From assembly GCA_949298795.1 (NCBI GenBank), contig CASFXV010000005.1:1-64000 (forward strand): a DNA stretch of 64,000 bases, given 5' to 3'. The position numbers were made by a program, and so were the translations under genes. The notes beneath the pieces are model-generated. The model worked only from the letters and a program-made list of their open reading frames with translations, was not told where the DNA came from and searched no databases. The stretch is from an uncultured bacterium. Its GTDB lineage: Bacteria; Elusimicrobiota; Elusimicrobia; Elusimicrobiales; Elusimicrobiaceae. Shown piece after piece: positions 1 through 64,000 of this stretch; position 1 is the stretch's first letter, and each line of letters opens with the position of its first letter.

Positions 1-65
1 CGAAAATATATAGATATGCAGGGAAAAGAAGATTTGGGGCGAACAATGAAATTGTTCGTATAGAA

Positions 66-95
66 AGAAACCCCGGGCGTAAGCCCGGGGAGTTT
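66..95 (-). terminator. Terminator after proS
   Basis: An 8-bp GC stem (71-78 with 83-90, loop of four) is followed on the minus strand by a T-rich run. It sits just past the proS stop codon and would end the cdsA-proS transcript. Confidence 0.8.
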
Positions 96-109
96 CATGG
101 GTAAGTAAC

Positions 110-1831
110 TTATTTTTTAATGATTTGCGCCAGTTTCTCCGCGGCTTGCGCCAAGTCCCAGCGGGTTGCTTCTTTATCCGTGCGTTTTTTGTATTCGCAT
201 TGGCCGTCTTTTACGGTGCGGCTGCTTACCACCAGGCGGTGGGGAATGCCGATAAGGTCCGCGTCTTTAAATTTAATGCCGGCGCGTTCGTCCCGGTCGT
301 CCATTAAGACGGATATGCCTTTGGCTTCCAGCGCGGCGGAAATTTCGTCCGCGTGTTTTTTAACGTCCGGGTTGGAGTCATAATCAATGGCTACCAGGCA
401 CACGTCAAACGGGGCGATGGGTTCCGGCCAGATAATGCCGTTGTCGTCGTGGGATTGTTCTATGGCGGCGGCCACCACGCGGCTTACCCCAATGCCGTAG
501 CAGCCCATAATCATGGGCTGGGCTTTTTGGTTTTCGTCCAGATAGGTAGCGCCCATCGCGTCGGAATATTTGGTGCCCAGTTTAAATACGTGGCCCACTT
601 CTATCCCGCGCGTAAACTGGAAGGGTTTGCCGCAGCGGGGGCACAAATCCCCGGCGGAAGCTACTTTTAAATCCGCGTATACGTCTACCTGAATATCGCG
701 CAGGGGGGTAACGTTTAAGGTGTGTACGTCTTTTTCGTTCCCGCCGGATACGCCGTTTACTACGCCTTTTACGTAATTATCGGCGTAAATCATAATTTCC
801 GGGTGTTTTTCTTTTAAGCCCTGCGCCCCGGCGAAACCCACAAAGGAGCCCGTAACTTGGGTGTAGGTTTCTTCGTCCGCTTTTACCAGTTCCGTACATT
901 TAAGCAGGGATCGGAATTTAGGCTCGTTTAGTTCATGGTCCCCGCGCACCAAGGCCACCACGGGTTTTCCGTCCGCCATAAACAGCAGGAGCTTAATCAG
1001 CTTGCTGGTGGGTACGTGCAGCATATTGGCCACATCCTCAATGGTGTAGGCCTTGGGGGTGGGCACGTTTTGCATGGGTTTTAAATCGGCCTCGTTTAAG
1101 GGGGCGAATTCAGGGCATTTTACTTCGGCTTTTTCCGTATTGGCGGCGTAACCGCAGGAACAATCGGCAATGGCGTCTTCGCCGTTATCGGCCAGCACCA
1201 TAAACTCGTGCGAAAAATTCCCGCCGATAGCGCCGGTGTCCGCTTCCACCGCTTTGAATTTAAACCCGCAGCGGGTAAATACGCGCTGGTAAGCGTCATA
1301 CATGCGTTGGTACCAGTCGGAGGCGTCCGCGTCCGTGGCGCAGAAAGAATAGGCGTCTTTCATATAAAATTCCCGGGCGCGCATCACGCCAAAACGGGGG
1401 CGTATTTCGTCGCGGAATTTAGTGCCAAACTGATACAGGCATTTGGGCAGCTGTTTGTAAGAAGAAATGTCTTTTCTTACTAAATCGGTAATTACTTCTT
1501 CGGCGGTGGGGGCTACGCAGAATTCTCCGCCTTTGCGGTCTTTAATTTTTAATAACTGATCCCCAAAGTGGGCCCAGCGGCCAGTTTCTTCCCACAGTTC
1601 TTTGGGCTGGATAACGGGCAGCCACAATTCGCACGCGCCGGCGCGGTCCATCTCTTCGCGTATGATTTGCTCTACTTTTTTAAGCACTTTCATGCCCAGC
1701 GGCAGCCATTCATACAGCCCGCTGGCCAGCTTACGGATAAGCCCCGCGCGTATCATGAGCTTGGCGGAAAGATTGTCCGCGTCTTTTGGCGCTTCTTTTA
1801 AAGTGGGAATGTAATAATTTGAGAGTTTCAT
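110..1831 (-). CDS. proS: Prolyl-tRNA synthetase
   Basis: Charges tRNA-Pro with proline in the cytoplasm. The 573-residue length matches the bacterial-type class II enzyme. The N-terminal catalytic core carries the class II motif 2 region (FRDEIRPRFGVMRAREFYMKD, around residue 140). An inserted editing (INS/YbaK-like) domain occupies roughly residues 220-400 and removes mischarged alanine in this family. The C-terminal anticodon-binding domain follows, with MDDRDERAGIKFKDADLIG near residue 510. It is the last gene of the cdsA-dxr-rseP-ispG-proS run, 18 bp after ispG, and is followed by a strong terminator. Co-location with ispG and rseP is common in bacteria. Confidence 0.97.
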   Translation of the reverse strand: MKLSNYYIPTLKEAPKDADNLSAKLMIRAGLIRKLASGLYEWLPLGMKVLKKVEQIIREEMDRAGACELWLPVIQPKELWEETGRWAHFGDQLLKIKDRKGGEFCVAPTAEEVITDLVRKDISSYKQLPKCLYQFGTKFRDEIRPRFGVMRAREFYMKDAYSFCATDADASDWYQRMYDAYQRVFTRCGFKFKAVEADTGAIGGNFSHEFMVLADNGEDAIADCSCGYAANTEKAEVKCPEFAPLNEADLKPMQNVPTPKAYTIEDVANMLHVPTSKLIKLLLFMADGKPVVALVRGDHELNEPKFRSLLKCTELVKADEETYTQVTGSFVGFAGAQGLKEKHPEIMIYADNYVKGVVNGVSGGNEKDVHTLNVTPLRDIQVDVYADLKVASAGDLCPRCGKPFQFTRGIEVGHVFKLGTKYSDAMGATYLDENQKAQPMIMGCYGIGVSRVVAAAIEQSHDDNGIIWPEPIAPFDVCLVAIDYDSNPDVKKHADEISAALEAKGISVLMDDRDERAGIKFKDADLIGIPHRLVVSSRTVKDGQCEYKKRTDKEATRWDLAQAAEKLAQIIKK

Positions 1832-1849
1832 TTTGTTTTTTCCTTTTGG

Positions 1850-2932
1850 TTATTTCTTCCAAGTGTTAATTTTGTCTATTAAAAAATCCACCCATTTTTC
1901 TTGGGGAAGCTTAAACATGGTTTGGCCTTTTTCAAAGTACAAACCTTCGCCCACGCCGCCGGCTATGCCAAAATCGGCGTCGCGCGCTTCACCGGGGCCG
2001 TTTACCACGCAGCCCATAACGGCTATTTTAAGTCCGGTGGCTTTTTGCAGCAGGGCTTTGTCGTTATAAATGCGCTCTTCCAGCGCGTGCACGGTGTCTT
2101 TTACGTTTACTTGCGTGCGCCCGCAGGTGGGGCAGGAAATTAAATTGGGGCCGTATTCCCTTAACCCCAACGCTTTTAAAATTTCATACGCGGCGCGTAC
2201 TTGCATGCGGGGGTCTTCCGTCAGGGAAACGCGGATAGTAGCCCCAATGCCTTTTTGTAAAAGCGTTCCCAGCGCGATGGCGCTTTTTACCGTGCCGCTT
2301 AAAAAGCTGCCGGCTTCGGTCAGGCCGATGTGAAGCGGAATGTCAGACTGGGAGGCAAAAAGCTCATTGGCTTTTAAGGTGCGGTAAAAATTGTCAGACT
2401 TTAAAGACACCACCACATCGTGAAAGTTCAGCTGTTCCAGCACGTTGGCCTGTTCCAACGCTTCCTGCACCATGACTTCGGCCCATTTCTCGTCCGTCAG
2501 TTCCACCTGGCCGGACACGCTTTTTAAATATTTAACCGAACCCGCGTTCACCCCAATGCGTATGGCTACGCCGCGGTCCTTGCAGGCGCGCACCACTTCT
2601 TTGGTGTTTTCTATACTGCCGATGTTGCCGGGGTTGATGCGCACTTTGTCTACGCCTTGTTTTACGGCTTCCAAAGCCAGTTTGTAGTCAAAATGAATAT
2701 CCGCCACCAGGGGGGAGTGTATGCGTTTTTTTATCTCTCCTATGGCTTGCGCGGCCTGCATATCGGGTACGGCTACGCGGTTGATTTCACAGCCGGCGTT
2801 TTCCAGCAGGTTGATTTGTGCGGCGGTGGTTTGTGCGTCGCGCGTATCGGTATTGCACATGCTTTGCACGCGCACGGGGTGACCGGTTCCCAGCGTATAA
2901 GGGCCTACTTTTACCAATCTGGTTTTATACAT
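1850..2932 (-). CDS. ispG: 4-hydroxy-3-methylbut-2-enyl diphosphate synthase (flavodoxin/ferredoxin)
   Basis: Penultimate enzyme of the MEP isoprenoid pathway. It reductively converts 2-C-methyl-D-erythritol 2,4-cyclodiphosphate to HMBPP using a 4Fe-4S cluster. At 360 residues it is the short bacterial form, without the plant-type insertion. Cluster cysteines are visible in ISCPTCGRTQ (about residue 265) and in MGCVVNGPGEA near the C terminus. The N-terminal TIM-barrel motif VRVQSMCNTDT is intact. The start codon follows the rseP stop directly, so the two are probably translationally coupled. With dxr in the same operon, two MEP-pathway steps are co-transcribed. Confidence 0.97.
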   Translation of the reverse strand: MYKTRLVKVGPYTLGTGHPVRVQSMCNTDTRDAQTTAAQINLLENAGCEINRVAVPDMQAAQAIGEIKKRIHSPLVADIHFDYKLALEAVKQGVDKVRINPGNIGSIENTKEVVRACKDRGVAIRIGVNAGSVKYLKSVSGQVELTDEKWAEVMVQEALEQANVLEQLNFHDVVVSLKSDNFYRTLKANELFASQSDIPLHIGLTEAGSFLSGTVKSAIALGTLLQKGIGATIRVSLTEDPRMQVRAAYEILKALGLREYGPNLISCPTCGRTQVNVKDTVHALEERIYNDKALLQKATGLKIAVMGCVVNGPGEARDADFGIAGGVGEGLYFEKGQTMFKLPQEKWVDFLIDKINTWKK

Positions 2933-4075
2933 TTAGTTTGCCTCTTGGGATTGTTGGGTTTGTTGGGGTGTGTTTTCCTGCTGCGTACCCGGTTGGGCGG
3001 AAGCCTCGGCCGCGGGCGCCTTGGGCGCAAAGAAAATGCGTTTCACGTCAGAATAAGACGCATACACCACTAACAGTATCAGTGCGTAAAAACCGCAGTT
3101 CATTGCCGCGTTTACCACCCGTTCGGACGGTAACTTTCCGGTTAGCCCTTCCAGCAAAAACACCAGGGCGTAGCCGCCGTCCAGTATGGGGATAGGGAAC
3201 AAGTTAAACATGCCCACCGCCAGGGACAGCATCCCAATTAAAAATATAAAGTTTACCAGTTCCCCGTGCGCCGTTTTATGAATGATGTTTACAATGCCAA
3301 TAGGGCCGGCTAAGTCCGGCGCTTTTTTGTGGGTAAAGCTTTCCCCCAGGGAAACTAAAGAAAATTTGGTCCAGTACCAGCACTGGTATACGCCCAGCCA
3401 GGCGGATTCAAAAATACCCGCCGGCCTCATTACCGGTGCGGCGGTAATGCCGATAATATGGGGCTGTTGCGGCAAAAAGTCCGCCTCTTTTAACGTAAAC
3501 TGCAGGGTTTCTTCCCCGCGTTTTACGCTTAAAGCCAAATCTTGTTTTCGGGCCTCAACGGCGGGGGTTAATTCTTTCCAGGAGGATATTTCCTTCCCGT
3601 CTACGCTTAAAATAATGTCCCCGGGTTCTAAGCCGGCTTTGGCGGCGGGGTAGTTTTCGCTTACGGCGCCCACTTGGGCGGGCAGCAGGGCGGTGTCCGT
3701 TTCCGGCATGCCTTTTACGTAAATAATCCCGGCAAACACAATAGCCGCCAGTACATAGTTAAATAAAGCGCCGTTTACCACCATAAAAAATTTGGCGTAC
3801 CATTTTTTGGCGGCAAATTCGTAGGACTTAGGGGGTTCCTTGGCGTCTTTGGGGTGGAACATTTGCCCGGCGGGCTCCACAAACCCGCCAAACGGAATGG
3901 CGCGGATTTGGTAATCCGTATCGCCTTTCTTTTTATGCCATAAAATCTTGCCAAACCCAAATGAAAATTCTTTCACGCGTATGCCGGTCAGGCGGCAGGC
4001 CAGAAAGTGCCCAAATTCGTGTATAATCACAATCGGGCTGAGTACAACAATAACGGCTATAACGGATAAAAGCAT
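2933..4075 (-). CDS. rseP: RIP site-2 zinc metalloprotease (RseP-type)
   Basis: Intramembrane protease of the inner membrane that cleaves transmembrane segments of anti-sigma factors or leftover signal peptides. The zinc motif HEFGH is at residues 19-23, inside the first transmembrane helix. The third metal ligand motif LDGG lies near residue 305 in a C-terminal membrane segment (FPIPILDGGYALVF). A single PDZ domain lies around residues 125-200. The 380-residue length fits one-PDZ homologues rather than the two-PDZ E. coli RseP (about 450). The C-terminal tail is Ala/Gln/Thr-rich and probably disordered. It sits between dxr and ispG with almost no spacing. The substrate cannot be read from the sequence. 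Confidence 0.93.
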   Translation of the reverse strand: MLLSVIAVIVVLSPIVIIHEFGHFLACRLTGIRVKEFSFGFGKILWHKKKGDTDYQIRAIPFGGFVEPAGQMFHPKDAKEPPKSYEFAAKKWYAKFFMVVNGALFNYVLAAIVFAGIIYVKGMPETDTALLPAQVGAVSENYPAAKAGLEPGDIILSVDGKEISSWKELTPAVEARKQDLALSVKRGEETLQFTLKEADFLPQQPHIIGITAAPVMRPAGIFESAWLGVYQCWYWTKFSLVSLGESFTHKKAPDLAGPIGIVNIIHKTAHGELVNFIFLIGMLSLAVGMFNLFPIPILDGGYALVFLLEGLTGKLPSERVVNAAMNCGFYALILLVVYASYSDVKRIFFAPKAPAAEASAQPGTQQENTPQQTQQSQEAN

Positions 4076-4083
4076 TCTTCCTC

Positions 4084-5280
4084 CTAAATAATGGCTTTGC
4101 GGTAGCTTTTGCTTTGCAAAGAAACCAAGGCGGCTTCCCGGGCCATGGCGTCCGCCTCGGCCGCTTGGTTTAAGTTTACCTTGCCGCCGCCGCTGTGCGT
4201 ATTTTTAAGCACGGTGTAAATCAGTTTGGGAATATCCGTAAATTTAATTTCTTCTTTTAAGAAACTGTCTACGGCCACTTCGTCCACCGCGCTTAACACC
4301 GCCGGATAAATACCGCCCAGGCGGTACGCTTCAAAAGCTAAAGACAAGCAGGGAAAGCGTTCAAAATCCGGCTCCATAAATTCCAGCTTGGCTACCTCAA
4401 ATAAATTTAATTTTTGCGCGGGGGAGGGTTTGCGCTCCGGGTAGGTAATGGCGTATTGTATGGGCAGGCGCATGTCCGGCGCGCCCATTTGCGCCAGGAT
4501 AGACCCGTCCACATATTCCACCGCGGAGTGTATGATAGACTGCGGGTGAATGACAATTTGCACTTTTTCTTCCGGCAAATTGAATAAATTCATAATTTCA
4601 ATGGCTTCAAAGCCTTTGTTCATCAGGGTGGCGGAGTCTATGGTGATTTTTTTGCCCATTTTCCAGCGCGGGTGTTTTAACGCTTCCTGCGGGGTGACGG
4701 TAGACAACGCCGCTTTGCGTTTGGCAAACGGCCCGCCGGAAGCGGTTAAAAAGACGCGGGAAATGCGGTCCTGCATTTTGTTGTAGGTGGTTTCGTCCGC
4801 GTCGGTTAAACATTGAAAAATGGCCGAAGGCTCGCTGTCTACCGGAATAATAGCCGCTTCCCAGCGCTGGCATTCTTCCATAATGGTTTTGCCGGCCATG
4901 ACCATCGGTTCTTTATTAGCCAAAGCGATGGTTTTGCCCGCCTTGATGGCGCTGATTAAAGGCATAAAGCCCACCGCGCCCACCAGGCCGTTAATCACCA
5001 AATCGGCCGAGGGTAAAGAAGCCAAAAAAGTAAAACTTTCCATTTCCGGCGGAAGCAGGCGGGTGCCTTTGGGCATTTGGTCTTTTACTTGCTCATACGC
5101 TTGCGGATTCATTAAAGCGGCAAAGCGGGGTTTAAAGGCGTGGATTTGTTTTAAAAACAAGTCTACATTATTATTTGCCGTTAGCCCGATGACGCGGTAA
5201 TCCGCCCCCAGCCCGGCAATGCAGGAAAGAGAAGACGTGCCGATAGAACCGGTGGAACCTAAAATAACAATATTTTTCAT
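4084..5280 (-). CDS. dxr: 1-deoxy-D-xylulose 5-phosphate reductoisomerase
   Basis: Second step of the MEP pathway: NADPH- and metal-dependent conversion of DXP to MEP. The nucleotide-binding motif GSTGSIGTSS is at residues 8-17. The metal- and substrate-binding segments PVDSEPSAIFQ, TASGGPF and the KMGKKITIDSATLMNKG region are intact, as is IHPQSIIHSAVEYVDGS. The 398-residue length is typical. Its start overlaps the cdsA stop by 4 bp (ATGA type), indicating translational coupling. The gene order cdsA-dxr-rseP is widely conserved in bacteria. Confidence 0.97.
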   Translation of the reverse strand: MKNIVILGSTGSIGTSSLSCIAGLGADYRVIGLTANNNVDLFLKQIHAFKPRFAALMNPQAYEQVKDQMPKGTRLLPPEMESFTFLASLPSADLVINGLVGAVGFMPLISAIKAGKTIALANKEPMVMAGKTIMEECQRWEAAIIPVDSEPSAIFQCLTDADETTYNKMQDRISRVFLTASGGPFAKRKAALSTVTPQEALKHPRWKMGKKITIDSATLMNKGFEAIEIMNLFNLPEEKVQIVIHPQSIIHSAVEYVDGSILAQMGAPDMRLPIQYAITYPERKPSPAQKLNLFEVAKLEFMEPDFERFPCLSLAFEAYRLGGIYPAVLSAVDEVAVDSFLKEEIKFTDIPKLIYTVLKNTHSGGGKVNLNQAAEADAMAREAALVSLQSKSYRKAII

Positions 5281-6095
5281 AACGTATACAAAACCGTATA
5301 GTAGAATACGGGAGCTAATAAAAGATAAGAGTCAAACCGGTCCAAAAAACCGCCGTGCCCGGGCAGCAGGTTGGAAGAGTCTTTCACCCCCATGGAGCGT
5401 TTAAGCACGGATTCAGCCAAATCAGACACTTGCCCGATGACCGCCACCAACAGCCCCATTAAGGCCGCGCTTTGCACGGTAAACAACGTGGGCAAAAGCA
5501 ATTTCTGCATAGCAATGGCCGCCCCAATGGCAAGCACCGTGCCGCCAATGGCGCCTTCCCATGTTTTTTTAGGGCTTACTTCTTGGTTTAATTTATGGCG
5601 GCCCAAAAAGCGGCCGGTAAAATAGGCGCCCGTATCGCTTACCCAGACGGTAATGAACATAAAGAAAGTAAGGTATTCCCCATAGTGGGCAATTTCACGT
5701 ATATTAATTAAATGCGCTAAAGACCAGGGAATTAAAAAAACGCCCGTAAAGGTATTGCATACCCGCTCCCAAGAGCGGTGGGGGGTTAATATTTCCACAA
5801 ATAATATGCCAAAGATGATGATGCTCATGGCCAGGGGGTATAAATTATCCGGCATGTCTACCCCGTCCAGCTGGGTGCGCCCCAGCACGGCGGCCAGCGC
5901 CATTAGCAGACCAAAAAACACTAAGCTGAAGCGGTGCACCGGATGTTTCCCGGCGGTGAGCGCAAGCCCGTATTCATACAGGCACAGCGCGATGATACAG
6001 CCCACCAAGGCCATATAGAAAAAACCGCCGTAATGAATGGCGGGAAGGATTACGCCTAAGCCGATAACGGCGGTGATTACTCTGGGTAATAGCAT
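5277..6095 (-). CDS. cdsA: Phosphatidate cytidylyltransferase (CDP-diglyceride synthase)
   Basis: Integral membrane enzyme that makes CDP-diacylglycerol from CTP and phosphatidate, the branch point for all phospholipids. The 272 residues form about eight hydrophobic segments. The family signature is near the C terminus, with KRSMGVKDSSNLLPGHGGF followed by LDRFDS. The acidic pair DTGAYFTGRFLGRHK is around residue 165. No ribosome-binding site is visible. Instead a TGCTAAAAT box ends 6 nt before the ATG, which suggests a leaderless mRNA and makes this the first gene of the cdsA-dxr-rseP-ispG-proS transcript. Confidence 0.96.
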   Translation of the reverse strand: MLLPRVITAVIGLGVILPAIHYGGFFYMALVGCIIALCLYEYGLALTAGKHPVHRFSLVFFGLLMALAAVLGRTQLDGVDMPDNLYPLAMSIIIFGILFVEILTPHRSWERVCNTFTGVFLIPWSLAHLINIREIAHYGEYLTFFMFITVWVSDTGAYFTGRFLGRHKLNQEVSPKKTWEGAIGGTVLAIGAAIAMQKLLLPTLFTVQSAALMGLLVAVIGQVSDLAESVLKRSMGVKDSSNLLPGHGGFLDRFDSYLLLAPVFYYTVLYTL

Positions 6096-6101
6096 ATATT
6101 T

Positions 6102-6110
6102 ATTTTAGCA
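6102..6110 (-). promoter_or_regulatory. Extended -10 promoter of cdsA (leaderless)
   Basis: On the minus strand TGC-TAAAAT is followed by 6 nt and then the cdsA ATG. Transcription usually starts 6-7 nt after the -10 box, so it would begin at or next to the start codon. Confidence 0.55.
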
Positions 6111-6146
6111 TAATTCACTACGCCGCGCAGAGAGGAAAGCGATTTT

Positions 6147-6650
6147 TTAAATGAGTTTTTCAAACGCGGCGCGTTTTCCGTGTTTGCGCACAAAAATCGT
6201 TCCGCAGGGGATAAAGCCGGTTTTGTTGAGCAAATTTAAGGTGGGGGTATTTTGTTCATGCGTGTCTACCCGCAAAGACTGCATACCTTGTTTGCGGGCT
6301 TCTTGTACGGCATATTCCAATACGGCCTGGGCCAGCCCTTTGCGGCGCATGGAAGGCAATACCGCCAAGCGGTGTACCACGCCGTAAGGCCCGGCGCAAA
6401 GCCAAGCGCCGTCATAAATAGAGGCGTAAAAAGGGTCATCACAAAAGCACAAAGCAAAGTAGCCCACGGGCCGTTGGTCTTGCTCTATGATATAAGCGTA
6501 GCCGCGGGATAGGTCTTTTTCCAAATCACTTAGGGCGGGGTAGCCATCTTGCCATTGATTAATGCCTTTGCGGCAAAATTCAGCCTGTACCTGTTGGATA
6601 ATATCCAGGGCAAGGGGAATATCAGCGGCGGTGCAGGGGCGGATAATCAT
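6147..6650 (-). CDS. GNAT-family N-acetyltransferase
   Basis: Predicted acetyl-CoA-dependent N-acetyltransferase; the substrate is unknown. The acetyl-CoA-binding motif A is clear (HRLAVLPSMRRKGLAQAVLEYA region, about residues 91-112). It is followed by the conserved strand/helix pattern LRVDTHEQNTPTLNLLNKTGF. The 167-residue length is that of a single GNAT domain. The start codon overlaps the stop of the upstream AlkD-like gene by one base (TAATG), and GGAGGA lies just upstream, so it is translated from the uppS-alkD-GNAT transcript. It is not RimI-like enough to name. Confidence 0.85.
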   Translation of the reverse strand: MIIRPCTAADIPLALDIIQQVQAEFCRKGINQWQDGYPALSDLEKDLSRGYAYIIEQDQRPVGYFALCFCDDPFYASIYDGAWLCAGPYGVVHRLAVLPSMRRKGLAQAVLEYAVQEARKQGMQSLRVDTHEQNTPTLNLLNKTGFIPCGTIFVRKHGKRAAFEKLI

Positions 6651-7342
6651 TAACTCCTCCGTTTGGCTGGTTTAGGGGCAAGCGTCAGTTTTGCGTTGTT
6701 TGCCACCCAAAGCGCGGTGCGGCTGTTTTCAAAAAGGTAGCATATTTCTTCAGCGCAAGCCAGCGCTTTTTTGGATAATTGGGGGCTTTTGGCTCCCACG
6801 GCGCGCAACGCTTTGTTTACGGCTTTGTAAACGGCGGGGCGTTCGTCCGCCGCGCCGTTTTTTATAAGCGGGAGCATTTTTTGCAAATCAGCCGCCGGCG
6901 TTTTGGCGCGCGGCGCGGCCAGCGCGCATAGCAGCATAAACCCCGCCCGGCGGGTAAGTTCTCTTTCTTGTTTTATCCAGCGTTCGGCCAGTCTGAGGGG
7001 ATTTTTGGTTTTGGTAAAAAGTTCCGCTGCGCATAAATCACATAAATCCTGGGTTTGTATGTCTTGCGCCCAAGCGTTTAAGGCGGTTTGCGTCATGCAG
7101 GAAACGTCCGCCAGCAAGGCGGCCATCAGGCGCGCGCCGTGGCGGCGGGTTTGCCAAAGCGCCAAGGCCAGTTCATGGTCCGGCCGGGGAAGGGCTTTGG
7201 ATAAGCTTCTGATAATGCCTAAAGTGGCACCGTCGGCCTGTTCTCCCAGCCTGGCGGTTTGGCGTTGTTTAGAAACGCGGGTGGAGTGGCGTTCTATGCG
7301 CCGGAGCAGTTCCTCCGCGCGGGCACGGGTAAGCGGGTTCAT
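6650..7342 (-). CDS. AlkD-like DNA alkylation repair / HEAT-repeat protein
   Basis: Resembles the DNA alkylation repair (AlkD) superfamily, helical HEAT-like proteins that excise N3- or N7-alkylated purines. Visible family-like features are ALALWQTRRHGARLMAALLA (about residue 58), the ALNAWAQDIQTQDLCD block (about residue 87) and the WIKQERELTRRAGFMLLCAL helix (about residue 123). The 230-residue length is typical. Catalytic residues cannot be assigned with confidence, so a non-catalytic HEAT protein is possible. It lies 2 bp from uppS and overlaps the GNAT gene by one base. Its place in an isoprenoid/phospholipid operon has no obvious functional logic. Confidence 0.7.
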   Translation of the reverse strand: MNPLTRARAEELLRRIERHSTRVSKQRQTARLGEQADGATLGIIRSLSKALPRPDHELALALWQTRRHGARLMAALLADVSCMTQTALNAWAQDIQTQDLCDLCAAELFTKTKNPLRLAERWIKQERELTRRAGFMLLCALAAPRAKTPAADLQKMLPLIKNGAADERPAVYKAVNKALRAVGAKSPQLSKKALACAEEICYLFENSRTALWVANNAKLTLAPKPAKRRS

Positions 7343-7344
7343 GG

Positions 7345-8037
7345 TTAGATTCCTCCAAAGCGGCGGGTGCGGCGGGCGTATTCGTCTAAAGCGTTTTTAA
7401 AATCCTGCTCAGAGAAATCCGGCCACAGGATATCGGTAAAATAAAACTCCGTATACGCGCATTGCCACAACAGAAAGTTAGAAAGCCGCTTTTCGCCCGA
7501 TGTACGTATCAGCAAATCCGGGTCCGGCAGGGCGGGCTGGTATAAACAGCGCTGCAAGTCCTGCTCGGTAGGGTTTGTAATGCCTTGGGCGCAGAGTTGG
7601 GCAAAAGCGTCCAGCAGTTCCGCGCGGGAGCCGTAGTTAAGCGCCAAATTTACCGTAAGCCCCGTTTTTTGCGCGGTGGCTTGGGTTACGCGGGCGATTT
7701 TTTCCTGTATGGCGGGGGAAAGCGGTTCTTTGCGCCCGCTTACCAATAAACGGATGTTGTTCTTTTGCGCGGTTTGGGTGTATTTGTCCAAGGTTTGTTC
7801 CAGCAGTTTCATTAAACCGTCAATTTCTTCTTTCGGGCGGGACCAATTTTCCGTGGAAAAGGCATAAAAGCTTAATACTTCCACCCCGTATTTTTGCGCG
7901 GCGTTAATCACGCGCTCAACGGCTTTGGCTCCGGCGTTGTGCCCGGCTAAACGCGGCAGGTTTTTTTGTTTGGCCCAGCGGCCGTTGCCGTCCATAATAA
8001 TAGCCACATGGCGGGGGGCGGATTGTTTGATAGACAT
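7345..8037 (-). CDS. uppS: Isoprenyl transferase (undecaprenyl diphosphate synthase)
   Basis: Cis-prenyltransferase that builds C55 undecaprenyl diphosphate, the carrier lipid for peptidoglycan and O-antigen. The active-site motif IIMDGNGRWAKQ starts about residue 11 of the chosen product. FSTENWSRPKEEI and the C-terminal DPDLLIRTSGEKRLSNFLLWQ block are intact. I chose the ATG at 8037 (230 aa, family-typical). A longer reading from 8118 would add a lysine-rich 27-residue leader encoded partly by a run of 12 A. A TAAAAT box ends 7 nt before the 8037 ATG, fitting a leaderless start. It heads the uppS-alkD-GNAT group. Confidence 0.94.
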   Translation of the reverse strand: MSIKQSAPRHVAIIMDGNGRWAKQKNLPRLAGHNAGAKAVERVINAAQKYGVEVLSFYAFSTENWSRPKEEIDGLMKLLEQTLDKYTQTAQKNNIRLLVSGRKEPLSPAIQEKIARVTQATAQKTGLTVNLALNYGSRAELLDAFAQLCAQGITNPTEQDLQRCLYQPALPDPDLLIRTSGEKRLSNFLLWQCAYTEFYFTDILWPDFSEQDFKNALDEYARRTRRFGGI

Positions 8038-8158
8038 AACATAGATTTTATCTTTTTTGGATTTTTTTGCCAAAGCATTTGCTGATAGGCCTTGCTTTGT
8101 TTTTTTTTTTTGATACATTTTGTTAAAAATAAAATTTGGTTAAAAAAAGGAGCTAAGA

Positions 8159-8680
8159 ATGAAAAAACCTTCTGGCAGGCAATTAAGCGGCTTTACGCTG
8201 ATTGAGTTATTGGTAGTGGTCATAATCATAGGTATTTTGGCGGCGGTGGCTTTGCCGCAGTACCGCGTTGCGGTGGAAAAGGCGCGCGTAGCCAAAGCCA
8301 TTCCTTTATTTAAAAGCATTATTAATGCGATGAATGCGTATGAAATGGCTAACGGCACCATAAGCGCAGACGTTGATGACTGGGATATTTCTTTTCCTTA
8401 TGAAATCAAACAGGGGGCTTCTTTCAACGGAAGTGATTCCGGGGTGCGTTATACGGGTACTCCTGTGGGGGATTTTTCCGTTTCCGCTGTACAAAAAGCC
8501 ATTTGGTATAAGGGGCCCAGCGGCGGCTATGTAATAGATTTTTTTGGACGCCCAAACTTATTAGCCAAGTGTTATTCCAGCCCTGCGGGAAACTCCTTTG
8601 GGGAAAGTGTTTGCAAGGCGTTTGGAAAGGAAGTGAGTGGTACCAGTACCGCCGGAGGAAAAGTCTATCAGTTTTATTAA
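8159..8680 (+). CDS. Type IV pilin-like protein (class III signal peptide)
   Basis: Predicted major or minor type IV pilin or type II secretion pseudopilin. The 11-residue leader MKKPSGRQLSG is followed by FTLIELLVVVIIIGILAAVA, the classic prepilin peptidase site (cleavage after G11, Glu at +5) and hydrophobic alpha1 helix. The 162-residue mature part has two cysteines near the C terminus (KCYSS and ESVCKAF) that could form the D-region disulfide. A strong RBS (AAGGAG) precedes the ATG. It stands alone between convergent frr and divergent uppS, breaking the usual frr-uppS adjacency. No pilus assembly genes are in the window, so pilus versus secretion role is open. Confidence 0.9.
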   Translation: MKKPSGRQLSGFTLIELLVVVIIIGILAAVALPQYRVAVEKARVAKAIPLFKSIINAMNAYEMANGTISADVDDWDISFPYEIKQGASFNGSDSGVRYTGTPVGDFSVSAVQKAIWYKGPSGGYVIDFFGRPNLLAKCYSSPAGNSFGESVCKAFGKEVSGTSTAGGKVYQFY

Positions 8681-8701
8681 TCACGGGTTAAATATATAAT
8701 A

Positions 8702-8733
8702 AAAAACCCGCTTGTGAAAGCGGGTTTTTTATT
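8702..8733. terminator. Bidirectional terminator between pilin gene and frr
   Basis: A stem AACCCGCTT / AAGCGGGTT at about 8705-8726 is flanked by A6 on the left and T6 on the right. It can terminate both the pilin gene and the convergent frr. Confidence 0.85.
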
Positions 8734-8747
8734 CTTGCAAAGAGCGG

Positions 8748-9311
8748 TTAAATTTTCATAATCTCGGCTTCTTTGGCTTTGATGGTCTGGTCAATATCGG
8801 CAATAAAACCGTCGGTCGCTTTTTGAACGTCATTTTCGTAACGTTTCAAATCGTCTTCGGTAATCTCACCGGCTTTTTGGGCTTTTTTGAGTTTTTCCAA
8901 TACGTCGCGGCGGTTGTTGCGCACGGCTACTTTAAAATCTTCGCTCATTTTGGCGATGTTTTTGGCCAGTTGTTTGCGGCGGTCTTCTGTCATAGAGGGC
9001 AAGGTAATGCGGATTACTTTGCCGTCGTTTACCGGGCTGGCGCCCAGGTCCGCCTTTTGCAGGGCTTTGTCTATATCGTTCAAAGCGCTCATGTCCCAGG
9101 GCTGTACTTCCAACGTTTTGGCGTCCAGCACGTTAATCATGGCCATTTGCTTGATAGGGGTGGGTGTGCCGTAGTAATCTACACGAATGTTTTCCAACAA
9201 AGCGGCGCTGGCGCGGCCGGTGCGGATGGTGGCCAAATCGTGCGATAAACGGGTTACGTGGCCGGCCATTTCCGTTTTGGTTTTGCTGATAAGGGCGCTG
9301 ATTGCTTCCAT
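8748..9311 (-). CDS. frr: Ribosome recycling factor
   Basis: Splits post-termination ribosomes together with EF-G. The 187-residue length is typical (E. coli 185). Diagnostic segments are IRTGRASAALLENIRVDYYG (about residue 30), INVLDAKTLEVQPWD and VRNNRRDVLEKLKKAQKAGEI near residue 135. The RBS AGAGGA lies upstream of the ATG. In most bacteria frr follows pyrH directly; here pyrH lies about 12.8 kb away beyond the sugar locus. Confidence 0.97.
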   Translation of the reverse strand: MEAISALISKTKTEMAGHVTRLSHDLATIRTGRASAALLENIRVDYYGTPTPIKQMAMINVLDAKTLEVQPWDMSALNDIDKALQKADLGASPVNDGKVIRITLPSMTEDRRKQLAKNIAKMSEDFKVAVRNNRRDVLEKLKKAQKAGEITEDDLKRYENDVQKATDGFIADIDQTIKAKEAEIMKI

Positions 9312-9428
9312 AAAATCCTCTTTACAGTTTTAGTTTAAGTATATTCCCATTATAGCAATTCTTTAAAATTGTGGAAAATTTATTATTTGACGTGTTTTAT
9401 TTGGGGGGTCTTTTGCCGCTTTGTTTGC

Positions 9429-9457
9429 TTGACCCCTATAGGCTTATTTGATAGACT
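9429..9457 (+). promoter_or_regulatory. Candidate promoter of the sugar locus
   Basis: TTGACC (9429-9434), a 17-bp spacer and TAGACT (9452-9457) resemble a sigma-70 promoter, leaving a leader of about 140 nt before rfbF. The -10 box is only a partial match. The rest of the 293-bp frr-rfbF gap shows nothing else recognisable. Confidence 0.35.
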
Positions 9458-9604
9458 GTAACAAGCGGATGTTCCTTTTGTTGTTACAAGTAGTTGCATC
9501 TATTTTTATAACTTGTTTGTGTTATATATTTCCGGCATTTAGTTTTGCTGAAAGGGCAAAAGCAGAAATTCCCTTTTTTACCGGACTCAAAGGGGCTTGT
9601 TCTT

Positions 9605-10381
9605 ATGAAAGTTGCTATTCTTGCCGGGGGCCTTGGCACCCGTTTGAGTGAAGAAACCGAATTAAAACCTAAACCGATGGTGGAAATAGGCGGGTATCCC
9701 GTCTTATGGCATATCATGAAAATCTATTCCGCTTACGGATATAATGATTTTGTGATTCTTACCGGTTATAAATCCCACGTTATTAAAGATTTCTTTGTAA
9801 ATTATTATCAGCGTTATTCTGACATTACCGTAGACATGGTGCATAATGCCGTGCAAGTGCATAAAACCCGCCATGAACCGTGGACGGTTACCATGCTTTA
9901 CACCGGCCAGGATACCATGACCGGCGGACGCATCAAGCGGGCGCAGGAATACTTGGGTAAAGAACCGTTTATGCTTACTTACGGGGACGGCGTGAGCGAT
10001 ATTCATATCCCCGCGCTTTTGGCTTCCCACAAGGCCAGCGGCAAAGCGGTTACCATGACGGCGGTGAAACCCTTGGGCCGCTTCGGCGCATTACAGCTGG
10101 ACGGGGCGGATAATATCACCTCTTTTATGGAAAAACCGCAGGGGGACGGCTCTTGGATTAACGGCGGTTTCTTTGTGTGTGAGCCGGAAGTATTTGATTT
10201 TATACCGGAAGGGGATAATGTTATTTTTGAACGTGCCCCCTTGGAAAATTTAGCTTCCAGCGGCAAGCTGCACGCTTATAAACACACCGGTTTTTGGCGT
10301 CCCATGGATACTTTGCGTGACAAAAATGACCTTACCGCCCTTTGGAAAGAGGGCAAAGCCCCTTGGAAGATTTGGAAGTAG
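9605..10381 (+). CDS. rfbF: Glucose-1-phosphate cytidylyltransferase
   Basis: Makes CDP-glucose from CTP and glucose-1-phosphate, the entry point to CDP-3,6-dideoxyhexoses. The nucleotidyltransferase signature LAGGLGTRLSEETELKPKPM is at residues 6-25. Metal- and nucleotide-binding segments follow (LTYGDGVSDI, about residue 125; WINGGFFVCE, about residue 183). The start at 9605 gives 258 residues, as in Salmonella RfbF. An in-frame upstream ATG would add 20 residues before the beta strand that begins the fold, so I rejected it. rfbG follows after 3 bp. It is the first gene of the sugar operon. Confidence 0.95.
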   Translation: MKVAILAGGLGTRLSEETELKPKPMVEIGGYPVLWHIMKIYSAYGYNDFVILTGYKSHVIKDFFVNYYQRYSDITVDMVHNAVQVHKTRHEPWTVTMLYTGQDTMTGGRIKRAQEYLGKEPFMLTYGDGVSDIHIPALLASHKASGKAVTMTAVKPLGRFGALQLDGADNITSFMEKPQGDGSWINGGFFVCEPEVFDFIPEGDNVIFERAPLENLASSGKLHAYKHTGFWRPMDTLRDKNDLTALWKEGKAPWKIWK

Positions 10382-10384
10382 CCT

Positions 10385-11452
10385 ATGTTTAACCATATTT
10401 ATAAAGGCCGCCGGGTGCTGGTTACCGGGCATACGGGTTTTAAGGGAAGTTGGCTCTGCGTTTGGCTGAAGCGTTTAGGGGCAGAAGTATGCGGTTACGC
10501 TTTGGCGCCGGAAACAGAGCCCGCGTTGTTTCATGTACTTAACGGGCAGGAAGGCGTCAGCCACCATATAGGGGATTTGCTGGACGCCGAACATTTACAT
10601 AAAACGGTAAAAGATTTTCAGCCGGAAATTATTTTTCATCTAGCCGCCCAGCCTTTGGTGCGGCTTTCTTACGCGGAGCCGGTGCGCACCTATGCCGTTA
10701 ATGTAATGGGCACGTTAAACGTGTTGGAAGCGGCCCGCGCCGTGCCTTCCGTGCGTGCGTTTGTAAATGTTACTACCGATAAATGCTACGAAAATAAAGA
10801 AACCGCCCGCGGATACAAAGAAGATGACCCCATGGGCGGGTATGACATGTACTCTTCTTCCAAAGGGTGTGTGGAAATTTTGTCTGCCTCGTACCGCCGT
10901 TCTTTTTTGCAGGAAAGCGGGTTTGCCTTGGCTACGGCCCGGGCGGGAAACGTAATCGGCGGGGGGGATTGGGCGGCAGACCGGTTGCTGCCGGATTGCA
11001 TGCGCGCGCTTAGCGCGGGAAAAGAAATTGAAATACGCTGCCCAAATGCCGTTCGCCCGTGGCAGCACGTGCTGGAGCCGCTGTCCGGCTATTTGCTTTT
11101 GGGGCAAAAACTCTTGGAAGAAGGCCGGGCTTATGCGGAAGGGTTTAACTTTGGACCGGATGAAAAAAGCGTATTTACGGTGGGGGAAATGGCCCGGCTG
11201 GCCGTAACATGTTACGGGCAAGGTTCCGTGCGGGTACAGCGCCGGGATAATTTGCATGAAGCCACCTTGCTTACGCTGGATATTACCAAAGCGCGCAAGC
11301 GGCTGGGCTGGATACCCAGCTATACGGCGGCGCAGGCCGTAGCCGCCACTGTGGAATGGTATAAACGTTTTTACGCCGGGGAAGAGATGTCCTCTTTTAC
11401 CGAAGAACAAATTAAAAATTTTGAAGGAAGTTTAGCATGGAAAAAGAATTGA
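10385..11452 (+). CDS. rfbG: CDP-glucose 4,6-dehydratase
   Basis: NAD-dependent extended SDR that converts CDP-glucose to CDP-4-keto-6-deoxyglucose. The Rossmann motif is TGHTGFKGSW (about residue 15). The catalytic YSSSK (Tyr/Lys) lies within YDMYSSSKGCVE at about residue 157, and the Thr-bearing strand NVTTDKCYENKE precedes it. The 355-residue length agrees with RfbG. It overlaps rfbH by 16 bp and follows rfbF after 3 bp. The product is the substrate of RfbH encoded next. Confidence 0.95.
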   Translation: MFNHIYKGRRVLVTGHTGFKGSWLCVWLKRLGAEVCGYALAPETEPALFHVLNGQEGVSHHIGDLLDAEHLHKTVKDFQPEIIFHLAAQPLVRLSYAEPVRTYAVNVMGTLNVLEAARAVPSVRAFVNVTTDKCYENKETARGYKEDDPMGGYDMYSSSKGCVEILSASYRRSFLQESGFALATARAGNVIGGGDWAADRLLPDCMRALSAGKEIEIRCPNAVRPWQHVLEPLSGYLLLGQKLLEEGRAYAEGFNFGPDEKSVFTVGEMARLAVTCYGQGSVRVQRRDNLHEATLLTLDITKARKRLGWIPSYTAAQAVAATVEWYKRFYAGEEMSSFTEEQIKNFEGSLAWKKN

Positions 11453-12789
11453 GAAAAGCCGTACAAGACGCCGCCCGCGCCTATTACCGCGCCGTTTACG
11501 GAGACCCGAAAGATTTAACCTATATTCCCGCCTCCGGCAAATTGTTGGACGAAGACGACCTGGCCGGTATGATAGACGCCAGTTTGGATATGTGGCTTAC
11601 CGCCGGGCGTTTTAATGACCAGTTTGAAAAAGACTTTGCCCAGTATTTAGGCGTTCCGTTTGCTTTGTCCACCAATTCGGGCTCTTCCGCCAATTTGTTG
11701 GCGCTCAGCGCGCTTACTTCTCATAAACTGGGGGAAAAACGCCTTAAAAAAGGCGATGAAGTGATTACCGTAGCGGCGGGTTTTCCCACTACGGTAAACC
11801 CCATTATCCAGCAGGGCCTTGTGCCGGTGTTTGTGGATTGTGAAATAGGCACTTATAATATAGACGCTTCCCAGATAGAAGCCGCCTTGTCCCCAAAAAC
11901 CAAAGCCGTTTTTATCGCCCATACGCTGGGGAATATGTTTGATTTGCAAACCGTTTTGGATATTTGCAAAAAACATAATTTATGGCTGGTTGAAGACTCC
12001 TGCGACGCGCTTGGCGCCCAATGGAACGGCAAAAAGGCGGGTACCGTAGGCCATATAGGCACATACAGCTTTTACCCGGCCCACCATATGACCATGGGCG
12101 AAGGCGGCGCCGTGGTTACCAGCGACCCGGCTTTGTACCGTATTTTGCTTTCTTTTAGAGACTGGGGGCGGGACTGCTGGTGCAAACCGGGAGTGGATAA
12201 TACCTGCAAAAACCGTTTTAACATGCAGCTTGGCAAACTGCCTTTTGGGTATGACCATAAATATACTTACTCCCATGTGGGTTTTAACTTAAAAATTACG
12301 GACTGGCAAGCCGCTTTAGGCGTAAGCCAGTTAAAAAAACTGCCGGGTTATTTATTAAAACGCAAACAAAATGCGGAGTTCTTGGCTGAAAAGCTGGCGG
12401 ATTTAAATGAATATTTCATTTTGCCCAAAGTGGCTGAAAACGTGCACCCGTCTTGGTTCGGGTTTTTAATTTCCGTCAGGGAAGACGCTCCTTTTACCAA
12501 ACAGCAGCTGGTTGAATTTTTGGAGCAAAACGGCGTGGGCACGCGCCAGCTGTTTGCCGGCAATTTGCTGCGCCAGCCGATGATGACGGAAAACGATATT
12601 CCTCTGCGTATTAAAAATTCCGGCTTGCTTAATTCCCGCAATTTAAAAGAGAAAGACTTTGCCCTCCTACCTACTACGGACTTTATTATGAACCACACTT
12701 TTTGGGTGGGAACGTTCCCTCGTTTGGGTAAAAAGGAACTGGAAAAAACAGCCGCTTTAATCCACCGGTTTGCCGGAGCGCTGAAATGA
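11437..12789 (+). CDS. rfbH: CDP-4-keto-6-deoxyglucose 3-dehydrase (RfbH/E1)
   Basis: PMP-dependent, iron-sulfur enzyme that removes the C3 hydroxyl to give CDP-4-keto-3,6-dideoxyglucose. It belongs to the DegT/AspC sugar aminotransferase fold. The usual PLP lysine is replaced by His in YPAHHMTMGEGG (about residue 217), the hallmark of E1 dehydrases. A cysteine cluster for the 2Fe-2S centre is visible just after it (RDCWCKPGVDNTC, about residues 246-258). The 450-residue length is close to RfbH (437). It needs an electron-transfer partner (RfbI/E3-type reductase), which I do not find in the window. Confidence 0.95.
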   Translation: MEKELRKAVQDAARAYYRAVYGDPKDLTYIPASGKLLDEDDLAGMIDASLDMWLTAGRFNDQFEKDFAQYLGVPFALSTNSGSSANLLALSALTSHKLGEKRLKKGDEVITVAAGFPTTVNPIIQQGLVPVFVDCEIGTYNIDASQIEAALSPKTKAVFIAHTLGNMFDLQTVLDICKKHNLWLVEDSCDALGAQWNGKKAGTVGHIGTYSFYPAHHMTMGEGGAVVTSDPALYRILLSFRDWGRDCWCKPGVDNTCKNRFNMQLGKLPFGYDHKYTYSHVGFNLKITDWQAALGVSQLKKLPGYLLKRKQNAEFLAEKLADLNEYFILPKVAENVHPSWFGFLISVREDAPFTKQQLVEFLEQNGVGTRQLFAGNLLRQPMMTENDIPLRIKNSGLLNSRNLKEKDFALLPTTDFIMNHTFWVGTFPRLGKKELEKTAALIHRFAGALK

Positions 12790-13670
12790 AAAAAATCCTG
12801 CTTACGGGCGGCAACGGTTTTATAGGCAAAAACATACAAGAAAGCTATTTGAGCCAAAAGTATGAAATTACCGCCCCGCGCAGTTTTGAGTTAGACTTAA
12901 CGGATACGGACGCGGTGGACGCGTATTTTTCCGCGCATCAGTTTGACGTTGTCCTCCACGCCGCCACCAAGCCCGGCCACCGCAACGCCAAGGACCCTAC
13001 CCAACTGTTTTACACCAATGTAAGGATGTTTGAAAATTTGGAGCGTAACAAAAGCCGCTTTGGCAAACTGATTAATTTTGGTTCCGGCGCGGTATATGAC
13101 GTATCGGCCGATAACCGCCGGGTAAAAGAAGGCCAAATCGGCCTGCGCATGGGTAAAGACGAGCATAGTTTTTGTAAGTATGTAGTACATAAACAAATAG
13201 AACATTTGGATCATTTTGTGGATTTAAATATTTTTGGCATTTTTGGCAAATATGAAGACTGGCAAATCCGCTTTATATCCAACGCTATTTGCAAAACATT
13301 GTTTGGCTTGCCTATTACTTTGCGCCAAAACCGCCGTTTCAGTTATTTGTATGTAAATGATTTAATGCCCGTTTTGGAGTATTTTATAGAAAACCCTGCC
13401 CGTTATAAAAGTTATAACGTGGTGCCGGACGAGGAAACCGAGCTTTTATCCGCCGCCCAAACGGTGGCCGAGGTAAGCGGCACTCAAAGCGGCATACAGG
13501 TGGCAAAAGAAGGATATGGCTTAAATTACAGCGGGGATAACGCGCGGCTGCGGGGGGAAATACCCTCTTTGCGGTTCACCCCGGTTACGCAAGCCGTGCG
13601 GGAATTATACCGCTGGTACGCGGACAATAAAACCATGCTAAACAAAGAATTTTTACTGAGGGATAAATGA
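12786..13670 (+). CDS. NAD-dependent epimerase/dehydratase-family protein
   Basis: Extended SDR of 294 residues acting on a nucleotide sugar. The Rossmann motif is TGGNGFIGKN (residues 7-16). The catalytic pair is YVVHK (about residue 137) and the serine strand is NFGSGAVYD (about residue 95). ATGA overlaps link it to rfbH upstream and the next SDR downstream. By position it could be the 4-ketoreductase or epimerase finishing the CDP-3,6-dideoxyhexose (compare abequose and paratose synthases), or the reductase acting after carbon branching. The sequence alone does not decide between them. Confidence 0.8.
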   Translation: MKKILLTGGNGFIGKNIQESYLSQKYEITAPRSFELDLTDTDAVDAYFSAHQFDVVLHAATKPGHRNAKDPTQLFYTNVRMFENLERNKSRFGKLINFGSGAVYDVSADNRRVKEGQIGLRMGKDEHSFCKYVVHKQIEHLDHFVDLNIFGIFGKYEDWQIRFISNAICKTLFGLPITLRQNRRFSYLYVNDLMPVLEYFIENPARYKSYNVVPDEETELLSAAQTVAEVSGTQSGIQVAKEGYGLNYSGDNARLRGEIPSLRFTPVTQAVRELYRWYADNKTMLNKEFLLRDK

Positions 13671-14344
13671 AAAGATTGTTTTTGCTGGGCGGCGGGGGAG
13701 AAATAGGCTCCGCCATAAAAGAGAAATTTCAGTCTTGCGGGTATGAAGTTATTTCTCCCCGCAGCCGCGAGTTGGATTTAAGCAGTCTGTGCGCGGTGGA
13801 AGCATATCTGGGTAAATTTACCGGCCCGGTAGATGCGCTTGTTTATTGTGCCGGTTATAATAACCCGGCGGAAATGGGAAGGCTTTCTCTGCAAGAAATA
13901 GAACGTACTTGGCATATTAATACCCTTAGTTTTGCTTGGATTGTGTCTAAGCTTCGGCCCGTTTTTGAACAACAAAAAAGAGGCCGTATTTTAGGGATAT
14001 CTTCTCTTTACGGTACAATTAGCCGGGAGGGGCGTGCGGCGTATGCCATGTCTAAACACGCCATGAACGGATTAGTGCAAACAATGGCTTTGGAATTAGG
14101 ACCTTATGGGGTGTTATGCAATACGCTTTCTCCCGGGTTTGTGCTTACCAAGATGACTGTAAAGAACAACACCCCTCAAACACTGGCCGCTTTTGAACGC
14201 AAAATACCGCTTGGACGTTTGGCTTCTACAACGGATATCGCTCAAGTTGCTTATTTTTTATGCAGTGAACAAAACACCTATCTGACTGGTCAAGATATTG
14301 TGGTGGACGGCGGTTTTATGGCAGGAGGATTTCAACACTCATGA
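13667..14344 (+). CDS. Short-chain dehydrogenase/reductase (SDR)
   Basis: Classical SDR of 225 residues. The cofactor-binding glycine motif is LGGGGEIGSA (about residues 6-15), with YCAGYNNP as the NNAG-equivalent (about residue 63). The catalytic residues are in ISSLYG and YAMSK (about residues 107 and 125). The C-terminal VVDGGFMAG is typical of the family. It overlaps both neighbours by 4 bp. The substrate is unknown; the adjacent cyclase and kinase suggest a cyclic polyol or keto-sugar intermediate. Confidence 0.85.
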   Translation: MKRLFLLGGGGEIGSAIKEKFQSCGYEVISPRSRELDLSSLCAVEAYLGKFTGPVDALVYCAGYNNPAEMGRLSLQEIERTWHINTLSFAWIVSKLRPVFEQQKRGRILGISSLYGTISREGRAAYAMSKHAMNGLVQTMALELGPYGVLCNTLSPGFVLTKMTVKNNTPQTLAAFERKIPLGRLASTTDIAQVAYFLCSEQNTYLTGQDIVVDGGFMAGGFQHS

Positions 14345-15489
14345 GCAATTTTAAATTTTCTGTAGAAGGAGAAAATTTTTCCTTTGATTCTTCTTTCTTG
14401 CATCAAACCCGGTTTACTGTTCATTCTGTACCGCGCAATTACGACGTGTTATGGAAAGAGGGCGTAGCCCCGGCCCGCTTGATTGAGGAATTGCTTGCCA
14501 AAAATCCTAAAAACTTGCTGCTTATTGATAAAAACGTGTGGGATTTGCACTGCGCAAATTTACAAATAGACCCCAAACGCGTGATGTTTGTGCGTGCGGA
14601 TGAAGAATTTAAAACATTTCACAACGGCGTAGAGCAAGCCTTGGGCTTTTTGGAGGACAACCACTTTGGCAAGGGGGAAACGCTTATTGTTGTGGGCGGT
14701 GGCGTTACGCAGGATATAGGCGCCTTTGTGGGGGCGGTGTATAAACGCGGGATAGCGTGGGTTCTCTTTCCCACCACATTGTTGTCTATGTGTGATTCCT
14801 GCATAGGCGGGAAAACAGGTATTAATTTTCATAAAACTAAAAATCAATTGGCGTTGTTTTCTGCTCCGCGGGAAGTGATACTGTGTGCGGAATTTTTGCG
14901 CACACTGCATGCGCGGGAGATTAAATCCGGTTTGGGGGAAATCTTAAAACTTTTTATTACCGGGGGAAAAGACTTGTTGTTTTTATTTTCCAAGCTGGTT
15001 ACTAAGGAGGGGCGAGTAAAAGACTTTTCTTCCTTTAAACAGCTTATTTTGGGAGCTTTGGGTGTTAAAAAACAAATTGTAGAAAAAGATGAGTTTGAGC
15101 TGAATATAAGAAAAAGCCTAAATTACGGGCATACGTTAGGGCATGCCATAGAAGTATTGTCTGATTATCAAATTCCGCACGGGCAGGCTGTTACCATGGG
15201 GGTTTTGGCGGTGAATGAATTGAGCCGCCGGCGCGGCATGTTAAACGAAGAAGACTGCCGTTACATCAAAAATCTGGCGGCGGATTTATTTCAAACGGCC
15301 AGGTTGTCTCAAAATATCGTGCAGGAGCTGCCCCAATTATTGTTAAAAGACAAAAAAAGCGTGGGCAACGCCGTTAACTTTGTATTCATACGCAATTTGG
15401 GGGACACCGTATTTGTAAAGTTGGAAATTACCCCTCAGCTGGTGGAAGAATTAATAGAAGTAATGCATAAGGAATTCCATGTCTGTTAG
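14341..15489 (+). CDS. 3-dehydroquinate synthase-like sugar-phosphate cyclase
   Basis: NAD- and metal-dependent cyclase of the AroB superfamily. The NAD motif is GGGVTQDIGAFVGAVYKRG. PTTLLSMCDSCIGGKTGIN follows. The metal ligands are in SGLGEILK, NYGHTLGHAIE and PHGQAVTMG, so the enzyme appears catalytically complete. The length of 382 exceeds AroB (about 360) because of an N-terminal extension of about 30-40 residues. Its position inside a sugar operon, next to a sedoheptulokinase-like kinase, argues for a specialised cyclase (for example a sedoheptulose-7-phosphate cyclase) rather than shikimate synthesis. True AroB activity cannot be excluded. Confidence 0.8.
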   Translation: MSNFKFSVEGENFSFDSSFLHQTRFTVHSVPRNYDVLWKEGVAPARLIEELLAKNPKNLLLIDKNVWDLHCANLQIDPKRVMFVRADEEFKTFHNGVEQALGFLEDNHFGKGETLIVVGGGVTQDIGAFVGAVYKRGIAWVLFPTTLLSMCDSCIGGKTGINFHKTKNQLALFSAPREVILCAEFLRTLHAREIKSGLGEILKLFITGGKDLLFLFSKLVTKEGRVKDFSSFKQLILGALGVKKQIVEKDEFELNIRKSLNYGHTLGHAIEVLSDYQIPHGQAVTMGVLAVNELSRRRGMLNEEDCRYIKNLAADLFQTARLSQNIVQELPQLLLKDKKSVGNAVNFVFIRNLGDTVFVKLEITPQLVEELIEVMHKEFHVC

Positions 15490-16783
15490 TTTATTGTTGG
15501 ATTTTGGCGCAAGCCGTATAAAATCCGCCTTAGTAAACGATGAAACGGGCGCTCTCTCTTACATAGAAAGCCGCCAGTGCACGCAGGCCGTTAAAAAGCA
15601 GGGGCGCTTTGAAATACCGTTAAGAAATTTAACGGCTGATTTTATGTCCGTTTGTGCGGATTATGCACAAAGGGAGGCGGTCTCCCGCATATTGATATGC
15701 AGCCAAATGCACGGTTTTGTTCTGGCGGATAAAGACGGACGGGCGCTGACGGACTATATTAGCTGGCAGGACGAGAGCGTCCTTTTGCCATGTAACGGAA
15801 AAGAAAGCTCTTGGAAGCTGTTTTCAACCGAGTTTTCCGGGCATTTTAAAGACATTACCGGCATGCGAATGCGTGCGGGGTTTCCGGTTGTAAAAATTTT
15901 GGATTATGTACGCCGCAATCCGGGCGGATATATAAAAGTGCTTTCTCTGCCGGAAGCGTTGCTTTTGGAGGGTAAACCCCGTCATAAAGCCCATATTACC
16001 ATGGCGGCCGGAAGCGGGTGTGTGGATTTTGCTTCCTGTATGCCGTCGGCGGATATACTTCGGTTTTTGAGCCGTAGGGGCAGCGGGGTGGAAATAGCGT
16101 TTAATGAAGTGTGCAAAGAAGTAGTTCCCGCCGGGGAAATAAACCTGTCCGGCAAATGGGTGCCGGTATATACCGGTGTGGGAGACCATCAATGTGCCGT
16201 ATTGGGGGCAGGGAATAATCAGAAAACGCTTTCTTTTAATATTGGCACGGGTTCGCAGGTGTCTGCCGTGTGCGGGCGTGCTCCTTTAACGCCTGATACG
16301 GAACGGCGCCACTTTTTTGCCGGGCAGGAATTAGAAACCATTACCCATATTCCGGCCGGGCGGGTGCTGGCGGCGCTGACAGATTTTTATAAAACCTTAA
16401 CGGGCAAAGACGGCTGGACTCTTTTTAATGCAGTCACTCCGTCGGATATGGAAACCGCTACGCTGCATTTCAACTTGGCCTTTTTCCCGGATGCCTGGGG
16501 TTTTAACAAAGGGGGCGGCAGCGTGGTTGGTTTAACTTCTGCCGGCCTTACGGAAAAGAATTTTTGGGCTTCTTTGTTTGTGTCGTTTGCGCAGCAGTAT
16601 GTAAAAGCGGCCCATTTGTTTGTGCCGGCCAGAAAATTTGCCGTTTTAAGCGGCGGGAAACTGGCTAAGAACCCAATTCTTGCACAGTATTTGCAACGGC
16701 AGTTGCAAATGACTGTTAAAATTGCAGATGCGTCAGATGAAACCCTTATAGGGTTAGCTTTGCTGGCAAAACAGATTAGGTGA
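15479..16783 (+). CDS. FGGY-family carbohydrate kinase (sedoheptulokinase-like)
   Basis: ATP-dependent sugar kinase of 434 residues with the two-domain FGGY fold. Phosphate-1 motif LLLDFGASRIKSA is at residues 5-17. ICSQMHGFVLADKDG (about residue 73) resembles the SGQMHG segment of sedoheptulokinases and xylulokinases. The adenosine region AVLSGGKLAKNP lies near residue 390 and the phosphate-2 loop FNIGTGSQVS near residue 257. It overlaps the cyclase gene by 11 bp. The pairing suggests that the kinase supplies a sugar phosphate for the cyclase. The exact sugar is not readable from sequence. Confidence 0.82.
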   Translation: MSVSLLLDFGASRIKSALVNDETGALSYIESRQCTQAVKKQGRFEIPLRNLTADFMSVCADYAQREAVSRILICSQMHGFVLADKDGRALTDYISWQDESVLLPCNGKESSWKLFSTEFSGHFKDITGMRMRAGFPVVKILDYVRRNPGGYIKVLSLPEALLLEGKPRHKAHITMAAGSGCVDFASCMPSADILRFLSRRGSGVEIAFNEVCKEVVPAGEINLSGKWVPVYTGVGDHQCAVLGAGNNQKTLSFNIGTGSQVSAVCGRAPLTPDTERRHFFAGQELETITHIPAGRVLAALTDFYKTLTGKDGWTLFNAVTPSDMETATLHFNLAFFPDAWGFNKGGGSVVGLTSAGLTEKNFWASLFVSFAQQYVKAAHLFVPARKFAVLSGGKLAKNPILAQYLQRQLQMTVKIADASDETLIGLALLAKQIR

Positions 16784-16793
16784 GGAACAAAAA

Positions 16794-17876
16794 ATGAAAG
16801 ACAAAATTTTTGAAGATTTATTTGTATTGGAGCTGGCCAATAACCACTGGGGAAAAGTGGAGCGCGGCCTAAAAATTGTGGAAGATTTCGCGCAGATTGT
16901 ACGTTTTAACAATGTTCGCGCCGCTATTAAATTGCAGTTTCGGGATGTAGACTCTTTTATACACAATGATTTTAAAAACCGTCAGGATATCCGCTACATA
17001 AAAAAAACGATGGATACCAAAATGGATATTAAAAATTATCAAATTTTGGTGGACGCTATTCGCTCTCATAATTGTATCACTATGGCTACTCCGTTTGATG
17101 AAAAATCAGTGGATATGTGTGTAAAATTGGGCGTACAGATTATTAAGATTGCCTCTTCCGATTTAAACGATTGGATCTTAATTGAAAAAATCGCCACTAC
17201 CCGCAAACCGGTTATTGTGTCTACGGGCGGTTCCTCGTTAAAGGACATAGATGATTTGGTAACATTTTTTGATCATCGCTCCATTCCCTTGGCCATTAAC
17301 CACTGTGTTAGTGTTTACCCTTCTGAAAAGAATGAATTGGAACTAAACCAAATAGACTTTTTAAAGAACCGCTATCCGGATCATATTATCGGTTTTTCCA
17401 CCCATGAGCGCAACGAAGACATTCAAGACGCAATCATGATGGCTTATGCCAAAGGGGCGCGTACGTTTGAGCGGCATATTGATATTGATGCGGACGGTAT
17501 TGCCGTATCTCCTTATTGTTCTTTGCCGCAAGATGTGGACCGTTGGATAAAAGGCTATAAAAAAGCGGTTGTAGCTTGCGGGCACAGTGCGGAAACAAAG
17601 GTGGTTGCTCCCCGCAAAGAAGTAACTTATTTGGATGCGTTGGTACGCGGCGTATATGCCCGCTGGGATTTGCCCAAAGGCCATAAATTAACGGAAGATG
17701 ATGTTTATCTTGCCATTCCTTTGCAAAAGGGCCAGATTTCCTGCCGGGAGTTTATGGCAGGCGAAGTATTGCTGTGCGATATTAAGAAAGACGCTCCCAT
17801 TAAAATAGATGATATAGACAGCCCTTATGCTAAAAATAAAGATTTAAAACAGTTAATTTATGACCGGGGGCTTTAG
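16794..17876 (+). CDS. NeuB-like N-acylneuraminate synthase-family protein
   Basis: PEP-dependent aldolase-type synthase of 360 residues. The NeuB TIM barrel is recognisable from AAIKLQFRD (about residue 42), ATPFDEKSVD (about residue 99), IIKIASSDLND and IGFSTHERNEDIQDA. A C-terminal SAF (antifreeze-like) domain begins near residue 285 (RGVYARWDLPKGHKLTEDDV). NeuB enzymes condense PEP with an aldose to make 2-keto-3-deoxy acids. No CMP-sialate synthetase or NeuC-type epimerase is nearby, so ordinary sialic acid synthesis is unlikely. GAGGAACA upstream serves as RBS. Confidence 0.85.
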   Translation: MKDKIFEDLFVLELANNHWGKVERGLKIVEDFAQIVRFNNVRAAIKLQFRDVDSFIHNDFKNRQDIRYIKKTMDTKMDIKNYQILVDAIRSHNCITMATPFDEKSVDMCVKLGVQIIKIASSDLNDWILIEKIATTRKPVIVSTGGSSLKDIDDLVTFFDHRSIPLAINHCVSVYPSEKNELELNQIDFLKNRYPDHIIGFSTHERNEDIQDAIMMAYAKGARTFERHIDIDADGIAVSPYCSLPQDVDRWIKGYKKAVVACGHSAETKVVAPRKEVTYLDALVRGVYARWDLPKGHKLTEDDVYLAIPLQKGQISCREFMAGEVLLCDIKKDAPIKIDDIDSPYAKNKDLKQLIYDRGL

Positions 17877-17879
17877 TTT

Positions 17880-19673
17880 ATGATTAAAACATCGGATTAT
17901 TTGGTTCAAAAATTGGAAACGCTGGGCGTGGATACGGCTTTTATGGTATCCGGCGGCGGCGCCATGCACTTGGACGACAGCTTTGGCAAAAGCCAAAAAA
18001 TCCGCCTGATTTGCAATCATAACGAGCAAGCCTCCTCCATGTGCGCCGAGGGCTATGCCCGCGCTAATCAAAAATTAGCGGTGGCCTGCGTTACCACGGG
18101 CCCCGGCGGGCTGAACTGTTTAAACGGAGTGTTTGGCGCATGGACGGACAGCGCCCCCGTATTGTTTATTTCCGGCCAGGTAAAATACACCACCACCATG
18201 GCTTCCTGCCCGCAAGTGCCTTTGCGCCAGTTGGGAGACCAAGAAGTGGATATCGTCAGCGTGGTGCGCCCGCTTACCAAATACGCCCGCATGGTGACGG
18301 ACCCGTATGATATTGACTCCGCCTTAGAAGAAGCCGTTTACTTTGCCGTTTCCGGCCGCCCCGGCCCCGTATGGCTGGATATACCGCTTAACGTACAGGC
18401 CGCCCCCATAGACCCCGCCAAATTAAAAAAATTTGTTGCGCCGCCTGCGGAAAATAAAGACATGGCTGCCGCTTTAGCCCAGGCGGCCCATTTGCTGCAA
18501 AACGCCAAACGCCCGCTGTTAGTGGCAGGGAATGGGATTCATTGCGCCAAGGCGCAAAAAGCGTTGCGGGCTTTTTTAGACAAAACCCAAATACCTGTGG
18601 TAACTACCTTTAATGGGTTTGATTTGGTCGCTTCAGAGGATCCGCTTTTTGCGGGCCGTATCGGCACCGTAGGGCAGCGCGCGGGAAATTTTGTACTGCA
18701 AAATGCGGACGTTATTTTGTTTACGGGTACGCGCAATAATATACGCCAGGTAAGTTATAACTGGGAAAATTTTGCCAAAGACGCTAAAAAAATAGTGGTG
18801 GATATAGACCCGGCCGAATTGCAAAAGCCTACCGTCCGCCCGGACGTGGCCCTATGCGCAGATGTGGGGCACGTGCTCTTTTCTTTAACAGGCCTGTTAA
18901 CGGGGGCGCTTGCTGTTGAGCCCTGGCGGGAGTATTGCCGCCAAATGAAGGCCAAATATCTGCCTCTGCGGGAGTTTTCCATTGCGGGGCAGGACAGAGT
19001 GCACCCTTATTTGTTTATGCAACAGCTGGGCCGCATTTTGCCGGAAAATGCCAGGGTGGTTGCTTCCAACGGGACGGCGTGCGTGGCGTTTTTCCAAGCG
19101 TTTGAGTCCAAAGCGGGCCAGCGGCTGTTGTTAAACTCGGGCGATGCGTCTATGGGTTACGGCCTGCCGGCGGCCATAGGCGTATGCGCGGCAGAGAAAA
19201 ACGCCCCGGTGGTTTGCCTAGAGGGGGACGGCAGCCTGATGATGAATTTGCAGGAATTGCAAACCTTAAAGACTAATCACCTGCCCGTTAAATTGTTTGT
19301 GATTAAAAATGGGGAGTATATCTCCATTATTCAAACCCAGCGCAATTTTTTTGAAGGCCGTTTGACCGGCTGTAATAAAGCCAGCGGAGTGGAAGTGCCG
19401 GATTTTGTAAAAGTGGCCCAAGCGTTTGATTTGCCCGCCGTACGTATTGGAAAAAATGATGAACTGGCGGGTAAAATACAGGAGGTATTAAACACCCCGG
19501 GCCCGGTGGTTTGCGAGCTGGAGTGTACGGAAAATTATACTTTCGCCCCAAAACTTTCCGCCCGCAAACTGGAAGACGGCACGATGGTCAGCCCGTCGTT
19601 GGAAGATATGTTCCCGTTTTTGAACCGTAAAGAATTGGCGGAAAATATGGACATATCCCAAAAAGAAAAATAA
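17880..19673 (+). CDS. Thiamine diphosphate-dependent acetolactate synthase-like enzyme (YerE-like candidate)
   Basis: ThDP enzyme of 597 residues with the three-domain AHAS/POX architecture. The ThDP-activating Glu is in CNHNEQASSMCAEGYAR (about residue 49). TTGPGGLN follows, with a central FAD/nucleotide-type domain at about 190-340. The ThDP-Mg motif is GDGSLMMNLQELQTL (about residue 448). It is not housekeeping acetolactate synthase by context: it ends a CDP-sugar operon containing rfbFGH. In Yersinia, YerE of the same family adds a two-carbon unit to CDP-4-keto-3,6-dideoxyglucose, so a branching role is an attractive inference. Confidence 0.85.
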   Translation: MIKTSDYLVQKLETLGVDTAFMVSGGGAMHLDDSFGKSQKIRLICNHNEQASSMCAEGYARANQKLAVACVTTGPGGLNCLNGVFGAWTDSAPVLFISGQVKYTTTMASCPQVPLRQLGDQEVDIVSVVRPLTKYARMVTDPYDIDSALEEAVYFAVSGRPGPVWLDIPLNVQAAPIDPAKLKKFVAPPAENKDMAAALAQAAHLLQNAKRPLLVAGNGIHCAKAQKALRAFLDKTQIPVVTTFNGFDLVASEDPLFAGRIGTVGQRAGNFVLQNADVILFTGTRNNIRQVSYNWENFAKDAKKIVVDIDPAELQKPTVRPDVALCADVGHVLFSLTGLLTGALAVEPWREYCRQMKAKYLPLREFSIAGQDRVHPYLFMQQLGRILPENARVVASNGTACVAFFQAFESKAGQRLLLNSGDASMGYGLPAAIGVCAAEKNAPVVCLEGDGSLMMNLQELQTLKTNHLPVKLFVIKNGEYISIIQTQRNFFEGRLTGCNKASGVEVPDFVKVAQAFDLPAVRIGKNDELAGKIQEVLNTPGPVVCELECTENYTFAPKLSARKLEDGTMVSPSLEDMFPFLNRKELAENMDISQKEK

Positions 19674-19688
19674 ACTTTTGGGGCTTAA

Positions 19689-20108
19689 ATGAATTATTTT
19701 AAACAATTTTTTAACTGTTTAATAAATTTCATGCACCGCTTAACGGGATTATCCGCCCAATTTATTACGTTTTTGTTTGTAGGAGTTTTAAATACGGCGG
19801 TTGGTTACGGGCTGTATGTGTTTTTTGTTTGGCTTGGTTTTAATTATATTGGGGCGCCTTTTTGTTCCACGGTATTGGGGGTGCTTTTTAATTTTAAAAC
19901 CATAGGAGGCATTGTATTTAAAAGCCATGATAACCGCTTGATTTATAAGTTCTTTGGCGTATATGCTATTGTATATGTATGCAATGTATTGGGGCTAAAG
20001 GCGCTTGAATTAGGTGGAATAGAAAATTTATATATAGCGGGCGCCATTTTGGTTCTGCCTTTGGCGTTTTTGGGGTTTATTCTAAATAAAAAATGGGTAT
20101 TTAACTAG
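19689..20108 (+). CDS. GtrA-family membrane protein
   Basis: Small integral membrane protein of 139 residues with four predicted transmembrane segments. It contains the family-typical FITFLFVGVLNTAVGYGLY (about residues 23-41) and a C-terminal FILNKKWVFN. GtrA-family proteins are thought to flip or help flip polyprenyl-phosphate-linked sugars for O-antigen or polysaccharide decoration. It begins 15 bp after the ThDP-enzyme gene and is followed by a GtrB-type glycosyltransferase, the standard GtrA/GtrB pairing. Confidence 0.88.
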   Translation: MNYFKQFFNCLINFMHRLTGLSAQFITFLFVGVLNTAVGYGLYVFFVWLGFNYIGAPFCSTVLGVLFNFKTIGGIVFKSHDNRLIYKFFGVYAIVYVCNVLGLKALELGGIENLYIAGAILVLPLAFLGFILNKKWVFN

Positions 20109-20109
20109 T

Positions 20110-20179
20110 AATATGAAAAAAACAATATCAATTATTTCCAGCGCAATATGAAAAAAACAATATCAATTATTTCCAGCGC
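20110..20179 (+). repeat. 35-bp perfect tandem duplication over the gtrB start
   Basis: Two identical 35-bp copies, 20110-20144 and 20145-20179, lie head to tail. Each contains the start codon and first ten codons of gtrB. The first copy makes a 12-codon reading frame (20113-20151) whose TGA overlaps the second-copy ATG. Only the second copy is in frame with the rest of the gene. Confidence 0.95.
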
Positions 20180-21069
20180 GTATAATGAAGAAGGCAACGT
20201 GTGTGAATTATATAAACAGGTAAAAAAGCAAATGGATTTGCTTGCTGATAAATATGATTACGAGCAAATTGTGCTGGATAACGCTTCTACTGATAATACC
20301 TTGGCAGAACTTCGCAAGCTGGCCGCGCAGGACCCGCGTTTTAAAGTGATTGTAAATGCGCGCAATTTTGGGCATATCCGTTCCCCTTATTACGGCATTT
20401 TGCAGTGCCGGGGGGATGCGGTTATCTATTTGGCCTCTGATTTGCAAGACCCTCCCTCTCTTATTCCGCAGTTTATCGCCAAGTGGGAAGAAGGCTACAA
20501 AGTGGTTTTAGCTCAGTTGGCTCTTTTTTGCCGTGCGCCGGTTGTATTATTGGCTGCTTAATTTGGTAAATGATTCCGGCGCCCAGCTTCTTTCCAACTG
20601 CACGGGTTTTGGTTTGTATGATAAATGCGTGGTGGATGAATTGCGCAAGCTGGACGAGCCTTACCCCTATTTAAGGGGCTTGGTGTGTGAGCTGGGGTAT
20701 TCCCGCGCGTTGGTGCCTTTTGTGCAGCCGGTACGTAAGCGAGGCATTACCAAAAATAATTTTTATACATTGTATGATAACGCCATGACGGGTTTTACCA
20801 ATCACTCCAGAGTGCCTTTGCGTTTGGCCGCTTTGGGGGGGTTTGTATTAGGTATGATTAGCTTTGTGTTGGCATTGGTCTATTTGATATTAAAATTATT
20901 GTATTGGGATAATTTCCCCATGGGTACGGCGCCTATTTTATTGGCGGTATTGTTTTTCTCTTCCGTGCAGTTGTTTTTTATTGGAATTATTGGGGAATAC
21001 ATCGGCGCTATTCTTACCCAGGTGCTTAAACGCCCGCTTGTGATAGAAAAAGAAAGAATTAATTTTTAG
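20148..21069 (+). pseudogene. GtrB-type family 2 glycosyltransferase, frame-broken
   Basis: Polyprenyl-phosphate glycosyltransferase of the DPM1/GtrB type, split into two frames. The first frame (20148 to a stop at 20561) carries the GT2 fold: ISIISSAYNEEGNV, the DNASTDNT loop and YLASDLQDPPSLI. The second frame, from about 20515 to 21069, continues with FFAVRRLYYWLLNLVND, NCTGFGLYD and two C-terminal transmembrane segments. The junction lacks about seven residues normally found after VVLAQ, so a short deletion of roughly 20 nt is more likely than a single-base slip. Either the gene is dead or the break is an assembly error. Confidence 0.85.
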
Positions 21070-21113
21070 TTTTTGTTCTTGCTTGTTTAAGCGGCGTTGA
21101 TCTTTGTATATTT

Positions 21114-21145
21114 AAAAATCCCCCGGCGTAGCCGGGGGATTTTTA
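21114..21145. terminator. Bidirectional terminator
   Basis: An AAAAATCCCCCGGC arm pairs with GCCGGGGGATTTTT around a TA-containing loop. It ends the sugar operon on the plus strand and the convergent 21172-22074 gene on the minus strand. Confidence 0.85.
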
Positions 21146-21171
21146 TGCCAAAAACAAAACAGTTTAGGCGT

Positions 21172-22074
21172 TTATTGGGCCTTTTGTTTCAGCTGCGCCA
21201 GTCTTTGATTAATGGCTTGTTGCTGATATTCGTTGCTGTGGCGTTTTAAAAAGGCTTTTTGCGTGGCTTCCAGTTTGTTGAGCTTCTGGCTCAGCAAATC
21301 AATTTCCTTTTGCGGAAAACCCTGTTTTTGCGCTTCTTGTATCCTGGCTTTGATTCTGTTGATGTGTTTTTGTATGAGGACCTTTATCAAAGGATAGCGC
21401 GAAAAAGGAATTATTTTATTAATAGAATCCATGTCCTGTTGGGACAATATGCCTTGTATGGCCTCTGCATCTTGTCTGGTAATTTCTTCATGTACTTGCG
21501 TGTAGGCTTGACGGTAAAGCGGATCTTGCATTTTAAGATTCAGCTCTTTTGTGTAGGCTTGAGCGGCTTCGAGTTCTCTTTGTTTTTTTACTTCTTCTTC
21601 TAGACTGTTTTCCTTCTCGGCACCTAAGGGCACGTATAATTGGGCGGAGGGGGGCATAAAATCCGGCGGCAAATCATCTTCGGGCGATACGTCTGCCGGG
21701 GCGGCAGTATCCTGCGCGGGCAGTTCCTCTTGCAAAGGTATTTCTTGCGCTGTTTGGGGTGTTTGGGCAGAAGAAGCAAACGGCACTGATTGGCGTATTG
21801 TAACAAACAGTTTCTGCAGGTTAAAAACCTGCCACATTGCCCCGGCAAAGATAAAAACGGTTATGGCTTGAATGGAAGCAAAGGCCAGTTTAAAAGCAAG
21901 CGTTGTTTTATAATTTTTTGCGTTAAACGGAAGCCAGTAACACAGCAAAAACCAAGCGGCCAGCAAGGAAATGTAGAACGTCCACAAATTCCAGCGGATT
22001 TTCCCGTTTATCAGCAAGTAAACATAAATGAGATAAACTATACTTAAAAAAATTTTAAGGGCTTTGTTTTTCAT
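21172..22074 (-). CDS. Unknown membrane protein with C-terminal coiled coil
   Basis: No family recognised. The 300 residues start with three hydrophobic segments (about 7-23, 29-45 and 55-82). A Pro/Ala/Glu-rich linker follows (about 95-150). The charged, Gln-rich remainder (about 155-300) is strongly helical and probably coiled coil. The layout suggests an inner-membrane anchor with a long cytoplasmic or periplasmic arm. It lies 34 bp downstream of pyrH on the same strand, so it may be the end of the rpsB-tsf-pyrH transcript. It occupies the place where frr would normally be. Confidence 0.7.
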   Translation of the reverse strand: MKNKALKIFLSIVYLIYVYLLINGKIRWNLWTFYISLLAAWFLLCYWLPFNAKNYKTTLAFKLAFASIQAITVFIFAGAMWQVFNLQKLFVTIRQSVPFASSAQTPQTAQEIPLQEELPAQDTAAPADVSPEDDLPPDFMPPSAQLYVPLGAEKENSLEEEVKKQRELEAAQAYTKELNLKMQDPLYRQAYTQVHEEITRQDAEAIQGILSQQDMDSINKIIPFSRYPLIKVLIQKHINRIKARIQEAQKQGFPQKEIDLLSQKLNKLEATQKAFLKRHSNEYQQQAINQRLAQLKQKAQ

Positions 22075-22108
22075 GTTTTCTAGATATCAATTTGGCAAAT
22101 TAGCTTAT

Positions 22109-22837
22109 TTAATAAATGAGCGTGCCTATCTCTTCCCCGGCTAAGGCACGTTTAATATTGCCTTTTTTATGCAAGTTAAACACTTGAATAGGCAATTTAT
22201 TTTCCAAGCATAAAGCCAAAGCGGCCGTATCCATAAATTGCAGTTGTTTGGCAATGGCTTCCGCATAGGTGATTTTGTGGATTAGCTTGGCATTGGGGTT
22301 CTTTTTAGGGTCGCTGTCGTACACGCCGTCTACCTGGGTTGCTTTTAACAGTACGTCTGCATTTATTTCCGAGGCGCGCAGCGCGGCGGCGCTGTCCGTA
22401 GTAAAAAACGGGTTTCCCGTTCCGCCGGCAAAAATAACAATGCGTCCTTTTTCCAAATGGCGCAACGCTTTGCGGCGCACAAAAGGTTCCGCCAGTTGAT
22501 AAATGTTAATAGAGGTTAATACCCGGGTAGGTACGCCGGCTTCTTCCAGGGCGGACTGCAGGGCCAATGCGTTGATTACCGTAGCCAGCATGCCCATATT
22601 GTCTGAATTGACGCGGTCAATGACTCCGCCGCCGTCGCGCAGGCCGCGCCAAATGTTTCCGCCGCCCAGCACAATGGTCAGCTCACAATTCCCGCAGCGG
22701 TATGCGTCCGCAATTTCTACGGCAATTTCTTTTAGGGCTTGGGGGTTAATACCCCGGTGTCCTTCATTAATTAAAGCTTCCCCGGAAAGTTTCAGAAGTA
22801 CTCTTTTTTTATTGTGCGGATCGGCGGCATTTGTCAT
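22109..22837 (-). CDS. pyrH: UMP kinase
   Basis: Phosphorylates UMP to UDP; hexameric bacterial amino-acid-kinase-family enzyme of 242 residues. The motif LLKLSGEAL is at about residue 14, VLGGGNIWRG at about residue 57 and GGTGNPFFTTDSAAALRA at about residue 138. The loop LLKATQVDGVYDSDPKK is intact. AGAGGTTACCTGT upstream holds the RBS. It follows tsf after a terminator-like hairpin and 144 bp, so it may have partly independent transcription. Confidence 0.97.
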   Translation of the reverse strand: MTNAADPHNKKRVLLKLSGEALINEGHRGINPQALKEIAVEIADAYRCGNCELTIVLGGGNIWRGLRDGGGVIDRVNSDNMGMLATVINALALQSALEEAGVPTRVLTSINIYQLAEPFVRRKALRHLEKGRIVIFAGGTGNPFFTTDSAAALRASEINADVLLKATQVDGVYDSDPKKNPNAKLIHKITYAEAIAKQLQFMDTAALALCLENKLPIQVFNLHKKGNIKRALAGEEIGTLIY

Positions 22838-22950
22838 ACAGGTAACCTCTCTTAAAATCTTTTATCTATTCTATCACAAAAACAGTAAAAAAGTGCGTAT
22901 TTTAAGGTTTACGCTTTTTTCTCTCCGCCCGCCTATATGGCAGACGGACA

Positions 22951-22979
22951 GAAAAAAGCCCCTCCGAAGAGGGGCTTTC
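22951..22979 (-). terminator. Terminator after tsf
   Basis: AAGCCCCTC / GAGGGGCTT stem, reading on the minus strand into a T-run (the plus-strand A6 at 22952-22957). It lies a few bases past the tsf stop. Confidence 0.8.
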
Positions 22980-22981
22980 AA

Positions 22982-23809
22982 TTAGAAACGAACGAAACGC
23001 ACAACCTTTAATTCACAACCCAAGTCGTTGGATTCTTCTTTTAAATAATCCAGTACGCTTTTTTTGTTGTCTTTAATGGTCATTTGTTCCAACAGGCAGT
23101 TTTCTTTGGCGAATTTTTTTACTTTGCCGGGCAGCATTTTTTCAATGGCGGCTTCCGGTTTGCCTTCGTTTAAAGCCTGCGTTCTGTAAATTTCCAATTC
23201 TTTGTCAATGACGGACTGCGGAATGTCTTTCGCGTCCACCCAGCAGCTTTGCATACCCACCGTGTGCATGGCCAAGCCGCGGGCGATGTCTTTCACTTTG
23301 GCGGCGTCTTTGGCGGTGCCGGTTACGGCAAGCTCCAAGAGGGAAGCTTTTTTATTGTCGGCGTGAATGTAATATTCAATTACCGCGTCTTTGGCCGGGG
23401 TCCAGTTATAAGCACCTTTCAAAGTGGTGTTTTCACCAAATTTGGGAGCTTTTTCCGCAATCATGGATTTGATGTGTTCGTCGTTGGCATAGTCGGTAAT
23501 TTCGGGGTGGGCCAACACATATTCGGCCAATTCGTCGGCCAGTTTAATGAAATCTTCGGTTTTGGCTACAAAGTCCGTTTCGCAGCCTAAGTATACCATG
23601 GCGTAGTTTTTGCCGTTGGTTTTAACGGAAACGCGGCCTTCTTTGGTTTCGCGGTCGGAGCGTTTGGCCATATCCGCCAAGCCTTTTTTGCGCAGGAAAA
23701 CGATGGCTTGTTCCATATCGTTTTTGGTTTCCAGCAAGGCTTTTTTGCAGTCCATAAGGCCCGCGCCGGTTTTTTCTCTTAATACTTTAATATCTTCTGC
23801 TAAAGACAT
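22982..23809 (-). CDS. tsf: Elongation factor Ts
   Basis: Nucleotide exchange factor for EF-Tu. The N-terminal UBA-like domain is clear (LREKTGAGLMDCKKALLET, residues 10-28). The following signature VYLGCETDFVAKTEDF (about residue 72) marks the dimerisation core. The 275-residue length is close to E. coli (283). It lies 87 bp downstream of rpsB, the standard order. A 12-bp perfect hairpin occupies the gap and may reduce read-through. Confidence 0.97.
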   Translation of the reverse strand: MSLAEDIKVLREKTGAGLMDCKKALLETKNDMEQAIVFLRKKGLADMAKRSDRETKEGRVSVKTNGKNYAMVYLGCETDFVAKTEDFIKLADELAEYVLAHPEITDYANDEHIKSMIAEKAPKFGENTTLKGAYNWTPAKDAVIEYYIHADNKKASLLELAVTGTAKDAAKVKDIARGLAMHTVGMQSCWVDAKDIPQSVIDKELEIYRTQALNEGKPEAAIEKMLPGKVKKFAKENCLLEQMTIKDNKKSVLDYLKEESNDLGCELKVVRFVRF

Positions 23810-23849
23810 GTTCTCTCCTGTACGACTAATAGGGTAAATCTGTTTTAAA

Positions 23850-23883
23850 GTCCGTTTCCGCCTGCGTGCAAGCGGAAACGGAC
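23850..23883 (-). promoter_or_regulatory. Intercistronic hairpin rpsB-tsf (attenuator candidate)
   Basis: A perfect 12-bp stem (23850-23861 with 23872-23883) with a 10-nt loop. On the minus strand only a short TTT follows, so it is more likely a processing or partial-termination site that lowers tsf relative to rpsB than a full terminator. Confidence 0.5.
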
Positions 23884-23896
23884 GTTTATAAACTAT

Positions 23897-24961
23897 TTAT
23901 TTGGCTGCTTCCGCTTTAGGGGCTTCTTCGGCTTTTACTTCTTCTTCAGCTTTAGGAGCTTCTTCCTTGGCGGCTTTTTTGGTTCTGGTCGTTTTTTTGG
24001 CGGCCGGTTTTTTAGCGGCGGTTTTCTTAGTTTTCTTTTCCGCGGCTTCTTCGGCGGCCGGTTCTTCGGCCTTGGCTTCTTCCGCTTTGGGGGCTTCTTC
24101 GGCTTTTACTTCTTCTTCAGCTTTAGGAGCTTCCTGTTTGGCAGCTTCGGCTTTGGCTTCTTCTTCCAGGGCAGCTTTTTCGCCGGCCAGCATGGCGCTT
24201 TCAAAGGCCTGAGCCATTACCGGGTTTTCAGCCGGTTTGCCTTCTTCGGCGGCTTCGGCGGGTTTATTGACGGCTTCCATTTCAGCTCTGGCTTCCAGGA
24301 TAGAGTCGGCAATAGCGCCGCAGAATAATTTGATGGAGCGGGCCGCATCGTCGTTACCGGGTATCGGTACGTCGATTAAGTCCGGGTCGGCGTTGGTATC
24401 GCACACGGCTACCACGGGAATGCCCAATACGCGGGATTCGCGCACGGCGCCGGCGGTGTCCACAGGGTCAATTACAAAAACGACGTCCGGCAATACTTTC
24501 ATATCGCGGATGCCGCCCAGCAATTTTTGCAAGCGGAGCATTTCTTTGGTCAGTCTGCTGGCTTCCTTTTTGGAAATGGCCTTGAAGACGCCCGAAGCTT
24601 CCCATTTTTCCAATTCGTTAAGTCTTTCTACGGATTTCTTAACGGTTTGGAAGTTGGTTAACGTGCCGCCCAGCCATTTTTCGTGAATGCAGTAAGCGCC
24701 GCAGCGGGCAGCTTCGGCCTGAATGGCTTCCTGGGCTTGTTTTTTGGTGCCAACGAACAAGAATTTAGAACCTTTTTTGGTTTCTTCTTTGATAAAAGCG
24801 CAGGCTTTTTTCAGTTCTTTGGCGGTTTTTTGAAGATCCAAAATGTGTACGCCGTTTCTTTCTCCAAAGATAAAGCGGCCCATTTTGGGGTTCCAGCGGG
24901 AAGTTTGGTGCCCAAAGTGCACGCCGGCTTCCAGCATGGCTTTCATAGATACGTTGCTCAT
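23897..24961 (-). CDS. rpsB: Ribosomal protein S2 with long Ala/Lys/Glu tail
   Basis: Small-subunit protein S2. Residues 1 to about 230 are standard ([19 protein letters not shown] at about residues 9-27; [19 protein letters not shown] near residue 190). The product is 354 residues, against about 240 in E. coli. The extra roughly 110 residues are almost only Ala, Lys, Glu and Pro, with an internal basic block ([19 protein letters not shown]) between two acidic blocks. The acidic blocks are encoded by a 44-bp perfect repeat. The RBS AGGAGA precedes the ATG. The tail resembles alanine/lysine-rich tails on other bacterial nucleic-acid-binding proteins; its role is unknown. Confidence 0.96.
23919..24133. 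repeat. 44-bp direct repeat inside the rpsB tail
   Basis: Perfect 44-bp copies at 23919-23962 and 24090-24133, with further near-identity on both sides. They encode the [15 protein letters not shown]-type acidic block twice. Recombination between them would delete 171 bp (57 codons) in frame. Confidence 0.9.
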
Positions 24962-25091
24962 GTTTTCTCCTGTAAGCGTCCGCCCAAATTAGGGAAGGGG
25001 TTTCCCCGGCGGCGGCTCGCTTGGGTGTCGTCGGGACAGGCTTTGATTTACTAACTTTTTCGCTCTCCCGCTCAAAATACACCCTATGCTC

Positions 25092-25100
25092 ATTATAGCA
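25092..25100 (-). promoter_or_regulatory. Promoter of rpsB-tsf with long leader
   Basis: TGC-TATAAT on the minus strand is a full-consensus extended -10 box, about 130 nt before rpsB. It lies within a short inverted repeat (TATGCT...AGCATA, 25085-25102). The leader between it and rpsB is GC-rich and could fold. Confidence 0.6.
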
Positions 25101-25109
25101 TAAATAAAT

Positions 25110-25146
25110 AAAAACCGCATTCCCCTTATATTAAGGAATGCGGTCT
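25110..25146 (-). terminator. Terminator after the 25167-25688 gene
   Basis: ACCGCATTCC pairs with GGAATGCGGT, followed on the minus strand by TTTTTATTTATTT. It isolates the upstream gene from the rpsB promoter. Confidence 0.8.
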
Positions 25147-25166
25147 TATGTGGTTTGTATTTACGT

Positions 25167-25688
25167 TTAGAAGCGTCCGTTCACCAGCACCATGGCGGGG
25201 AACCAGCCGTTTTCGGCAATGTTTAAAATACCGATTTGCAAACCGTAAATTTGTTTTGCATAGTTTACAAAACCAAATTGCAAGCCGTTCATGTCTTCGG
25301 CTTGGTTAAAGAAGCCCAGCTGGGCGCCGGTTACCTGGCGGCCGGACAAGTTCACCAACCCTAATTGGGCCCCGGTTAAATGGGTGTTTTTGGTGAAAGC
25401 GGCCCATTGGGCGCCGGTTACGTCCTCAGCCAAGCTGATAAGCCACGCCGCGCTTACGCCGCGCAAGTCATAGCGGGTTTGGGCCATTACCAAATCCAGC
25501 TGAACGCCGTACACTTCATTGGTGTGGGAGCCGATACCAAAGTCAATCCCGTGGATGGTTTGGGTATTGGCCGGTGCGGCGATAGCCAAGTTATTCCACA
25601 ACGAAAGTTTAAAAACCCCCGCGTTGCTGGCGGCAAAAGAAGCGCCGGCGGACATGAAGCATAAAACCAACAGTACTACTTTTTTCAT
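25167..25688 (-). CDS. Secreted GxQxGxxN-repeat surface protein (LA_2272-like)
   Basis: The 173-residue product starts with a cleavable-looking signal peptide (MKKVVLLVLCFMSAGASFAAS). The rest holds a degenerate repeat of about 15-17 residues with the pattern G-x-Q-x-G-x-x-N: GAQLGLVN, GAQLGFFN, GLQFGFVN, GLQIGILN, with a weaker GAQWAAFT before them. This matches the pattern I know from the LA_2272 family of surface-repeat proteins; function unknown. It is likely beta-rich and outer-membrane or surface associated. AGGAGGGTTC provides a strong RBS. It is a single-gene unit with its own terminator. Confidence 0.75.
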   Translation of the reverse strand: MKKVVLLVLCFMSAGASFAASNAGVFKLSLWNNLAIAAPANTQTIHGIDFGIGSHTNEVYGVQLDLVMAQTRYDLRGVSAAWLISLAEDVTGAQWAAFTKNTHLTGAQLGLVNLSGRQVTGAQLGFFNQAEDMNGLQFGFVNYAKQIYGLQIGILNIAENGWFPAMVLVNGRF

Positions 25689-25765
25689 GAACCCTCCTTA
25701 ATTTATTTACAGATATTTTATTTTAGCACTTTTTGGTTTTAAAAAAGGCAAAAAAGTGTATAAAT

Positions 25766-25774
25766 TGCTAAAAT
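25766..25774 (+). promoter_or_regulatory. Extended -10 promoter of nadE
   Basis: TGC-TAAAAT ends 26 nt before the nadE ATG, giving a short leader that includes a GAGG Shine-Dalgarno-like element at about -13. Confidence 0.5.
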
Positions 25775-25800
25775 ATATAATAATATTGAGGTATAGTTAT

Positions 25801-27300
25801 ATGAAAATAAAATTGGCGTCTTTTAACCCTTTAACCGCGGACATACGCGGCAATAAAGAGCATATCACCGCTTTGCTTAAGGCTCCCGCCCCCGCGGCGG
25901 ATTTGCTGGTCCTGCCGGAAGCGGCTTTGTGCGGCTGCCCCATGTTGGATTTGTTTGAAGATGAACGCCTGCTGAAAGAAACCCTTTCTTCTTTAAAAGA
26001 AATTGCCAAAGAAACCAAAGACACGGCCTGCGTGCTTGGCTTTCAGGATAAGCTGGGCAAAGATTTTGTATCCGCGGCGGCTTTTATTTATAAAGGAAAA
26101 ATTACCAAAATTTATGACAGTGAAGTAGTTTCTCTGGCCGGGAAAGATTTGCAAATTATATTGGGTGACTTGCAAGACGCCCCCGCCCAAGACGCCGATA
26201 TCATTATCCACCTTTCCGCCCGCCCGTACGAAAAAGGCAACGTGTCTGAACGTTTGGACGCGCTTAAAAAGTTTGCCAAAAAACGCGGAGTGCCGGTGCT
26301 GGAGTGCAATTTGTTAGGCGGGGGGGACGGTTTAATTTTTGACGGCCTTTGCGCCTGCGCTAATAAAAAAGGGGAGCTTACCCTGCTGGGGGAACTCTTC
26401 CGCGAGCGGGTAAACCTGTGGGACAGTGAGGAAAAGCCCCAGCCTCTTACCTATAAAGCGGACCCGCGCGGGGAAGTGTTGGACGCGCTTTCCTTTGGAT
26501 TGGGTGATTTTGTGCAAAAAGCCGGTTACAGCAAAGTCATTTTTGGTTTAAGCGGGGGGTTGGATTCCGCCGTAACGGCTGTACTGGCCGCCAGCGCATT
26601 AGGGGGGGAAAGCGTATATGCCGTTTCTCTTCCTTCTTATTGCACCAGCGATTTAAGCAAATCGTTAGCCGGCCAGCTGGCCCGCAATTTGGGCATTAAT
26701 TTAGAGGAAGTGGCTGTTAAACCCGTGCTTGACGGCATGAAAAACGCCGTGGGGCATATTGTTTCCCACTTAAAAGACGTAACGGAACAGAAACTCCACT
26801 CCCGCCTGCGCGCCAATATTCTGTTTACGCTGGGCGGAGAATACGGCGCCATGCCTATTTCTACCGATGATTTAAGCGAACTTTCCGTAGGCAGCTGCGT
26901 GCTGTACGGCGATACGGCCGGGCGTTTGCTGCCTATTGGGGACGTGTTTAAAACGGAACTGTACGACTTGGCCGCTTACATTAACAAGAACCGGGAAATT
27001 ATCCCCCAAGGGATTATAGACCGCGCGCCCACTTCGGAACTTCGCCCCAACCAAAAGGACGAGGACACCCTGCCCGCTTATCCGCTGCTGGATAAAATTA
27101 TCCCGCTGTACGTGGCCCAGGGCCTGGCCCCGCAGGAAATTGCCCGTAAGTGCAAAGCCCCGCTGGAAACGGTGACGGACGTGTGCCGCCGCATAGACTC
27201 GGCCGACTACAAACGCGCCCAAACCGCGCCTATTTTAAAAGTAACCCGCCGCCTGTTTACGGATTTACAGCGTCCCGTTATCAAGAAAATCAATCTTTAA
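25801..27300 (+). CDS. nadE: NAD+ synthetase with degenerate glutaminase domain
   Basis: Last step of NAD synthesis. The C-terminal synthetase domain (about 225-499) has the ATP-pyrophosphatase P-loop FGLSGGLDSAVTAV and the block SELSVGSCVLYGDTAGRLLPIGD in two parts, then PTSELRPNQKDEDTLPAYPLLD. The N-terminal nitrilase-like domain (about 1-220) keeps the Glu in LPEAALCG (E40). The ICED-type cysteine motif of glutamine-dependent enzymes is replaced by IILGDLQD (about 119-126), and the Lys region before it is shortened. The enzyme may therefore use free ammonia. I chose the ATG at 25801 because residues of the longer reading lie over the promoter. Confidence 0.92.
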   Translation: MKIKLASFNPLTADIRGNKEHITALLKAPAPAADLLVLPEAALCGCPMLDLFEDERLLKETLSSLKEIAKETKDTACVLGFQDKLGKDFVSAAAFIYKGKITKIYDSEVVSLAGKDLQIILGDLQDAPAQDADIIIHLSARPYEKGNVSERLDALKKFAKKRGVPVLECNLLGGGDGLIFDGLCACANKKGELTLLGELFRERVNLWDSEEKPQPLTYKADPRGEVLDALSFGLGDFVQKAGYSKVIFGLSGGLDSAVTAVLAASALGGESVYAVSLPSYCTSDLSKSLAGQLARNLGINLEEVAVKPVLDGMKNAVGHIVSHLKDVTEQKLHSRLRANILFTLGGEYGAMPISTDDLSELSVGSCVLYGDTAGRLLPIGDVFKTELYDLAAYINKNREIIPQGIIDRAPTSELRPNQKDEDTLPAYPLLDKIIPLYVAQGLAPQEIARKCKAPLETVTDVCRRIDSADYKRAQTAPILKVTRRLFTDLQRPVIKKINL

Positions 27301-27368
27301 TTTCAAACGCCGCAAACCGGGTAAGATGCCGCATTCTGCCCGGTTTTTTTGCGCGCTTGCGTATACTT

Positions 27369-28727
27369 ATGAAGAAATGGTTAAAAAATAAGCCGCTGCG
27401 CCGACAGCTTTTTAGTCTTACCAGCCCTATTTTTGTGGAAACGCTGCTGATTATGCTTTTAGGGGCTACGGACGTGGTGATGCTCAGCCGGTATTCCGAT
27501 GATACCGTAGCCGCCGTGGGGGTGGTGAACCAGCTGCTTAATTTGGTGTTTATTTTATACGGTATTACCACGCTGGGCACGTCCGTTTTGTGCGCACAGT
27601 ATTTGGGCGCCCGCCAAAAAAACAACGTAATGCAAACCATCGGCGTTTCCATTACGGTAAACCTAGTGGTGGGGCTGGCGGTCAGCGCGGGGCTTTATTT
27701 GCTGGCGCCGCAGTTACTGGGGCTGATGGGCCTGTCGGACGAATTAATCGGGCGCGGGAAAACGTATATGCAAATTGTGGCCGGGTTTTCTTTTATACAG
27801 GCGGTGGCGATGACGATGTCCTCCGTCTTAAGAAGCCATAATAAAGCCTATTATCCCATGTATGTTACGCTTCTGATGAATATCTTAAATATAGCTGGTA
27901 ATTACCTGCTTATTTTTGGCAAGTGGGGGTTCCCGGCCTTAGGCGCGCCGGGGGCGGCGGTGTCTACCGCCGTGTGCCGGTTTATTGCGCTGCTTCTTTT
28001 GGGGTATATTTTGTTTAAAAAAGTGGTGCCTCAGTTCACCCTCTCTTGCTTAAGGCCGTTCCCGTGGGATAAGGTAAAAAATTTAATGATTATCGGCCTT
28101 CCCGCGGCGGGGGAACAGGTGTCTTACAATTTGTCCCAGGTGGTGATTACCTATTTTTCCGTTCTGATTGGCACGGCGGCTTTAACCGCGCGTACCTATG
28201 CCATGAATATTGTGATGTTTTCTTACGTGTTTTCCATTGCGCTGGGGCAGGGGGCGGCCATATCCATTGGGCATTTGGTGGGGGCGGACAGGGACAACGC
28301 GGCCTTTTCGGTTGAAAAATATTCCATTAATTTGTCTGTTCTTATCAGCGTGCTTATTTCTATTTTAACCGCTTTAGTAGGTACGAATATTTTTAAAATG
28401 CTGTCTGCTAATCCGGACGTTATTAAAATAGGCGCGGTGGTATTATATATTGACATTGTGCTGGAAATAGGCCGGGCGGTGAATATCACTTCCGTCAATT
28501 CCCTCAATGCGGCGGGGGACGTGTTTTACCCGTTTATTACCGGCATTATTGTTATGTGGGGCGTTGCCACGCTGTGCGCGTACATACTGGGCGTGTGGTG
28601 GGGCTGGGGGCTGGCCGGCATATGGCTGGCGATGGCCCTTGATGAAAACATCCGCGCCGTAATTTTTGAGCGCCGCTGGAAAAGCCGCAAATGGCAAAGC
28701 AAAGCCTTTGCACGGCGCAAAGCTTAA
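27369..28727 (+). CDS. MATE-family efflux transporter
   Basis: Multidrug and toxin extrusion-type exporter of the inner membrane, using a Na+ or H+ gradient. The start at 27369 gives 452 residues with about 12 transmembrane segments and the duplicated MATE layout. Examples are SPIFVETLLIMLLGATDVVM at about 18-37 and IGLPAAGEQVSYNLSQVVI at about 240. A longer in-frame reading begins inside nadE and is not believable as a protein start. It lies 68 bp after nadE and probably shares its transcript. Substrate unknown. Confidence 0.9.
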   Translation: MKKWLKNKPLRRQLFSLTSPIFVETLLIMLLGATDVVMLSRYSDDTVAAVGVVNQLLNLVFILYGITTLGTSVLCAQYLGARQKNNVMQTIGVSITVNLVVGLAVSAGLYLLAPQLLGLMGLSDELIGRGKTYMQIVAGFSFIQAVAMTMSSVLRSHNKAYYPMYVTLLMNILNIAGNYLLIFGKWGFPALGAPGAAVSTAVCRFIALLLLGYILFKKVVPQFTLSCLRPFPWDKVKNLMIIGLPAAGEQVSYNLSQVVITYFSVLIGTAALTARTYAMNIVMFSYVFSIALGQGAAISIGHLVGADRDNAAFSVEKYSINLSVLISVLISILTALVGTNIFKMLSANPDVIKIGAVVLYIDIVLEIGRAVNITSVNSLNAAGDVFYPFITGIIVMWGVATLCAYILGVWWGWGLAGIWLAMALDENIRAVIFERRWKSRKWQSKAFARRKA

Positions 28728-28731
28728 AATT

Positions 28732-28740
28732 TGCTAAAAT
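28732..28740 (+). promoter_or_regulatory. Extended -10 promoter of the DUF177-rpmF-plsX operon (leaderless)
   Basis: TGC-TAAAAT ends exactly 6 nt before the ATG at 28747, and there is no Shine-Dalgarno element. Transcription is expected to start at the start codon. Confidence 0.55.
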
Positions 28741-28746
28741 ATAACC

Positions 28747-29235
28747 ATGAACGACTTTTACCGCGATTACGACGTACCGCAGGATTTAAAATTTAAAACC
28801 GCCGATATTTTGCGCATGGGCGGGCTGGAGTGCTCCGCCCAGTTAAGCCCCAAATATTTTGAAGGGGTGTTTACCGCCCCCAATAAAATAACGGCCGTTA
28901 CGGCGGAGATTAGTTTTTCCGTGGCGGACAAAAATATATTGGTGCGCGGGCGCGTATGGGGCAAGAGAAACGTTCAATGCGCACGCTGTTTAAAAATGGC
29001 CGCGCAGAATTTTGAAGAAGAATTTGTAGAAACATATAGCACGAAATCAGAAATAATTGATATAATGTTACTTGTGGAACAAACGCTGGCTTTGACCGAA
29101 GAAATACGCTTTCTTTGCAAGCCGGACTGCAAGGGGCTGTGCCCCGTATGCGGGCAAGACTTGAATGCCGCCCAGTGCGGATGCAAGCCGGAGCGTTTGT
29201 CGCCTTTTGCCGAATTAAAAGGTAAATTCAAGTAA
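28747..29235 (+). CDS. YceD/DUF177 family protein
   Basis: Conserved companion of ribosomal protein L32, associated in other bacteria with 23S rRNA processing. The 162 residues contain the paired-cysteine pattern of the family. CARCLK lies at about residue 78, and a C-terminal knuckle (CKPDCKGLCPVCG, then CGC) at about 120-140 is likely to bind zinc. It precedes rpmF by 42 bp, as in most bacteria. This gene opens the DUF177-rpmF-plsX-fabG-acpP-rnc run. Confidence 0.88.
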   Translation: MNDFYRDYDVPQDLKFKTADILRMGGLECSAQLSPKYFEGVFTAPNKITAVTAEISFSVADKNILVRGRVWGKRNVQCARCLKMAAQNFEEEFVETYSTKSEIIDIMLLVEQTLALTEEIRFLCKPDCKGLCPVCGQDLNAAQCGCKPERLSPFAELKGKFK

Positions 29236-29277
29236 GAATTAATTGATTTTTACTGATGTATACAGGAGTAATAAACA

Positions 29278-29490
29278 ATGCCGAATCCGAAGAAAAAACA
29301 CACTCGTTCCCGCCGGGATTTGAGAAGATCGCACAATTCTGTGATTGAAGTGGCCCAGTTGGTGGAATGCCCTAATTGCAAATCCGCCCGCTTGCCGCAC
29401 AATGTTTGCCCGAAATGCGGTTTTTATAAAGACCGGGTGGTTGTGGCTCCCAAAGCGGCCAAAACCGAAGAAAACACTGAAGCTAAATAA
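29278..29490 (+). CDS. rpmF: Ribosomal protein L32
   Basis: Large-subunit protein of 70 residues. It starts MPNPKKKHTRSRRDLRRSH and has the four-cysteine zinc ribbon (CPNCKSARLPHNVCPKC, about residues 31-47), so it is the zinc-binding form. The acidic C-terminal tail (KTEENTEAK) is slightly longer than usual. The RBS ACAGGAGTAATAAACA lies upstream. It sits between DUF177 and plsX, the classical position. Confidence 0.97.
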   Translation: MPNPKKKHTRSRRDLRRSHNSVIEVAQLVECPNCKSARLPHNVCPKCGFYKDRVVVAPKAAKTEENTEAK

Positions 29491-29499
29491 ATCTTTCTT

Positions 29500-30546
29500 A
29501 TGAAAATAGCCCTGGACGCCTTAGGCGGAGATTACGGCGCTAAACCCAATGTATTGGGCGCGTTGCAAGCGGCAAAAACCCTGGGTATTGAAGTAATACT
29601 GGTGGGGGATGAGGCCGTTATTAAGCGCGAGCTCAAAGAGCTGGGATATGCTTCTTCCCTGCCCGCCGGGATTTCTGTTGTACATGCTCCGGACACCATT
29701 GACATGGGTGCGGAACCCGCTAAAGAGTGCCGCAATAAAAAAGGAGCCAGCATTATTGTCTGCGCCGATTTGGTGCACAAAGGCGAGGCCGATGCGTTTG
29801 TTTCCGCCGGCCATTCCGGGGCGGCTATGGTAGCTTCCCTTTTCCGCATGGGACGCATTAAAGGGGTGGTCCGCCCCGCTATTGCAACGCCCATGCCCAC
29901 CTATAAAGGCGTAAGCCTGCTTTTAGACGGCGGCGCCAATGCGGACTGCAAACCCATTCATTTATTGCAGTTTGCGGTAATGGGTTCGGCCTATATGGAA
30001 AAGGTGTTTGATTTAAAATCCCCTTCCGTACGTATTCTTTCCATTGGGGAAGAAGAAACGAAGGGGAATTTTTTAGTTAAACACACCATACCCCATATGC
30101 GTGAAATTGGGGTAAATTTCCAGGGAACTATGGAAGGGCGCGATGTAAACACCGGCGAAACGGACGTGATTATTTGCGACGGTTTTGTGGGAAACATTGT
30201 GCTTAAAATGGCTGAAGGCTTGGCCAAAACCATGATTCACATGATTAAGCGGGAAGTTAAAAAACGTCCGCTTGCCATATTGGGGGCTTTGCTTGCGCGC
30301 GGCGCGTTCAAAGCGGTGAAAGACCATACCAACCCCGATTGTTACGGCGGCGCTCCTTTAGTAGGGGTAAACGGCGTGGCTATTATTTCCCACGGCAAAT
30401 CCAACGAAACGGCCATTTTTCACGCGCTTAAAACGGCCAAACGGTTGGTGGAAAAGAACTTTGTGGGGGATATTGCCGCCCGCATCGCTTCGTTGAAAGA
30501 CACTTTCTCCGCCATAGAAGCAGAAATGCAGGAGGAAGACAAATAA
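29500..30546 (+). CDS. plsX: Phosphate acyltransferase PlsX
   Basis: Converts acyl-ACP to acyl-phosphate for phospholipid synthesis at the membrane surface. The family features are IALDALGGDYGAKPN at residues 2-16, SAGHSGAAMVAS (about residue 102), LLLDGGANADCKP (about residue 145) and a C-terminal GGAPLVGVNGVAIISHGKS. The 348-residue length is typical. It starts 9 bp after rpmF and its stop overlaps the fabG ATG by one base (TAATG). Confidence 0.97.
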   Translation: MKIALDALGGDYGAKPNVLGALQAAKTLGIEVILVGDEAVIKRELKELGYASSLPAGISVVHAPDTIDMGAEPAKECRNKKGASIIVCADLVHKGEADAFVSAGHSGAAMVASLFRMGRIKGVVRPAIATPMPTYKGVSLLLDGGANADCKPIHLLQFAVMGSAYMEKVFDLKSPSVRILSIGEEETKGNFLVKHTIPHMREIGVNFQGTMEGRDVNTGETDVIICDGFVGNIVLKMAEGLAKTMIHMIKREVKKRPLAILGALLARGAFKAVKDHTNPDCYGGAPLVGVNGVAIISHGKSNETAIFHALKTAKRLVEKNFVGDIAARIASLKDTFSAIEAEMQEEDK

Positions 30547-31286
30547 TGGATTTTAAAGGAAAAAATATTATTGTTACCGGCGCCACCCGCGGTATTGGTT
30601 TAACTATTGCCGAAGCGTTTGCCAAGCAAGGGGCCAATGTGGCCATTTGCGGCACGCGTGAAGACGCCGTAAACAAAGCGGCGGAAAGTTTAGCCGCGTT
30701 TGGGGGAAAAGTGCTGGGCCGCGCGGTAAATATTTCCCGCGCCCAGGAATGCGACGCCTTTGTGGCGGACGTAGTAAAAGAATTTGGTTCTTTGGACGTG
30801 CTGGTAAACAATGCCGGTATTACCAAAGATAACTTAGCCGTGCGCATGACGGAAGAAGACTGGCGCGCCGTGATTGATGTAAATTTAACGGGAACGTTTT
30901 TTATGTCTAAGGCGGCGCTAAAGGTAATGTTTAAAAAACGCACGGGCAATGTAGTAAACATTTCCTCCGTAGTGGGGGAAATGGGCAATGCGGGCCAAGC
31001 CAATTACGTGGCCAGCAAAGCGGGTATTATCGGCCTTACCAAAACATTAGCTAAAGAGTTTGGTTCCCGCAATATCCGCGTGAACGCGGTGGCGCCGGGC
31101 TTTGTGCGTACGGCTATGACGGACGCACTGCCGCAGGACGTGAAAGAAAAAGCTCTGGAAAACGTACCGCTTAAAAGATTTGCAGAAACGCAAGACATTG
31201 CCAAGGCAGTGTTGTTCCTGGCAAGCGAAGATGCCTCTTATATAACGGGGCATATTCTGTCCGTCAACGGCGGACTTTATATTTAG
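30546..31286 (+). CDS. fabG: 3-oxoacyl-ACP reductase
   Basis: NADPH-dependent reductase of the fatty acid elongation cycle. Classical SDR of 246 residues. The cofactor motif is TGATRGIG (about residues 12-19) and NNAGIT is at about residue 87. Catalytic residues are in [21 protein letters not shown] (serine about 139, YVASK about 152-156). The ending [14 protein letters not shown] is typical. It is one base from plsX and followed by acpP, which supports assignment to fatty acid synthesis rather than to another SDR role. Confidence 0.95.
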
Positions 31287-31330
31287 TTGGGATAAGGGGA
31301 TACCCTTTTTTAAAAACATCGGAGGACAAA

Positions 31331-31573
31331 ATGTCTGAAAATATACAAGAAAGAGTCAAAAATATCATTGTTGAACAGTTGGGCGTAGAAGCCGACCAAG
31401 TAAAACCGGAAGCCCAGTTCGTCAACGACTTAGGCGCCGATTCTTTGGACACGGTGGAACTCATCATGGCCTTGGAAGAGGAATTTGACATCGAAATCCC
31501 TGACGAAAAAGCCGAAAAAATTAAAACCGTGGGCGAAGCCATTGAATACATTGAAGCCAACGCCAAAAAATAA
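31331..31573 (+). CDS. acpP: Acyl carrier protein
   Basis: Carrier of growing acyl chains. 80 residues, acidic, helical. The phosphopantetheine attachment serine is in [20 protein letters not shown] (Ser at about residue 38). The RBS GGAGGACAAA is strong, fitting its usual high expression. It lies 44 bp after fabG and 2 bp before rnc. Confidence 0.97.
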
Positions 31574-31575
31574 TC

Positions 31576-32241
31576 GTGTTTACGGAAATTGAGCGTATCA
31601 TTGGATACAGCTTCAAAAATAAAGAAGTTTTAAAGGAAGCACTCACTCATAAGTCTTTTGCCGGGGAACACCGAAGCGCCAAACATAACGAGCGCTTGGA
31701 GTTCCTGGGGGACAGCATATTAGGCGCGATTGTTGCAGATTACATCTACAACCAATGCCCTCATGTGGAAGAGGGAGTGCTTTCTAAAATTAAATCTAAC
31801 TTGGTTTCACGCCATAATCTTTATTTTTGGGGCAAAGAGATGGACTTGGGGTCTTTTATTGCCCTGGGTCACGGTGAAATTGCCACTGGCGGCCGTACGC
31901 GCGACAGTATTATCTCCAACGCGGTGGAAGCCGTAATCGGCGCCGTATACATAGACGGCGGATACCAAGCGGCCGAAGCGGTGGTTTTACCTTGGGTAAA
32001 AACCCAACATTTAACGCAGGACAGCGGGGATTTTAAAAGTTTATTGCAGGAATTTGTGCAAAAGCGCAGTAAACACACCCCGCAGTATGAAGTGATACAA
32101 ACCGTCGGCCCGGAACATGATAAAGTGTTTACCGTACGCGTCAGCTTAGACGGTAAGGAACTGGGCATAGGCAAGGGCCGCAATAAAAAACAGGCCGAGC
32201 AAAGCGCGGCTGAAAACGCGTTTGAGCACTTAAAAAAATAA
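31576..32241 (+). CDS. rnc: Ribonuclease III
   Basis: Double-strand-specific endonuclease for rRNA and mRNA processing. The catalytic domain has the signature HNERLEFLGDSILGAIVADYI (about residues 38-58, split here as NERLEFLGDS plus flanks) and a second metal site at NAVEAVIGAVYIDGG (about residue 115). A dsRNA-binding domain follows (about 150-221; GKGRNKKQAEQSAAENAFEH). The 221-residue length is typical. The chosen start is GTG at 31576, 2 bp after acpP; no ATG fits. Confidence 0.96.
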   Translation: MFTEIERIIGYSFKNKEVLKEALTHKSFAGEHRSAKHNERLEFLGDSILGAIVADYIYNQCPHVEEGVLSKIKSNLVSRHNLYFWGKEMDLGSFIALGHGEIATGGRTRDSIISNAVEAVIGAVYIDGGYQAAEAVVLPWVKTQHLTQDSGDFKSLLQEFVQKRSKHTPQYEVIQTVGPEHDKVFTVRVSLDGKELGIGKGRNKKQAEQSAAENAFEHLKK

Positions 32242-32245
32242 GTTT

Positions 32246-33586
32246 ATGGATAAAAAAACCACCTCCAAAATAACCGCCCCTATCGGGAAGATACAGGTCA
32301 AGGTGCAAGAGTCTTTGCTCCGCAAGCCCTTGGTATGGGTGGGTATTTTGGCGGTGGTTCCCATTGTCATCCTGTTTGCTTTTACGTTTAAAAGCGGGTT
32401 TACTCCTTCGGACGGGAACAGAAAGATAGAAAAAATTATCGTATCCAAGACCCCTATGGAAATGGCCGAAGAGGCCACCCAAGCTTTGCAGCGTAATGAC
32501 GTGCAAACCTTCTTTGATATTATAGACAAGGCAAAAGATTATAATTTGGTAAACAGCAAAGGGGACTCTATGCTCTTGGTGGCTGTTTCGTTAGGAAATT
32601 ATGACGCGGTGCTTCGTTTATTGTCTTTAGGGGCGGATGTAAATAAGCAAAATTCCTATACGCGTGACACCCCAATACTGCGCAGCTTATATACCAATCA
32701 TGATGACATTACCCGTTTGTTGGTAGCCTCTGACGCTAATTTGAATTTAGAAAACAACTACCGCCATTCACCCATATTTGTAGCCGTAGAACGCCAAAAA
32801 GGCGAATTTGTGGATTTGTTTATTACTTCCGGCGCGCAGGCGGGTATTGATTCCGATAATCTGTTCCGCTGGGTAACCAAACGCAACTTAATAGGCATAT
32901 TGGCTATGTTAAAAGGCGGGGTTGACCCCAATGTAAAAAACGAGCAGGGCAATACGCCGCTTATTATTGCCGCATCTTTGGGGGATGTGGAATCCGTACG
33001 TAATTTGCTGGCTTACCGGGCGGACCCCAATGCCGCCAATAAAGACGGTAACACCGCTTTAATTTATGCCGCCCGTTATAACCACCCGCAAATTATTTAT
33101 GAGCTGATGCGCCCTTACTCGCTGGTAGCCCCGGTGGACGTGAATATTCAAAACAAACAAGGGGAAACTGCTTTATATTGGGCTGCTTCCCGCGGATATG
33201 AAGAAGCGGTAAAGCGTTTGCTGGCGGCTAATACCAACCGTGACCTGAAAGATAAAAACGGGTTAACTGCGCGCGATATAGCGCAAAAAAAAGGCCGCCG
33301 CAACATTGTGGCGTTATTTGATATGGATCCTACGGCATTAAAGAATATGGTGGTGGAAATGGATAATGCCCGCATTGCCGCGCGCAAACGCCAGGAAGAA
33401 GCCGCCAAGGCCAAAGAACTTGCCGAAAAACAAAAGCAGGAGGCCGCCCAGGCCCAAGCCCAAGAGCAAGCCGGCTATATTGGCCGCCGGCGCCGCCAGG
33501 CCAAGAAAGAAATGGTGCAGCCCACTTCGGCGTTGGACCAGCAAGCCCCCACCCGCAACGCTTTTTCCCGCCGAAAACGCCAATAA
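32246..33586 (+). CDS. Membrane-anchored ankyrin-repeat protein
   Basis: 446 residues. One transmembrane helix near the N terminus (WVGILAVVPIVILFAFTF, about residues 30-47) is followed by a mostly continuous run of ankyrin repeats (about 85-365). Clear repeat cores are NEQGNTPLIIAASLGDVESV, KDGNTALIYAARYNHPQII and NKQGETALYWAASRGYEEAV. The C-terminal 75 residues are Lys/Gln/Ala-rich, probably coiled coil, ending in basic RRRR/KRR clusters. Ankyrin repeats bind proteins; no partner is evident. It begins 4 bp after rnc without a clear RBS, so translation may depend on coupling. Confidence 0.88.
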   Translation: MDKKTTSKITAPIGKIQVKVQESLLRKPLVWVGILAVVPIVILFAFTFKSGFTPSDGNRKIEKIIVSKTPMEMAEEATQALQRNDVQTFFDIIDKAKDYNLVNSKGDSMLLVAVSLGNYDAVLRLLSLGADVNKQNSYTRDTPILRSLYTNHDDITRLLVASDANLNLENNYRHSPIFVAVERQKGEFVDLFITSGAQAGIDSDNLFRWVTKRNLIGILAMLKGGVDPNVKNEQGNTPLIIAASLGDVESVRNLLAYRADPNAANKDGNTALIYAARYNHPQIIYELMRPYSLVAPVDVNIQNKQGETALYWAASRGYEEAVKRLLAANTNRDLKDKNGLTARDIAQKKGRRNIVALFDMDPTALKNMVVEMDNARIAARKRQEEAAKAKELAEKQKQEAAQAQAQEQAGYIGRRRRQAKKEMVQPTSALDQQAPTRNAFSRRKRQ

Positions 33587-33589
33587 GGT

Positions 33590-33800
33590 ATTCAAACAGT
33601 TTTAAATCCGCCCCAAACAAATAGTTGGGGCGGATTTTTTAATACTTTACCCCTTAGGATATAAGCCTGAGTGTTTTTCGTAAACAGCCCGTACGCTAAA
33701 GCCACAATATAAGCCAGATAAAGAATAATAACATTCAAGACGGAAAACAAATAAATGGCCCATAGTATTTTATAAAGCGTTAAAAATACGCGGTAGGGCG
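33590..33800 (-). pseudogene. Possible remnant of a small membrane protein
   Basis: On the minus strand an open frame of about 70 codons, bounded by stops, encodes a hydrophobic segment (LWAIYLFSVLNVIILYLAYI) followed by AYGLFTKNTQAYILRGK. It looks protein-like, but has no ATG, no RBS and overlaps the 33605-33640 terminator. It may be a decayed gene or chance. Confidence 0.25.
33605..33640 (+). terminator. Terminator after the ankyrin gene
   Basis: ATCCGCCCCAA pairs with TTGGGGCGGAT, followed by T6. It ends the DUF177-to-ankyrin transcription unit. Confidence 0.85.
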
Positions 33801-33831
33801 TTTAAAAGGCCTCTTGCTCACGAGCTATATG

Positions 33832-33901
33832 TTTTAACCCGTTCCAGCCCGGAAGGTGCGCGCTGTATTTGGTTCCTTTCCGCGTGCACCTTGGGGAGTT
33901 T
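33832..33901 (+). pseudogene. Fossil fragment of aspS
   Basis: Aligns with the aspS gene at 37521-37591 in about 62 of 71 columns with one single-base gap. In translation it reads TRSSPEGAR, a frame shift, then YLVPFRVHLGEF, against [22 protein letters not shown] in AspRS. It is far too short to be functional. The rest of the 416-bp gap around it holds only terminators and a doubtful minus-strand remnant. Confidence 0.8.
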
Positions 33902-33954
33902 AGTATCTATAAAAAGCGTTCATAAACTGCGGGAAATTTATTTAAAACAGGCAA

Positions 33955-33990
33955 TAAAAAACCGCACGCCTAAACAGCGTGCGGTTTTTT
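33955..33990 (-). terminator. Terminator after asnS
   Basis: ACCGCACGC / GCGTGCGGT stem flanked by A6 and T6, immediately past the asnS stop; it could work in both directions. Confidence 0.85.
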
Positions 33991-34002
33991 ATAACAGAAG
34001 GG

Positions 34003-35301
34003 TTACGGGTGGATTTTATCCATCATGCGCGGGAACGGAATGGTTTCACGCACGTGCTGCAAACCGCAAATCCAGCGTACCATGCGTTCAATCCCCATGC
34101 CAAAGCCGGAATGAGGCACGCTGCCGTATCGGCGCAAATCCAAATACCAATCGTAGCCTTGCGGGTCCAGCCCTTGTTCTTTTATACGGGCCAGCAGGGC
34201 GTCATAATCGGCCTCTCTTTCACTTCCGCCAATGATTTCCCCGGCGCCTTCCGGCCCAATTACGTCCACCGCCAGCACCACTTTGGGGTTTTTGGGGTCG
34301 CGTTTCATATAAAAGGCTTTAATGGCGGCCGGGTAACGGTGAATCATAATCGGGGTGTCGTAATCTTCGCCCAGCAGGGTTTCTTCGTCGCCGCCGATAT
34401 CGCCGCCCCAAGGGGTGTTGTTGCCTTTTTTGTGCAGGATTTCAATGGCGTCCGTATAATCAATGCGGGGGAATTTCTTTTCCACCGTGGCTTGCAGTTT
34501 GGTAGTGTCGCGCTCCAAGGTTTTTAAGTCGTCAGCGCGGTTTTTAAGCACTTGGCCCACAATGTATTTAATAAAGTCTTCAGCCAAGTCCATATTATCG
34601 TCTAAATCATTGTAAGCCACTTCCGGTTCCACCATCCAAAATTCAGTCAAATGGCGGCGGGTTTTGCTCTTTTCGGCGCGGAAAGTGGGGCCAAAGCAAT
34701 AGGTGCGGCCCAAAGCCATGGCGGAGGCTTCCCCATACAGCTGCCCGCTTTGGGAGAGGAAAGCTTTTTCTCCAAAATAATCGGTTTCAAACAAGGTGCT
34801 GGTGCCTTCACAGGCGGCAGGGGTTAAAATAGGGGAATCGGACAGGATAAAACCGTTTTTGTGTAAATACTCACGGATAGCAAAAATGATTTCATCGCGT
34901 ATGCGCAAAATAGCCGTTTGCTTGGCGGAGCGCAGCCACAAGTGGCGGTAATGCATTAAAAATTCCGGTCCGTGCTCTTTGGGGGAGATGGGGTAGTCCT
35001 TCGCCATTTGCAGCACTTCCAAATTTTTTACGCCCAGTTCATAACCCAGGGGGGAGCGTTTGTCTTCCCGCACCGTGCCGGTAACCAGGATAGAGGACTC
35101 TTGGGTTACTTTATCGCCCAATTCAAATTGTTCAGGGGAAACTTCGCCTTTAAACATAACGCATTGGATAATGCCGCTGCCGTCACGCAGCTGTAAAAAA
35201 TGTAATTTGCCGCTGGAGCGCTTGTTATACAGCCAGCCCTTTAAAGTGATTTCTTGGCCTAGATATTGGCCCACGTCTTTGACGCGAATTTTGCTAGACA
35301 T
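34003..35301 (-). CDS. asnS: Asparaginyl-tRNA synthetase
   Basis: Class IIb synthetase charging tRNA-Asn. The N-terminal OB-fold anticodon domain (about 1-105; [20 protein letters not shown]) is followed by the catalytic core. Motif 2 lies in [20 protein letters not shown] (about residue 208) and motif 3 in [16 protein letters not shown] (about residue 400). The [15 protein letters not shown] segment and GGDIGGDEE loop point to AsnRS over AspRS, which is encoded separately at 37025. A dedicated AsnRS means Asn-tRNA need not come from the amidotransferase route. The RBS GAGGAAGA precedes the ATG. Confidence 0.93.
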
Positions 35302-35457
35302 ATTCTTCCTCTTACAATGAAATAAAATACTTATTATATTTTAGCTTTTTGAGGGGGAAAATAAAACCGCCCCATTTACAGGGAAAAAAGAAACGATGAT
35401 TTTTATTCTTTCCCGCCGATGGGCACAGCAAAAAATTTTTATTTTTAGGTTTGTATA

Positions 35458-35466
35458 TGCTATAAT
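35458..35466 (+). promoter_or_regulatory. Extended -10 promoter of tRNA-Ala
   Basis: TGC-TATAAT about 47 nt upstream of the tRNA; the -35 region is weak (TTTATT with 17-bp spacing), as expected for an extended -10 promoter. Confidence 0.6.
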
Positions 35467-35512
35467 AAATATGTTCTTAGAAGTTCCCGCGCTAAGAAAT
35501 TCAAAAATTTTT

Positions 35513-35588
35513 GGGCGTGTAGCTCAGCTGGGAGAGCGCCTCGTTCGCAACGAGGAGGTCGTCGGTTCGATCCCGATCACGTCCACCA
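35513..35588 (+). tRNA. tRNA-Ala (anticodon CGC)
   Basis: A 76-nt cloverleaf including an encoded CCA end. The acceptor stem GGGCGTG pairs with CACGTCC (one G-U). The D arm is GCTC-AGCTGGGA-GAGC, the anticodon stem CCTCG/CGAGG encloses loop TTCGCAA (anticodon CGC, reads GCG), and the T arm is GTCGG-TTCGATC-CCGAT. The acceptor G3-U70 wobble is the identity element recognised by alanyl-tRNA synthetase. Confidence 0.97.
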
Positions 35589-35596
35589 TTTTAAAC

Positions 35597-35620
35597 ACCA
35601 CGCTTAGGCGTGGTTTTTTA
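35597..35620 (+). terminator. Terminator after tRNA-Ala
   Basis: ACCACGC / GCGTGGT stem with a short loop, followed by T6, just past the CCA end. Confidence 0.8.
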
Positions 35621-35781
35621 TTTGCTAAGAGGCGCGGGAACGCTTCCGAAGGGGCGTTTTTAAGGCATATACTTTGCTTTGTGTTTTGTTGGGGTTGCTA
35701 GCCAAAAGCTTTCCGGTAAACAGAGGGCCGCTTGCTTAATCCGGGTTTTGACGGAGATATTTCTATTCATTCCTCTTAAAA

Positions 35782-35790
35782 TGCTAAAAT
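35782..35790 (+). promoter_or_regulatory. Extended -10 promoter of hisS-aspS (near-leaderless)
   Basis: TGC-TAAAAT ends 8 nt before the hisS ATG; no Shine-Dalgarno element is present. Confidence 0.55.
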
Positions 35791-35798
35791 AAAACTAT

Positions 35799-37028
35799 AT
35801 GGCTAAATTAGTACGCGGGTTTAGAGATATTTTTGAACCCCAATCCCAACATTTTACTGAACTGGAAAACTGCGCCCGCGGCGTATTTTCCTTATATGGG
35901 TTTGGCGAACTTCGCCTGCCTACCGTGGAACTGAAAGAATTATTCGTTAAATCCACCGGCGAAACGACGGACATCGTCCAAAAAGAAATGTACGCGTTTG
36001 AGGACGCCGGCCACCGCCAACTGGCAATCCGCCCGGAAGGCACCCCCGGCGTGGTGCGCGCCTATTTGGAAAATAACTTTGTGCAGGCCGCGCCCGTACA
36101 GAAATTTTATTATATCGGCAATATGTTCCGTGCGGAACGCCCTCAGGCGGGCCGCTACCGTGAGTTTGAGCAAATCGGCGCGGAATACATCGGCAATTCC
36201 GCTCCGGCGGCGGACGCGGAAGTGATTCTAATGTTAAAAGACATCGTGTCACGTTTCGGCGCAAAAAACTATTGCGTTAAAATTAACAGTCTGGGGTGTG
36301 ACAAATGCCGCCCGCTTTACCGCCAGGCTTTAATTGATTTTTTATCTCAAGAAAAAGACACTTTATGTGAAAATTGCCAAACCCGCTTGGAGAAAAATCC
36401 GCTTCGCGTTTTAGACTGCAAGATAGACGGCGCCCGCTTTGCCGGACGCGTGCCCACCATGCAGCTCTGCCCGGAGTGCCAAGCCCATTTTGACGAGGTG
36501 CAAGCCCTTTTAAAAGGCAAGATAGATTTTGTGGTGGACCCTATGCTTGTGCGCGGGCTGGATTATTATTCCCGCACCGTGTTTGAGTTTCAAGCGGGGG
36601 ACGCTTCCCAAAACGCCATAGCGGCCGGCGGGCGTTATGATACGCTGGTTAAAAATATGGGCGGCCCCGCCACGCCGGCTATCGGCTGGGCGATGGGGGC
36701 TGAACGCGTGATAGCCGCCCGGGGGGAAGTAACCCGCCCGCAGCAAAAAAGCGTGTGTGTCGTGTCCTTAGACAAGCAATGCAACGAAACGGCTTTTAAT
36801 ATCATGCAGTCTTTGCGTGGGGCGGGCATCCGCACCGAAGGCGGCCTTTTTGATAAAAACATCAAAGGCCAAATGAAACAGGCCGACCGCTGCCACGCTG
36901 CTTATGCGGTTATTTTAGGGACGGACGAACTGGCCCAGCGCCAAGCCACTTTTAAAGACTTGGCTACCGGGGAACAGAAAAAGATTTCATTTGACGTATT
37001 AACCCAAGAGGTAAAAAAAGTATTATGA
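35799..37028 (+). CDS. hisS: Histidyl-tRNA synthetase
   Basis: Class II synthetase charging tRNA-His. The 409 residues start with RGFRDIFEPQ (the motif 1 region). Motif 2 is in YYIGNMFRAERPQAGRYREF with EQIGAEYIG (about residues 104-130). The HisA motif LVRGLDYYSRTVFEF is at about residue 249, followed by AAGGRYDTLVKNMGG. The C-terminal anticodon domain is complete. The stop overlaps the aspS ATG (ATGA), so both are co-transcribed and coupled, a common arrangement. Confidence 0.96.
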   Translation: MAKLVRGFRDIFEPQSQHFTELENCARGVFSLYGFGELRLPTVELKELFVKSTGETTDIVQKEMYAFEDAGHRQLAIRPEGTPGVVRAYLENNFVQAAPVQKFYYIGNMFRAERPQAGRYREFEQIGAEYIGNSAPAADAEVILMLKDIVSRFGAKNYCVKINSLGCDKCRPLYRQALIDFLSQEKDTLCENCQTRLEKNPLRVLDCKIDGARFAGRVPTMQLCPECQAHFDEVQALLKGKIDFVVDPMLVRGLDYYSRTVFEFQAGDASQNAIAAGGRYDTLVKNMGGPATPAIGWAMGAERVIAARGEVTRPQQKSVCVVSLDKQCNETAFNIMQSLRGAGIRTEGGLFDKNIKGQMKQADRCHAAYAVILGTDELAQRQATFKDLATGEQKKISFDVLTQEVKKVL

Positions 37029-38770
37029 AAAGAACCAATTATTGTGGGGAGGTAACCTCCAAATTTTTAGGCACGCGCCAAACCCTTTGCGGGTGGGTGA
37101 ACAGCTACCGCGACCACGGCGGCGTACTGTTTATAGACCTGCGTGACCGCAGCGGCATTTGCCAAGTGGTGGTGGAGCCTTCCAAACCGTTTTTTAACGA
37201 AGCGTCAACCGTACGCAACGAATATGTCATAGAAGTTACCGGCACGGTAACCAAACGTATTGAGGGCGCCGTAAACAAAAATATGAAAACCGGGGAAATT
37301 GAACTGGTGGCGGAAGAATTTAAAATTTTAAACACGTCTATTCCGCTTCCTTTTGATGTGGAAAAATCCCGCTCGGTAACGGAAGAAACCCGCTTAAAAT
37401 ACCGCTACCTGGATTTGCGCAACCCCAAAATGTACGCCAATTTATTGTTGCGCCACCGCTTGTCCCAGGCGGCCCGGCGGTATTTGGACGGGCAGGGCTT
37501 TTTGGAAGTAGAAACCCCTATTTTAACCCGTTCCACGCCGGAAGGCGCGCGCGATTATTTGGTTCCTTCCCGCGTACACCATGGGGAGTTTTACGCCCTT
37601 CCCCAAAGCCCGCAAATGTTTAAGCAAACGTTAATGGCCAGCGGGATTGACCGCTACTTCCAACTGGCGCGCTGTTTCCGTGATGAAGACTTGCGCGCGG
37701 ACCGCCAGCCCGAACATACGCAAATTGATATGGAAATGTCCTTCGTTACCATTAATGATATTCACGAGGTGGTGGAAGGCTTAATGAAAACGCTTTTTGC
37801 CACCGCGGGGGAAGATATTTCCGTTCCGTTCCCAAAAATTCCTTATAAAGAAGCCATGAGCAAATACGGCTCCGACAAGCCGGACTTGCGCTATGATTTG
37901 GAAATGAAAGACGTTTCCGGCGTGTTTAAGAATACTTCTTTTAAAGTGTTTGCTGACGTGTTGGGAAAAGGGGGGGAAGTTCTCTCTCTTGTATCCCAAG
38001 GCGGGGCCGCCACGCCGCGCGCGCAGGTGGATAAGCTGGTGGATTTGGCTAAAAAGAACGGCGCCAAAGGCTTGATATGGTTCAAATACAAAGAAGGCAA
38101 GCTGGACAGCCCTTCCGCTAAATTCTTTACCGAACAGGAACTGAAAGATTTAATCACCCAAAGCGGCGCCCAAGAGGGAGATTTAATTTTACTGGGGAGC
38201 GACCAGTTTGCCCCATTGTGCACTTTTATGGGGGCCTTGCGCAAGGAATTGGTTAAAAATTTAACCCCTAAATGCAAATGGGCTTTTGCCTGGATAACGG
38301 ATTTCCCGCTTTTGGAATACGTGCCGGAAGAAGACCGCTGGGACGCGGCCCACAACCCTTTTACGGCCGCCCACGAAGAAGATTTGGACAAGCTGGAAAC
38401 GGACCCCGGCTCCGTGCGTTCCTATCAGTTTGATTTGGTGCTCAACGGCAACGAGCTGGCCTCCGGCTCCGTGCGCAACTGCCGCCGGGACGTGCAGGAA
38501 CGTATTTTAGCCTTGATGAAACACTCTAAAGAAGAGTCCGCACGCCGTTTTGGCATGCTGTTAAACGCGTTGGAAGCGGGCGCGCCTCCCCACGGCGGCA
38601 TTGGCCTGGGGCTGGACCGCATTACCGCGCTTTTGGCGGGGGAAGAGTCTATCCGCGAGGTTATCGCTTTCCCCAAAACGGCGCAGGCCGTCTGCCCGCT
38701 GACGGATTCCCCCAACGTGGTGGACGATATCCAGTTAAAAGAGTTGGCTTTAGCTATTGTAAAAGAATAG
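37025..38770 (+). CDS. aspS: Aspartyl-tRNA synthetase (bacterial type)
   Basis: Class IIb synthetase charging tRNA-Asp. The 581-residue length and the inserted GAD domain (about 290-410) mark the bacterial type. The N-terminal OB fold (LCGWVNSYRDHGGVLFIDLRD) is followed by LTRSTPEGARDYLVPSRVH (about residue 167), motif 2 in FQLARCFRDEDLRADRQPEH (about 217-236) and motif 3 in GGIGLGLDRITALLAG (about 527-542). Because AsnRS is also encoded, this enzyme can be a discriminating one. A 70-bp degenerate copy of codons around 166-189 lies 3.7 kb upstream. Confidence 0.96.
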   Translation: MKRTNYCGEVTSKFLGTRQTLCGWVNSYRDHGGVLFIDLRDRSGICQVVVEPSKPFFNEASTVRNEYVIEVTGTVTKRIEGAVNKNMKTGEIELVAEEFKILNTSIPLPFDVEKSRSVTEETRLKYRYLDLRNPKMYANLLLRHRLSQAARRYLDGQGFLEVETPILTRSTPEGARDYLVPSRVHHGEFYALPQSPQMFKQTLMASGIDRYFQLARCFRDEDLRADRQPEHTQIDMEMSFVTINDIHEVVEGLMKTLFATAGEDISVPFPKIPYKEAMSKYGSDKPDLRYDLEMKDVSGVFKNTSFKVFADVLGKGGEVLSLVSQGGAATPRAQVDKLVDLAKKNGAKGLIWFKYKEGKLDSPSAKFFTEQELKDLITQSGAQEGDLILLGSDQFAPLCTFMGALRKELVKNLTPKCKWAFAWITDFPLLEYVPEEDRWDAAHNPFTAAHEEDLDKLETDPGSVRSYQFDLVLNGNELASGSVRNCRRDVQERILALMKHSKEESARRFGMLLNALEAGAPPHGGIGLGLDRITALLAGEESIREVIAFPKTAQAVCPLTDSPNVVDDIQLKELALAIVKE

Positions 38771-38775
38771 TAAAC

Positions 38776-38803
38776 ACCCCGGGCTTGCCCGGGGTTATTT
38801 TTA
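38776..38803 (+). terminator. Terminator after hisS-aspS
   Basis: CCCCGGGC-TT-GCCCGGGG stem followed by TTATTTTT. Confidence 0.8.
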
Positions 38804-38820
38804 CACGCCCTCGTGTTTTA

Positions 38821-38829
38821 TGGCATAAT
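38821..38829 (+). promoter_or_regulatory. Extended -10 promoter of the 38839 lipoprotein gene
   Basis: TGG-CATAAT ends 9 nt before the ATG, with no Shine-Dalgarno element; near-leaderless start expected. Confidence 0.4.
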
Positions 38830-38838
38830 AAAAATAGT

Positions 38839-39864
38839 ATGAAGATAACGCGTTTTTGCATTCCTGTTTTACTTTTTGCGGCGGCCTGTTCTCCTTCCGG
38901 CCAGGGGGACGACTTGGCTTCCGCCCGCCCCACGCGTGAAGCCAATGTGGCGCGTTATTTGGCTAAAGCCAAAGAAAACCAACGCCTGGCGCAAGAACGC
39001 CGCCAACCCATCAACGCCCAAAACCCGGTTAACGTGGCGCAGGTTAAAACCCAGGCGGGGGAGGAGTTTTTCCCTGCCTTGCCGGCGGAAATGGCCGCGG
39101 TGAAAGCCAATTTAGAAAAACGCGTGCGCGATGAATACGGTGAGGCGGCCGCCGCCCAAGCGGGCGCTATTATTTTGGCCTATCACAAAGACGCGCAAGC
39201 CGCCGCCAAACAAGCCCAAAACCCGCAAGAAATGGCCGCCGCTTTACGCCGGTTAGATGAACAATACCAGCAAAAATTAAACGCTTTTTTAGATGAACAA
39301 GTTGCGCAGAAGTGGGTTGTCCCCACGCAAAAGCAGTTGGATGTAGCCCGCGCGGAAATGGAAAATAAAAACAAAGAGATGTTGAAAAATATAGGGGAGT
39401 TATACGGTCCTGTCTGCGCGCAAAAAGCGGAGCCAGTATTAAAAACGGCGGTTGAAAACTATATGCAGGTGTTTGCCACCGCCAAAGACGGGCAGGAGAT
39501 GCAGCAGCGCAGCCGGGCGGTTATGCAGCAGTCAGACGCGCGGCTGGCCGCCGTTGTGGCCCAATACGGGGACCCGAAAGGCCCCATGAGCGAAGAAGAC
39601 CTGCAGGCCATGCGCGCGGAAATGATTGCCGCCTATCAAGCAGTGGAAAGCGAATTTGAGCGTTTATACGGGCAAGAAGCCGTGGCGCAAATACGCCCGT
39701 TTTTTAATCAAATTTTAAAAAATGCCGCCGCCGTAGGCGCGGCGGATACGCGCCTAAGCTATAAGCGTGAAGAGCTGGAGCGTTTAAATAAAATTTATCA
39801 AAAGCAGTTGGCCGATATGCAAAAACGTTTTAACGAACGTATTAAACAAAGAGCAAAGAGATAA
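38839..39864 (+). CDS. Predicted coiled-coil lipoprotein
   Basis: No known family recognised. The 341-residue product starts with a lipoprotein signal (MKITRFCIPVLLFAAACSPS) with lipobox AAAC and Cys at about residue 17. The mature part is Ala/Gln/Glu/Lys-rich and almost wholly helical. It holds loosely repeated units around YGEAAAAQAG, YGPVCAQKAEP and YGQEAVAQIRP, separated by about 80-90 residues. The ATG at 38839 is chosen because the longer reading starts inside the aspS terminator. The next gene encodes a larger protein of the same style, so the two probably act together in the envelope. Confidence 0.75.
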   Translation: MKITRFCIPVLLFAAACSPSGQGDDLASARPTREANVARYLAKAKENQRLAQERRQPINAQNPVNVAQVKTQAGEEFFPALPAEMAAVKANLEKRVRDEYGEAAAAQAGAIILAYHKDAQAAAKQAQNPQEMAAALRRLDEQYQQKLNAFLDEQVAQKWVVPTQKQLDVARAEMENKNKEMLKNIGELYGPVCAQKAEPVLKTAVENYMQVFATAKDGQEMQQRSRAVMQQSDARLAAVVAQYGDPKGPMSEEDLQAMRAEMIAAYQAVESEFERLYGQEAVAQIRPFFNQILKNAAAVGAADTRLSYKREELERLNKIYQKQLADMQKRFNERIKQRAKR

Positions 39865-39915
39865 AAAATAAATCCCGCGGTGTTTGGATACGGGGTTTTA
39901 CCATACACTTAGATT

Positions 39916-41745
39916 ATGAAAAACAAAATATTAATTTACTTAGCCGTTTTTATTATTCTTTTATTGTGCGCGGGAGTGTTGGCCTTGGTGGCCCCGTCTT
40001 CTTCCGGACGGGCGGAACCGCCGGTGCATGAAGGGTATTCTTCCGCAGGGACGGACCTGGCATATTCCGCCCGCCCCCAACATACATTGGCTGATTTAAA
40101 AGACCAGGAACTTTTGGGATTGCCGCCGTCCGGGCCCGGGGTTACCGTCAGCGGGCGCGCCCCAGTGTTGGAAGCCGCTTTGCCAGCGGGGCAGAATGGA
40201 AATCTGCCCTCGGTATCCGCTTATTCACCAGCGCGCGGGCCCAAGCCAGAGGCCCGTTTAAAAGGAAGGCTTCCGGGCGGGTCGGCCTCCGCTTCTACGG
40301 CTGGGAAAGGGGGTGCTTCTTCTGCTATGGAATTGGGTCCCCGCAGCGCCGCCCAGAGCGGGGCGGACTTTCGGGAGAGTGACTCCTATAAAAAAGCAAA
40401 TGAAACGCTTTTGTCTTATTTAGCCCCCAAGGACCGCCAAAAACAAGAAGCGCTTATGCGGGAAATGGATACTTTAAGCAGCAACTTAAGCAACGCCATC
40501 GCGCGCGCCATGGCCCCCAAATCCAAACGCCAAGCCATGTTGGAAAAATACACCCGCCGCTCCGGCCCGGAGGCTTTAAAAGGGAACAATAACCCGTTTG
40601 CGGACGTGGTAAGCCAAATCGCTTCCCAAAAATCTTCTGTGGTGCAAAGTATGACGGATAGTTTTGGTTCTGCCGCCGGGCAACGGGCGGGCAAAATTAT
40701 GGACAGCTTTCAAAAAGAAGCTTCCGCCGTGGCTAACCGTGCCGATTTAACCCAACAGCAAAAAGGCGATGAAATACGCAAATTAAATAATAAATACCAA
40801 CGCCAGTTAAACGAGTTGACGCGTGCCGGCTCCTTGCAGAAAATGGAAGCGGAACAACGCCAGGAAAATGAAGACTACTTGGCTTTGCTCCGCGCTAAAT
40901 TTAACCCGGAAACGGAATCCGCCGCCCGTGAAATATTGGATAATTTCACCACGCAAAAAATGCAGCTTATCCAGCAGGGGCTTCCGGCGCCGGAGTTCCA
41001 GGAAAAATATTTAAAACTCAAACAAGAGGCCGATGACAAAGTAAAAGAAGCCGTTTTTAAAGCCAACCCTACCCGTATGGACACGGCGGAAGTGTTGGAA
41101 GACATCAACCGCCAAACCGCCAATAAGCAAATGGAACGTGACAAAGCCGCCGTGGAGGCCGGCTTAAAGCAGGACCAAACCGTTTATGTTTCCGAAGAAG
41201 TAAAACAAAAATACCGCGACAATTTTGCCGCCCAGCGCGCCAAAGATGCAAAAGCCGTGGCGCAGGCTTACGGCCCGGAAGTGGCGGCCCAGTTTGAGCA
41301 AATTGATAAAGAGTACGAAAAAGAAGTACTGGAAAATTTTGACTCTCAGGAAGGCCGTTTGTCCGTAAATGAAAAGAACCAAGCCGCCGTGGAAAAACGA
41401 AACCAGGCAGTGCAGGCCTTGCTGGAAAAAGCCCAAAATGACCCGGCTTTTAAACAAAAACAGGCCGCGCAAATGGAAACGGAAATAAAGAAACAAAACG
41501 AACAAACCCTTTCCCAAATCATGCAAAGCGAAGAAATGCGCCAATGGCCTTCTTCCGCAAAGAAAGAGTATGAAAAGCAGGCCCGCGCCATTTTGGACGA
41601 TATGGCCCAACAGCTTGCCCAGGCGGCCGTTAACGCCAAGGACCAAAAATCCTACGAGCAGGACGCCCAGCGCATCCAGCAGGCGGCCCAGCAGAAACTG
41701 CAAAATATCCAGGTGTCTGTTCCTCAGCCGCAGCCGGCGCAGTAA
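39916..41745 (+). CDS. Large membrane-anchored Ala/Gln/Lys-rich coiled-coil protein
   Basis: No family recognised. 609 residues with an N-terminal transmembrane anchor (ILIYLAVFIILLLCAGVLAL, about 4-23) and a Ser/Gly/Pro-rich linker (about 30-150). A long helical region (about 155-600) is rich in Gln, Lys, Glu and Ala. YGPEVAAQFEQIDKEYEK (about residue 453) resembles the repeat unit of the preceding lipoprotein, so the two genes are probably distant paralogues. TACACT ends 6 nt before the ATG, compatible with a leaderless start. A structural envelope role is a guess. Confidence 0.7.
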   Translation: MKNKILIYLAVFIILLLCAGVLALVAPSSSGRAEPPVHEGYSSAGTDLAYSARPQHTLADLKDQELLGLPPSGPGVTVSGRAPVLEAALPAGQNGNLPSVSAYSPARGPKPEARLKGRLPGGSASASTAGKGGASSAMELGPRSAAQSGADFRESDSYKKANETLLSYLAPKDRQKQEALMREMDTLSSNLSNAIARAMAPKSKRQAMLEKYTRRSGPEALKGNNNPFADVVSQIASQKSSVVQSMTDSFGSAAGQRAGKIMDSFQKEASAVANRADLTQQQKGDEIRKLNNKYQRQLNELTRAGSLQKMEAEQRQENEDYLALLRAKFNPETESAAREILDNFTTQKMQLIQQGLPAPEFQEKYLKLKQEADDKVKEAVFKANPTRMDTAEVLEDINRQTANKQMERDKAAVEAGLKQDQTVYVSEEVKQKYRDNFAAQRAKDAKAVAQAYGPEVAAQFEQIDKEYEKEVLENFDSQEGRLSVNEKNQAAVEKRNQAVQALLEKAQNDPAFKQKQAAQMETEIKKQNEQTLSQIMQSEEMRQWPSSAKKEYEKQARAILDDMAQQLAQAAVNAKDQKSYEQDAQRIQQAAQQKLQNIQVSVPQPQPAQ

Positions 41746-41764
41746 ACAATACCCAAATTATTTT

Positions 41765-41792
41765 AAAACCCCGCTTCTTGCGGGGTTTTTTA
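41765..41792 (+). terminator. Terminator after the coiled-coil pair
   Basis: AACCCCGC / GCGGGGTT stem followed by T6. The 280 bp from here to the next gene contain no recognisable gene, only this and the opposing terminator. Confidence 0.85.
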
Positions 41793-41971
41793 TGGGGTTC
41801 ACTTACGCGCCGGAACTATTTTCCTGTATGTAATCCGGCGCGAAAATAAGCGCGAACCCCGCCCTAAAGGGGGCTCCCTTTTTTGTGTAAGCCAACAAAT
41901 GGCGGCGGCCTGTGTGTTGCGGGAAATTTTTCTCTGTCGTTTTTAGCAGGGCAGGGCGTATAGCAAAATAA

Positions 41972-42002
41972 AAAGGGCCTGTTGTAAAACAGACCCTAAA
42001 AA
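41972..42002 (-). terminator. Terminator after the SpoIID gene
   Basis: AGGGTCTG / CAGGCCCT imperfect stem (one mismatch), followed on the minus strand by TTTTTATTTT. Confidence 0.6.
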
Positions 42003-42024
42003 TACCGGCTTGCCGCGGTGGATT

Positions 42025-44124
42025 TTATTTGTCTTTATTTAATTTTGCCTGCGGGAAATAGTGGTATAAAATGGTTTTGTAATCCTGCCCGGCTTCTGCC
42101 CGGCCGGCGGCGCCCGTTTGGCAAAATCCCACGCCGTGCCCCCAGCCGCCGCCGTAAAAAATAAAGTTTTTCAGCTTTTTATTTTCATAATTGGGCTGCA
42201 CGATAAAATAACTGCTTCTAAGCATGCCGGGCCCTAAATTGCCGCGGATGACGTTTTCTTTATTTAAAATGACGCTGCCTTTCGTGCCTTTTACCTGTAC
42301 CCGGTTTACATAGCCGGAACGCCCGCGGCGAAGCGGAATAATGGCGGTAATGGAGCCTATATCCTTGCGGCGTTTGCGGCGGATAACTTGGCGCAGGTCT
42401 TCTTCTTCCACCACGCGGGTCCAGCGGTAAGCCGCCAGGCTGACGTGCTTATCATAACGGCTGTAAGCGTCGTGCGCGTGTTGGAGAAGGTCTTTAAAAT
42501 GATAGGGCTGTAAATGGTCAAAATCAAAATCTTTATAGTCAGACACCGGGTGCAGATATACGTGTTCAAACCAGCCCGCTTCTTTGGCGCTTTGGGTAAT
42601 GCCGCCGCAATTGGCTGAAAACACGGCTTCTATCGGTTTTTTATTGTATACCATAACTTCCCCCATGGTAGACTCTACGGACGCGTTCCCACGCTCGCTC
42701 TCCGCGCTGACGCCTTTGTAAACCTGGCAGTTTTGCGTGTCGCACAAATCATAACCGTACACTTTGTGCTTGCCCATGTGTTTTAAAGCGTAGGTGCGCG
42801 CCAGCACCGCCTGCGCGCGCAGCGCGTTAATGGGGAAAGGAATAGGCATTTCAGAAGAGATGACCCCTTCCAGGTATTCTTCCAACATCAGCACGTTGAC
42901 GGGCACCAGCGTGTTTAAAGACGTATTATGCAGTATTTCCAAATCCCCGCGGTATTCTTTATCGTCCACGCTGGCCCAGGTCATGCCGGCCCCGCTCATC
43001 AATGCGCGCACGATAATGGTGGGGGCGTCTTCGCCGGAGGGAACGTCCACCGTGACGCGTACGCCTTTTTTAAACGGGTATTTTTTGCCGGAGGGGGAAA
43101 GCAAAAAGGTTTTTCCGTCTTTTAATTCAGCGGTCCATTCTTCCTTGGCTTTGCCGCGAAGCAGTTTTTTCCCGCCGGCTAATTCTTTTACCGTAAAATC
43201 ATGGGAGGGGGAAAATTTAACCGTTTTGCGCGCGCTGGGGCGGCCGCTGGAACGGGTGCCCAGGCCGATGCGTATTTCCTGCGCGTCCTGCGGGGGCACA
43301 ATGAATTTTTTTATAAACGTGTGTCGGGTTAATTCTTTGCCGGCGGTTAATTCTTTTTCTGATTTTGTCAGCCGCGGGCGCAAATCCGCCATGGCTTTGT
43401 TAACGGAGGGCAAGTTCTTTTCTAAAGAATAAATCATGCGGTATTGGCGGTAGGCTTCGTTATAATCACCCAGTTTGGCCAGGGCGGCAGCGTAATGTTC
43501 TTTTGCTTCCAAGGCTTGATGGTCGTACGTAGACGCTTTTTTAAAATGCTGGGCCGCCTTCTGATAGTTTTTTTCTTTCTCGTACAGCAAACCCAATAAA
43601 TAGTTGGACAAGGCCCGGTGGTTTTTGCCTTTGGCGGCGGTTTGCAGATTGTACAGGGCCAGTTTGTCTTCCCCCATGCCCATTTGGGCGCGCGCCAGGT
43701 TGATATATAAAAATTCCGCCCGCCCCGGTTTGGTAACCAAAGAGGAAAGCAACATTTCCGCGGCGGAATATTGGCCGTCTGCCAGGTAGGCTTCGGCCAT
43801 AAACTCAATGACGGTCTCGTCATTTGGGTAATATCTGTGGGCGGCGCTCATAATGTCTACCGCCTGTTTGGGGCTGCCCTGTTCCATAGCGATAAAAGCG
43901 GCGTTTAAAAAAGCATCTTTATCATGAGCTTGTTTGGATATTTCCAGATATTTTTCCAAACTTTCTTTCGGTTTATAAGAAAAATACAAATCAGCCGCTT
44001 CTTTCAGCTGGGTTTGAACGTCATTGTTTTTAGTGTTATCCGGGGCGGCGTACGCGGCGGCGGCAAACAGCAAAAAGCTGGTTGTAAACACGCAAAAAGT
44101 TTTTATTTTATAGCCTAATCCCAT
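42025..44124 (-). CDS. TPR and SpoIID/LytB domain protein
   Basis: Exported protein of about 699 residues. The signal peptide (FCVFTTSFLLFAAAAYAAP) is followed by several TPR units (about 40-250). A linker (about 250-360) leads to a SpoIID-like C-terminal domain (about 400-690). Family features are LEEYLEGVISSEMP, LRAQAVLARTYAL, CQVYKG, VFSANCGG and a C-terminal GGGWGHGVGFCQTGA. SpoIID proteins act on peptidoglycan as lytic transglycosylases or amidase enhancers, and in non-sporulating Gram-negatives probably in wall remodelling. I chose the ATG at 44124, right before a signal peptide and after GGGGCGGAT. The longer reading from 44199 would overlap lipA. Confidence 0.85.
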   Translation of the reverse strand: MGLGYKIKTFCVFTTSFLLFAAAAYAAPDNTKNNDVQTQLKEAADLYFSYKPKESLEKYLEISKQAHDKDAFLNAAFIAMEQGSPKQAVDIMSAAHRYYPNDETVIEFMAEAYLADGQYSAAEMLLSSLVTKPGRAEFLYINLARAQMGMGEDKLALYNLQTAAKGKNHRALSNYLLGLLYEKEKNYQKAAQHFKKASTYDHQALEAKEHYAAALAKLGDYNEAYRQYRMIYSLEKNLPSVNKAMADLRPRLTKSEKELTAGKELTRHTFIKKFIVPPQDAQEIRIGLGTRSSGRPSARKTVKFSPSHDFTVKELAGGKKLLRGKAKEEWTAELKDGKTFLLSPSGKKYPFKKGVRVTVDVPSGEDAPTIIVRALMSGAGMTWASVDDKEYRGDLEILHNTSLNTLVPVNVLMLEEYLEGVISSEMPIPFPINALRAQAVLARTYALKHMGKHKVYGYDLCDTQNCQVYKGVSAESERGNASVESTMGEVMVYNKKPIEAVFSANCGGITQSAKEAGWFEHVYLHPVSDYKDFDFDHLQPYHFKDLLQHAHDAYSRYDKHVSLAAYRWTRVVEEEDLRQVIRRKRRKDIGSITAIIPLRRGRSGYVNRVQVKGTKGSVILNKENVIRGNLGPGMLRSSYFIVQPNYENKKLKNFIFYGGGWGHGVGFCQTGAAGRAEAGQDYKTILYHYFPQAKLNKDK

Positions 44125-44187
44125 ATCCGCCCCGTGAATGAAATTTTGTAAGATATAACGTATATTATTTTTATATTTTACAAAACT

Positions 44188-45081
44188 ATGACGCAACAAC
44201 TACCACAATGGCTTAAAGATTTAGTAGGTAAAAACAAGGCCGCCTTGCGTACGCAAACGGCTTTAAACGCACAGCATGAGCTGGATAAATGCGCCCTGCA
44301 TACGGTATGCGTGGAAGCAAAATGCCCCAACCGAGGGGAATGTTTTAACTGCGGGGACGCCACTTTTATGATTCTGGGCGACACCTGCACCCGCAACTGC
44401 CGCTTTTGCGCCGTGCGGAAGGGGTGTCCTTCTCCGGTGGACGAAGGGGAAGCCCTGCGCATTGCCCAAACGGTAAAAGACTGGAATTTGCGCTATGTGG
44501 TGCTTACCTCACCCACCCGGGACGACTTGCCGGACGGCGGCGCCGGGCATTTTGCGGCTGTCATGCGCCGGATTACCCAAATAAATCCCTCTGTACTTTG
44601 CGAGCCGCTTATCCCGGATTTTAAAGCCAACCCAGCGGACATCCAAACCGTTTTGGACGCAAAACCCGCCGTTTTGGCGCATAATATAGAAACGGTGGAG
44701 GAACTTTCCAAACAAATACGCGGGGGGGCGGATTACCGCCGTTCTTTAACCGTGTTGGAATCCGCCAAAAAACAGGCGCCGGACGTGCTGACCAAAAGCG
44801 GCATTATGGTAGGGTTAGGGGAAACGGACCTGCAAATAAAAAACGCTTTGCGGGATTTGCGTTTGGCCGGGGTGGATTTATTAACCATAGGGCAGTATTT
44901 AAGCCCGTCCGCCGCCCATCACCCGGTGGAAAGATATCCCCTGCCGCAGGAATATCAGGAATGGGAAAAATACGCCCTCTCCATTGGTTTTAAAGGGGCG
45001 GCCTGCGGCCCGCTGGTGCGCAGCAGTTACCGGGCGGGGGCCTTGTACCGCCGCGCGGTGGGCAGTTTACAGGCTAAATAG
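44188..45081 (+). CDS. lipA: Lipoyl synthase
   Basis: Radical-SAM enzyme that inserts sulfur at C6 and C8 of octanoyl-lipoyl-carrier protein. Both iron-sulfur motifs are visible. The auxiliary cluster is CX4CX5C (CVEAKCPNRGEC, about 41-52) and the SAM cluster is CX3CX2C (CTRNCRFC, about 72-79). The C-terminal serine ligand is in VRSSYRAG. The 297-residue length is typical. It is divergent from the SpoIID gene with 63 bp between starts. No lipB or lipoate-dependent dehydrogenase genes are in the window. Confidence 0.96.
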   Translation: MTQQLPQWLKDLVGKNKAALRTQTALNAQHELDKCALHTVCVEAKCPNRGECFNCGDATFMILGDTCTRNCRFCAVRKGCPSPVDEGEALRIAQTVKDWNLRYVVLTSPTRDDLPDGGAGHFAAVMRRITQINPSVLCEPLIPDFKANPADIQTVLDAKPAVLAHNIETVEELSKQIRGGADYRRSLTVLESAKKQAPDVLTKSGIMVGLGETDLQIKNALRDLRLAGVDLLTIGQYLSPSAAHHPVERYPLPQEYQEWEKYALSIGFKGAACGPLVRSSYRAGALYRRAVGSLQAK

Positions 45082-45083
45082 TA

Positions 45084-45089
45084 TATAAT
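45084..45089 (+). promoter_or_regulatory. -10 box of the 45096 gene (leaderless)
   Basis: Consensus TATAAT ends 6 nt before the ATG; no Shine-Dalgarno element. Confidence 0.45.
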
Positions 45090-45095
45090 ATACAT

Positions 45096-45464
45096 ATGAA
45101 AAGATTTTTAATAATGTTTTTTTCCTTGGGGTGGATGGCCGCCTGCGCCGGGAACCCGCCCCAGTGGTGGAACCCAAGCGGGGCCTATGGCAATGAAGGG
45201 AGTACGGCTTCCCCTGCGGCTGGGAGCACGCCTTCTTCCGTCCGGCCTGCGCCGGTACAGGAAACGCCTGTAGTGCAGGAGGAAAATATCGCTTCTTTTA
45301 TACCGGATGATTCCTACGAAGAAATGATTTTAACCCCCATGCAGGACGAAGAAACCGAAGAACCCGCCCAAGGGGCAAACGCTTCCTCTAATACCATGGA
45401 CATTACCCCTTCCGCTCCGGATGCGTCTTCAGAATTGCCTGTACCCAGCGTATTAATGGATTAA
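45096..45464 (+). CDS. Small predicted lipoprotein
   Basis: 122 residues, no known family. The N-terminal lipoprotein signal MKRFLIMFFSLGWMAACAGN has lipobox MAAC with Cys at about residue 17. The mature part starts NPPQWWNPSGAYGNEG and continues as a low-complexity Pro/Ser/Glu/Ala-rich chain without predicted fold. It starts 14 bp after lipA and has its own promoter-like box. Confidence 0.7.
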   Translation: MKRFLIMFFSLGWMAACAGNPPQWWNPSGAYGNEGSTASPAAGSTPSSVRPAPVQETPVVQEENIASFIPDDSYEEMILTPMQDEETEEPAQGANASSNTMDITPSAPDASSELPVPSVLMD

Positions 45465-45488
45465 TACTTCTTTTTAGTACGCAAAATA

Positions 45489-45521
45489 GAACCCCCCGGT
45501 TTAACTAAACCGAGGGGTTCA
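45489..45521. terminator. Hairpin, terminator-like on the minus strand
   Basis: AACCCCCCGGTTTA pairs with TAAACCGAGGGGTT. The T-rich run (TATTTT) follows on the minus strand, not clearly on the plus, so it may once have ended a minus-strand gene occupying 45569-46066. Confidence 0.6.
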
Positions 45522-45568
45522 TCTTGACGTCTCCATTATTACCTTCCTTCTTTTTTGGTTAGCGCCTC

Positions 45569-46066
45569 TTAAACATAAGGACTTACCGTTACTTTCCATT
45601 TGCCCCATTGGCCGAACCAATACATCAACCAACTGTCTGGCAAACAACCGTCAACCGCTTTACTACCGGTGCCGCCTACTTCACGGTGCAGCATGTGTAA
45701 CCCACCGCTCCTTCGGCTGAGCACGGATACAACAACCAACTACATCCGTTACGTATTTCAAGCTCCCGTTCACCCGGTACGGACGGCCGCCCGGCGGGCA
45801 CAACGTCCAACAACTATTATCATTACAGTTTCCGCTTTACAACTTCCGCTATCGGCTAAACCGACCGCCGAATCTGCAACCACGTAACTGCCATAACAAC
45901 TGCCTTTCGCCGCTTGAAATGCGTCCCGTACAGCCAAGCACTTCACAGTTTTCCGCATTTCCGCTTGTAACAGCCTTATGCCCAAGAAAAACGCCATGGG
46001 CTTTACTTCATACTTACAGTATAATAAAAAAGAAAAAAAATTCAAGGGGTATTTTGAAGCCCCCAA
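45569..46066 (-). pseudogene. Possible decayed protein gene on the minus strand
   Basis: This 690-bp gap holds no convincing intact gene. On the minus strand the same frame is open from an ATG at 46066 to 45770 (KTVKCLAVRDAFQAAKGSCYG and onward). It is interrupted by four stops, then opens again from about 45740 to 45569, ending in DSWLMYWFGQWGKWKVTVSP-Y-V. The aromatic-rich C terminus looks like a real protein end and is followed by a minus-strand terminator. The plus strand is conspicuously poor in G over this stretch. The original function is unknown. Confidence 0.35.
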
Positions 46067-46116
46067 ATTTTATTTTATGCGGCGTAGATTTGTATACTCC
46101 CCGACGTATAAAATAA

Positions 46117-46146
46117 TAAAAAGCCCCGGATTAAGCCCGGGGCGAT
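46117..46146 (-). terminator. Terminator after the 46158-46766 gene
   Basis: GCCCCGGG-type stem pairing across TTAA, followed on the minus strand by TTTTTATTATTTTA. Confidence 0.75.
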
Positions 46147-46157
46147 TGTAGGAGTTT

Positions 46158-46766
46158 TTACCACAGCCGGTAAGAACGGCCTTGCAGCGCTTGCCGGTCA
46201 AATTGCGGGTCTGAATAAACAAATTCTACGGTTTTAGAGGTTGGATTGACTATCAGGAAAATAGGCTCTTGCGCCTTAGAATCCGGGTTTACTAAACGCA
46301 AAAACACCGTTCCGTTTTCATAATGCAGCGCTTCCTGCGGCAAATAATGGGAGCTAAAATCTTTTACCGTGTGGGACGTGGACAGAAAATGATGTAAATA
46401 TTCAAAATCACTTTCCGTTAAGTTCGGCCCCAAATCCGCCGCGAATTGCACGGTAAAGACGTAGTCTTTAAATATCGGGTTTTTGTTCAACGCGGCGTTT
46501 AGCTGCCGGGCGCGGTTTAAAAATAAATCCGCCTGCGAAGAGATAGACACCTGTTTTTGCAGTTTGCGGTAAACCTCGGCAAAAGAGGGCCTTTTATGCT
46601 GCGTGTTAAAGACGGATTTTATCTTATATATAAAATCCGCGGACTGGGTTTCCTCCATAATAGATTGGGCCCAGGGGAACCACTCTAATTCTTGTTGCCC
46701 CGCCTGCAAGGCGAAAGGAAAAAAAAGCGCCGTAACCGGCACCAGAAAGATAAAGATTTTTTTCAT
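46158..46766 (-). CDS. Unknown secreted protein, paralogue of 50663-51280
   Basis: 202 residues with a signal peptide (MKKIFIFLVPVTALFFPFALQAG) and no recognised family. The body aligns by eye with the 205-residue protein at 50663-51280. NPIFKDYVFTVQFA matches NKLFKNYVLTAVVP, LTESDFEYLHHFLS matches ISREEKAFLKRFFN, and the ending VEFVYSDPQFDRQALQGRSY matches IIFNYNDPADLKSIKELNGK. Likely periplasmic. A TATAAT box about 20 nt upstream and no RBS precede the ATG. Function unknown. Confidence 0.75.
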   Translation of the reverse strand: MKKIFIFLVPVTALFFPFALQAGQQELEWFPWAQSIMEETQSADFIYKIKSVFNTQHKRPSFAEVYRKLQKQVSISSQADLFLNRARQLNAALNKNPIFKDYVFTVQFAADLGPNLTESDFEYLHHFLSTSHTVKDFSSHYLPQEALHYENGTVFLRLVNPDSKAQEPIFLIVNPTSKTVEFVYSDPQFDRQALQGRSYRLW

Positions 46767-46871
46767 AATTTTTGTAGTATGTATACATTATAAAAACTTT
46801 AAATTTCCGACGACAGGGCCCTTAGACCTATATAAGAAATAGGTCCTTTGGGTTTTTGGCGTTTTAACAAT

Positions 46872-46905
46872 GAAAAACCGCCCGCTTTAAAAACGGGCGG
46901 TTTTA
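46872..46905 (-). terminator. Terminator after glyQ-glyS
   Basis: AAACCGCCCG / CGGGCGGTTT stem with an A/T loop, T-run on the minus strand (TTTTTCATTG). Confidence 0.8.
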
Positions 46906-46921
46906 AGAATACAAGCTTTTG

Positions 46922-49000
46922 TTACAGCTTGGTAATGTCAGCCACGGTTTGCGTTAAATAGCGGCGCACCCGGGCCAACAAAGCCAAGCGGTTGTTGCGT
47001 ATGGCCGGTTCCGGCGCGTTTACCATTACGTCCGTAAAAAACCGTTCCAACGGTTCTTTAAAAGAAGCGTAGGTTTTTAGAACGGACAGGTAGTCGTCTT
47101 TCGTTTTGGCGGTATTTATGCGGCAGCCTAAAGAAGAGTCTACCTCATGGATTTGGTTGTACAAGTCTTTTTCCGCGGGGAGCTCCAGCAGGTTTTCGGT
47201 TACGTTTTCGCTTACGTCCGGTGATTTTTTAAGAATGTTGCACACCCGTTTGGCGGGTTCCAGCACGGAGGAGAACTCCTCGCCGTTTTTAACCGCTTCC
47301 AACGCGCTTACCAAAGCTTCCACTTGGGGAAGCGGCAATTCATACCAGTTGGTTACCGCATTGATGATGCCGGCGGCGTGGCCGCGCTGTTCCAGTACCA
47401 ACGCTAAACGCTGAAATAAGAAACCCGGCAACTGGCTTAAGCCCTTGTCCGGCGTGTTTTGCGGGTACTCTTTGGCGGAGGCTTCCACCAATTCTTTTAA
47501 ACTTACGTTTAGGCCTTTTTCCAGCAGAATGCGCACCACGGCAAACGCTTGGCGGCGCAAGGCGAAGGGGTCTTCGCTTCCGCTGGGGATTTGGCCTATT
47601 AAAAAATTACCGCATAAAGTGTCTATTTTGCCGGCTAAAGCCACCAAATTTCCTTCCAGCGTGGAGGGCAGGGCGGAAGAAGACGTAAGCGGCAGGTAAA
47701 AGTCCCGCATGGCGGCGGCTTCCTGCTTTTTGCCCAAGAGGGCGGCGTATTCACCGCCCATATAGCCTTGCAGTTCCGGGAATTCATACACCACGTGGCT
47801 GGTTAAATCCGCGTAAGCGTACAAGGCGGCGTATTGCACCGCCGGGCGCAGGGCCGCGTTTTGGGTTTTGTCACACAGCCAAAGGGCCAATTTTTCCGTG
47901 CGGGCGGCTTTGTCCAGCATAGAGCCTAGGCCTTCCAAAAACAATACTTGGGATAGTTTTTGCTGGAAATGTTCCAAGCCTTCCTTTTTGTCGTTCTCAA
48001 AGAAGAATACGGCGTCAGCCAAGCGGGCAGACATGACTTTTTTAAACCCGTCGCGCACTTCGTTTTGGTTGACGGAAATCCCATCCCGCACAGCGATAAA
48101 GTACGGCTGTATTTCTCCCTTGTCATTTAACACGGGGAACATTTTAATTTGTTTCTTAAGCACCGTGGTAATGAGTTCTTTGGGCAGGGTTAAAAATTTA
48201 AGGTCAAAATCTCCGCCCACGGCTACCGGGTGCTCGGTAAAATAAACGGTTTCTTTAATCAGGTCTTCGTCTAAATCCGCCTTGTAGCCGCGCACGGCCG
48301 CTTCCGCGCTGACGGTTTTTATCAGCGCTTCCCGCCGTTCCTGCGGCAGCACCAAAATAGGCTGCGGCTGGTTCTTAAGCAGGTCCACATAAGCTTGCTT
48401 ATCTGCGCTTTCTACCTTAATGGGTTTGCGCCCAAAAGAAGATAGCGGGTAGGTGTAGCGGTTGGATTGTACGCCCGCTACGGTAAATTTAATCACTTTA
48501 TCGCCGTATAAGCCAATCAGGCTTCTAATCGGGCGGCCATAGCGAAGGCCGCTTTCTTCCCACACCATGTTTTTGGCAAATTCCAGCCCGGTTACGATGC
48601 GGGTGAAAATTTCCGGCAGGAGTTTGGGGGTCTTCTCCCCTTTTATTTTGATTTTGGCGTAAATAAAGGGGCCTTTGTCCGTTTCCACAATGGATAATTT
48701 TTCCGGAGCAATGCCGTTTTTCTGCGCAAACCCCGCGCTTTGGGGGGTAAACTGGCCGTTTTCGTCTTTTAATAATTTGGCGGGCGGCCCTTTTACTTCT
48801 TTTTGCACATCGGCCGATTTTTCAGCCAAGTCTTCTATAAAAAGCACCAAACGGCGGTAGGTGCCGAAAGATTGTACGGATTTGTATTCCAGGCGTTTTT
48901 CCTGTAAAATTTGCGCCGCCAAAGTTTCCAGTTGTTTTAATGCCGGTTCCACAAAGCGGGAAGGCAAATGTTCGGTTCCAATTTCTAAAAGCGCGTTCAT
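46922..49000 (-). CDS. glyS: Glycyl-tRNA synthetase beta subunit
   Basis: Beta chain of the heterotetrameric bacterial GlyRS, giving tRNA recognition. The 692-residue length matches E. coli (689). The start MNALLEIGTEHLPSRFVEPA is family-typical. RYGRPIRSLIGLYG (about residue 153) and the HD-like region EGNLVALAGKIDTLCGNFLIG (about residue 452) with SGSEDPFALRRQAFAVVRIL are well conserved. The C-terminal anticodon-binding (DALR-like) domain is complete. It starts at the glyQ stop codon, so translation is coupled. Confidence 0.96.
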   Translation of the reverse strand: MNALLEIGTEHLPSRFVEPALKQLETLAAQILQEKRLEYKSVQSFGTYRRLVLFIEDLAEKSADVQKEVKGPPAKLLKDENGQFTPQSAGFAQKNGIAPEKLSIVETDKGPFIYAKIKIKGEKTPKLLPEIFTRIVTGLEFAKNMVWEESGLRYGRPIRSLIGLYGDKVIKFTVAGVQSNRYTYPLSSFGRKPIKVESADKQAYVDLLKNQPQPILVLPQERREALIKTVSAEAAVRGYKADLDEDLIKETVYFTEHPVAVGGDFDLKFLTLPKELITTVLKKQIKMFPVLNDKGEIQPYFIAVRDGISVNQNEVRDGFKKVMSARLADAVFFFENDKKEGLEHFQQKLSQVLFLEGLGSMLDKAARTEKLALWLCDKTQNAALRPAVQYAALYAYADLTSHVVYEFPELQGYMGGEYAALLGKKQEAAAMRDFYLPLTSSSALPSTLEGNLVALAGKIDTLCGNFLIGQIPSGSEDPFALRRQAFAVVRILLEKGLNVSLKELVEASAKEYPQNTPDKGLSQLPGFLFQRLALVLEQRGHAAGIINAVTNWYELPLPQVEALVSALEAVKNGEEFSSVLEPAKRVCNILKKSPDVSENVTENLLELPAEKDLYNQIHEVDSSLGCRINTAKTKDDYLSVLKTYASFKEPLERFFTDVMVNAPEPAIRNNRLALLARVRRYLTQTVADITKL

Positions 49001-49878
49001 TAGGCGGCCTCCTTTTCCTGGCTGGGCTCTACGCTTTGCACATAGGCTTTTGCGCAGGCTTTGGCCAAATTGCGGATTTTGGTGATGATGTTGGTGCGGT
49101 CCGACACGCTGATGGCGCCGCGGGCTTCCAGCATGTTAAAATAGTTGGAAACTTTCATGGCGTCGTCGTAAGCGGGCAGGTACAGGCCTTTTTTGCAAAG
49201 GGCGTAGCATTCATTTTCACACTCCTCAATATAGCGGCGCAGGTGGTCTATATTGCTTTCCTCAAAATAATAGTGGGAAAACTGGCGTTCGCCTTCCCAA
49301 TGTACGTCGCGGTAGGTGATTTCATCATTCCAGCGGATGTCAAACACATTGTCAATTTTTTGGCAGTACATGGCAATGCGTTCCAACCCGTAAGTAATTT
49401 CTACGGTAATGGGATTTAAGGAATATCCGGCCATATTTTGGAAATAGGTGAACTGGGTAATTTCCATGCCGTCCAGCCAAATTTCCCAGCCTACGCCCGA
49501 TGCGCCCAGCGTGGGGGACTGCCAGTCATCTTCAATCCAGCGCACGTCGTGTTCTTTAGGGTCTAAGCCCAGGGCTTTTAAAGAATTTAAATACAATTCC
49601 TGCACGTTTTCGGGTGCGGGTTTCATAATTACCTGGTATTGGTAATATTTGCCCAGGCGGTTGGGGTTTTCGCCGTAGCGGCCGTCCGCCGGGCGGCGGC
49701 AGGGTTCTATGTAGGCGCGGCGTACAGGTTTTTTGGTTAAAGACCCGAAAAAGGTTTCCGGGTTATAGGTGCCGGCGCCTTTTTCCACGTCGTAGGGCTG
49801 AACAAGGACGCAGCCTTGCTTAGTCCAATATTCGTTTAAAGCGGATATCATATCCTGAAAATTCATACCGTATTTCAT
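49000..49878 (-). CDS. glyQ: Glycyl-tRNA synthetase alpha subunit
   Basis: Catalytic alpha chain of heterotetrameric GlyRS. At 292 residues it has the signature WTKQGCVLVQPYDVEKGAGT (about 17-36), then FGSLTKKPVRRAYIEPCRRP with ADGRYGENPNRLGKYYQYQV, the class II motif 2 area. E. coli GlyQ is 303 residues. It is followed directly by glyS. TATAAT lies about 10 nt before the ATG and no strong RBS is seen, so a very short leader is possible. Confidence 0.97.
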   Translation of the reverse strand: MKYGMNFQDMISALNEYWTKQGCVLVQPYDVEKGAGTYNPETFFGSLTKKPVRRAYIEPCRRPADGRYGENPNRLGKYYQYQVIMKPAPENVQELYLNSLKALGLDPKEHDVRWIEDDWQSPTLGASGVGWEIWLDGMEITQFTYFQNMAGYSLNPITVEITYGLERIAMYCQKIDNVFDIRWNDEITYRDVHWEGERQFSHYYFEESNIDHLRRYIEECENECYALCKKGLYLPAYDDAMKVSNYFNMLEARGAISVSDRTNIITKIRNLAKACAKAYVQSVEPSQEKEAA

Positions 49879-49961
49879 AAGTAATTACATTATATAAAAT
49901 ACAAAGGCGGCGCGCTAAAGCCTTACAAGCGTAAAATAACTATTTTTTATAAAATATAATT

Positions 49962-50621
49962 ATGATTACCAGCGTTATTTTTGATATGGACGGCCTGCTT
50001 TTTAATACAGAGCCGCTTTATTTTGAGTGTTACAAAAAAGCGGCGGGGGAAAAAGGCCTTACTTTTCCGGAAGAACTGTTTGAAGCCTGCGTGGGCATCA
50101 GCCAGACGGACGCTGCACGCCTAATCCGCCACCATTTCGGCCCGGATTTTGACACCCAAGCCCTGCATGCCCGTACCTACGCCCATTTTGAAAAATACCT
50201 GCAGGACGGCGGCCCCATACACTTCCGCCCCGGGGCGAAGGAAGCAGTGGAATTTTTCCACCGCCGGGGGTTAAAACTAGCGCTGGCTTCTTCCAACATT
50301 ACGCGCTGGGCGGAACACTTTTTGAAAGTGGGGGGAATACGCCACTATTTTATGGCGGTTACCACGTCCAACGACGTTACCCACCCCAAGCCGGACCCAG
50401 AGGTTTACCTGGTTTCTGCCAAAAAACTGGGGGCGGACGTATCGCAATGCCTGGTGTTTGAAGATTCCGTAGCCGGGGCCACGGCGGCTATTTCGGCCGG
50501 AATGCGCACCTGCGTGGTGCCCCAGCTTAGGCAGCCGGACACGTTTGTGAGGCAAAACGCGTTTAAAATTTATAAATCATTAGAAGACATTTACCCGGAT
50601 ATGGACGAATTGCTTTCTTGA
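49962..50621 (+). CDS. HAD-superfamily phosphatase (beta-phosphoglucomutase-like)
   Basis: 219 residues, HAD subfamily IA. Motif I is FDMDGLLFNTEPLY (about residues 7-20, nucleophile Asp and general-acid Asp), motif II LALASSNIT (about residue 106), motif III lysine in HPKPDPEVYL and motif IV VFEDSVAGATAA. The helical cap (about 20-85) is of the beta-PGM/phosphatase type. The substrate is a small phosphorylated metabolite that cannot be named. TAAAAT ends 6 nt before the ATG without RBS. It stands alone between divergent glyQ and a convergent gene. Confidence 0.88.
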   Translation: MITSVIFDMDGLLFNTEPLYFECYKKAAGEKGLTFPEELFEACVGISQTDAARLIRHHFGPDFDTQALHARTYAHFEKYLQDGGPIHFRPGAKEAVEFFHRRGLKLALASSNITRWAEHFLKVGGIRHYFMAVTTSNDVTHPKPDPEVYLVSAKKLGADVSQCLVFEDSVAGATAAISAGMRTCVVPQLRQPDTFVRQNAFKIYKSLEDIYPDMDELLS

Positions 50622-50631
50622 TTTTTACCAA

Positions 50632-50662
50632 TAAAAAACCCCGCCGTTAAGCGGGGTTTTTA
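50632..50662. terminator. Bidirectional terminator
   Basis: AACCCCGC / GCGGGGTT stem flanked by A6 and T5, between the HAD gene (+) and the convergent secreted-protein gene (-). Confidence 0.85.
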
Positions 50663-51280
50663 TTATTTGACGGAAAGAATTCTGGATTTGCCGTTTAATT
50701 CTTTGATGGATTTCAAATCCGCCGGGTCATTATAATTAAAGATAATCAGCTTTTCCTGCGGTTTAATGACCAGCCACATATCCGCATGTTGATAACTAAA
50801 GCTAAGCAACAGCGCTTCCTTGTATTGGCGGGCTTCTTGCGGGGTTTCCAAGTTGTTAAAAAAGCGCTTTAAAAAAGCTTTTTCTTCTCTGGAAATCCAA
50901 CAGAAATCATTAGGAACTACGGCCGTTAAAACATAGTTTTTAAATAATTTATTGAGATGAACGGTTTCTTGTAAATCCTGATAGTTGGCCTTGCACGCTT
51001 GAATTTCACTTTCCGATTTGCGCTGTTTTTTCAGTAAAGACGTGAATAAATTTTCCATTACTTTGGCGGCTTGGGCCTGCGCGCTGATAAGCCGTACATT
51101 GGCAGTAACGGAGGTTCCCAATACGGAAGAAGCCCCCCGGCTGACTGCTTTTTTATTTTCTTTCTGCAAAACTTGCTGCCAAGAAGGCGCTTTGGCGGCG
51201 TTCTGCCCGGCACGCAGGGCCGCCGGGTATACGCTGGCAGTCAACGCTAACAATAACCCTGCCCATAATTTATAATTCAT
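50663..51280 (-). CDS. Unknown secreted protein, paralogue of 46158-46766
   Basis: 205 residues with a signal peptide (MNYKLWAGLLLALTASVYPA, cleavage probably after LRAG). The body is mostly helical, followed by a short beta-like C terminus (HADMWLVIKPQEKLIIFNYN). No family recognised. It shares order and spacing of motifs with the protein encoded at 46158-46766. I chose the ATG at 51280 because CAGGAGA lies 7 nt upstream; the longer reading starts 9 codons earlier without RBS. Confidence 0.75.
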   Translation of the reverse strand: MNYKLWAGLLLALTASVYPAALRAGQNAAKAPSWQQVLQKENKKAVSRGASSVLGTSVTANVRLISAQAQAAKVMENLFTSLLKKQRKSESEIQACKANYQDLQETVHLNKLFKNYVLTAVVPNDFCWISREEKAFLKRFFNNLETPQEARQYKEALLLSFSYQHADMWLVIKPQEKLIIFNYNDPADLKSIKELNGKSRILSVK

Positions 51281-51376
51281 GGTATTCTCCTGAAATGAAT
51301 ATCTCATTAATATTAGTATCAGAAAAAGTTTTTATTTTACAAGGGCCTTTTGGGGTAAAGGGTTATGGGACCGGGG

Positions 51377-52096
51377 CTAACGCACATTAGAAAGCGTTGC
51401 TTGGGGAAAGACGATTTCTTCTTGCAATGCATGGGAAGGGTTTTCTGGCAGCAGGTCCGTCTCTTCCAGCGTAAAATTTTTAAGCGTATTAAGCGGATAA
51501 GCCAAATATTGGCTTAAAAAACGGCGGCAGACACTGTTGCATTTGGATAAGGAAAGCAGGTCTTGCGGCTCGTTAAACGTTAAAGAAGACAGGCTGTCCT
51601 CGTGGATACGTTGCCAAAACCGGGGGGAAATTTTTAAAACGGGCTTTTCCAGCCCAAAGCCGGCCGCACGCATTAAGCGCAGCGTAAACGCCGCGGCAAA
51701 AGCCGGGTTGGGCTCCCCGTATTCCAGTTCCGTAAGGCTTTTTAGCAAAAGCTCAAATTTCTCTTCGCTGGGCTGGTGTTGGGGGGTAAGGCGCAAAACC
51801 AGTTCGCAAAAGTGCATGGCTAAGGACAAACGTTTTAAGTCCGTCCGCACGCGGCTAAACACGTTGAGCGTTTTTCCGCCGGTTACCGTGCCCATTACGC
51901 CGCCGCGGCGTACGTATATACGGTAATCCGCGTATGAAAAAGGCTCGCTTAAGGCTTTTAATTTGCCAAGCGGTTTTGCCACGCTGGGGAAACGTACGTT
52001 CACCCGTCCGTGCCGGCGGGTGTATAGGCAGGCCACGCGGTCCGCTTCGCGGAAAGGCTGGCGGAAAAGCACAATGCCTTCATCTGTAAAAACCAT
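51377..52096 (-). CDS. recO: DNA repair protein RecO
   Basis: Mediator that loads RecA on SSB-coated DNA with RecR/RecF. 239 residues. The N-terminal OB fold begins FTDEGIVLFRQPFREADRVACLY, as is typical. A helical C-terminal domain follows (ELVLRLTPQHQPSEEKFELL, about residue 105). The zinc-finger cysteines of some RecO proteins are not evident; a single NSVCRRF remains in that region. A TGCTATATT box ends 6 nt before the ATG, suggesting a leaderless message. It is divergent from rpmH. Confidence 0.88.
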   Translation of the reverse strand: MVFTDEGIVLFRQPFREADRVACLYTRRHGRVNVRFPSVAKPLGKLKALSEPFSYADYRIYVRRGGVMGTVTGGKTLNVFSRVRTDLKRLSLAMHFCELVLRLTPQHQPSEEKFELLLKSLTELEYGEPNPAFAAAFTLRLMRAAGFGLEKPVLKISPRFWQRIHEDSLSSLTFNEPQDLLSLSKCNSVCRRFLSQYLAYPLNTLKNFTLEETDLLPENPSHALQEEIVFPQATLSNVR

Positions 52097-52102
52097 ATAA
52101 TA

Positions 52103-52111
52103 AATATAGCA
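52103..52111 (-). promoter_or_regulatory. Extended -10 promoter of recO (leaderless)
   Basis: On the minus strand TGC-TATATT is followed by TATTAT and then the recO ATG; spacing 6 nt, no Shine-Dalgarno element. Confidence 0.5.
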
Positions 52112-52213
52112 AAATTTTAGCCCCGTGTTTATATATGCCCCTAAATAAAAACTTGCCGTTTTCCTTCATATTTGGGATAATAAAGAAAGACGTGGTTTTA
52201 GCGTCTAAAATTT

Positions 52214-52242
52214 TTGCAAAGAAACGCCAGAAAAGATATAAT
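52214..52242 (+). promoter_or_regulatory. Promoter of rpmH-rnpA-yidD-yidC
   Basis: TTGCAA (52214-52219), 17-bp spacer, consensus TATAAT (52237-52242). It leaves a leader of about 95 nt before rpmH. The rest of the recO-rpmH gap shows no DnaA-box cluster. Confidence 0.7.
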
Positions 52243-52341
52243 ATCTGTAAGTTTCAAGCAGAAACGATTTTAAATTAATTAATGGGAGATACGTTTTTTC
52301 CAGTTCCTTAGCGGTGCCAGAAATTACGTATAAATGTGAGT

Positions 52342-52479
52342 ATGTTACCTACCTATAGACCTAATAAAAGAAGAAGAGCTAAACACATCGGTTTCAGAGC
52401 CAGAATGGCCACCGCCGGCGGCCGCAAAGTTTTAAGCGCGCGCCGCGCCAAAGGCCGCCACGAACTTATCAGAGCCTAG
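52342..52479 (+). CDS. rpmH: Ribosomal protein L34
   Basis: 45-residue basic large-subunit protein beginning [18 protein letters not shown] and ending [19 protein letters not shown], which is diagnostic for L34. An in-frame GTG two codons upstream is an alternative start. rnpA follows after 4 bp, the near-universal bacterial order. In many genomes this point marks the replication origin with dnaA upstream; here recO is upstream instead. Confidence 0.96.
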
Positions 52480-52483
52480 TTTT

Positions 52484-52852
52484 ATGCTTTACGGCCTTCC
52501 CAAACCGTTCCGCTTGCACTTAAAGAAAGATTTTGAGGCAATTATCCGCAATGCTTACCGCTTGCAGGGTGAAGGAATGGTAATTTGGTGGAGGCCGTCT
52601 TCTTATCCGGGCGCGCGTACGCGCTTGGGAATAGTAGTAAGCCGTAAGTTGGGCGGCGCGGTGGTACGCAACCGCGTCAAAAGGCTTTTAAGAGAAAGTT
52701 TTAGACTTAACAGGGAAAAACTAAAACCCGGCACTGACTTAATAGTCAGCCCGCGTTCCAGCGAAATCTTAGCGGATGTACATTCCGCCCAGCGCGCCTT
52801 ATTGGCGCTTTGCGGGAAAGCCGGTATATTACACTCTTCAGACAATTTGTAA
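52484..52852 (+). CDS. rnpA: Ribonuclease P protein component
   Basis: Protein cofactor of RNase P for tRNA 5'-end maturation. At 122 residues it has the RNR-type signature RLGIVVSRKLGGAVVRNRVK (about residues 43-62) followed by RLLRESFR. Basic overall. It lies 4 bp after rpmH and 15 bp before yidD. The RNase P RNA gene is not in the window. Confidence 0.95.
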   Translation: MLYGLPKPFRLHLKKDFEAIIRNAYRLQGEGMVIWWRPSSYPGARTRLGIVVSRKLGGAVVRNRVKRLLRESFRLNREKLKPGTDLIVSPRSSEILADVHSAQRALLALCGKAGILHSSDNL

Positions 52853-52867
52853 ATTATTGAAGGGCTG

Positions 52868-53104
52868 ATGCACAAATTTTCGCATTTGTTCAAAAAAACA
52901 GCGCTGTTTTTGCTTAGCGCGTTTATGTTGTTAATACGCCCCTTGCTGGGGCCCCGCGGGGTGTGCCGTTTCCGCCCCACTTGCAGCCAATACGCGCGGG
53001 AAGCAATCATAAAACACGGCGTTTTTAAAGGGGGGTGGCTGGCCGTTAAGCGGCTTTTAAAATGCCACCCGTGGCACCCGGGCGGATACGACCCTGTGCC
53101 GTAA
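52868..53104 (+). CDS. yidD: Membrane protein insertion efficiency factor YidD
   Basis: Small amphipathic membrane-associated protein that assists YidC. At 78 residues it has the family core [18 protein letters not shown] (about 36-53) and the ending [17 protein letters not shown] with conserved cysteines. The N-terminal hydrophobic segment is longer than usual. It stands between rnpA and yidC, its standard position. Confidence 0.95.
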
Positions 53105-53183
53105 TACATTATTTTTCTGTTAGTGTTTGGCGCTCTTTTAGAAGCCGTCCCGTTACAACCGGGAAGGATTTGAAAGGAGTTTT

Positions 53184-54833
53184 ATGAACAGACAGTTTTT
53201 AACGACCTTGATGCTGTTTCTCTTGGTCATTACCGGCTATAATCAGTTTGTAGCGCTTCCCCGTGCACGCGCTGAAAAAGCCGCCGCGGAAGAAAAATTA
53301 AAACAAGCCGTTAAAGAGCAAACCCCTGCCGTTTTGGCTACTGCCGCGGGCGGAAAAAGCGTTCCCGCCGCGGCCGTTTCTTCCCAGCCGGAAGAATTGA
53401 TTTCTTTTGACTATCAAGACGCGGCCGTAACGTTCTCTTCCAAAGGGGCCGGCATTAAAAAATACATTTATAAAGACGTGGTGGACGACGTAAACCTTAC
53501 GCCTTTTGACACCAAAGGTTTTTTTGCCACCCTGCCGGAGTTGGATTTTAGAGAATTTTCCCGCACGCAAAATTCCATTACTTTTACCGCGGATATTTTG
53601 CCCGGTTTTGAAGTACATAAAACCTACACCTTTGCCGAAAACGGCCTAAACGCGCTGAAAGTAGCCTTTGTAAACAATACCGCTCATGATATCACCTTGG
53701 AACCATGGACCTTTAACTTTGGCCCCGGGTTGGGTACGGTAAAGAGCGAAGAAAAAGACAACGAGCGCGAGTCCAAAGCCGTTTATTTGGTACAGTACGA
53801 AGGCCGCAAAAAGGCTACTTTGGAAGTATTAAAACCCAAAGGGGACAGCGCCGGCGTATACAACCCCGCCGCCGAACGTGAAGAAGAAAAATCCACCGAT
53901 GAAGACGAATTTAACTGGATTTGGGCCGGCGTGCAAAACCGCTACTTTTTAAGCGTCATTATCCCGCAGGACTGGACACCCGGCGTGTTGGAAGCCACGG
54001 CCTCCGTTGTAGGGAAAAAAGACCGCCTGTGGGGGCTTTTTGGCCAAGCTGATGAAAAAGGCCCGCAAATGACGGTTCAAATGCCTTCCGTTACCGTGGA
54101 GGCGAACTCTTCCAAAGAATATAATTCCGACTTTTACTTCGGCCCCAAAGATTACCAAGAGTTTTTGGCTCTGCCGTATCATTTGGACCGCAGCATAGAG
54201 TTTGGCTTCTTTGGCGCTTTGGGCAAAATTGCCCGTAAAGTATTGGAAACGTTCTACGGCTGGACCGGTAACTACGGCGTAGCCATTATTCTGCTTACCG
54301 TGTGTGTACAGGCGCTGATGTTTCCGCTGACGATGATGTCTCTTAAATCTACGGCGCAGATGCGCAAAATCGCGCCGGAGATGAAACGCCTGCAGGAAAA
54401 ATACAAAGGAAATCAGGAAGCTTTAAGCCGGGAGACGTTAAACTTATACCGCAAGTATAACGTAAACCCGTTTTCCGGCTGTCTGCCTATGCTTATCCAG
54501 CTGCCTATCTTTTTGGCTTTGTTCAATGCGCTTCGCACTTCTTGGGCGCTGCACGGGGCGAGCTTTGTGGGCTGGATTACGGACCTGTCTTCCAAAGACC
54601 CGTACTATGTACTGCCTATCTTAATGGGTGTGGTGATGTTCTTTCAGCAAAAAGGGAATATGCCCCCCGGTACGGATCCTGCCCAGGCAGCCATGTTTAA
54701 GTATATGCCGCTTATATTCACCCTGCTGTTTATGAATTTTCCGTCCGGTTTGGTGTTGTATTGGTTAACCAACAGTTTAATCAGTTTTGGTATCCAAACC
54801 GTTGTTAATAAACAAGTAGCCAAGCAAAACTAG
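53184..54833 (+). CDS. yidC: Membrane protein insertase YidC (Gram-negative type)
   Basis: Inserts and folds inner-membrane proteins. At 549 residues it has the Gram-negative layout: an N-terminal membrane anchor (about 5-22), a large periplasmic P1 domain (about 60-345) and the conserved C-terminal five-helix region (about 355-545). GNYGVAIILLTVCVQALMFP, FSGCLPMLIQLPIFLALFNA and MPLIFTLLFMNFPSGLVLYW are recognisable. The RBS GAAAGGAG precedes the ATG. The P1 domain supports a diderm organism. khpB follows after 14 bp. Confidence 0.96.
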   Translation: MNRQFLTTLMLFLLVITGYNQFVALPRARAEKAAAEEKLKQAVKEQTPAVLATAAGGKSVPAAAVSSQPEELISFDYQDAAVTFSSKGAGIKKYIYKDVVDDVNLTPFDTKGFFATLPELDFREFSRTQNSITFTADILPGFEVHKTYTFAENGLNALKVAFVNNTAHDITLEPWTFNFGPGLGTVKSEEKDNERESKAVYLVQYEGRKKATLEVLKPKGDSAGVYNPAAEREEEKSTDEDEFNWIWAGVQNRYFLSVIIPQDWTPGVLEATASVVGKKDRLWGLFGQADEKGPQMTVQMPSVTVEANSSKEYNSDFYFGPKDYQEFLALPYHLDRSIEFGFFGALGKIARKVLETFYGWTGNYGVAIILLTVCVQALMFPLTMMSLKSTAQMRKIAPEMKRLQEKYKGNQEALSRETLNLYRKYNVNPFSGCLPMLIQLPIFLALFNALRTSWALHGASFVGWITDLSSKDPYYVLPILMGVVMFFQQKGNMPPGTDPAQAAMFKYMPLIFTLLFMNFPSGLVLYWLTNSLISFGIQTVVNKQVAKQN

Positions 54834-54847
54834 AGGAGTTTATTGAT

Positions 54848-56191
54848 ATGCCTACTAAAGTAAAAATACAAGCAAAAGATGTATCCTCCGCCATTGCGAA
54901 GGGGTTGAAAGATTTAGGGTTAAGACGTGACCAAGTGGAAGTAACCGTGCTGGAACACCCCAAAAAAGGTTTTTTGGGTATAGGCGCCAAACCGGCGTTG
55001 GTGGAAATACGCCAAAAACGCTGGAGCGCCAGTGAATTGGACGCCCAAATTTACATGGACGTACCGCGTAAAAAACGCGGCGGGCGCGGGCGCAGCGGCA
55101 GCAAACGGCGCGACCGGGACGCTTACGCTTCTTCCGAACGCAGAGACGCAAGACGCCGCGGCCGCAAGTTTGAGCGTGCTTCCCAGGCTGAATTTAGGGA
55201 AAAAACCCCCAAAGCCAACGAGCCTCAGCTCCTGCCGTGCGAGCGCATTCAAAATGCGGTCATACCGGAAAATTTAAAAGCCCCCATGCAGGAAGCCAAA
55301 CAATATTTAAATGACATTCTTACCCACATGGGCGTTACGGCTGAAAACTTAAACGTATGGTGGGACGAACAGCAACAACGCATTTTATTAACGTTTGACT
55401 GCGACCACCCGGCCATTGTCATCGGCAAAGAAGGCAAAACCTTGGAAGCCATACAATACCTTTGCACGCTCTCTCTCAGCCGTCATTTTGACAAGCCCAT
55501 CTCCGTCATTACCGATACGCAAAATTATTGGAGGAAGGCCGAAGACAAAATCAATGCGGAAATTGAACGCGGCATTGGTTTTATAGAAGCGGGCCACTCC
55601 ATTTACCGCTTCCGCCCCATGAGCGCCCAGCTGCGCCGCTATATACACCGCGCGCTGGAAGGGCACGCCACGGTGGCTACCTCTTCGGAAGGGGAAGGCA
55701 AATGGCGCAAAGTAACTTTGCGCCGCAAAACGCAGGAAGAAGCGGCCCAAGCGGCGTCTTCTGCGGCGGTAGCGCAAACCTTGCAAGAAGCCCAAGAAGA
55801 ACAAAATTTACAGTCTTACGCGGAAAGTTCCTCTTGCTGTGCGGGGGAAGAATCTTCCTGCTCCTGCGGGCAGGACTGCTGCTGCGCCCAACCCCAGCAA
55901 GCGGCCTCGGCCCAGCAGCCTTACCAGGCTGAACAGCCCGTTTGCGCGGAACAAGCCGTGGTGCAAACGGTTGCGTATACGCAGACAACCCTGCAAGTGT
56001 CTGCGGAGCAAGTTTCTGCTGAAGCTGCCTCCGGGCAGGAAGCGGCCCAGCCCGCCCCCGCCTGCGTGAAGGAACAAGAAACCCAGGCTGCCGCTGCTGA
56101 ACAGCCTCAGCAACCCGCCCAGGAAAATGCGGATTCTTCCTGCGGCCCGCTGTTTGCCGCGGCCCCGTCTGAAGAAGAACAGCCTAAATAA
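54848..56191 (+). CDS. khpB: KhpB/Jag RNA-binding protein with cysteine-rich tail
   Basis: Jag-N domain (residues 1 to about 55; EHPKKGFLGIGAKPALVEI), basic linker (about 70-115), KH domain with IGKEGKTLEAIQYL (about 180-193) and R3H domain (about 235-300; MSAQLRRYIHRALEGH). KhpB proteins bind RNA and are linked to cell division and envelope control. The protein is 447 residues, far longer than the usual 200-300. The extra 140 residues are Gln/Ala/Glu-rich with a cysteine cluster (SSCCAGEESSCSCGQDCCC, about 330-348) not expected in this family. It ends the rpmH-yidC operon. Confidence 0.92.
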   Translation: MPTKVKIQAKDVSSAIAKGLKDLGLRRDQVEVTVLEHPKKGFLGIGAKPALVEIRQKRWSASELDAQIYMDVPRKKRGGRGRSGSKRRDRDAYASSERRDARRRGRKFERASQAEFREKTPKANEPQLLPCERIQNAVIPENLKAPMQEAKQYLNDILTHMGVTAENLNVWWDEQQQRILLTFDCDHPAIVIGKEGKTLEAIQYLCTLSLSRHFDKPISVITDTQNYWRKAEDKINAEIERGIGFIEAGHSIYRFRPMSAQLRRYIHRALEGHATVATSSEGEGKWRKVTLRRKTQEEAAQAASSAAVAQTLQEAQEEQNLQSYAESSSCCAGEESSCSCGQDCCCAQPQQAASAQQPYQAEQPVCAEQAVVQTVAYTQTTLQVSAEQVSAEAASGQEAAQPAPACVKEQETQAAAAEQPQQPAQENADSSCGPLFAAAPSEEEQPK

Positions 56192-56208
56192 AGGCGTTTT
56201 CACCCTAT

Positions 56209-56238
56209 TAAAAACCCCGGGAAACCGGGGTTTTTCTT
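56209..56238 (+). terminator. Terminator after khpB
   Basis: AACCCCGG-GAAA-CCGGGGTT stem followed by TTTCTTTT. The 270 bp after it contain no convincing gene. Confidence 0.85.
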
Positions 56239-56513
56239 TTTATAAACACGGTTTACAAAACATTTGTTTTTGTATTTTGCGCAGGCTAAGGATATAAAAG
56301 ATTTGGGGGTAAGCCGGCGTTTGTTTTCCACACTGTCTTAAGTTTGTATATGCTTAGCCCAAGGTATCAAAAACCGTTACCGGGCATAGCCGGCGGTAGT
56401 TGGGGGAAAAAACCCTTTATCCTCAACCCTTTCATAGCGGGGGAAGGACTCCGCTCATCTTGGAATTTTAGCAATATAAAAATTCCCAGCCTTATCCGGG
56501 TATCAAACAGCAA

Positions 56514-56545
56514 TAAAAAAACCCCGCCTGAAAGCGGGGTAAAAA
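56514..56545 (-). terminator. Terminator after the flavodoxin-family gene
   Basis: ACCCCGC / GCGGGGT stem, with T7 following on the minus strand. Confidence 0.75.
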
Positions 56546-56559
56546 GAAGGGAAATATTT

Positions 56560-57111
56560 TTATATTGATTTTCCCAATTCTACGGCTTGTTTCAGGTACG
56601 GGGTATTAATGATAGAGCCCTTTTCCCCGCAGCCCCCGGCCAATAAACGTCCCCGGTCTTTCCAGCCCAGATAATCGCAAATGCTTTTATAGGTGGCTTT
56701 TAGGCCGTCGTAATCGCCGTATTCTTCTTTCCCTTCGGCGCAGGCTAAAAGCACCGCCTCTTTGATTTTTAGTTTATGCTTGGCTTTGGGGGACATATAC
56801 GCATATAATTTATCCACCACCGCCTTTAACTGGGCGGACATATTAAACCAGTAAAGCGGCGTGCATAAAACCAATACGTCGGCATTTTCCAATTTGGGGG
56901 CCAGCAATTCCAGGCCGTCTTTAAATACGCAGGGGGAGTCTTTTTCCCAGCACTGGTTGCAGGCCAAACAAGGCTGCACCGGGTGGAAAGGCGTATCAAA
57001 AATTTCCGTTTTATGCCCGGCGGCTTTGGCCCCTTGGATAAAAGAGTCCGCCAAAATGGCCGTATTTCCCAACTGGCGGGGGCTGCCGGTAATAACTAGA
57101 ACGTTTTTCAT
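56560..57111 (-). CDS. NADPH-dependent FMN reductase / flavodoxin-family protein
   Basis: 183 residues with a flavodoxin-like fold. The FMN phosphate loop is VITGSPRQLGNTAILAD (about 6-22). A CLACNQCWEKDSPCVFKDG segment (about 49-67) is typical of the iron-sulfur-flavoprotein-like branch. TPLYWFNMSAQLKAVVDKLY (about 86-105) is the second flavin contact. Probably a quinone, nitro- or disulfide-type reductase; the substrate is unknown. It overlaps the downstream end of the thioredoxin-like gene by 4 bp, so the two are coupled and may share a redox role. Confidence 0.85.
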   Translation of the reverse strand: MKNVLVITGSPRQLGNTAILADSFIQGAKAAGHKTEIFDTPFHPVQPCLACNQCWEKDSPCVFKDGLELLAPKLENADVLVLCTPLYWFNMSAQLKAVVDKLYAYMSPKAKHKLKIKEAVLLACAEGKEEYGDYDGLKATYKSICDYLGWKDRGRLLAGGCGEKGSIINTPYLKQAVELGKSI

Positions 57112-57644
57112 TTTGCCTCCACGGAAACCATATTTACTTCTTTTTCCAAGCCTTTGGCGGCCTGTTTTATTTCTTCGGTGCGGTTTTCGTCATACCCGTC
57201 AAAAGTTTTTATTAATTGGTGCTTGGCGTCAAACAAGAACATCATGGGCACGCCGTCCACTTTTAAACTTTTAGCCAAGGGCATGGCGTTGTATACCGCG
57301 TCCAAACGTAAATTGTTTTTATTTAACAAAGCCAACGGGCGTTTGGGGTTGCCGTCCACAAACGCGGCTATTATTTTTATATCCGGCAAGGCGCGGCGGG
57401 CGGCTTCCAGCTGGGGCAGGGTGCGCTGGCAGTAACCGCAGCCGGAGCTGACCACCGCAATCAACACGGGCGTGCCGGAAAGCTCCGCCGAGGTAAACAG
57501 GGTGTCCGTTTTCACTTGGGGAAGCGAAAAGTTTAATACCGGCTTGGCGGATTTTGCCGCCGGGGCTTTGGCCTTGGCGGCGGGTTTAGCCTGGGCGTTT
57601 AGGCCCGCTAATGCACAAAGTGTCAGTAAGAGTATTTTTTTCAT
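57108..57644 (-). CDS. Secreted thioredoxin-like (TlpA/ResA-type) protein
   Basis: 178 residues with a signal peptide (MKKILLLTLCALAGLNAQAKP) and a Lys/Ala-rich spacer. The thioredoxin fold follows, with the redox motif CGYC in VVSSGCGYCQRTLPQLEAA (about 69-87) and the cis-proline region VDGVPMMFLFD (about 132-142). Likely a periplasmic thiol-disulfide reductase. It is the first gene of a two-gene minus-strand unit with the FMN reductase, inserted between khpB and mnmE, which are neighbours in many bacteria. Confidence 0.85.
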   Translation of the reverse strand: MKKILLLTLCALAGLNAQAKPAAKAKAPAAKSAKPVLNFSLPQVKTDTLFTSAELSGTPVLIAVVSSGCGYCQRTLPQLEAARRALPDIKIIAAFVDGNPKRPLALLNKNNLRLDAVYNAMPLAKSLKVDGVPMMFLFDAKHQLIKTFDGYDENRTEEIKQAAKGLEKEVNMVSVEAK

Positions 57645-57706
57645 ACAGCCAGTATAGCTTTTTCGCGCGCGTACGGCAAATTGGCCTCATAAATACCTCA
57701 AAAATT

Positions 57707-57714
57707 GATAAAAT
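57707..57714 (+). promoter_or_regulatory. -10 promoter of mnmE (short leader)
   Basis: TGA-TAAAAT (TG at 57706-57707) ends 10 nt before the mnmE ATG; no Shine-Dalgarno element. Confidence 0.45.
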
Positions 57715-57724
57715 ATATTTAATT

Positions 57725-59080
57725 ATGCAAACCACTATCTGCGCCCCCGTAACCGGGGAAGGAAAATGTGCCGTTTCCGTCATACGCCTATCCGGCCCTC
57801 AAGCCTTGGCTTTGGCGCGTAAAATAACCGCTTCAGGGGTAGATTTTCCCCCAAGGAAGCAGGTGTTTTGCGCGTTAATGGACGGGCAAAGCGTATTGGA
57901 CAAAGCCTTGGTTACGTATTTCCAGGCGCCTAACAGTTTTACCGGGGAAGACGTGGTGGAATTTTCCGTGCACGGCTCGCCCTATATCCGCGGGCGGCTG
58001 TTGGAAATTTTATGCCGCCTGGGGGCAGTGCCCGCGCGGCGGGGGGAATTTTCTTACCGGGCGTTTTTAAACAACAAAATGGATTTGCTGGAAGCCCAAG
58101 GCCTGTGCGATTTAATTTCCGCCGGCAATAAAGAGGCGCATACCATTGCCATGAGCTCTTTGGACGGGCGGCTTTCTTCCCGCTTGGAAGAAATTAAAAA
58201 AAGCCTTACGGATTTGCTCGCCCAAATAGAAGTGCGCTTGGACGACGTGGACGAAGAAATGACCCCGCTCTCTGACGAACAAATTTCCGCCCCGCTCACC
58301 CAGGCCATAGAAACGCTTGCTAAACTGGCCGATACATTTTCCGTGGGTAAATTTATTAAAGAAGGGCTGAAAGTAGCCATAGTGGGCGCGCCAAACGCCG
58401 GTAAAAGCAGCCTGTTAAACGCGCTGGTGGGGTTTGACCGGGCCATTGTCTCCGCCGCCAGCGGCACCACGCGCGACACGATAGAAGAAGCGCTGGACGT
58501 TAACGGCCGCAAAATTATTTTAACCGATACCGCCGGCATACGGGACCACGCTCTGGACCCGGCCGAGCAGGAAGGCATGAAACGCAGTTTAAAAGCGTTA
58601 AAAGCCGCGGACGCGGTGATTATGGTGATGGACGCTTCGCGCGAGCCCACCCCGCAGGAACGCGCTTTATGGCAAGACGTGCTGGCGGAAAAGAAGCGCA
58701 CTATTTTGGCTTTAAACAAGCAAGACGCCCGCCAAAAAGATTTTACTTGGAACCCCGGGGACGGAAACTACGCATTGGTGCGTCTTTCCTGCAAAACGGG
58801 GGAAGGGGTGGAAGAGTTAAAACAAACCCTCACGCGGGATTTAAGCGCCTCCGCCGCGCAGGACGGGGTGATGCTTTCTAACCTGCGCCAGTATGAAGCC
58901 GTATTAAGGGCGCAGACGGAACTGGAAATGGCCGCACGCCGTGTAACGCGTGGGGCCGGCGGTGAAATTTATGCCGAGCATATCCGCGCGGCTTTGCTTA
59001 GTTTAAAAGATTTAATCGGAGAAGTAACGCCAGACGACGTGCTGGACGTTATATTCTCCACTTTTTGTATGGGGAAATAA
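57725..59080 (+). CDS. mnmE: tRNA uridine-5-carboxymethylaminomethyl modification GTPase
   Basis: With MnmG, makes the cmnm5 modification at wobble U34 of certain tRNAs. At 451 residues the N-terminal folate-binding domain starts TICAPVTGEGKCAVSVIRLS. The helical domain encloses a G domain with P-loop GAPNAGKSSLLNAL (about 218-231), TRDTIEE (switch), DTAGIRD and NKQD. The C-terminal CMGK supplies the family's CxGK motif. The start at 57725 matches the family; the longer reading would begin in the divergent gene. mnmG begins directly after its stop. Confidence 0.96.
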   Translation: MQTTICAPVTGEGKCAVSVIRLSGPQALALARKITASGVDFPPRKQVFCALMDGQSVLDKALVTYFQAPNSFTGEDVVEFSVHGSPYIRGRLLEILCRLGAVPARRGEFSYRAFLNNKMDLLEAQGLCDLISAGNKEAHTIAMSSLDGRLSSRLEEIKKSLTDLLAQIEVRLDDVDEEMTPLSDEQISAPLTQAIETLAKLADTFSVGKFIKEGLKVAIVGAPNAGKSSLLNALVGFDRAIVSAASGTTRDTIEEALDVNGRKIILTDTAGIRDHALDPAEQEGMKRSLKALKAADAVIMVMDASREPTPQERALWQDVLAEKKRTILALNKQDARQKDFTWNPGDGNYALVRLSCKTGEGVEELKQTLTRDLSASAAQDGVMLSNLRQYEAVLRAQTELEMAARRVTRGAGGEIYAEHIRAALLSLKDLIGEVTPDDVLDVIFSTFCMGK

Positions 59081-60862
59081 ATGTTTACGTGTGATGAAGT
59101 GTATGATGTGGCAGTAATCGGCGGCGGGCACGCCGGGTGTGAAGCCGCCTTAATAGCCGCTAAAACCGGCGCAAAAACCCTGTTGCTTACGCAAAGTTTG
59201 GATACCATTGCCCAAATGTCCTGCAACCCGTCTATCGGCGGGATTGCCAAAGGGCAAATTGTGCGCGAAATTGACGCCTTGGGCGGCGCCATGGGCAAAG
59301 TGACGGACGCTTCCGCCCTGCACTACCATATGCTTAACACCGGCAAAGGCCCGGCCGTACACTCCCCGCGCGTACAGTGTGACAAAAAGACTTATCAATT
59401 TACTTTTAAACACTTGCTGGAACTGCAGCCGGGTTTAGACATTATGCAGGATGAAGCCGTCCAATTAACGACGGATGACAACAAAATTACCGGCGTGCTT
59501 ACCCTGCGTGATACGTTCTACCGGGCAAAAACCGTCATTTTAACCACGGGCACGTTTTTGGCGGGCACCATACACATTGGCACGGTCAATTATCCCGGCG
59601 GGCGTTATAACGATATGCCCAGCAACTTGTTGGCTAAAAATTTAAAAGAAATCGGCCTGCATACCCTGCGTTTTAAAACCGGTACGCCCATGCGCATTAA
59701 CGCGCGGCAGATGGACGTAAGCAAATTCCGCCTGCAGCCATCCGATAACCCGCTGCAGCCCATTTCCCACTTTACGGACGCGCGGGAACAATCCAAACGC
59801 AAATTCTTGCAGTGCTACATTACCCGCACCAATTTGGAAACGGATAAAATCCTGCGCGCCAACGCCCACCGCTCCGCCATGTACAGCGGCAGTATCCACG
59901 GCATGGGGCCGCGGTATTGCCCGTCGGTGGAAGACAAAATTAAAAAATTTCCGGAAATTACCAGCCACCCGCTTTTTTTAGAGCCGGAAGGTTTTAATAC
60001 GGAGGAATATTATATACAAGGCTTTTCCACCAGTATGCCGGAAGACGTACAGCGCGCCTTGTTAAAAACCGTGCCCGGGCTGGAAAATACGCCCATTACG
60101 CGCGCGGGCTACGCGGTGGAGTATGATTTTTCTGACCCGAAAGACCTCTACCCCACTTTGGAAAGCAAATTAATACCCGGCCTTTTCTGCGCCGGGCAAA
60201 TAAACGGCACCACCGGTTACGAAGAAGCCGGCGGGCAAGGCTTGGTGGCGGGGATAAACGCCTCCATGAAAGTACAGGGCAAAGAGCCGTTAATCCTTCG
60301 GCGCGATGAAGCGTATATAGGCGTACTGATTGACGATTTGGTAAACAAAGGCGTTAACGAGCCGTACCGCATGTTTACTTCCCGCGCGGAATACCGCATT
60401 TTGCTTCGCAACGATAATGCGGACCTGCGCCTTATGCCCTACGCTTTTAAATACGGCACCATAGAAGAAAAATACCGCCGCCCGTTTGAGCGTTACCAAG
60501 AAGAAGTGCAAAAACAGCTCCGGCACCCCGGCTGCCCGGTGGACGATACGGATTTGTATCCTTGGACGCCTGAAAAAGTGCTCACCCACGCAGACATACA
60601 CCAAAAATACGCCGGGTATTACGAGCGCAACAAAAAAGACGCCGAAAAACTGGCCCAGGCGGACAGCATTAAAATCCCCGCCGGGTTTGACCCGTCTTCC
60701 GTGCGGGGGCTGTTGTTTGAAAGCAGCCAAAAATTAAAATCCGTTAAACCGCTTACGCTGGGGCAGGCTTCCCGCATACCGGGGGTTACTCCGGCGGATA
60801 TACAGCTTTTGGCCGTACATATAGAGCGCTACCGGAGGTTGCACCGTGAACCCAATAATTAG
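59081..60862 (+). CDS. mnmG: tRNA uridine 5-carboxymethylaminomethyl modification enzyme MnmG
   Basis: FAD-dependent partner of MnmE. At 593 residues it has the dinucleotide motif VIGGGHAGCEAALIAAK (about 10-26). MSCNPSIGGIAKGQIVREID (about 46-65) follows, then the GidA signatures GTGKGPAVHSPRVQ-like (NTGKGPAVHSPRVQCDKK) and GQINGTTGYEEAGGQGLVAG (about 371-390). It is slightly shorter than E. coli MnmG (629). Its start abuts the mnmE stop and its end overlaps rsmG by 17 bp. Confidence 0.97.
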   Translation: MFTCDEVYDVAVIGGGHAGCEAALIAAKTGAKTLLLTQSLDTIAQMSCNPSIGGIAKGQIVREIDALGGAMGKVTDASALHYHMLNTGKGPAVHSPRVQCDKKTYQFTFKHLLELQPGLDIMQDEAVQLTTDDNKITGVLTLRDTFYRAKTVILTTGTFLAGTIHIGTVNYPGGRYNDMPSNLLAKNLKEIGLHTLRFKTGTPMRINARQMDVSKFRLQPSDNPLQPISHFTDAREQSKRKFLQCYITRTNLETDKILRANAHRSAMYSGSIHGMGPRYCPSVEDKIKKFPEITSHPLFLEPEGFNTEEYYIQGFSTSMPEDVQRALLKTVPGLENTPITRAGYAVEYDFSDPKDLYPTLESKLIPGLFCAGQINGTTGYEEAGGQGLVAGINASMKVQGKEPLILRRDEAYIGVLIDDLVNKGVNEPYRMFTSRAEYRILLRNDNADLRLMPYAFKYGTIEEKYRRPFERYQEEVQKQLRHPGCPVDDTDLYPWTPEKVLTHADIHQKYAGYYERNKKDAEKLAQADSIKIPAGFDPSSVRGLLFESSQKLKSVKPLTLGQASRIPGVTPADIQLLAVHIERYRRLHREPNN

Positions 60863-61487
60863 CGCGTGCGCGGAAAATTTGCACCTGCCGCTTTGCGCCC
60901 GGCAAATAGACTTGCTGGAGCGTTACGCCGGGCTGGTGTGGCAGAAGAAAGAAACGCTTAATTTAACCAGCGTGGCTGACATGCAGGAAATTTTCACCCG
61001 CCATATTTGCGACGGGCTCCAAGCCGCGGCCTATATATATTCCCGTACAGGCAATACCCCGGCCCAAGTGGCGGACGCAGGCAGCGGGGCCGGCTATATT
61101 GGCATTACCTGCGCCGTAGCTTTGCCGGATTGTACAGTCACTTTGGTGGAAAGTTTACAGCGCCGCTGCGCGTTTTTAAATTGGGCCGTTATGATGTTAG
61201 GGTTAAAAAACGTAAAAGTGGCAAATAAAAGGCTGGGGCAGGGGGGAAACTTCTCTTTTGATTTCTTGACCGAGCGCGCCATGGGTAAATTAACCGATAT
61301 GCTACCCCTCTGCGCGCCGGCGGTGGCGCCGGGCGGCTTATTTATTGCATACCAGGGGGAACAGCCCGATGAACTCCCCTCCGCTATGCTTGCAAAATGC
61401 GCGGTGCAGGCTTTGCCTTTAACCCCTTACAGTTTAGGGGACGGTAAGAAACGTTTTTTGGCTGTATTCAAAAAGGAAAATAAATGA
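60846..61487 (+). CDS. rsmG: 16S rRNA m7G527 methyltransferase
   Basis: SAM-dependent methyltransferase of 213 residues. The SAM-binding loop is VADAGSGAGYIGITCAVALP (about 76-95), followed by VTLVESLQRRCAFLN. LTERAMGKL corresponds to the substrate-side motif. mnmG-rsmG (gidA-gidB) adjacency is classical. It overlaps mnmG by 17 bp and the next gene by 4 bp (ATGA). Confidence 0.94.
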   Translation: MNPIISACAENLHLPLCARQIDLLERYAGLVWQKKETLNLTSVADMQEIFTRHICDGLQAAAYIYSRTGNTPAQVADAGSGAGYIGITCAVALPDCTVTLVESLQRRCAFLNWAVMMLGLKNVKVANKRLGQGGNFSFDFLTERAMGKLTDMLPLCAPAVAPGGLFIAYQGEQPDELPSAMLAKCAVQALPLTPYSLGDGKKRFLAVFKKENK

Positions 61488-62677
61488 CAAGGTTTATCCA
61501 ATTTCTGCTGCTTGTTGCGGCGTTTGTGCTGTTGGCCGGACCGATAATGAAACATTTCGGTTACGAGCCGTCCGCCGCTTTAAAACAACTGCAGCAGAAA
61601 GCGGAAAACTTTGCTAAAAATTTGGAAACGGGCTGGGCTGAGCAGCAAACAAAAAAAGAAGCGCAGCCACTGCCCCAGCATAAAGAAATAGACGAAAAAG
61701 AAATAAGCAATTTATTTGCGGACGCTTCCGCGCGTAACGCCGTTGAGGAAGAACCTGCCCCCGCCTCCAGCGAGCCGGTGGACTACAGCACCCGGGAAGA
61801 AAAAGAATTTAAAGAAATGATAGCCGGGCTGGAAGAGATTGGATCCATCGCTTCCGATTTGCCCACCACCAGCATTCCCGGTTTTTCCACGCAGGCGTAC
61901 AGGCCCAAAAACTCGCAGGAAAAATCCCGCTGGGTGCCGCCGCCACCGGGGTTTATGACGGCGGAAACATTCAACTATTTGATCTACCGGGAAACCCACC
62001 CGGTTACCCAAACCATTTCCACCGTGCTGGACACCATACACGGCAATTTAATGCTGGATTTATCCCCTTTTACGCTGGTGATTAAACCCAACCGCATTTT
62101 GGTGATGTTGTTTGGAAACAAAAACAGTTATATGAATTTTACCAAACGGCCGCCATGGTCGGGCGCGTCGTCAGACTTAAAGGCAGATACCATGTACGTG
62201 CAGGAAGGCAACAGCTTTTATCCGCTTTCCGTGCACGAGCTGACCCACTTGTATTTTGACGGTTATTTCTTGCCGGTTATTTCCCCGCTGTGGCTTTCGG
62301 AAGGGATGGCGGTGTATATGCAAATACACGCCAGCAAGCAAAAACCCTCGTGGGTGGCCCCGGCCATGAAACGCATTTTAAAGGGGGATATTATCCCGCT
62401 TGAAAAAATGACCGAGACGGAAGACCTCAGCAATCTTTCCACCAAAGAGGCGGAACTGTGGTACACGCAGGCATACAGTTTGGTGGATTATTTGCTTAAC
62501 CAGCGCACGCGCGACGAGTTTTACCAGCTGTGCAATGAGTTAAAACAAAAAACGCCCTTGCACCAAGCGTTGTATAAAGCGTACGGCATGCCTTTTACCA
62601 AAGTGTCCGTATTGGAAAACGTCTGGCTGCACGATATACGCAAAGCGGCGGGGACATTACCCCCAGCCAAAAAATAA
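61484..62677 (+). CDS. Membrane-anchored zinc metallopeptidase (peptidase MA-like)
   Basis: 397 residues. An N-terminal membrane segment (FIQFLLLVAAFVLLAGPIM, about 4-22) is followed by a charged linker (about 40-140) and a gluzincin-type domain. That domain has HELTH (zinc motif HExxH, in SVHELTHLYFDG at about residue 258) and the third ligand in PLWLSEGMAVYM (about residue 282). The fold resembles the peptidase MA family. The active site would face the periplasm. It is coupled to rsmG by an ATGA overlap and lies 15 bp before rsmH, so it is co-transcribed with division-cluster genes. Substrate unknown. Confidence 0.82.
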   Translation: MTRFIQFLLLVAAFVLLAGPIMKHFGYEPSAALKQLQQKAENFAKNLETGWAEQQTKKEAQPLPQHKEIDEKEISNLFADASARNAVEEEPAPASSEPVDYSTREEKEFKEMIAGLEEIGSIASDLPTTSIPGFSTQAYRPKNSQEKSRWVPPPPGFMTAETFNYLIYRETHPVTQTISTVLDTIHGNLMLDLSPFTLVIKPNRILVMLFGNKNSYMNFTKRPPWSGASSDLKADTMYVQEGNSFYPLSVHELTHLYFDGYFLPVISPLWLSEGMAVYMQIHASKQKPSWVAPAMKRILKGDIIPLEKMTETEDLSNLSTKEAELWYTQAYSLVDYLLNQRTRDEFYQLCNELKQKTPLHQALYKAYGMPFTKVSVLENVWLHDIRKAAGTLPPAKK

Positions 62678-62692
62678 CAGGAGCTTTATCCC

Positions 62693-63571
62693 ATGAACCA
62701 ATGGACCCATATTCCCATACTAGCCGCTGAAATTGCCGACCTGCTGTTGACGGACCCGGACGGCGTATATGCGGACGGCACCCTGGGGCTGGGCGGCCAT
62801 ACGGAGCTGTTTTTGGGGCGTTTATCTCCCAAAGCGCGTATTTTAGGTTTTGATAAAGACGCCCAAGCTTTGCAAATGGCCCAAGAACGCGTAAACGACC
62901 CGCGCTTAATTACATTTAATGAAAGTTACGTCTGCCTGCCGCAAGAGCTGGAAAAACTGCAAATACCGGGGGTAAAAGGCGCTTTGTTTGATTTGGGGTT
63001 AAGCTCTTATCAGTTGGATAATCCCGCCCGCGGGTTTAGTATAATAAATAACGGCCCTTTAGATATGCGGTTTGATTTGGCCTCCCCGTTAACGGCGCAG
63101 GTCATTGTAAACACTTGGGGGCTGGACGATTTAACGCGTATTCTGACCAATTACGGGGAAGAGCGCAAAGCGTCCCAAATCGCTTTGGCTATATTAAACG
63201 CGCGGAGAAGCGCGCCCATTCAAACTACCGAAGATTTAAAACAAATTGTAGAACGCGTTTACGGTTTTAGGGGCAAAACGCACCCCGCCACGCAAACTTT
63301 TCAAGCTTTGCGTATTGCGGTAAACGATGAGCTGGGCTCCGTGGAAGCCCTGCTGGCTTCTTTGCCCCAAATTATTGCCCGGGGCGGGCGGGCCGCGGTG
63401 CTTACGTTTCATTCGCTGGAAGACCGCTTGGTAAAGAACCGTTTTAAAGAGCTGGCGGCACAAGGGGAATGGAAATTGGTAAATAAAAAAGTGATTGTTC
63501 CTTCTTACCAAGAAATTTGCCAAAACCGCCGGGCGCGCAGCGCCAAATTGAGGGTGATTGAAAGAGTATGA
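62693..63571 (+). CDS. rsmH: 16S rRNA m4C1402 methyltransferase
   Basis: First gene of the division/cell-wall cluster. At 292 residues it has YADGTLGLGGHTELFLGRLS (SAM loop, about 26-45), FDLGLSSYQLDNPARGFSI (about 98-116), RFDLASPLTAQ and the C-terminal FHSLEDRLVKNRFKELA. RBS CAGGAG. Its stop overlaps the ftsL-like ATG by 4 bp. Confidence 0.97.
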   Translation: MNQWTHIPILAAEIADLLLTDPDGVYADGTLGLGGHTELFLGRLSPKARILGFDKDAQALQMAQERVNDPRLITFNESYVCLPQELEKLQIPGVKGALFDLGLSSYQLDNPARGFSIINNGPLDMRFDLASPLTAQVIVNTWGLDDLTRILTNYGEERKASQIALAILNARRSAPIQTTEDLKQIVERVYGFRGKTHPATQTFQALRIAVNDELGSVEALLASLPQIIARGGRAAVLTFHSLEDRLVKNRFKELAAQGEWKLVNKKVIVPSYQEICQNRRARSAKLRVIERV

Positions 63572-63822
63572 AAATATTTGCCGTTTTGTTTTTAATCAGT
63601 GTTTTTGCCATGGGTGTAGTGGTTATGCGTATGGAAATAAACCGCTCCGGCCGGGAAATAAGCAAGCTGCAAAACCAGGTAGAAGTGCAGGAGGCGCGCA
63701 ACCAGTACGTGCAGCTGGAAATCGCCCGTTTGGAAAGCCCGGCCCACGTTTCCGCCCTGGCGCAGGAAAAATTAGGCATGCAATTTACCAAACCGCATAA
63801 TGTGGTGGTATTGAAAGATTAA
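63568..63822 (+). CDS. ftsL: FtsL-like cell division protein
   Basis: 84 residues: a short N-terminal transmembrane helix (IFAVLFLISVFAMGVVVMRM, about 3-22) followed by a leucine-zipper-like coiled coil (about 25-60). It ends ALAQEKLGMQFTKPHNVVVL, resembling the FtsL/DivIC C-terminal motif. The sequence alone is weakly conserved, but its position between rsmH and the ftsI-type gene is where ftsL lies in most bacteria. Confidence 0.82.
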   Translation: MKIFAVLFLISVFAMGVVVMRMEINRSGREISKLQNQVEVQEARNQYVQLEIARLESPAHVSALAQEKLGMQFTKPHNVVVLKD

Positions 63823-63824
63823 CT

Positions 63825-64000
63825 ATGTTTAAACGTTCCAGCCCGTTTATTTATGACGTTAAAAACCGCATGAAAATATGCGGGCTTTTGTGTTTAATCG
63901 CTCCGGTGGCTATTGCTCTGCGTTTGTTTTATATGCAAACCTTTCAGCATGATAAATTTACCACCAAAGCGGAACGCGCCATTTATAACTATTTGGCGGA
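63825..64000 (+). CDS. Penicillin-binding protein (FtsI-type), partial
   Basis: The first 58 codons of a gene cut off by the window end. It starts 2 bp after the ftsL-like stop. A short basic cytoplasmic part (MFKRSSPFIYDVKNRMKICG) is followed by a membrane helix (LLCLIAPVAIALRLFYMQTF) and DKFTTKAERA, like the N terminus of division transpeptidases. Position after rsmH-ftsL supports ftsI; the catalytic part is outside the window. Confidence 0.75.
   Translation, partial: MFKRSSPFIYDVKNRMKICGLLCLIAPVAIALRLFYMQTFQHDKFTTKAERAIYNYLA

Follow-up and report, generated by a model that had tools for sequence, protein, structure and literature searches.

The window analysed here, a stretch of 64,000 nucleotides of Elusimicrobiaceae DNA (genome G000), contains a spacer between an ankyrin-repeat gene on the plus strand and asnS on the minus strand, in which a short piece resembling part of aspS is found. 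The earlier note that drew attention to this piece had placed it in a gap upstream of asnS. As asnS is read from the minus strand (34003-35301), the gap lies 3' of that gene, between two convergent genes. The features concerned are the following, by position in the window:

32246..33586, plus strand: ankyrin-repeat gene, left of the spacer (gene list, profile search).
33606..33641, plus strand: hairpin and T-run behind the ankyrin gene, putative terminator (read by eye; absent from the scan's list).
33698..33756, plus strand: MORN-repeat gene scrap, the older of the two, with its homologue at L033:1716-1792 in G048 (left end from the G000-G048 alignment; direct match 33718-33756).
33811..33831, plus strand: 21 bp adjoining the aspS match on its left; nothing in the G048 spacer corresponds to them (G000-G048 alignment).
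33832..33901, plus strand: aspS fossil, 70 bp (alignment, 62/71 columns, E 1.5e-17 genome-wide).
33954..33992, minus strand: terminator-like hairpin behind asnS, nearly symmetrical (terminator/promoter scan).
34003..35301, minus strand: asnS, right of the spacer and convergent (gene list, profile search).
37025..38770, plus strand: intact aspS, aspartate--tRNA ligase (NF001750, 801 bits against a cut-off of 443).
37521..37591, plus strand: segment of the intact aspS matching the fossil (alignment, DNA search).

An Rfam search of 33000-36000 gave nothing over the spacer at the gathering score, its sub-threshold matches falling mostly on two terminator hairpins. The ankyrin gene is more diverged between G000 and G048, the nearest relative found, than its neighbours: its DNA identity is 91%, with 56 of 195 fourfold sites differing, against 95-97% identity for rnc, asnS, hisS and aspS. 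Between asnS and hisS, the tRNA-Ala(CGC) gene is followed in relatives by 2-4 tandem units of ~100-125 bp, counting the real gene's own end (L107:13253-13571, L108:13210-13436, L041:8662-9099 and L036:9010-9297). Each unit combines the 3' half of the tRNA-Ala with a hairpin resembling a terminator and a stretch like GAGGCGC...GCTTCCGAAGTGAGCG. In the window's genome, a single such unit was seen by eye (35513-35700), and ARAGORN reported one tRNA per tRNA-Ala locus, tandem units notwithstanding.

Pairwise alignment of 33832-33901 with aspS (37521-37591) gave 62 identical columns out of 71, with 8 substitutions and one deleted base, and thus bore out the match as it had been described from the letters alone. 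The matched stretch corresponds to bases 497-567 of the gene, that is, codons 166-189. The piece lies on the same strand as aspS, its start 3,689 bp from the matching segment, in agreement with the orientation and the 3.7-kb distance given previously. We then searched the whole genome (1,562,427 bases, or 1.56 Mb, in 37 contigs) at the DNA level with the 401-bp spacer 33600-34000 as the query (E ≤ 0.001). This gave three matches in all, to the spacer itself, to aspS (E 1.5e-17) and, through its inverted repeat, to the asnS terminator. aspS was the only synthetase gene among them, and within this genome the piece was matched by aspS alone, so that neither a better synthetase match nor a repeated element with many copies, which the earlier note had named as arguments against its reading, was found. 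Among 50,697 phage records (plasmids being outside this search), nothing matched 33640-33960. Neither the whole-genome search nor alignment with the G048 spacer revealed homology beyond the 70 bp. The left junction of the piece carries 21 bp that could not be traced to any source, 33809-33831 having no other occurrence in the genome at up to 3 mismatches. Since the piece and aspS are 87% identical, an assembly error is unlikely. Alongside its significant homology to an intact gene, the piece has lost the open frame through the one-base deletion, and its second-position changes speak for an absence of coding constraint; it thus has both properties expected of a gene fossil.

To place the piece, we used a tree of 22 full aspS genes (without support values; Jukes-Cantor model, 71 columns). 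It attaches at the node joining G000 and G048 (lnL -669.4, against -675.9 for the next branch, 6.4 log units better), the three branches adjoining this node being equal (-669.44 to -669.47; next -675.89). At position 37576 the piece has G, as do G048 and 18 of the 22 aspS genes, A being found in G000, G046, G035 and G057; at position 37531 it has T, like G000, G005, G064 and G046, C being found in G048 and some distant genomes. This placement, together with the states at the two positions, indicates that the piece is native, derived from the lineage's own aspS, and about as old as the split between G000 and G048. Its private changes comprise 7 substitutions (4 at second and 3 at third codon positions) and the deletion, and its fitted pendant branch is ~0.10, to be set against the 48/212 and 10/97 sites at which the left and right spacer flanks differ between G000 and G048. 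In the matched segment, the 22 aspS genes vary at 2 first, 0 second and 23 third positions, and all four second-position changes of the piece fall on sites invariant in 22/22 genes, from which it follows that the piece decayed without coding constraint.

Gene order around the spacer is identical in G048, whose spacer can be aligned with that of G000 on both sides of the aspS piece but does not contain it, the bases from ~33811 to 33901 being extra in G000. In G005, G064 and G046 the gene order is also kept; their spacers do not align with that of G000 and contain no aspS match, and as a result the presence or absence of the piece is not polarised by a third genome. A DNA search of the genus with 33800-33960 gave a match in 31 of 66 genomes, the other 35 being too divergent at aspS. 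Each of the 29 matching genomes besides G000 and G048 gave one match, located by its coordinates inside aspS, and none of these 29 genomes with a visible aspS holds the longer remnant that the earlier note had suggested looking for in relatives. Protein searches for second aspS copies are insensitive to scraps this short, the fossil not being among the matches listed even in G000.

A second scrap in the same spacer is a new observation of this analysis. In both G048 and G000, the ankyrin-asnS spacer holds a ~77-bp decayed scrap of a MORN-repeat gene. A query of 601 bp covering the G048 spacer and its surroundings matched, elsewhere in the G048 genome, a MORN-repeat gene located on a different contig (E 5.5e-6), its identity being given by MORN_2 (101 bits against a cut-off of 29.6). 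The whole G048 spacer scored 81 against this gene (maximum of 52 in 200 shuffles), and the core of the scrap, L033:1716-1792, scored 72 (maximum of 42 in 500 shuffles). For G000, the score of 33718-33756 was 46, with shuffles of 33675-33756 reaching at most 40 in 500 and shuffles of the longer 33651-33811 reaching 48, above that score, once in 200. Toward the aspS piece the MORN match is not significant in either genome, 69/500 and 484/500 shuffles reaching the scores of the right-hand parts. We therefore dropped the idea of a MORN fragment enclosing the aspS piece, only the core (here 33718-33756) being significant; the scrap ends ~75 bp left of the aspS piece. An intact MORN gene was found in 8/8 genomes searched, in G000 at C15:17701-18369, and the donor is thus outside the 89-kb contig of the window. 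Comparison of the two spacers indicates that the MORN scrap dates back to the ancestor that G000 and G048 share. Two other readings were abandoned: that of a 29-bp match at G005:C128 as chance, once the G048 search had shown it to be the MORN gene, and that of a minus-strand frame in the spacer as coding for a membrane protein, after the plus-strand MORN homology was found.

A survey of 173 crude intergenic regions (25,613 bases) against the same 364 kb (the window plus 300 kb, 23% of the genome) gave 287 matches. Among those listed, the aspS piece is the clearest scrap of a housekeeping gene and not the sole intergenic-to-coding match. One 67-bp match of this kind (E 0.002) joins L131:13593-13658 to window positions 13324-13384; L137:19941-19999 was rejected as an edge artefact due to a neighbouring paralogous gene. 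Most other matches listed joined one spacer to another, or came from short hairpins or from repeats on contig C6. On that contig, the spacer stretch L142:7920-8099 matches an ORF at L141:12726-12905 over 181 bp (81% identity, E 3.6e-41) and is possibly another gene scrap or a decayed paralog. Also on this contig is an array that repeats every 66 bp, with stretches of 33-36 bp that are identical (L141:14900-17470), a candidate for either a CRISPR array or 22-residue protein repeats. When 27001-46900 (19.9 kb) was compared with the whole genome, a search in which the aspS fossil was absorbed by the self match, four non-self matches were obtained, two of them covering the tRNA gene, a third within the 3' portion of aspS (70%, E 1.5e-5) and the last, 42 bp long, following the gene at 39916-41745. 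For G046 and G005, the spacers were searched against their own genomes and G000 and matched only themselves or gave short terminator-like matches. A family of ~35-bp inverted repeats common to many spacers (window 8698-8733, 41758-41796, 50622-50664 and 56205-56246) probably represents similar terminators. Contigs C5 (window 2-98) and C7 (L143:1-97) begin with 97 identical bases, perhaps an assembly break in a repeat.

As far as the sequence allows one to judge, the piece bears no good sign of a function. Transcription running on past asnS would yield a transcript antisense to the aspS mRNA over 70 nt, the minus strand of the piece being 87% complementary to it, or a hairpin might act alone, a role that we regard as extremely improbable. 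The longest perfect stem is 11 pairs in the piece against 8 in aspS, a length reached by 2.1% of 4,000 random decays (a comparison made post hoc), and for 33811-33910 the minus-strand fold is more stable than those of its shuffles (z -2.1, 8/200), this being one of four pieces folded, with z of -1.8, -1.1 and -0.3 for the others. However, the piece lies behind the asnS terminator, the scan found no promoter-like site in 33500-34100, and G048 lacks the piece. Moreover, the fold energy is that of random decay, 24% (plus strand) and 46% (minus strand) of 20,000 mutated copies being at least as stable. The stem length and z score are recorded here without a claim of a hairpin under selection being built on them.

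We consider it probable, at roughly 60%, that the piece is a non-functional scrap of the lineage's own aspS captured into the spacer at about the time of the split from G048 or later. Some 70 bp of aspS, perhaps along with the 21 bp at the left junction, would have been copied or captured into a spacer that already held the MORN scrap, presumably in one step, by illegitimate repair (as filler) or by polymerase template switching. The piece would then have decayed freely, apparently without any effect, and such captures would be tolerated owing to the location of the spacer between two terminators. Because the MORN scrap is unrelated and its donor distant, short gene scraps entered this spacer at least twice. 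The presence of two unrelated scraps in one spacer fits small illegitimate captures better than the remains of a whole second aspS. The earlier note had seen here the last trace of a second aspS copy: a fossil of aspS it is, but the G048 spacer without the piece, the MORN scrap and the lack of a longer remnant in the 29 relatives with a visible aspS argue against its being what is left of a full copy.

An origin by duplication and deletion would involve a tandem duplication of ~3.7 kb, with ends at aspS base 567 and in the spacer, whose extra copy was lost except for its last 70 aspS bases. It predicts both the shared orientation and the 3,689-bp distance, and the asnS-hisS stretch does have tandem partial repeats at the tRNA-Ala gene in relatives. 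Two illegitimate events would be needed, however, as homologous loss would leave nothing, and the MORN scrap and the 21 bp would stay unexplained. The nearness of the aspS donor is also partly a selection effect, since the first reading saw donors within 64 kb only. We thus hold this origin to be unlikely. A capture of DNA that entered from another strain, conspecific or near, as debris of transformation, would account for scraps of two unrelated genes without a shared donor site; it leaves the same sequence as a copy from the own chromosome, which cannot be told apart from it, and we regard it as quite improbable. Compatible with any of these readings and concerning only the timing, the piece may have been present in the common ancestor and later deleted in G048, a course that is possible although we do not favor it. 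The equal fit of the piece to the three branches at the G000/G048 node allows for it. Between G000 and G048, fourfold sites differ at 56/195 in the ankyrin gene, 15/88 in rnc, 23/185 in hisS and 26/263 in aspS, and the spacer flanks differ at 48/212 sites on the left and 10/97 on the right. If the ankyrin rate is neutral, a piece that predates the split would be expected to carry more than 7 changes in 70, which argues weakly against ancestral presence, whereas the rates of rnc, hisS and aspS do not require the piece to be younger. The junctions of the aspS event are too old to be read.

Intergenic gene remnants, or pseudogene fragments, occur in bacterial genomes. Like them, the aspS piece is short, frameshifted, unconstrained and homologous to an intact gene elsewhere; unlike them, it is internal to its gene, spans 70 bp and has an intact housekeeping parent, as befits a partial duplicate rather than the decay of an inactivated gene. 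Among the papers listed in a literature search, none treats such a scrap, those on the group itself being general Elusimicrobia papers. Short template-switch events are described, in the portions of the papers available, at short range in great apes, in RNA hairpins and in E. coli quasipalindromes (PMC7954356, PMC8794818 and PMC7202029). As in those cases, the event here would have copied a small stretch off a different template and left bases of untraced origin at a junction, and the longer stem of the piece might hint at the perfecting of an inverted repeat. In contrast to the cases described there, the aspS event lies 3.7 kb from its template and has junctions made unreadable by age.

Taken alone, the piece is ordinary genome debris of little importance. 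A broader idea would be that short copies of unrelated chromosomal genes have landed in this spacer repeatedly, and that this gut lineage has a process placing coding scraps of 70-80 bp in gaps sheltered from transcription; at present it is improbable. The aspS piece nonetheless provides a placed and roughly dated example of a spacer between convergent genes collecting unrelated gene pieces, and with the MORN and aspS scraps lying near each other, one could count from existing genomes how often captures of this kind occur in Elusimicrobiales.
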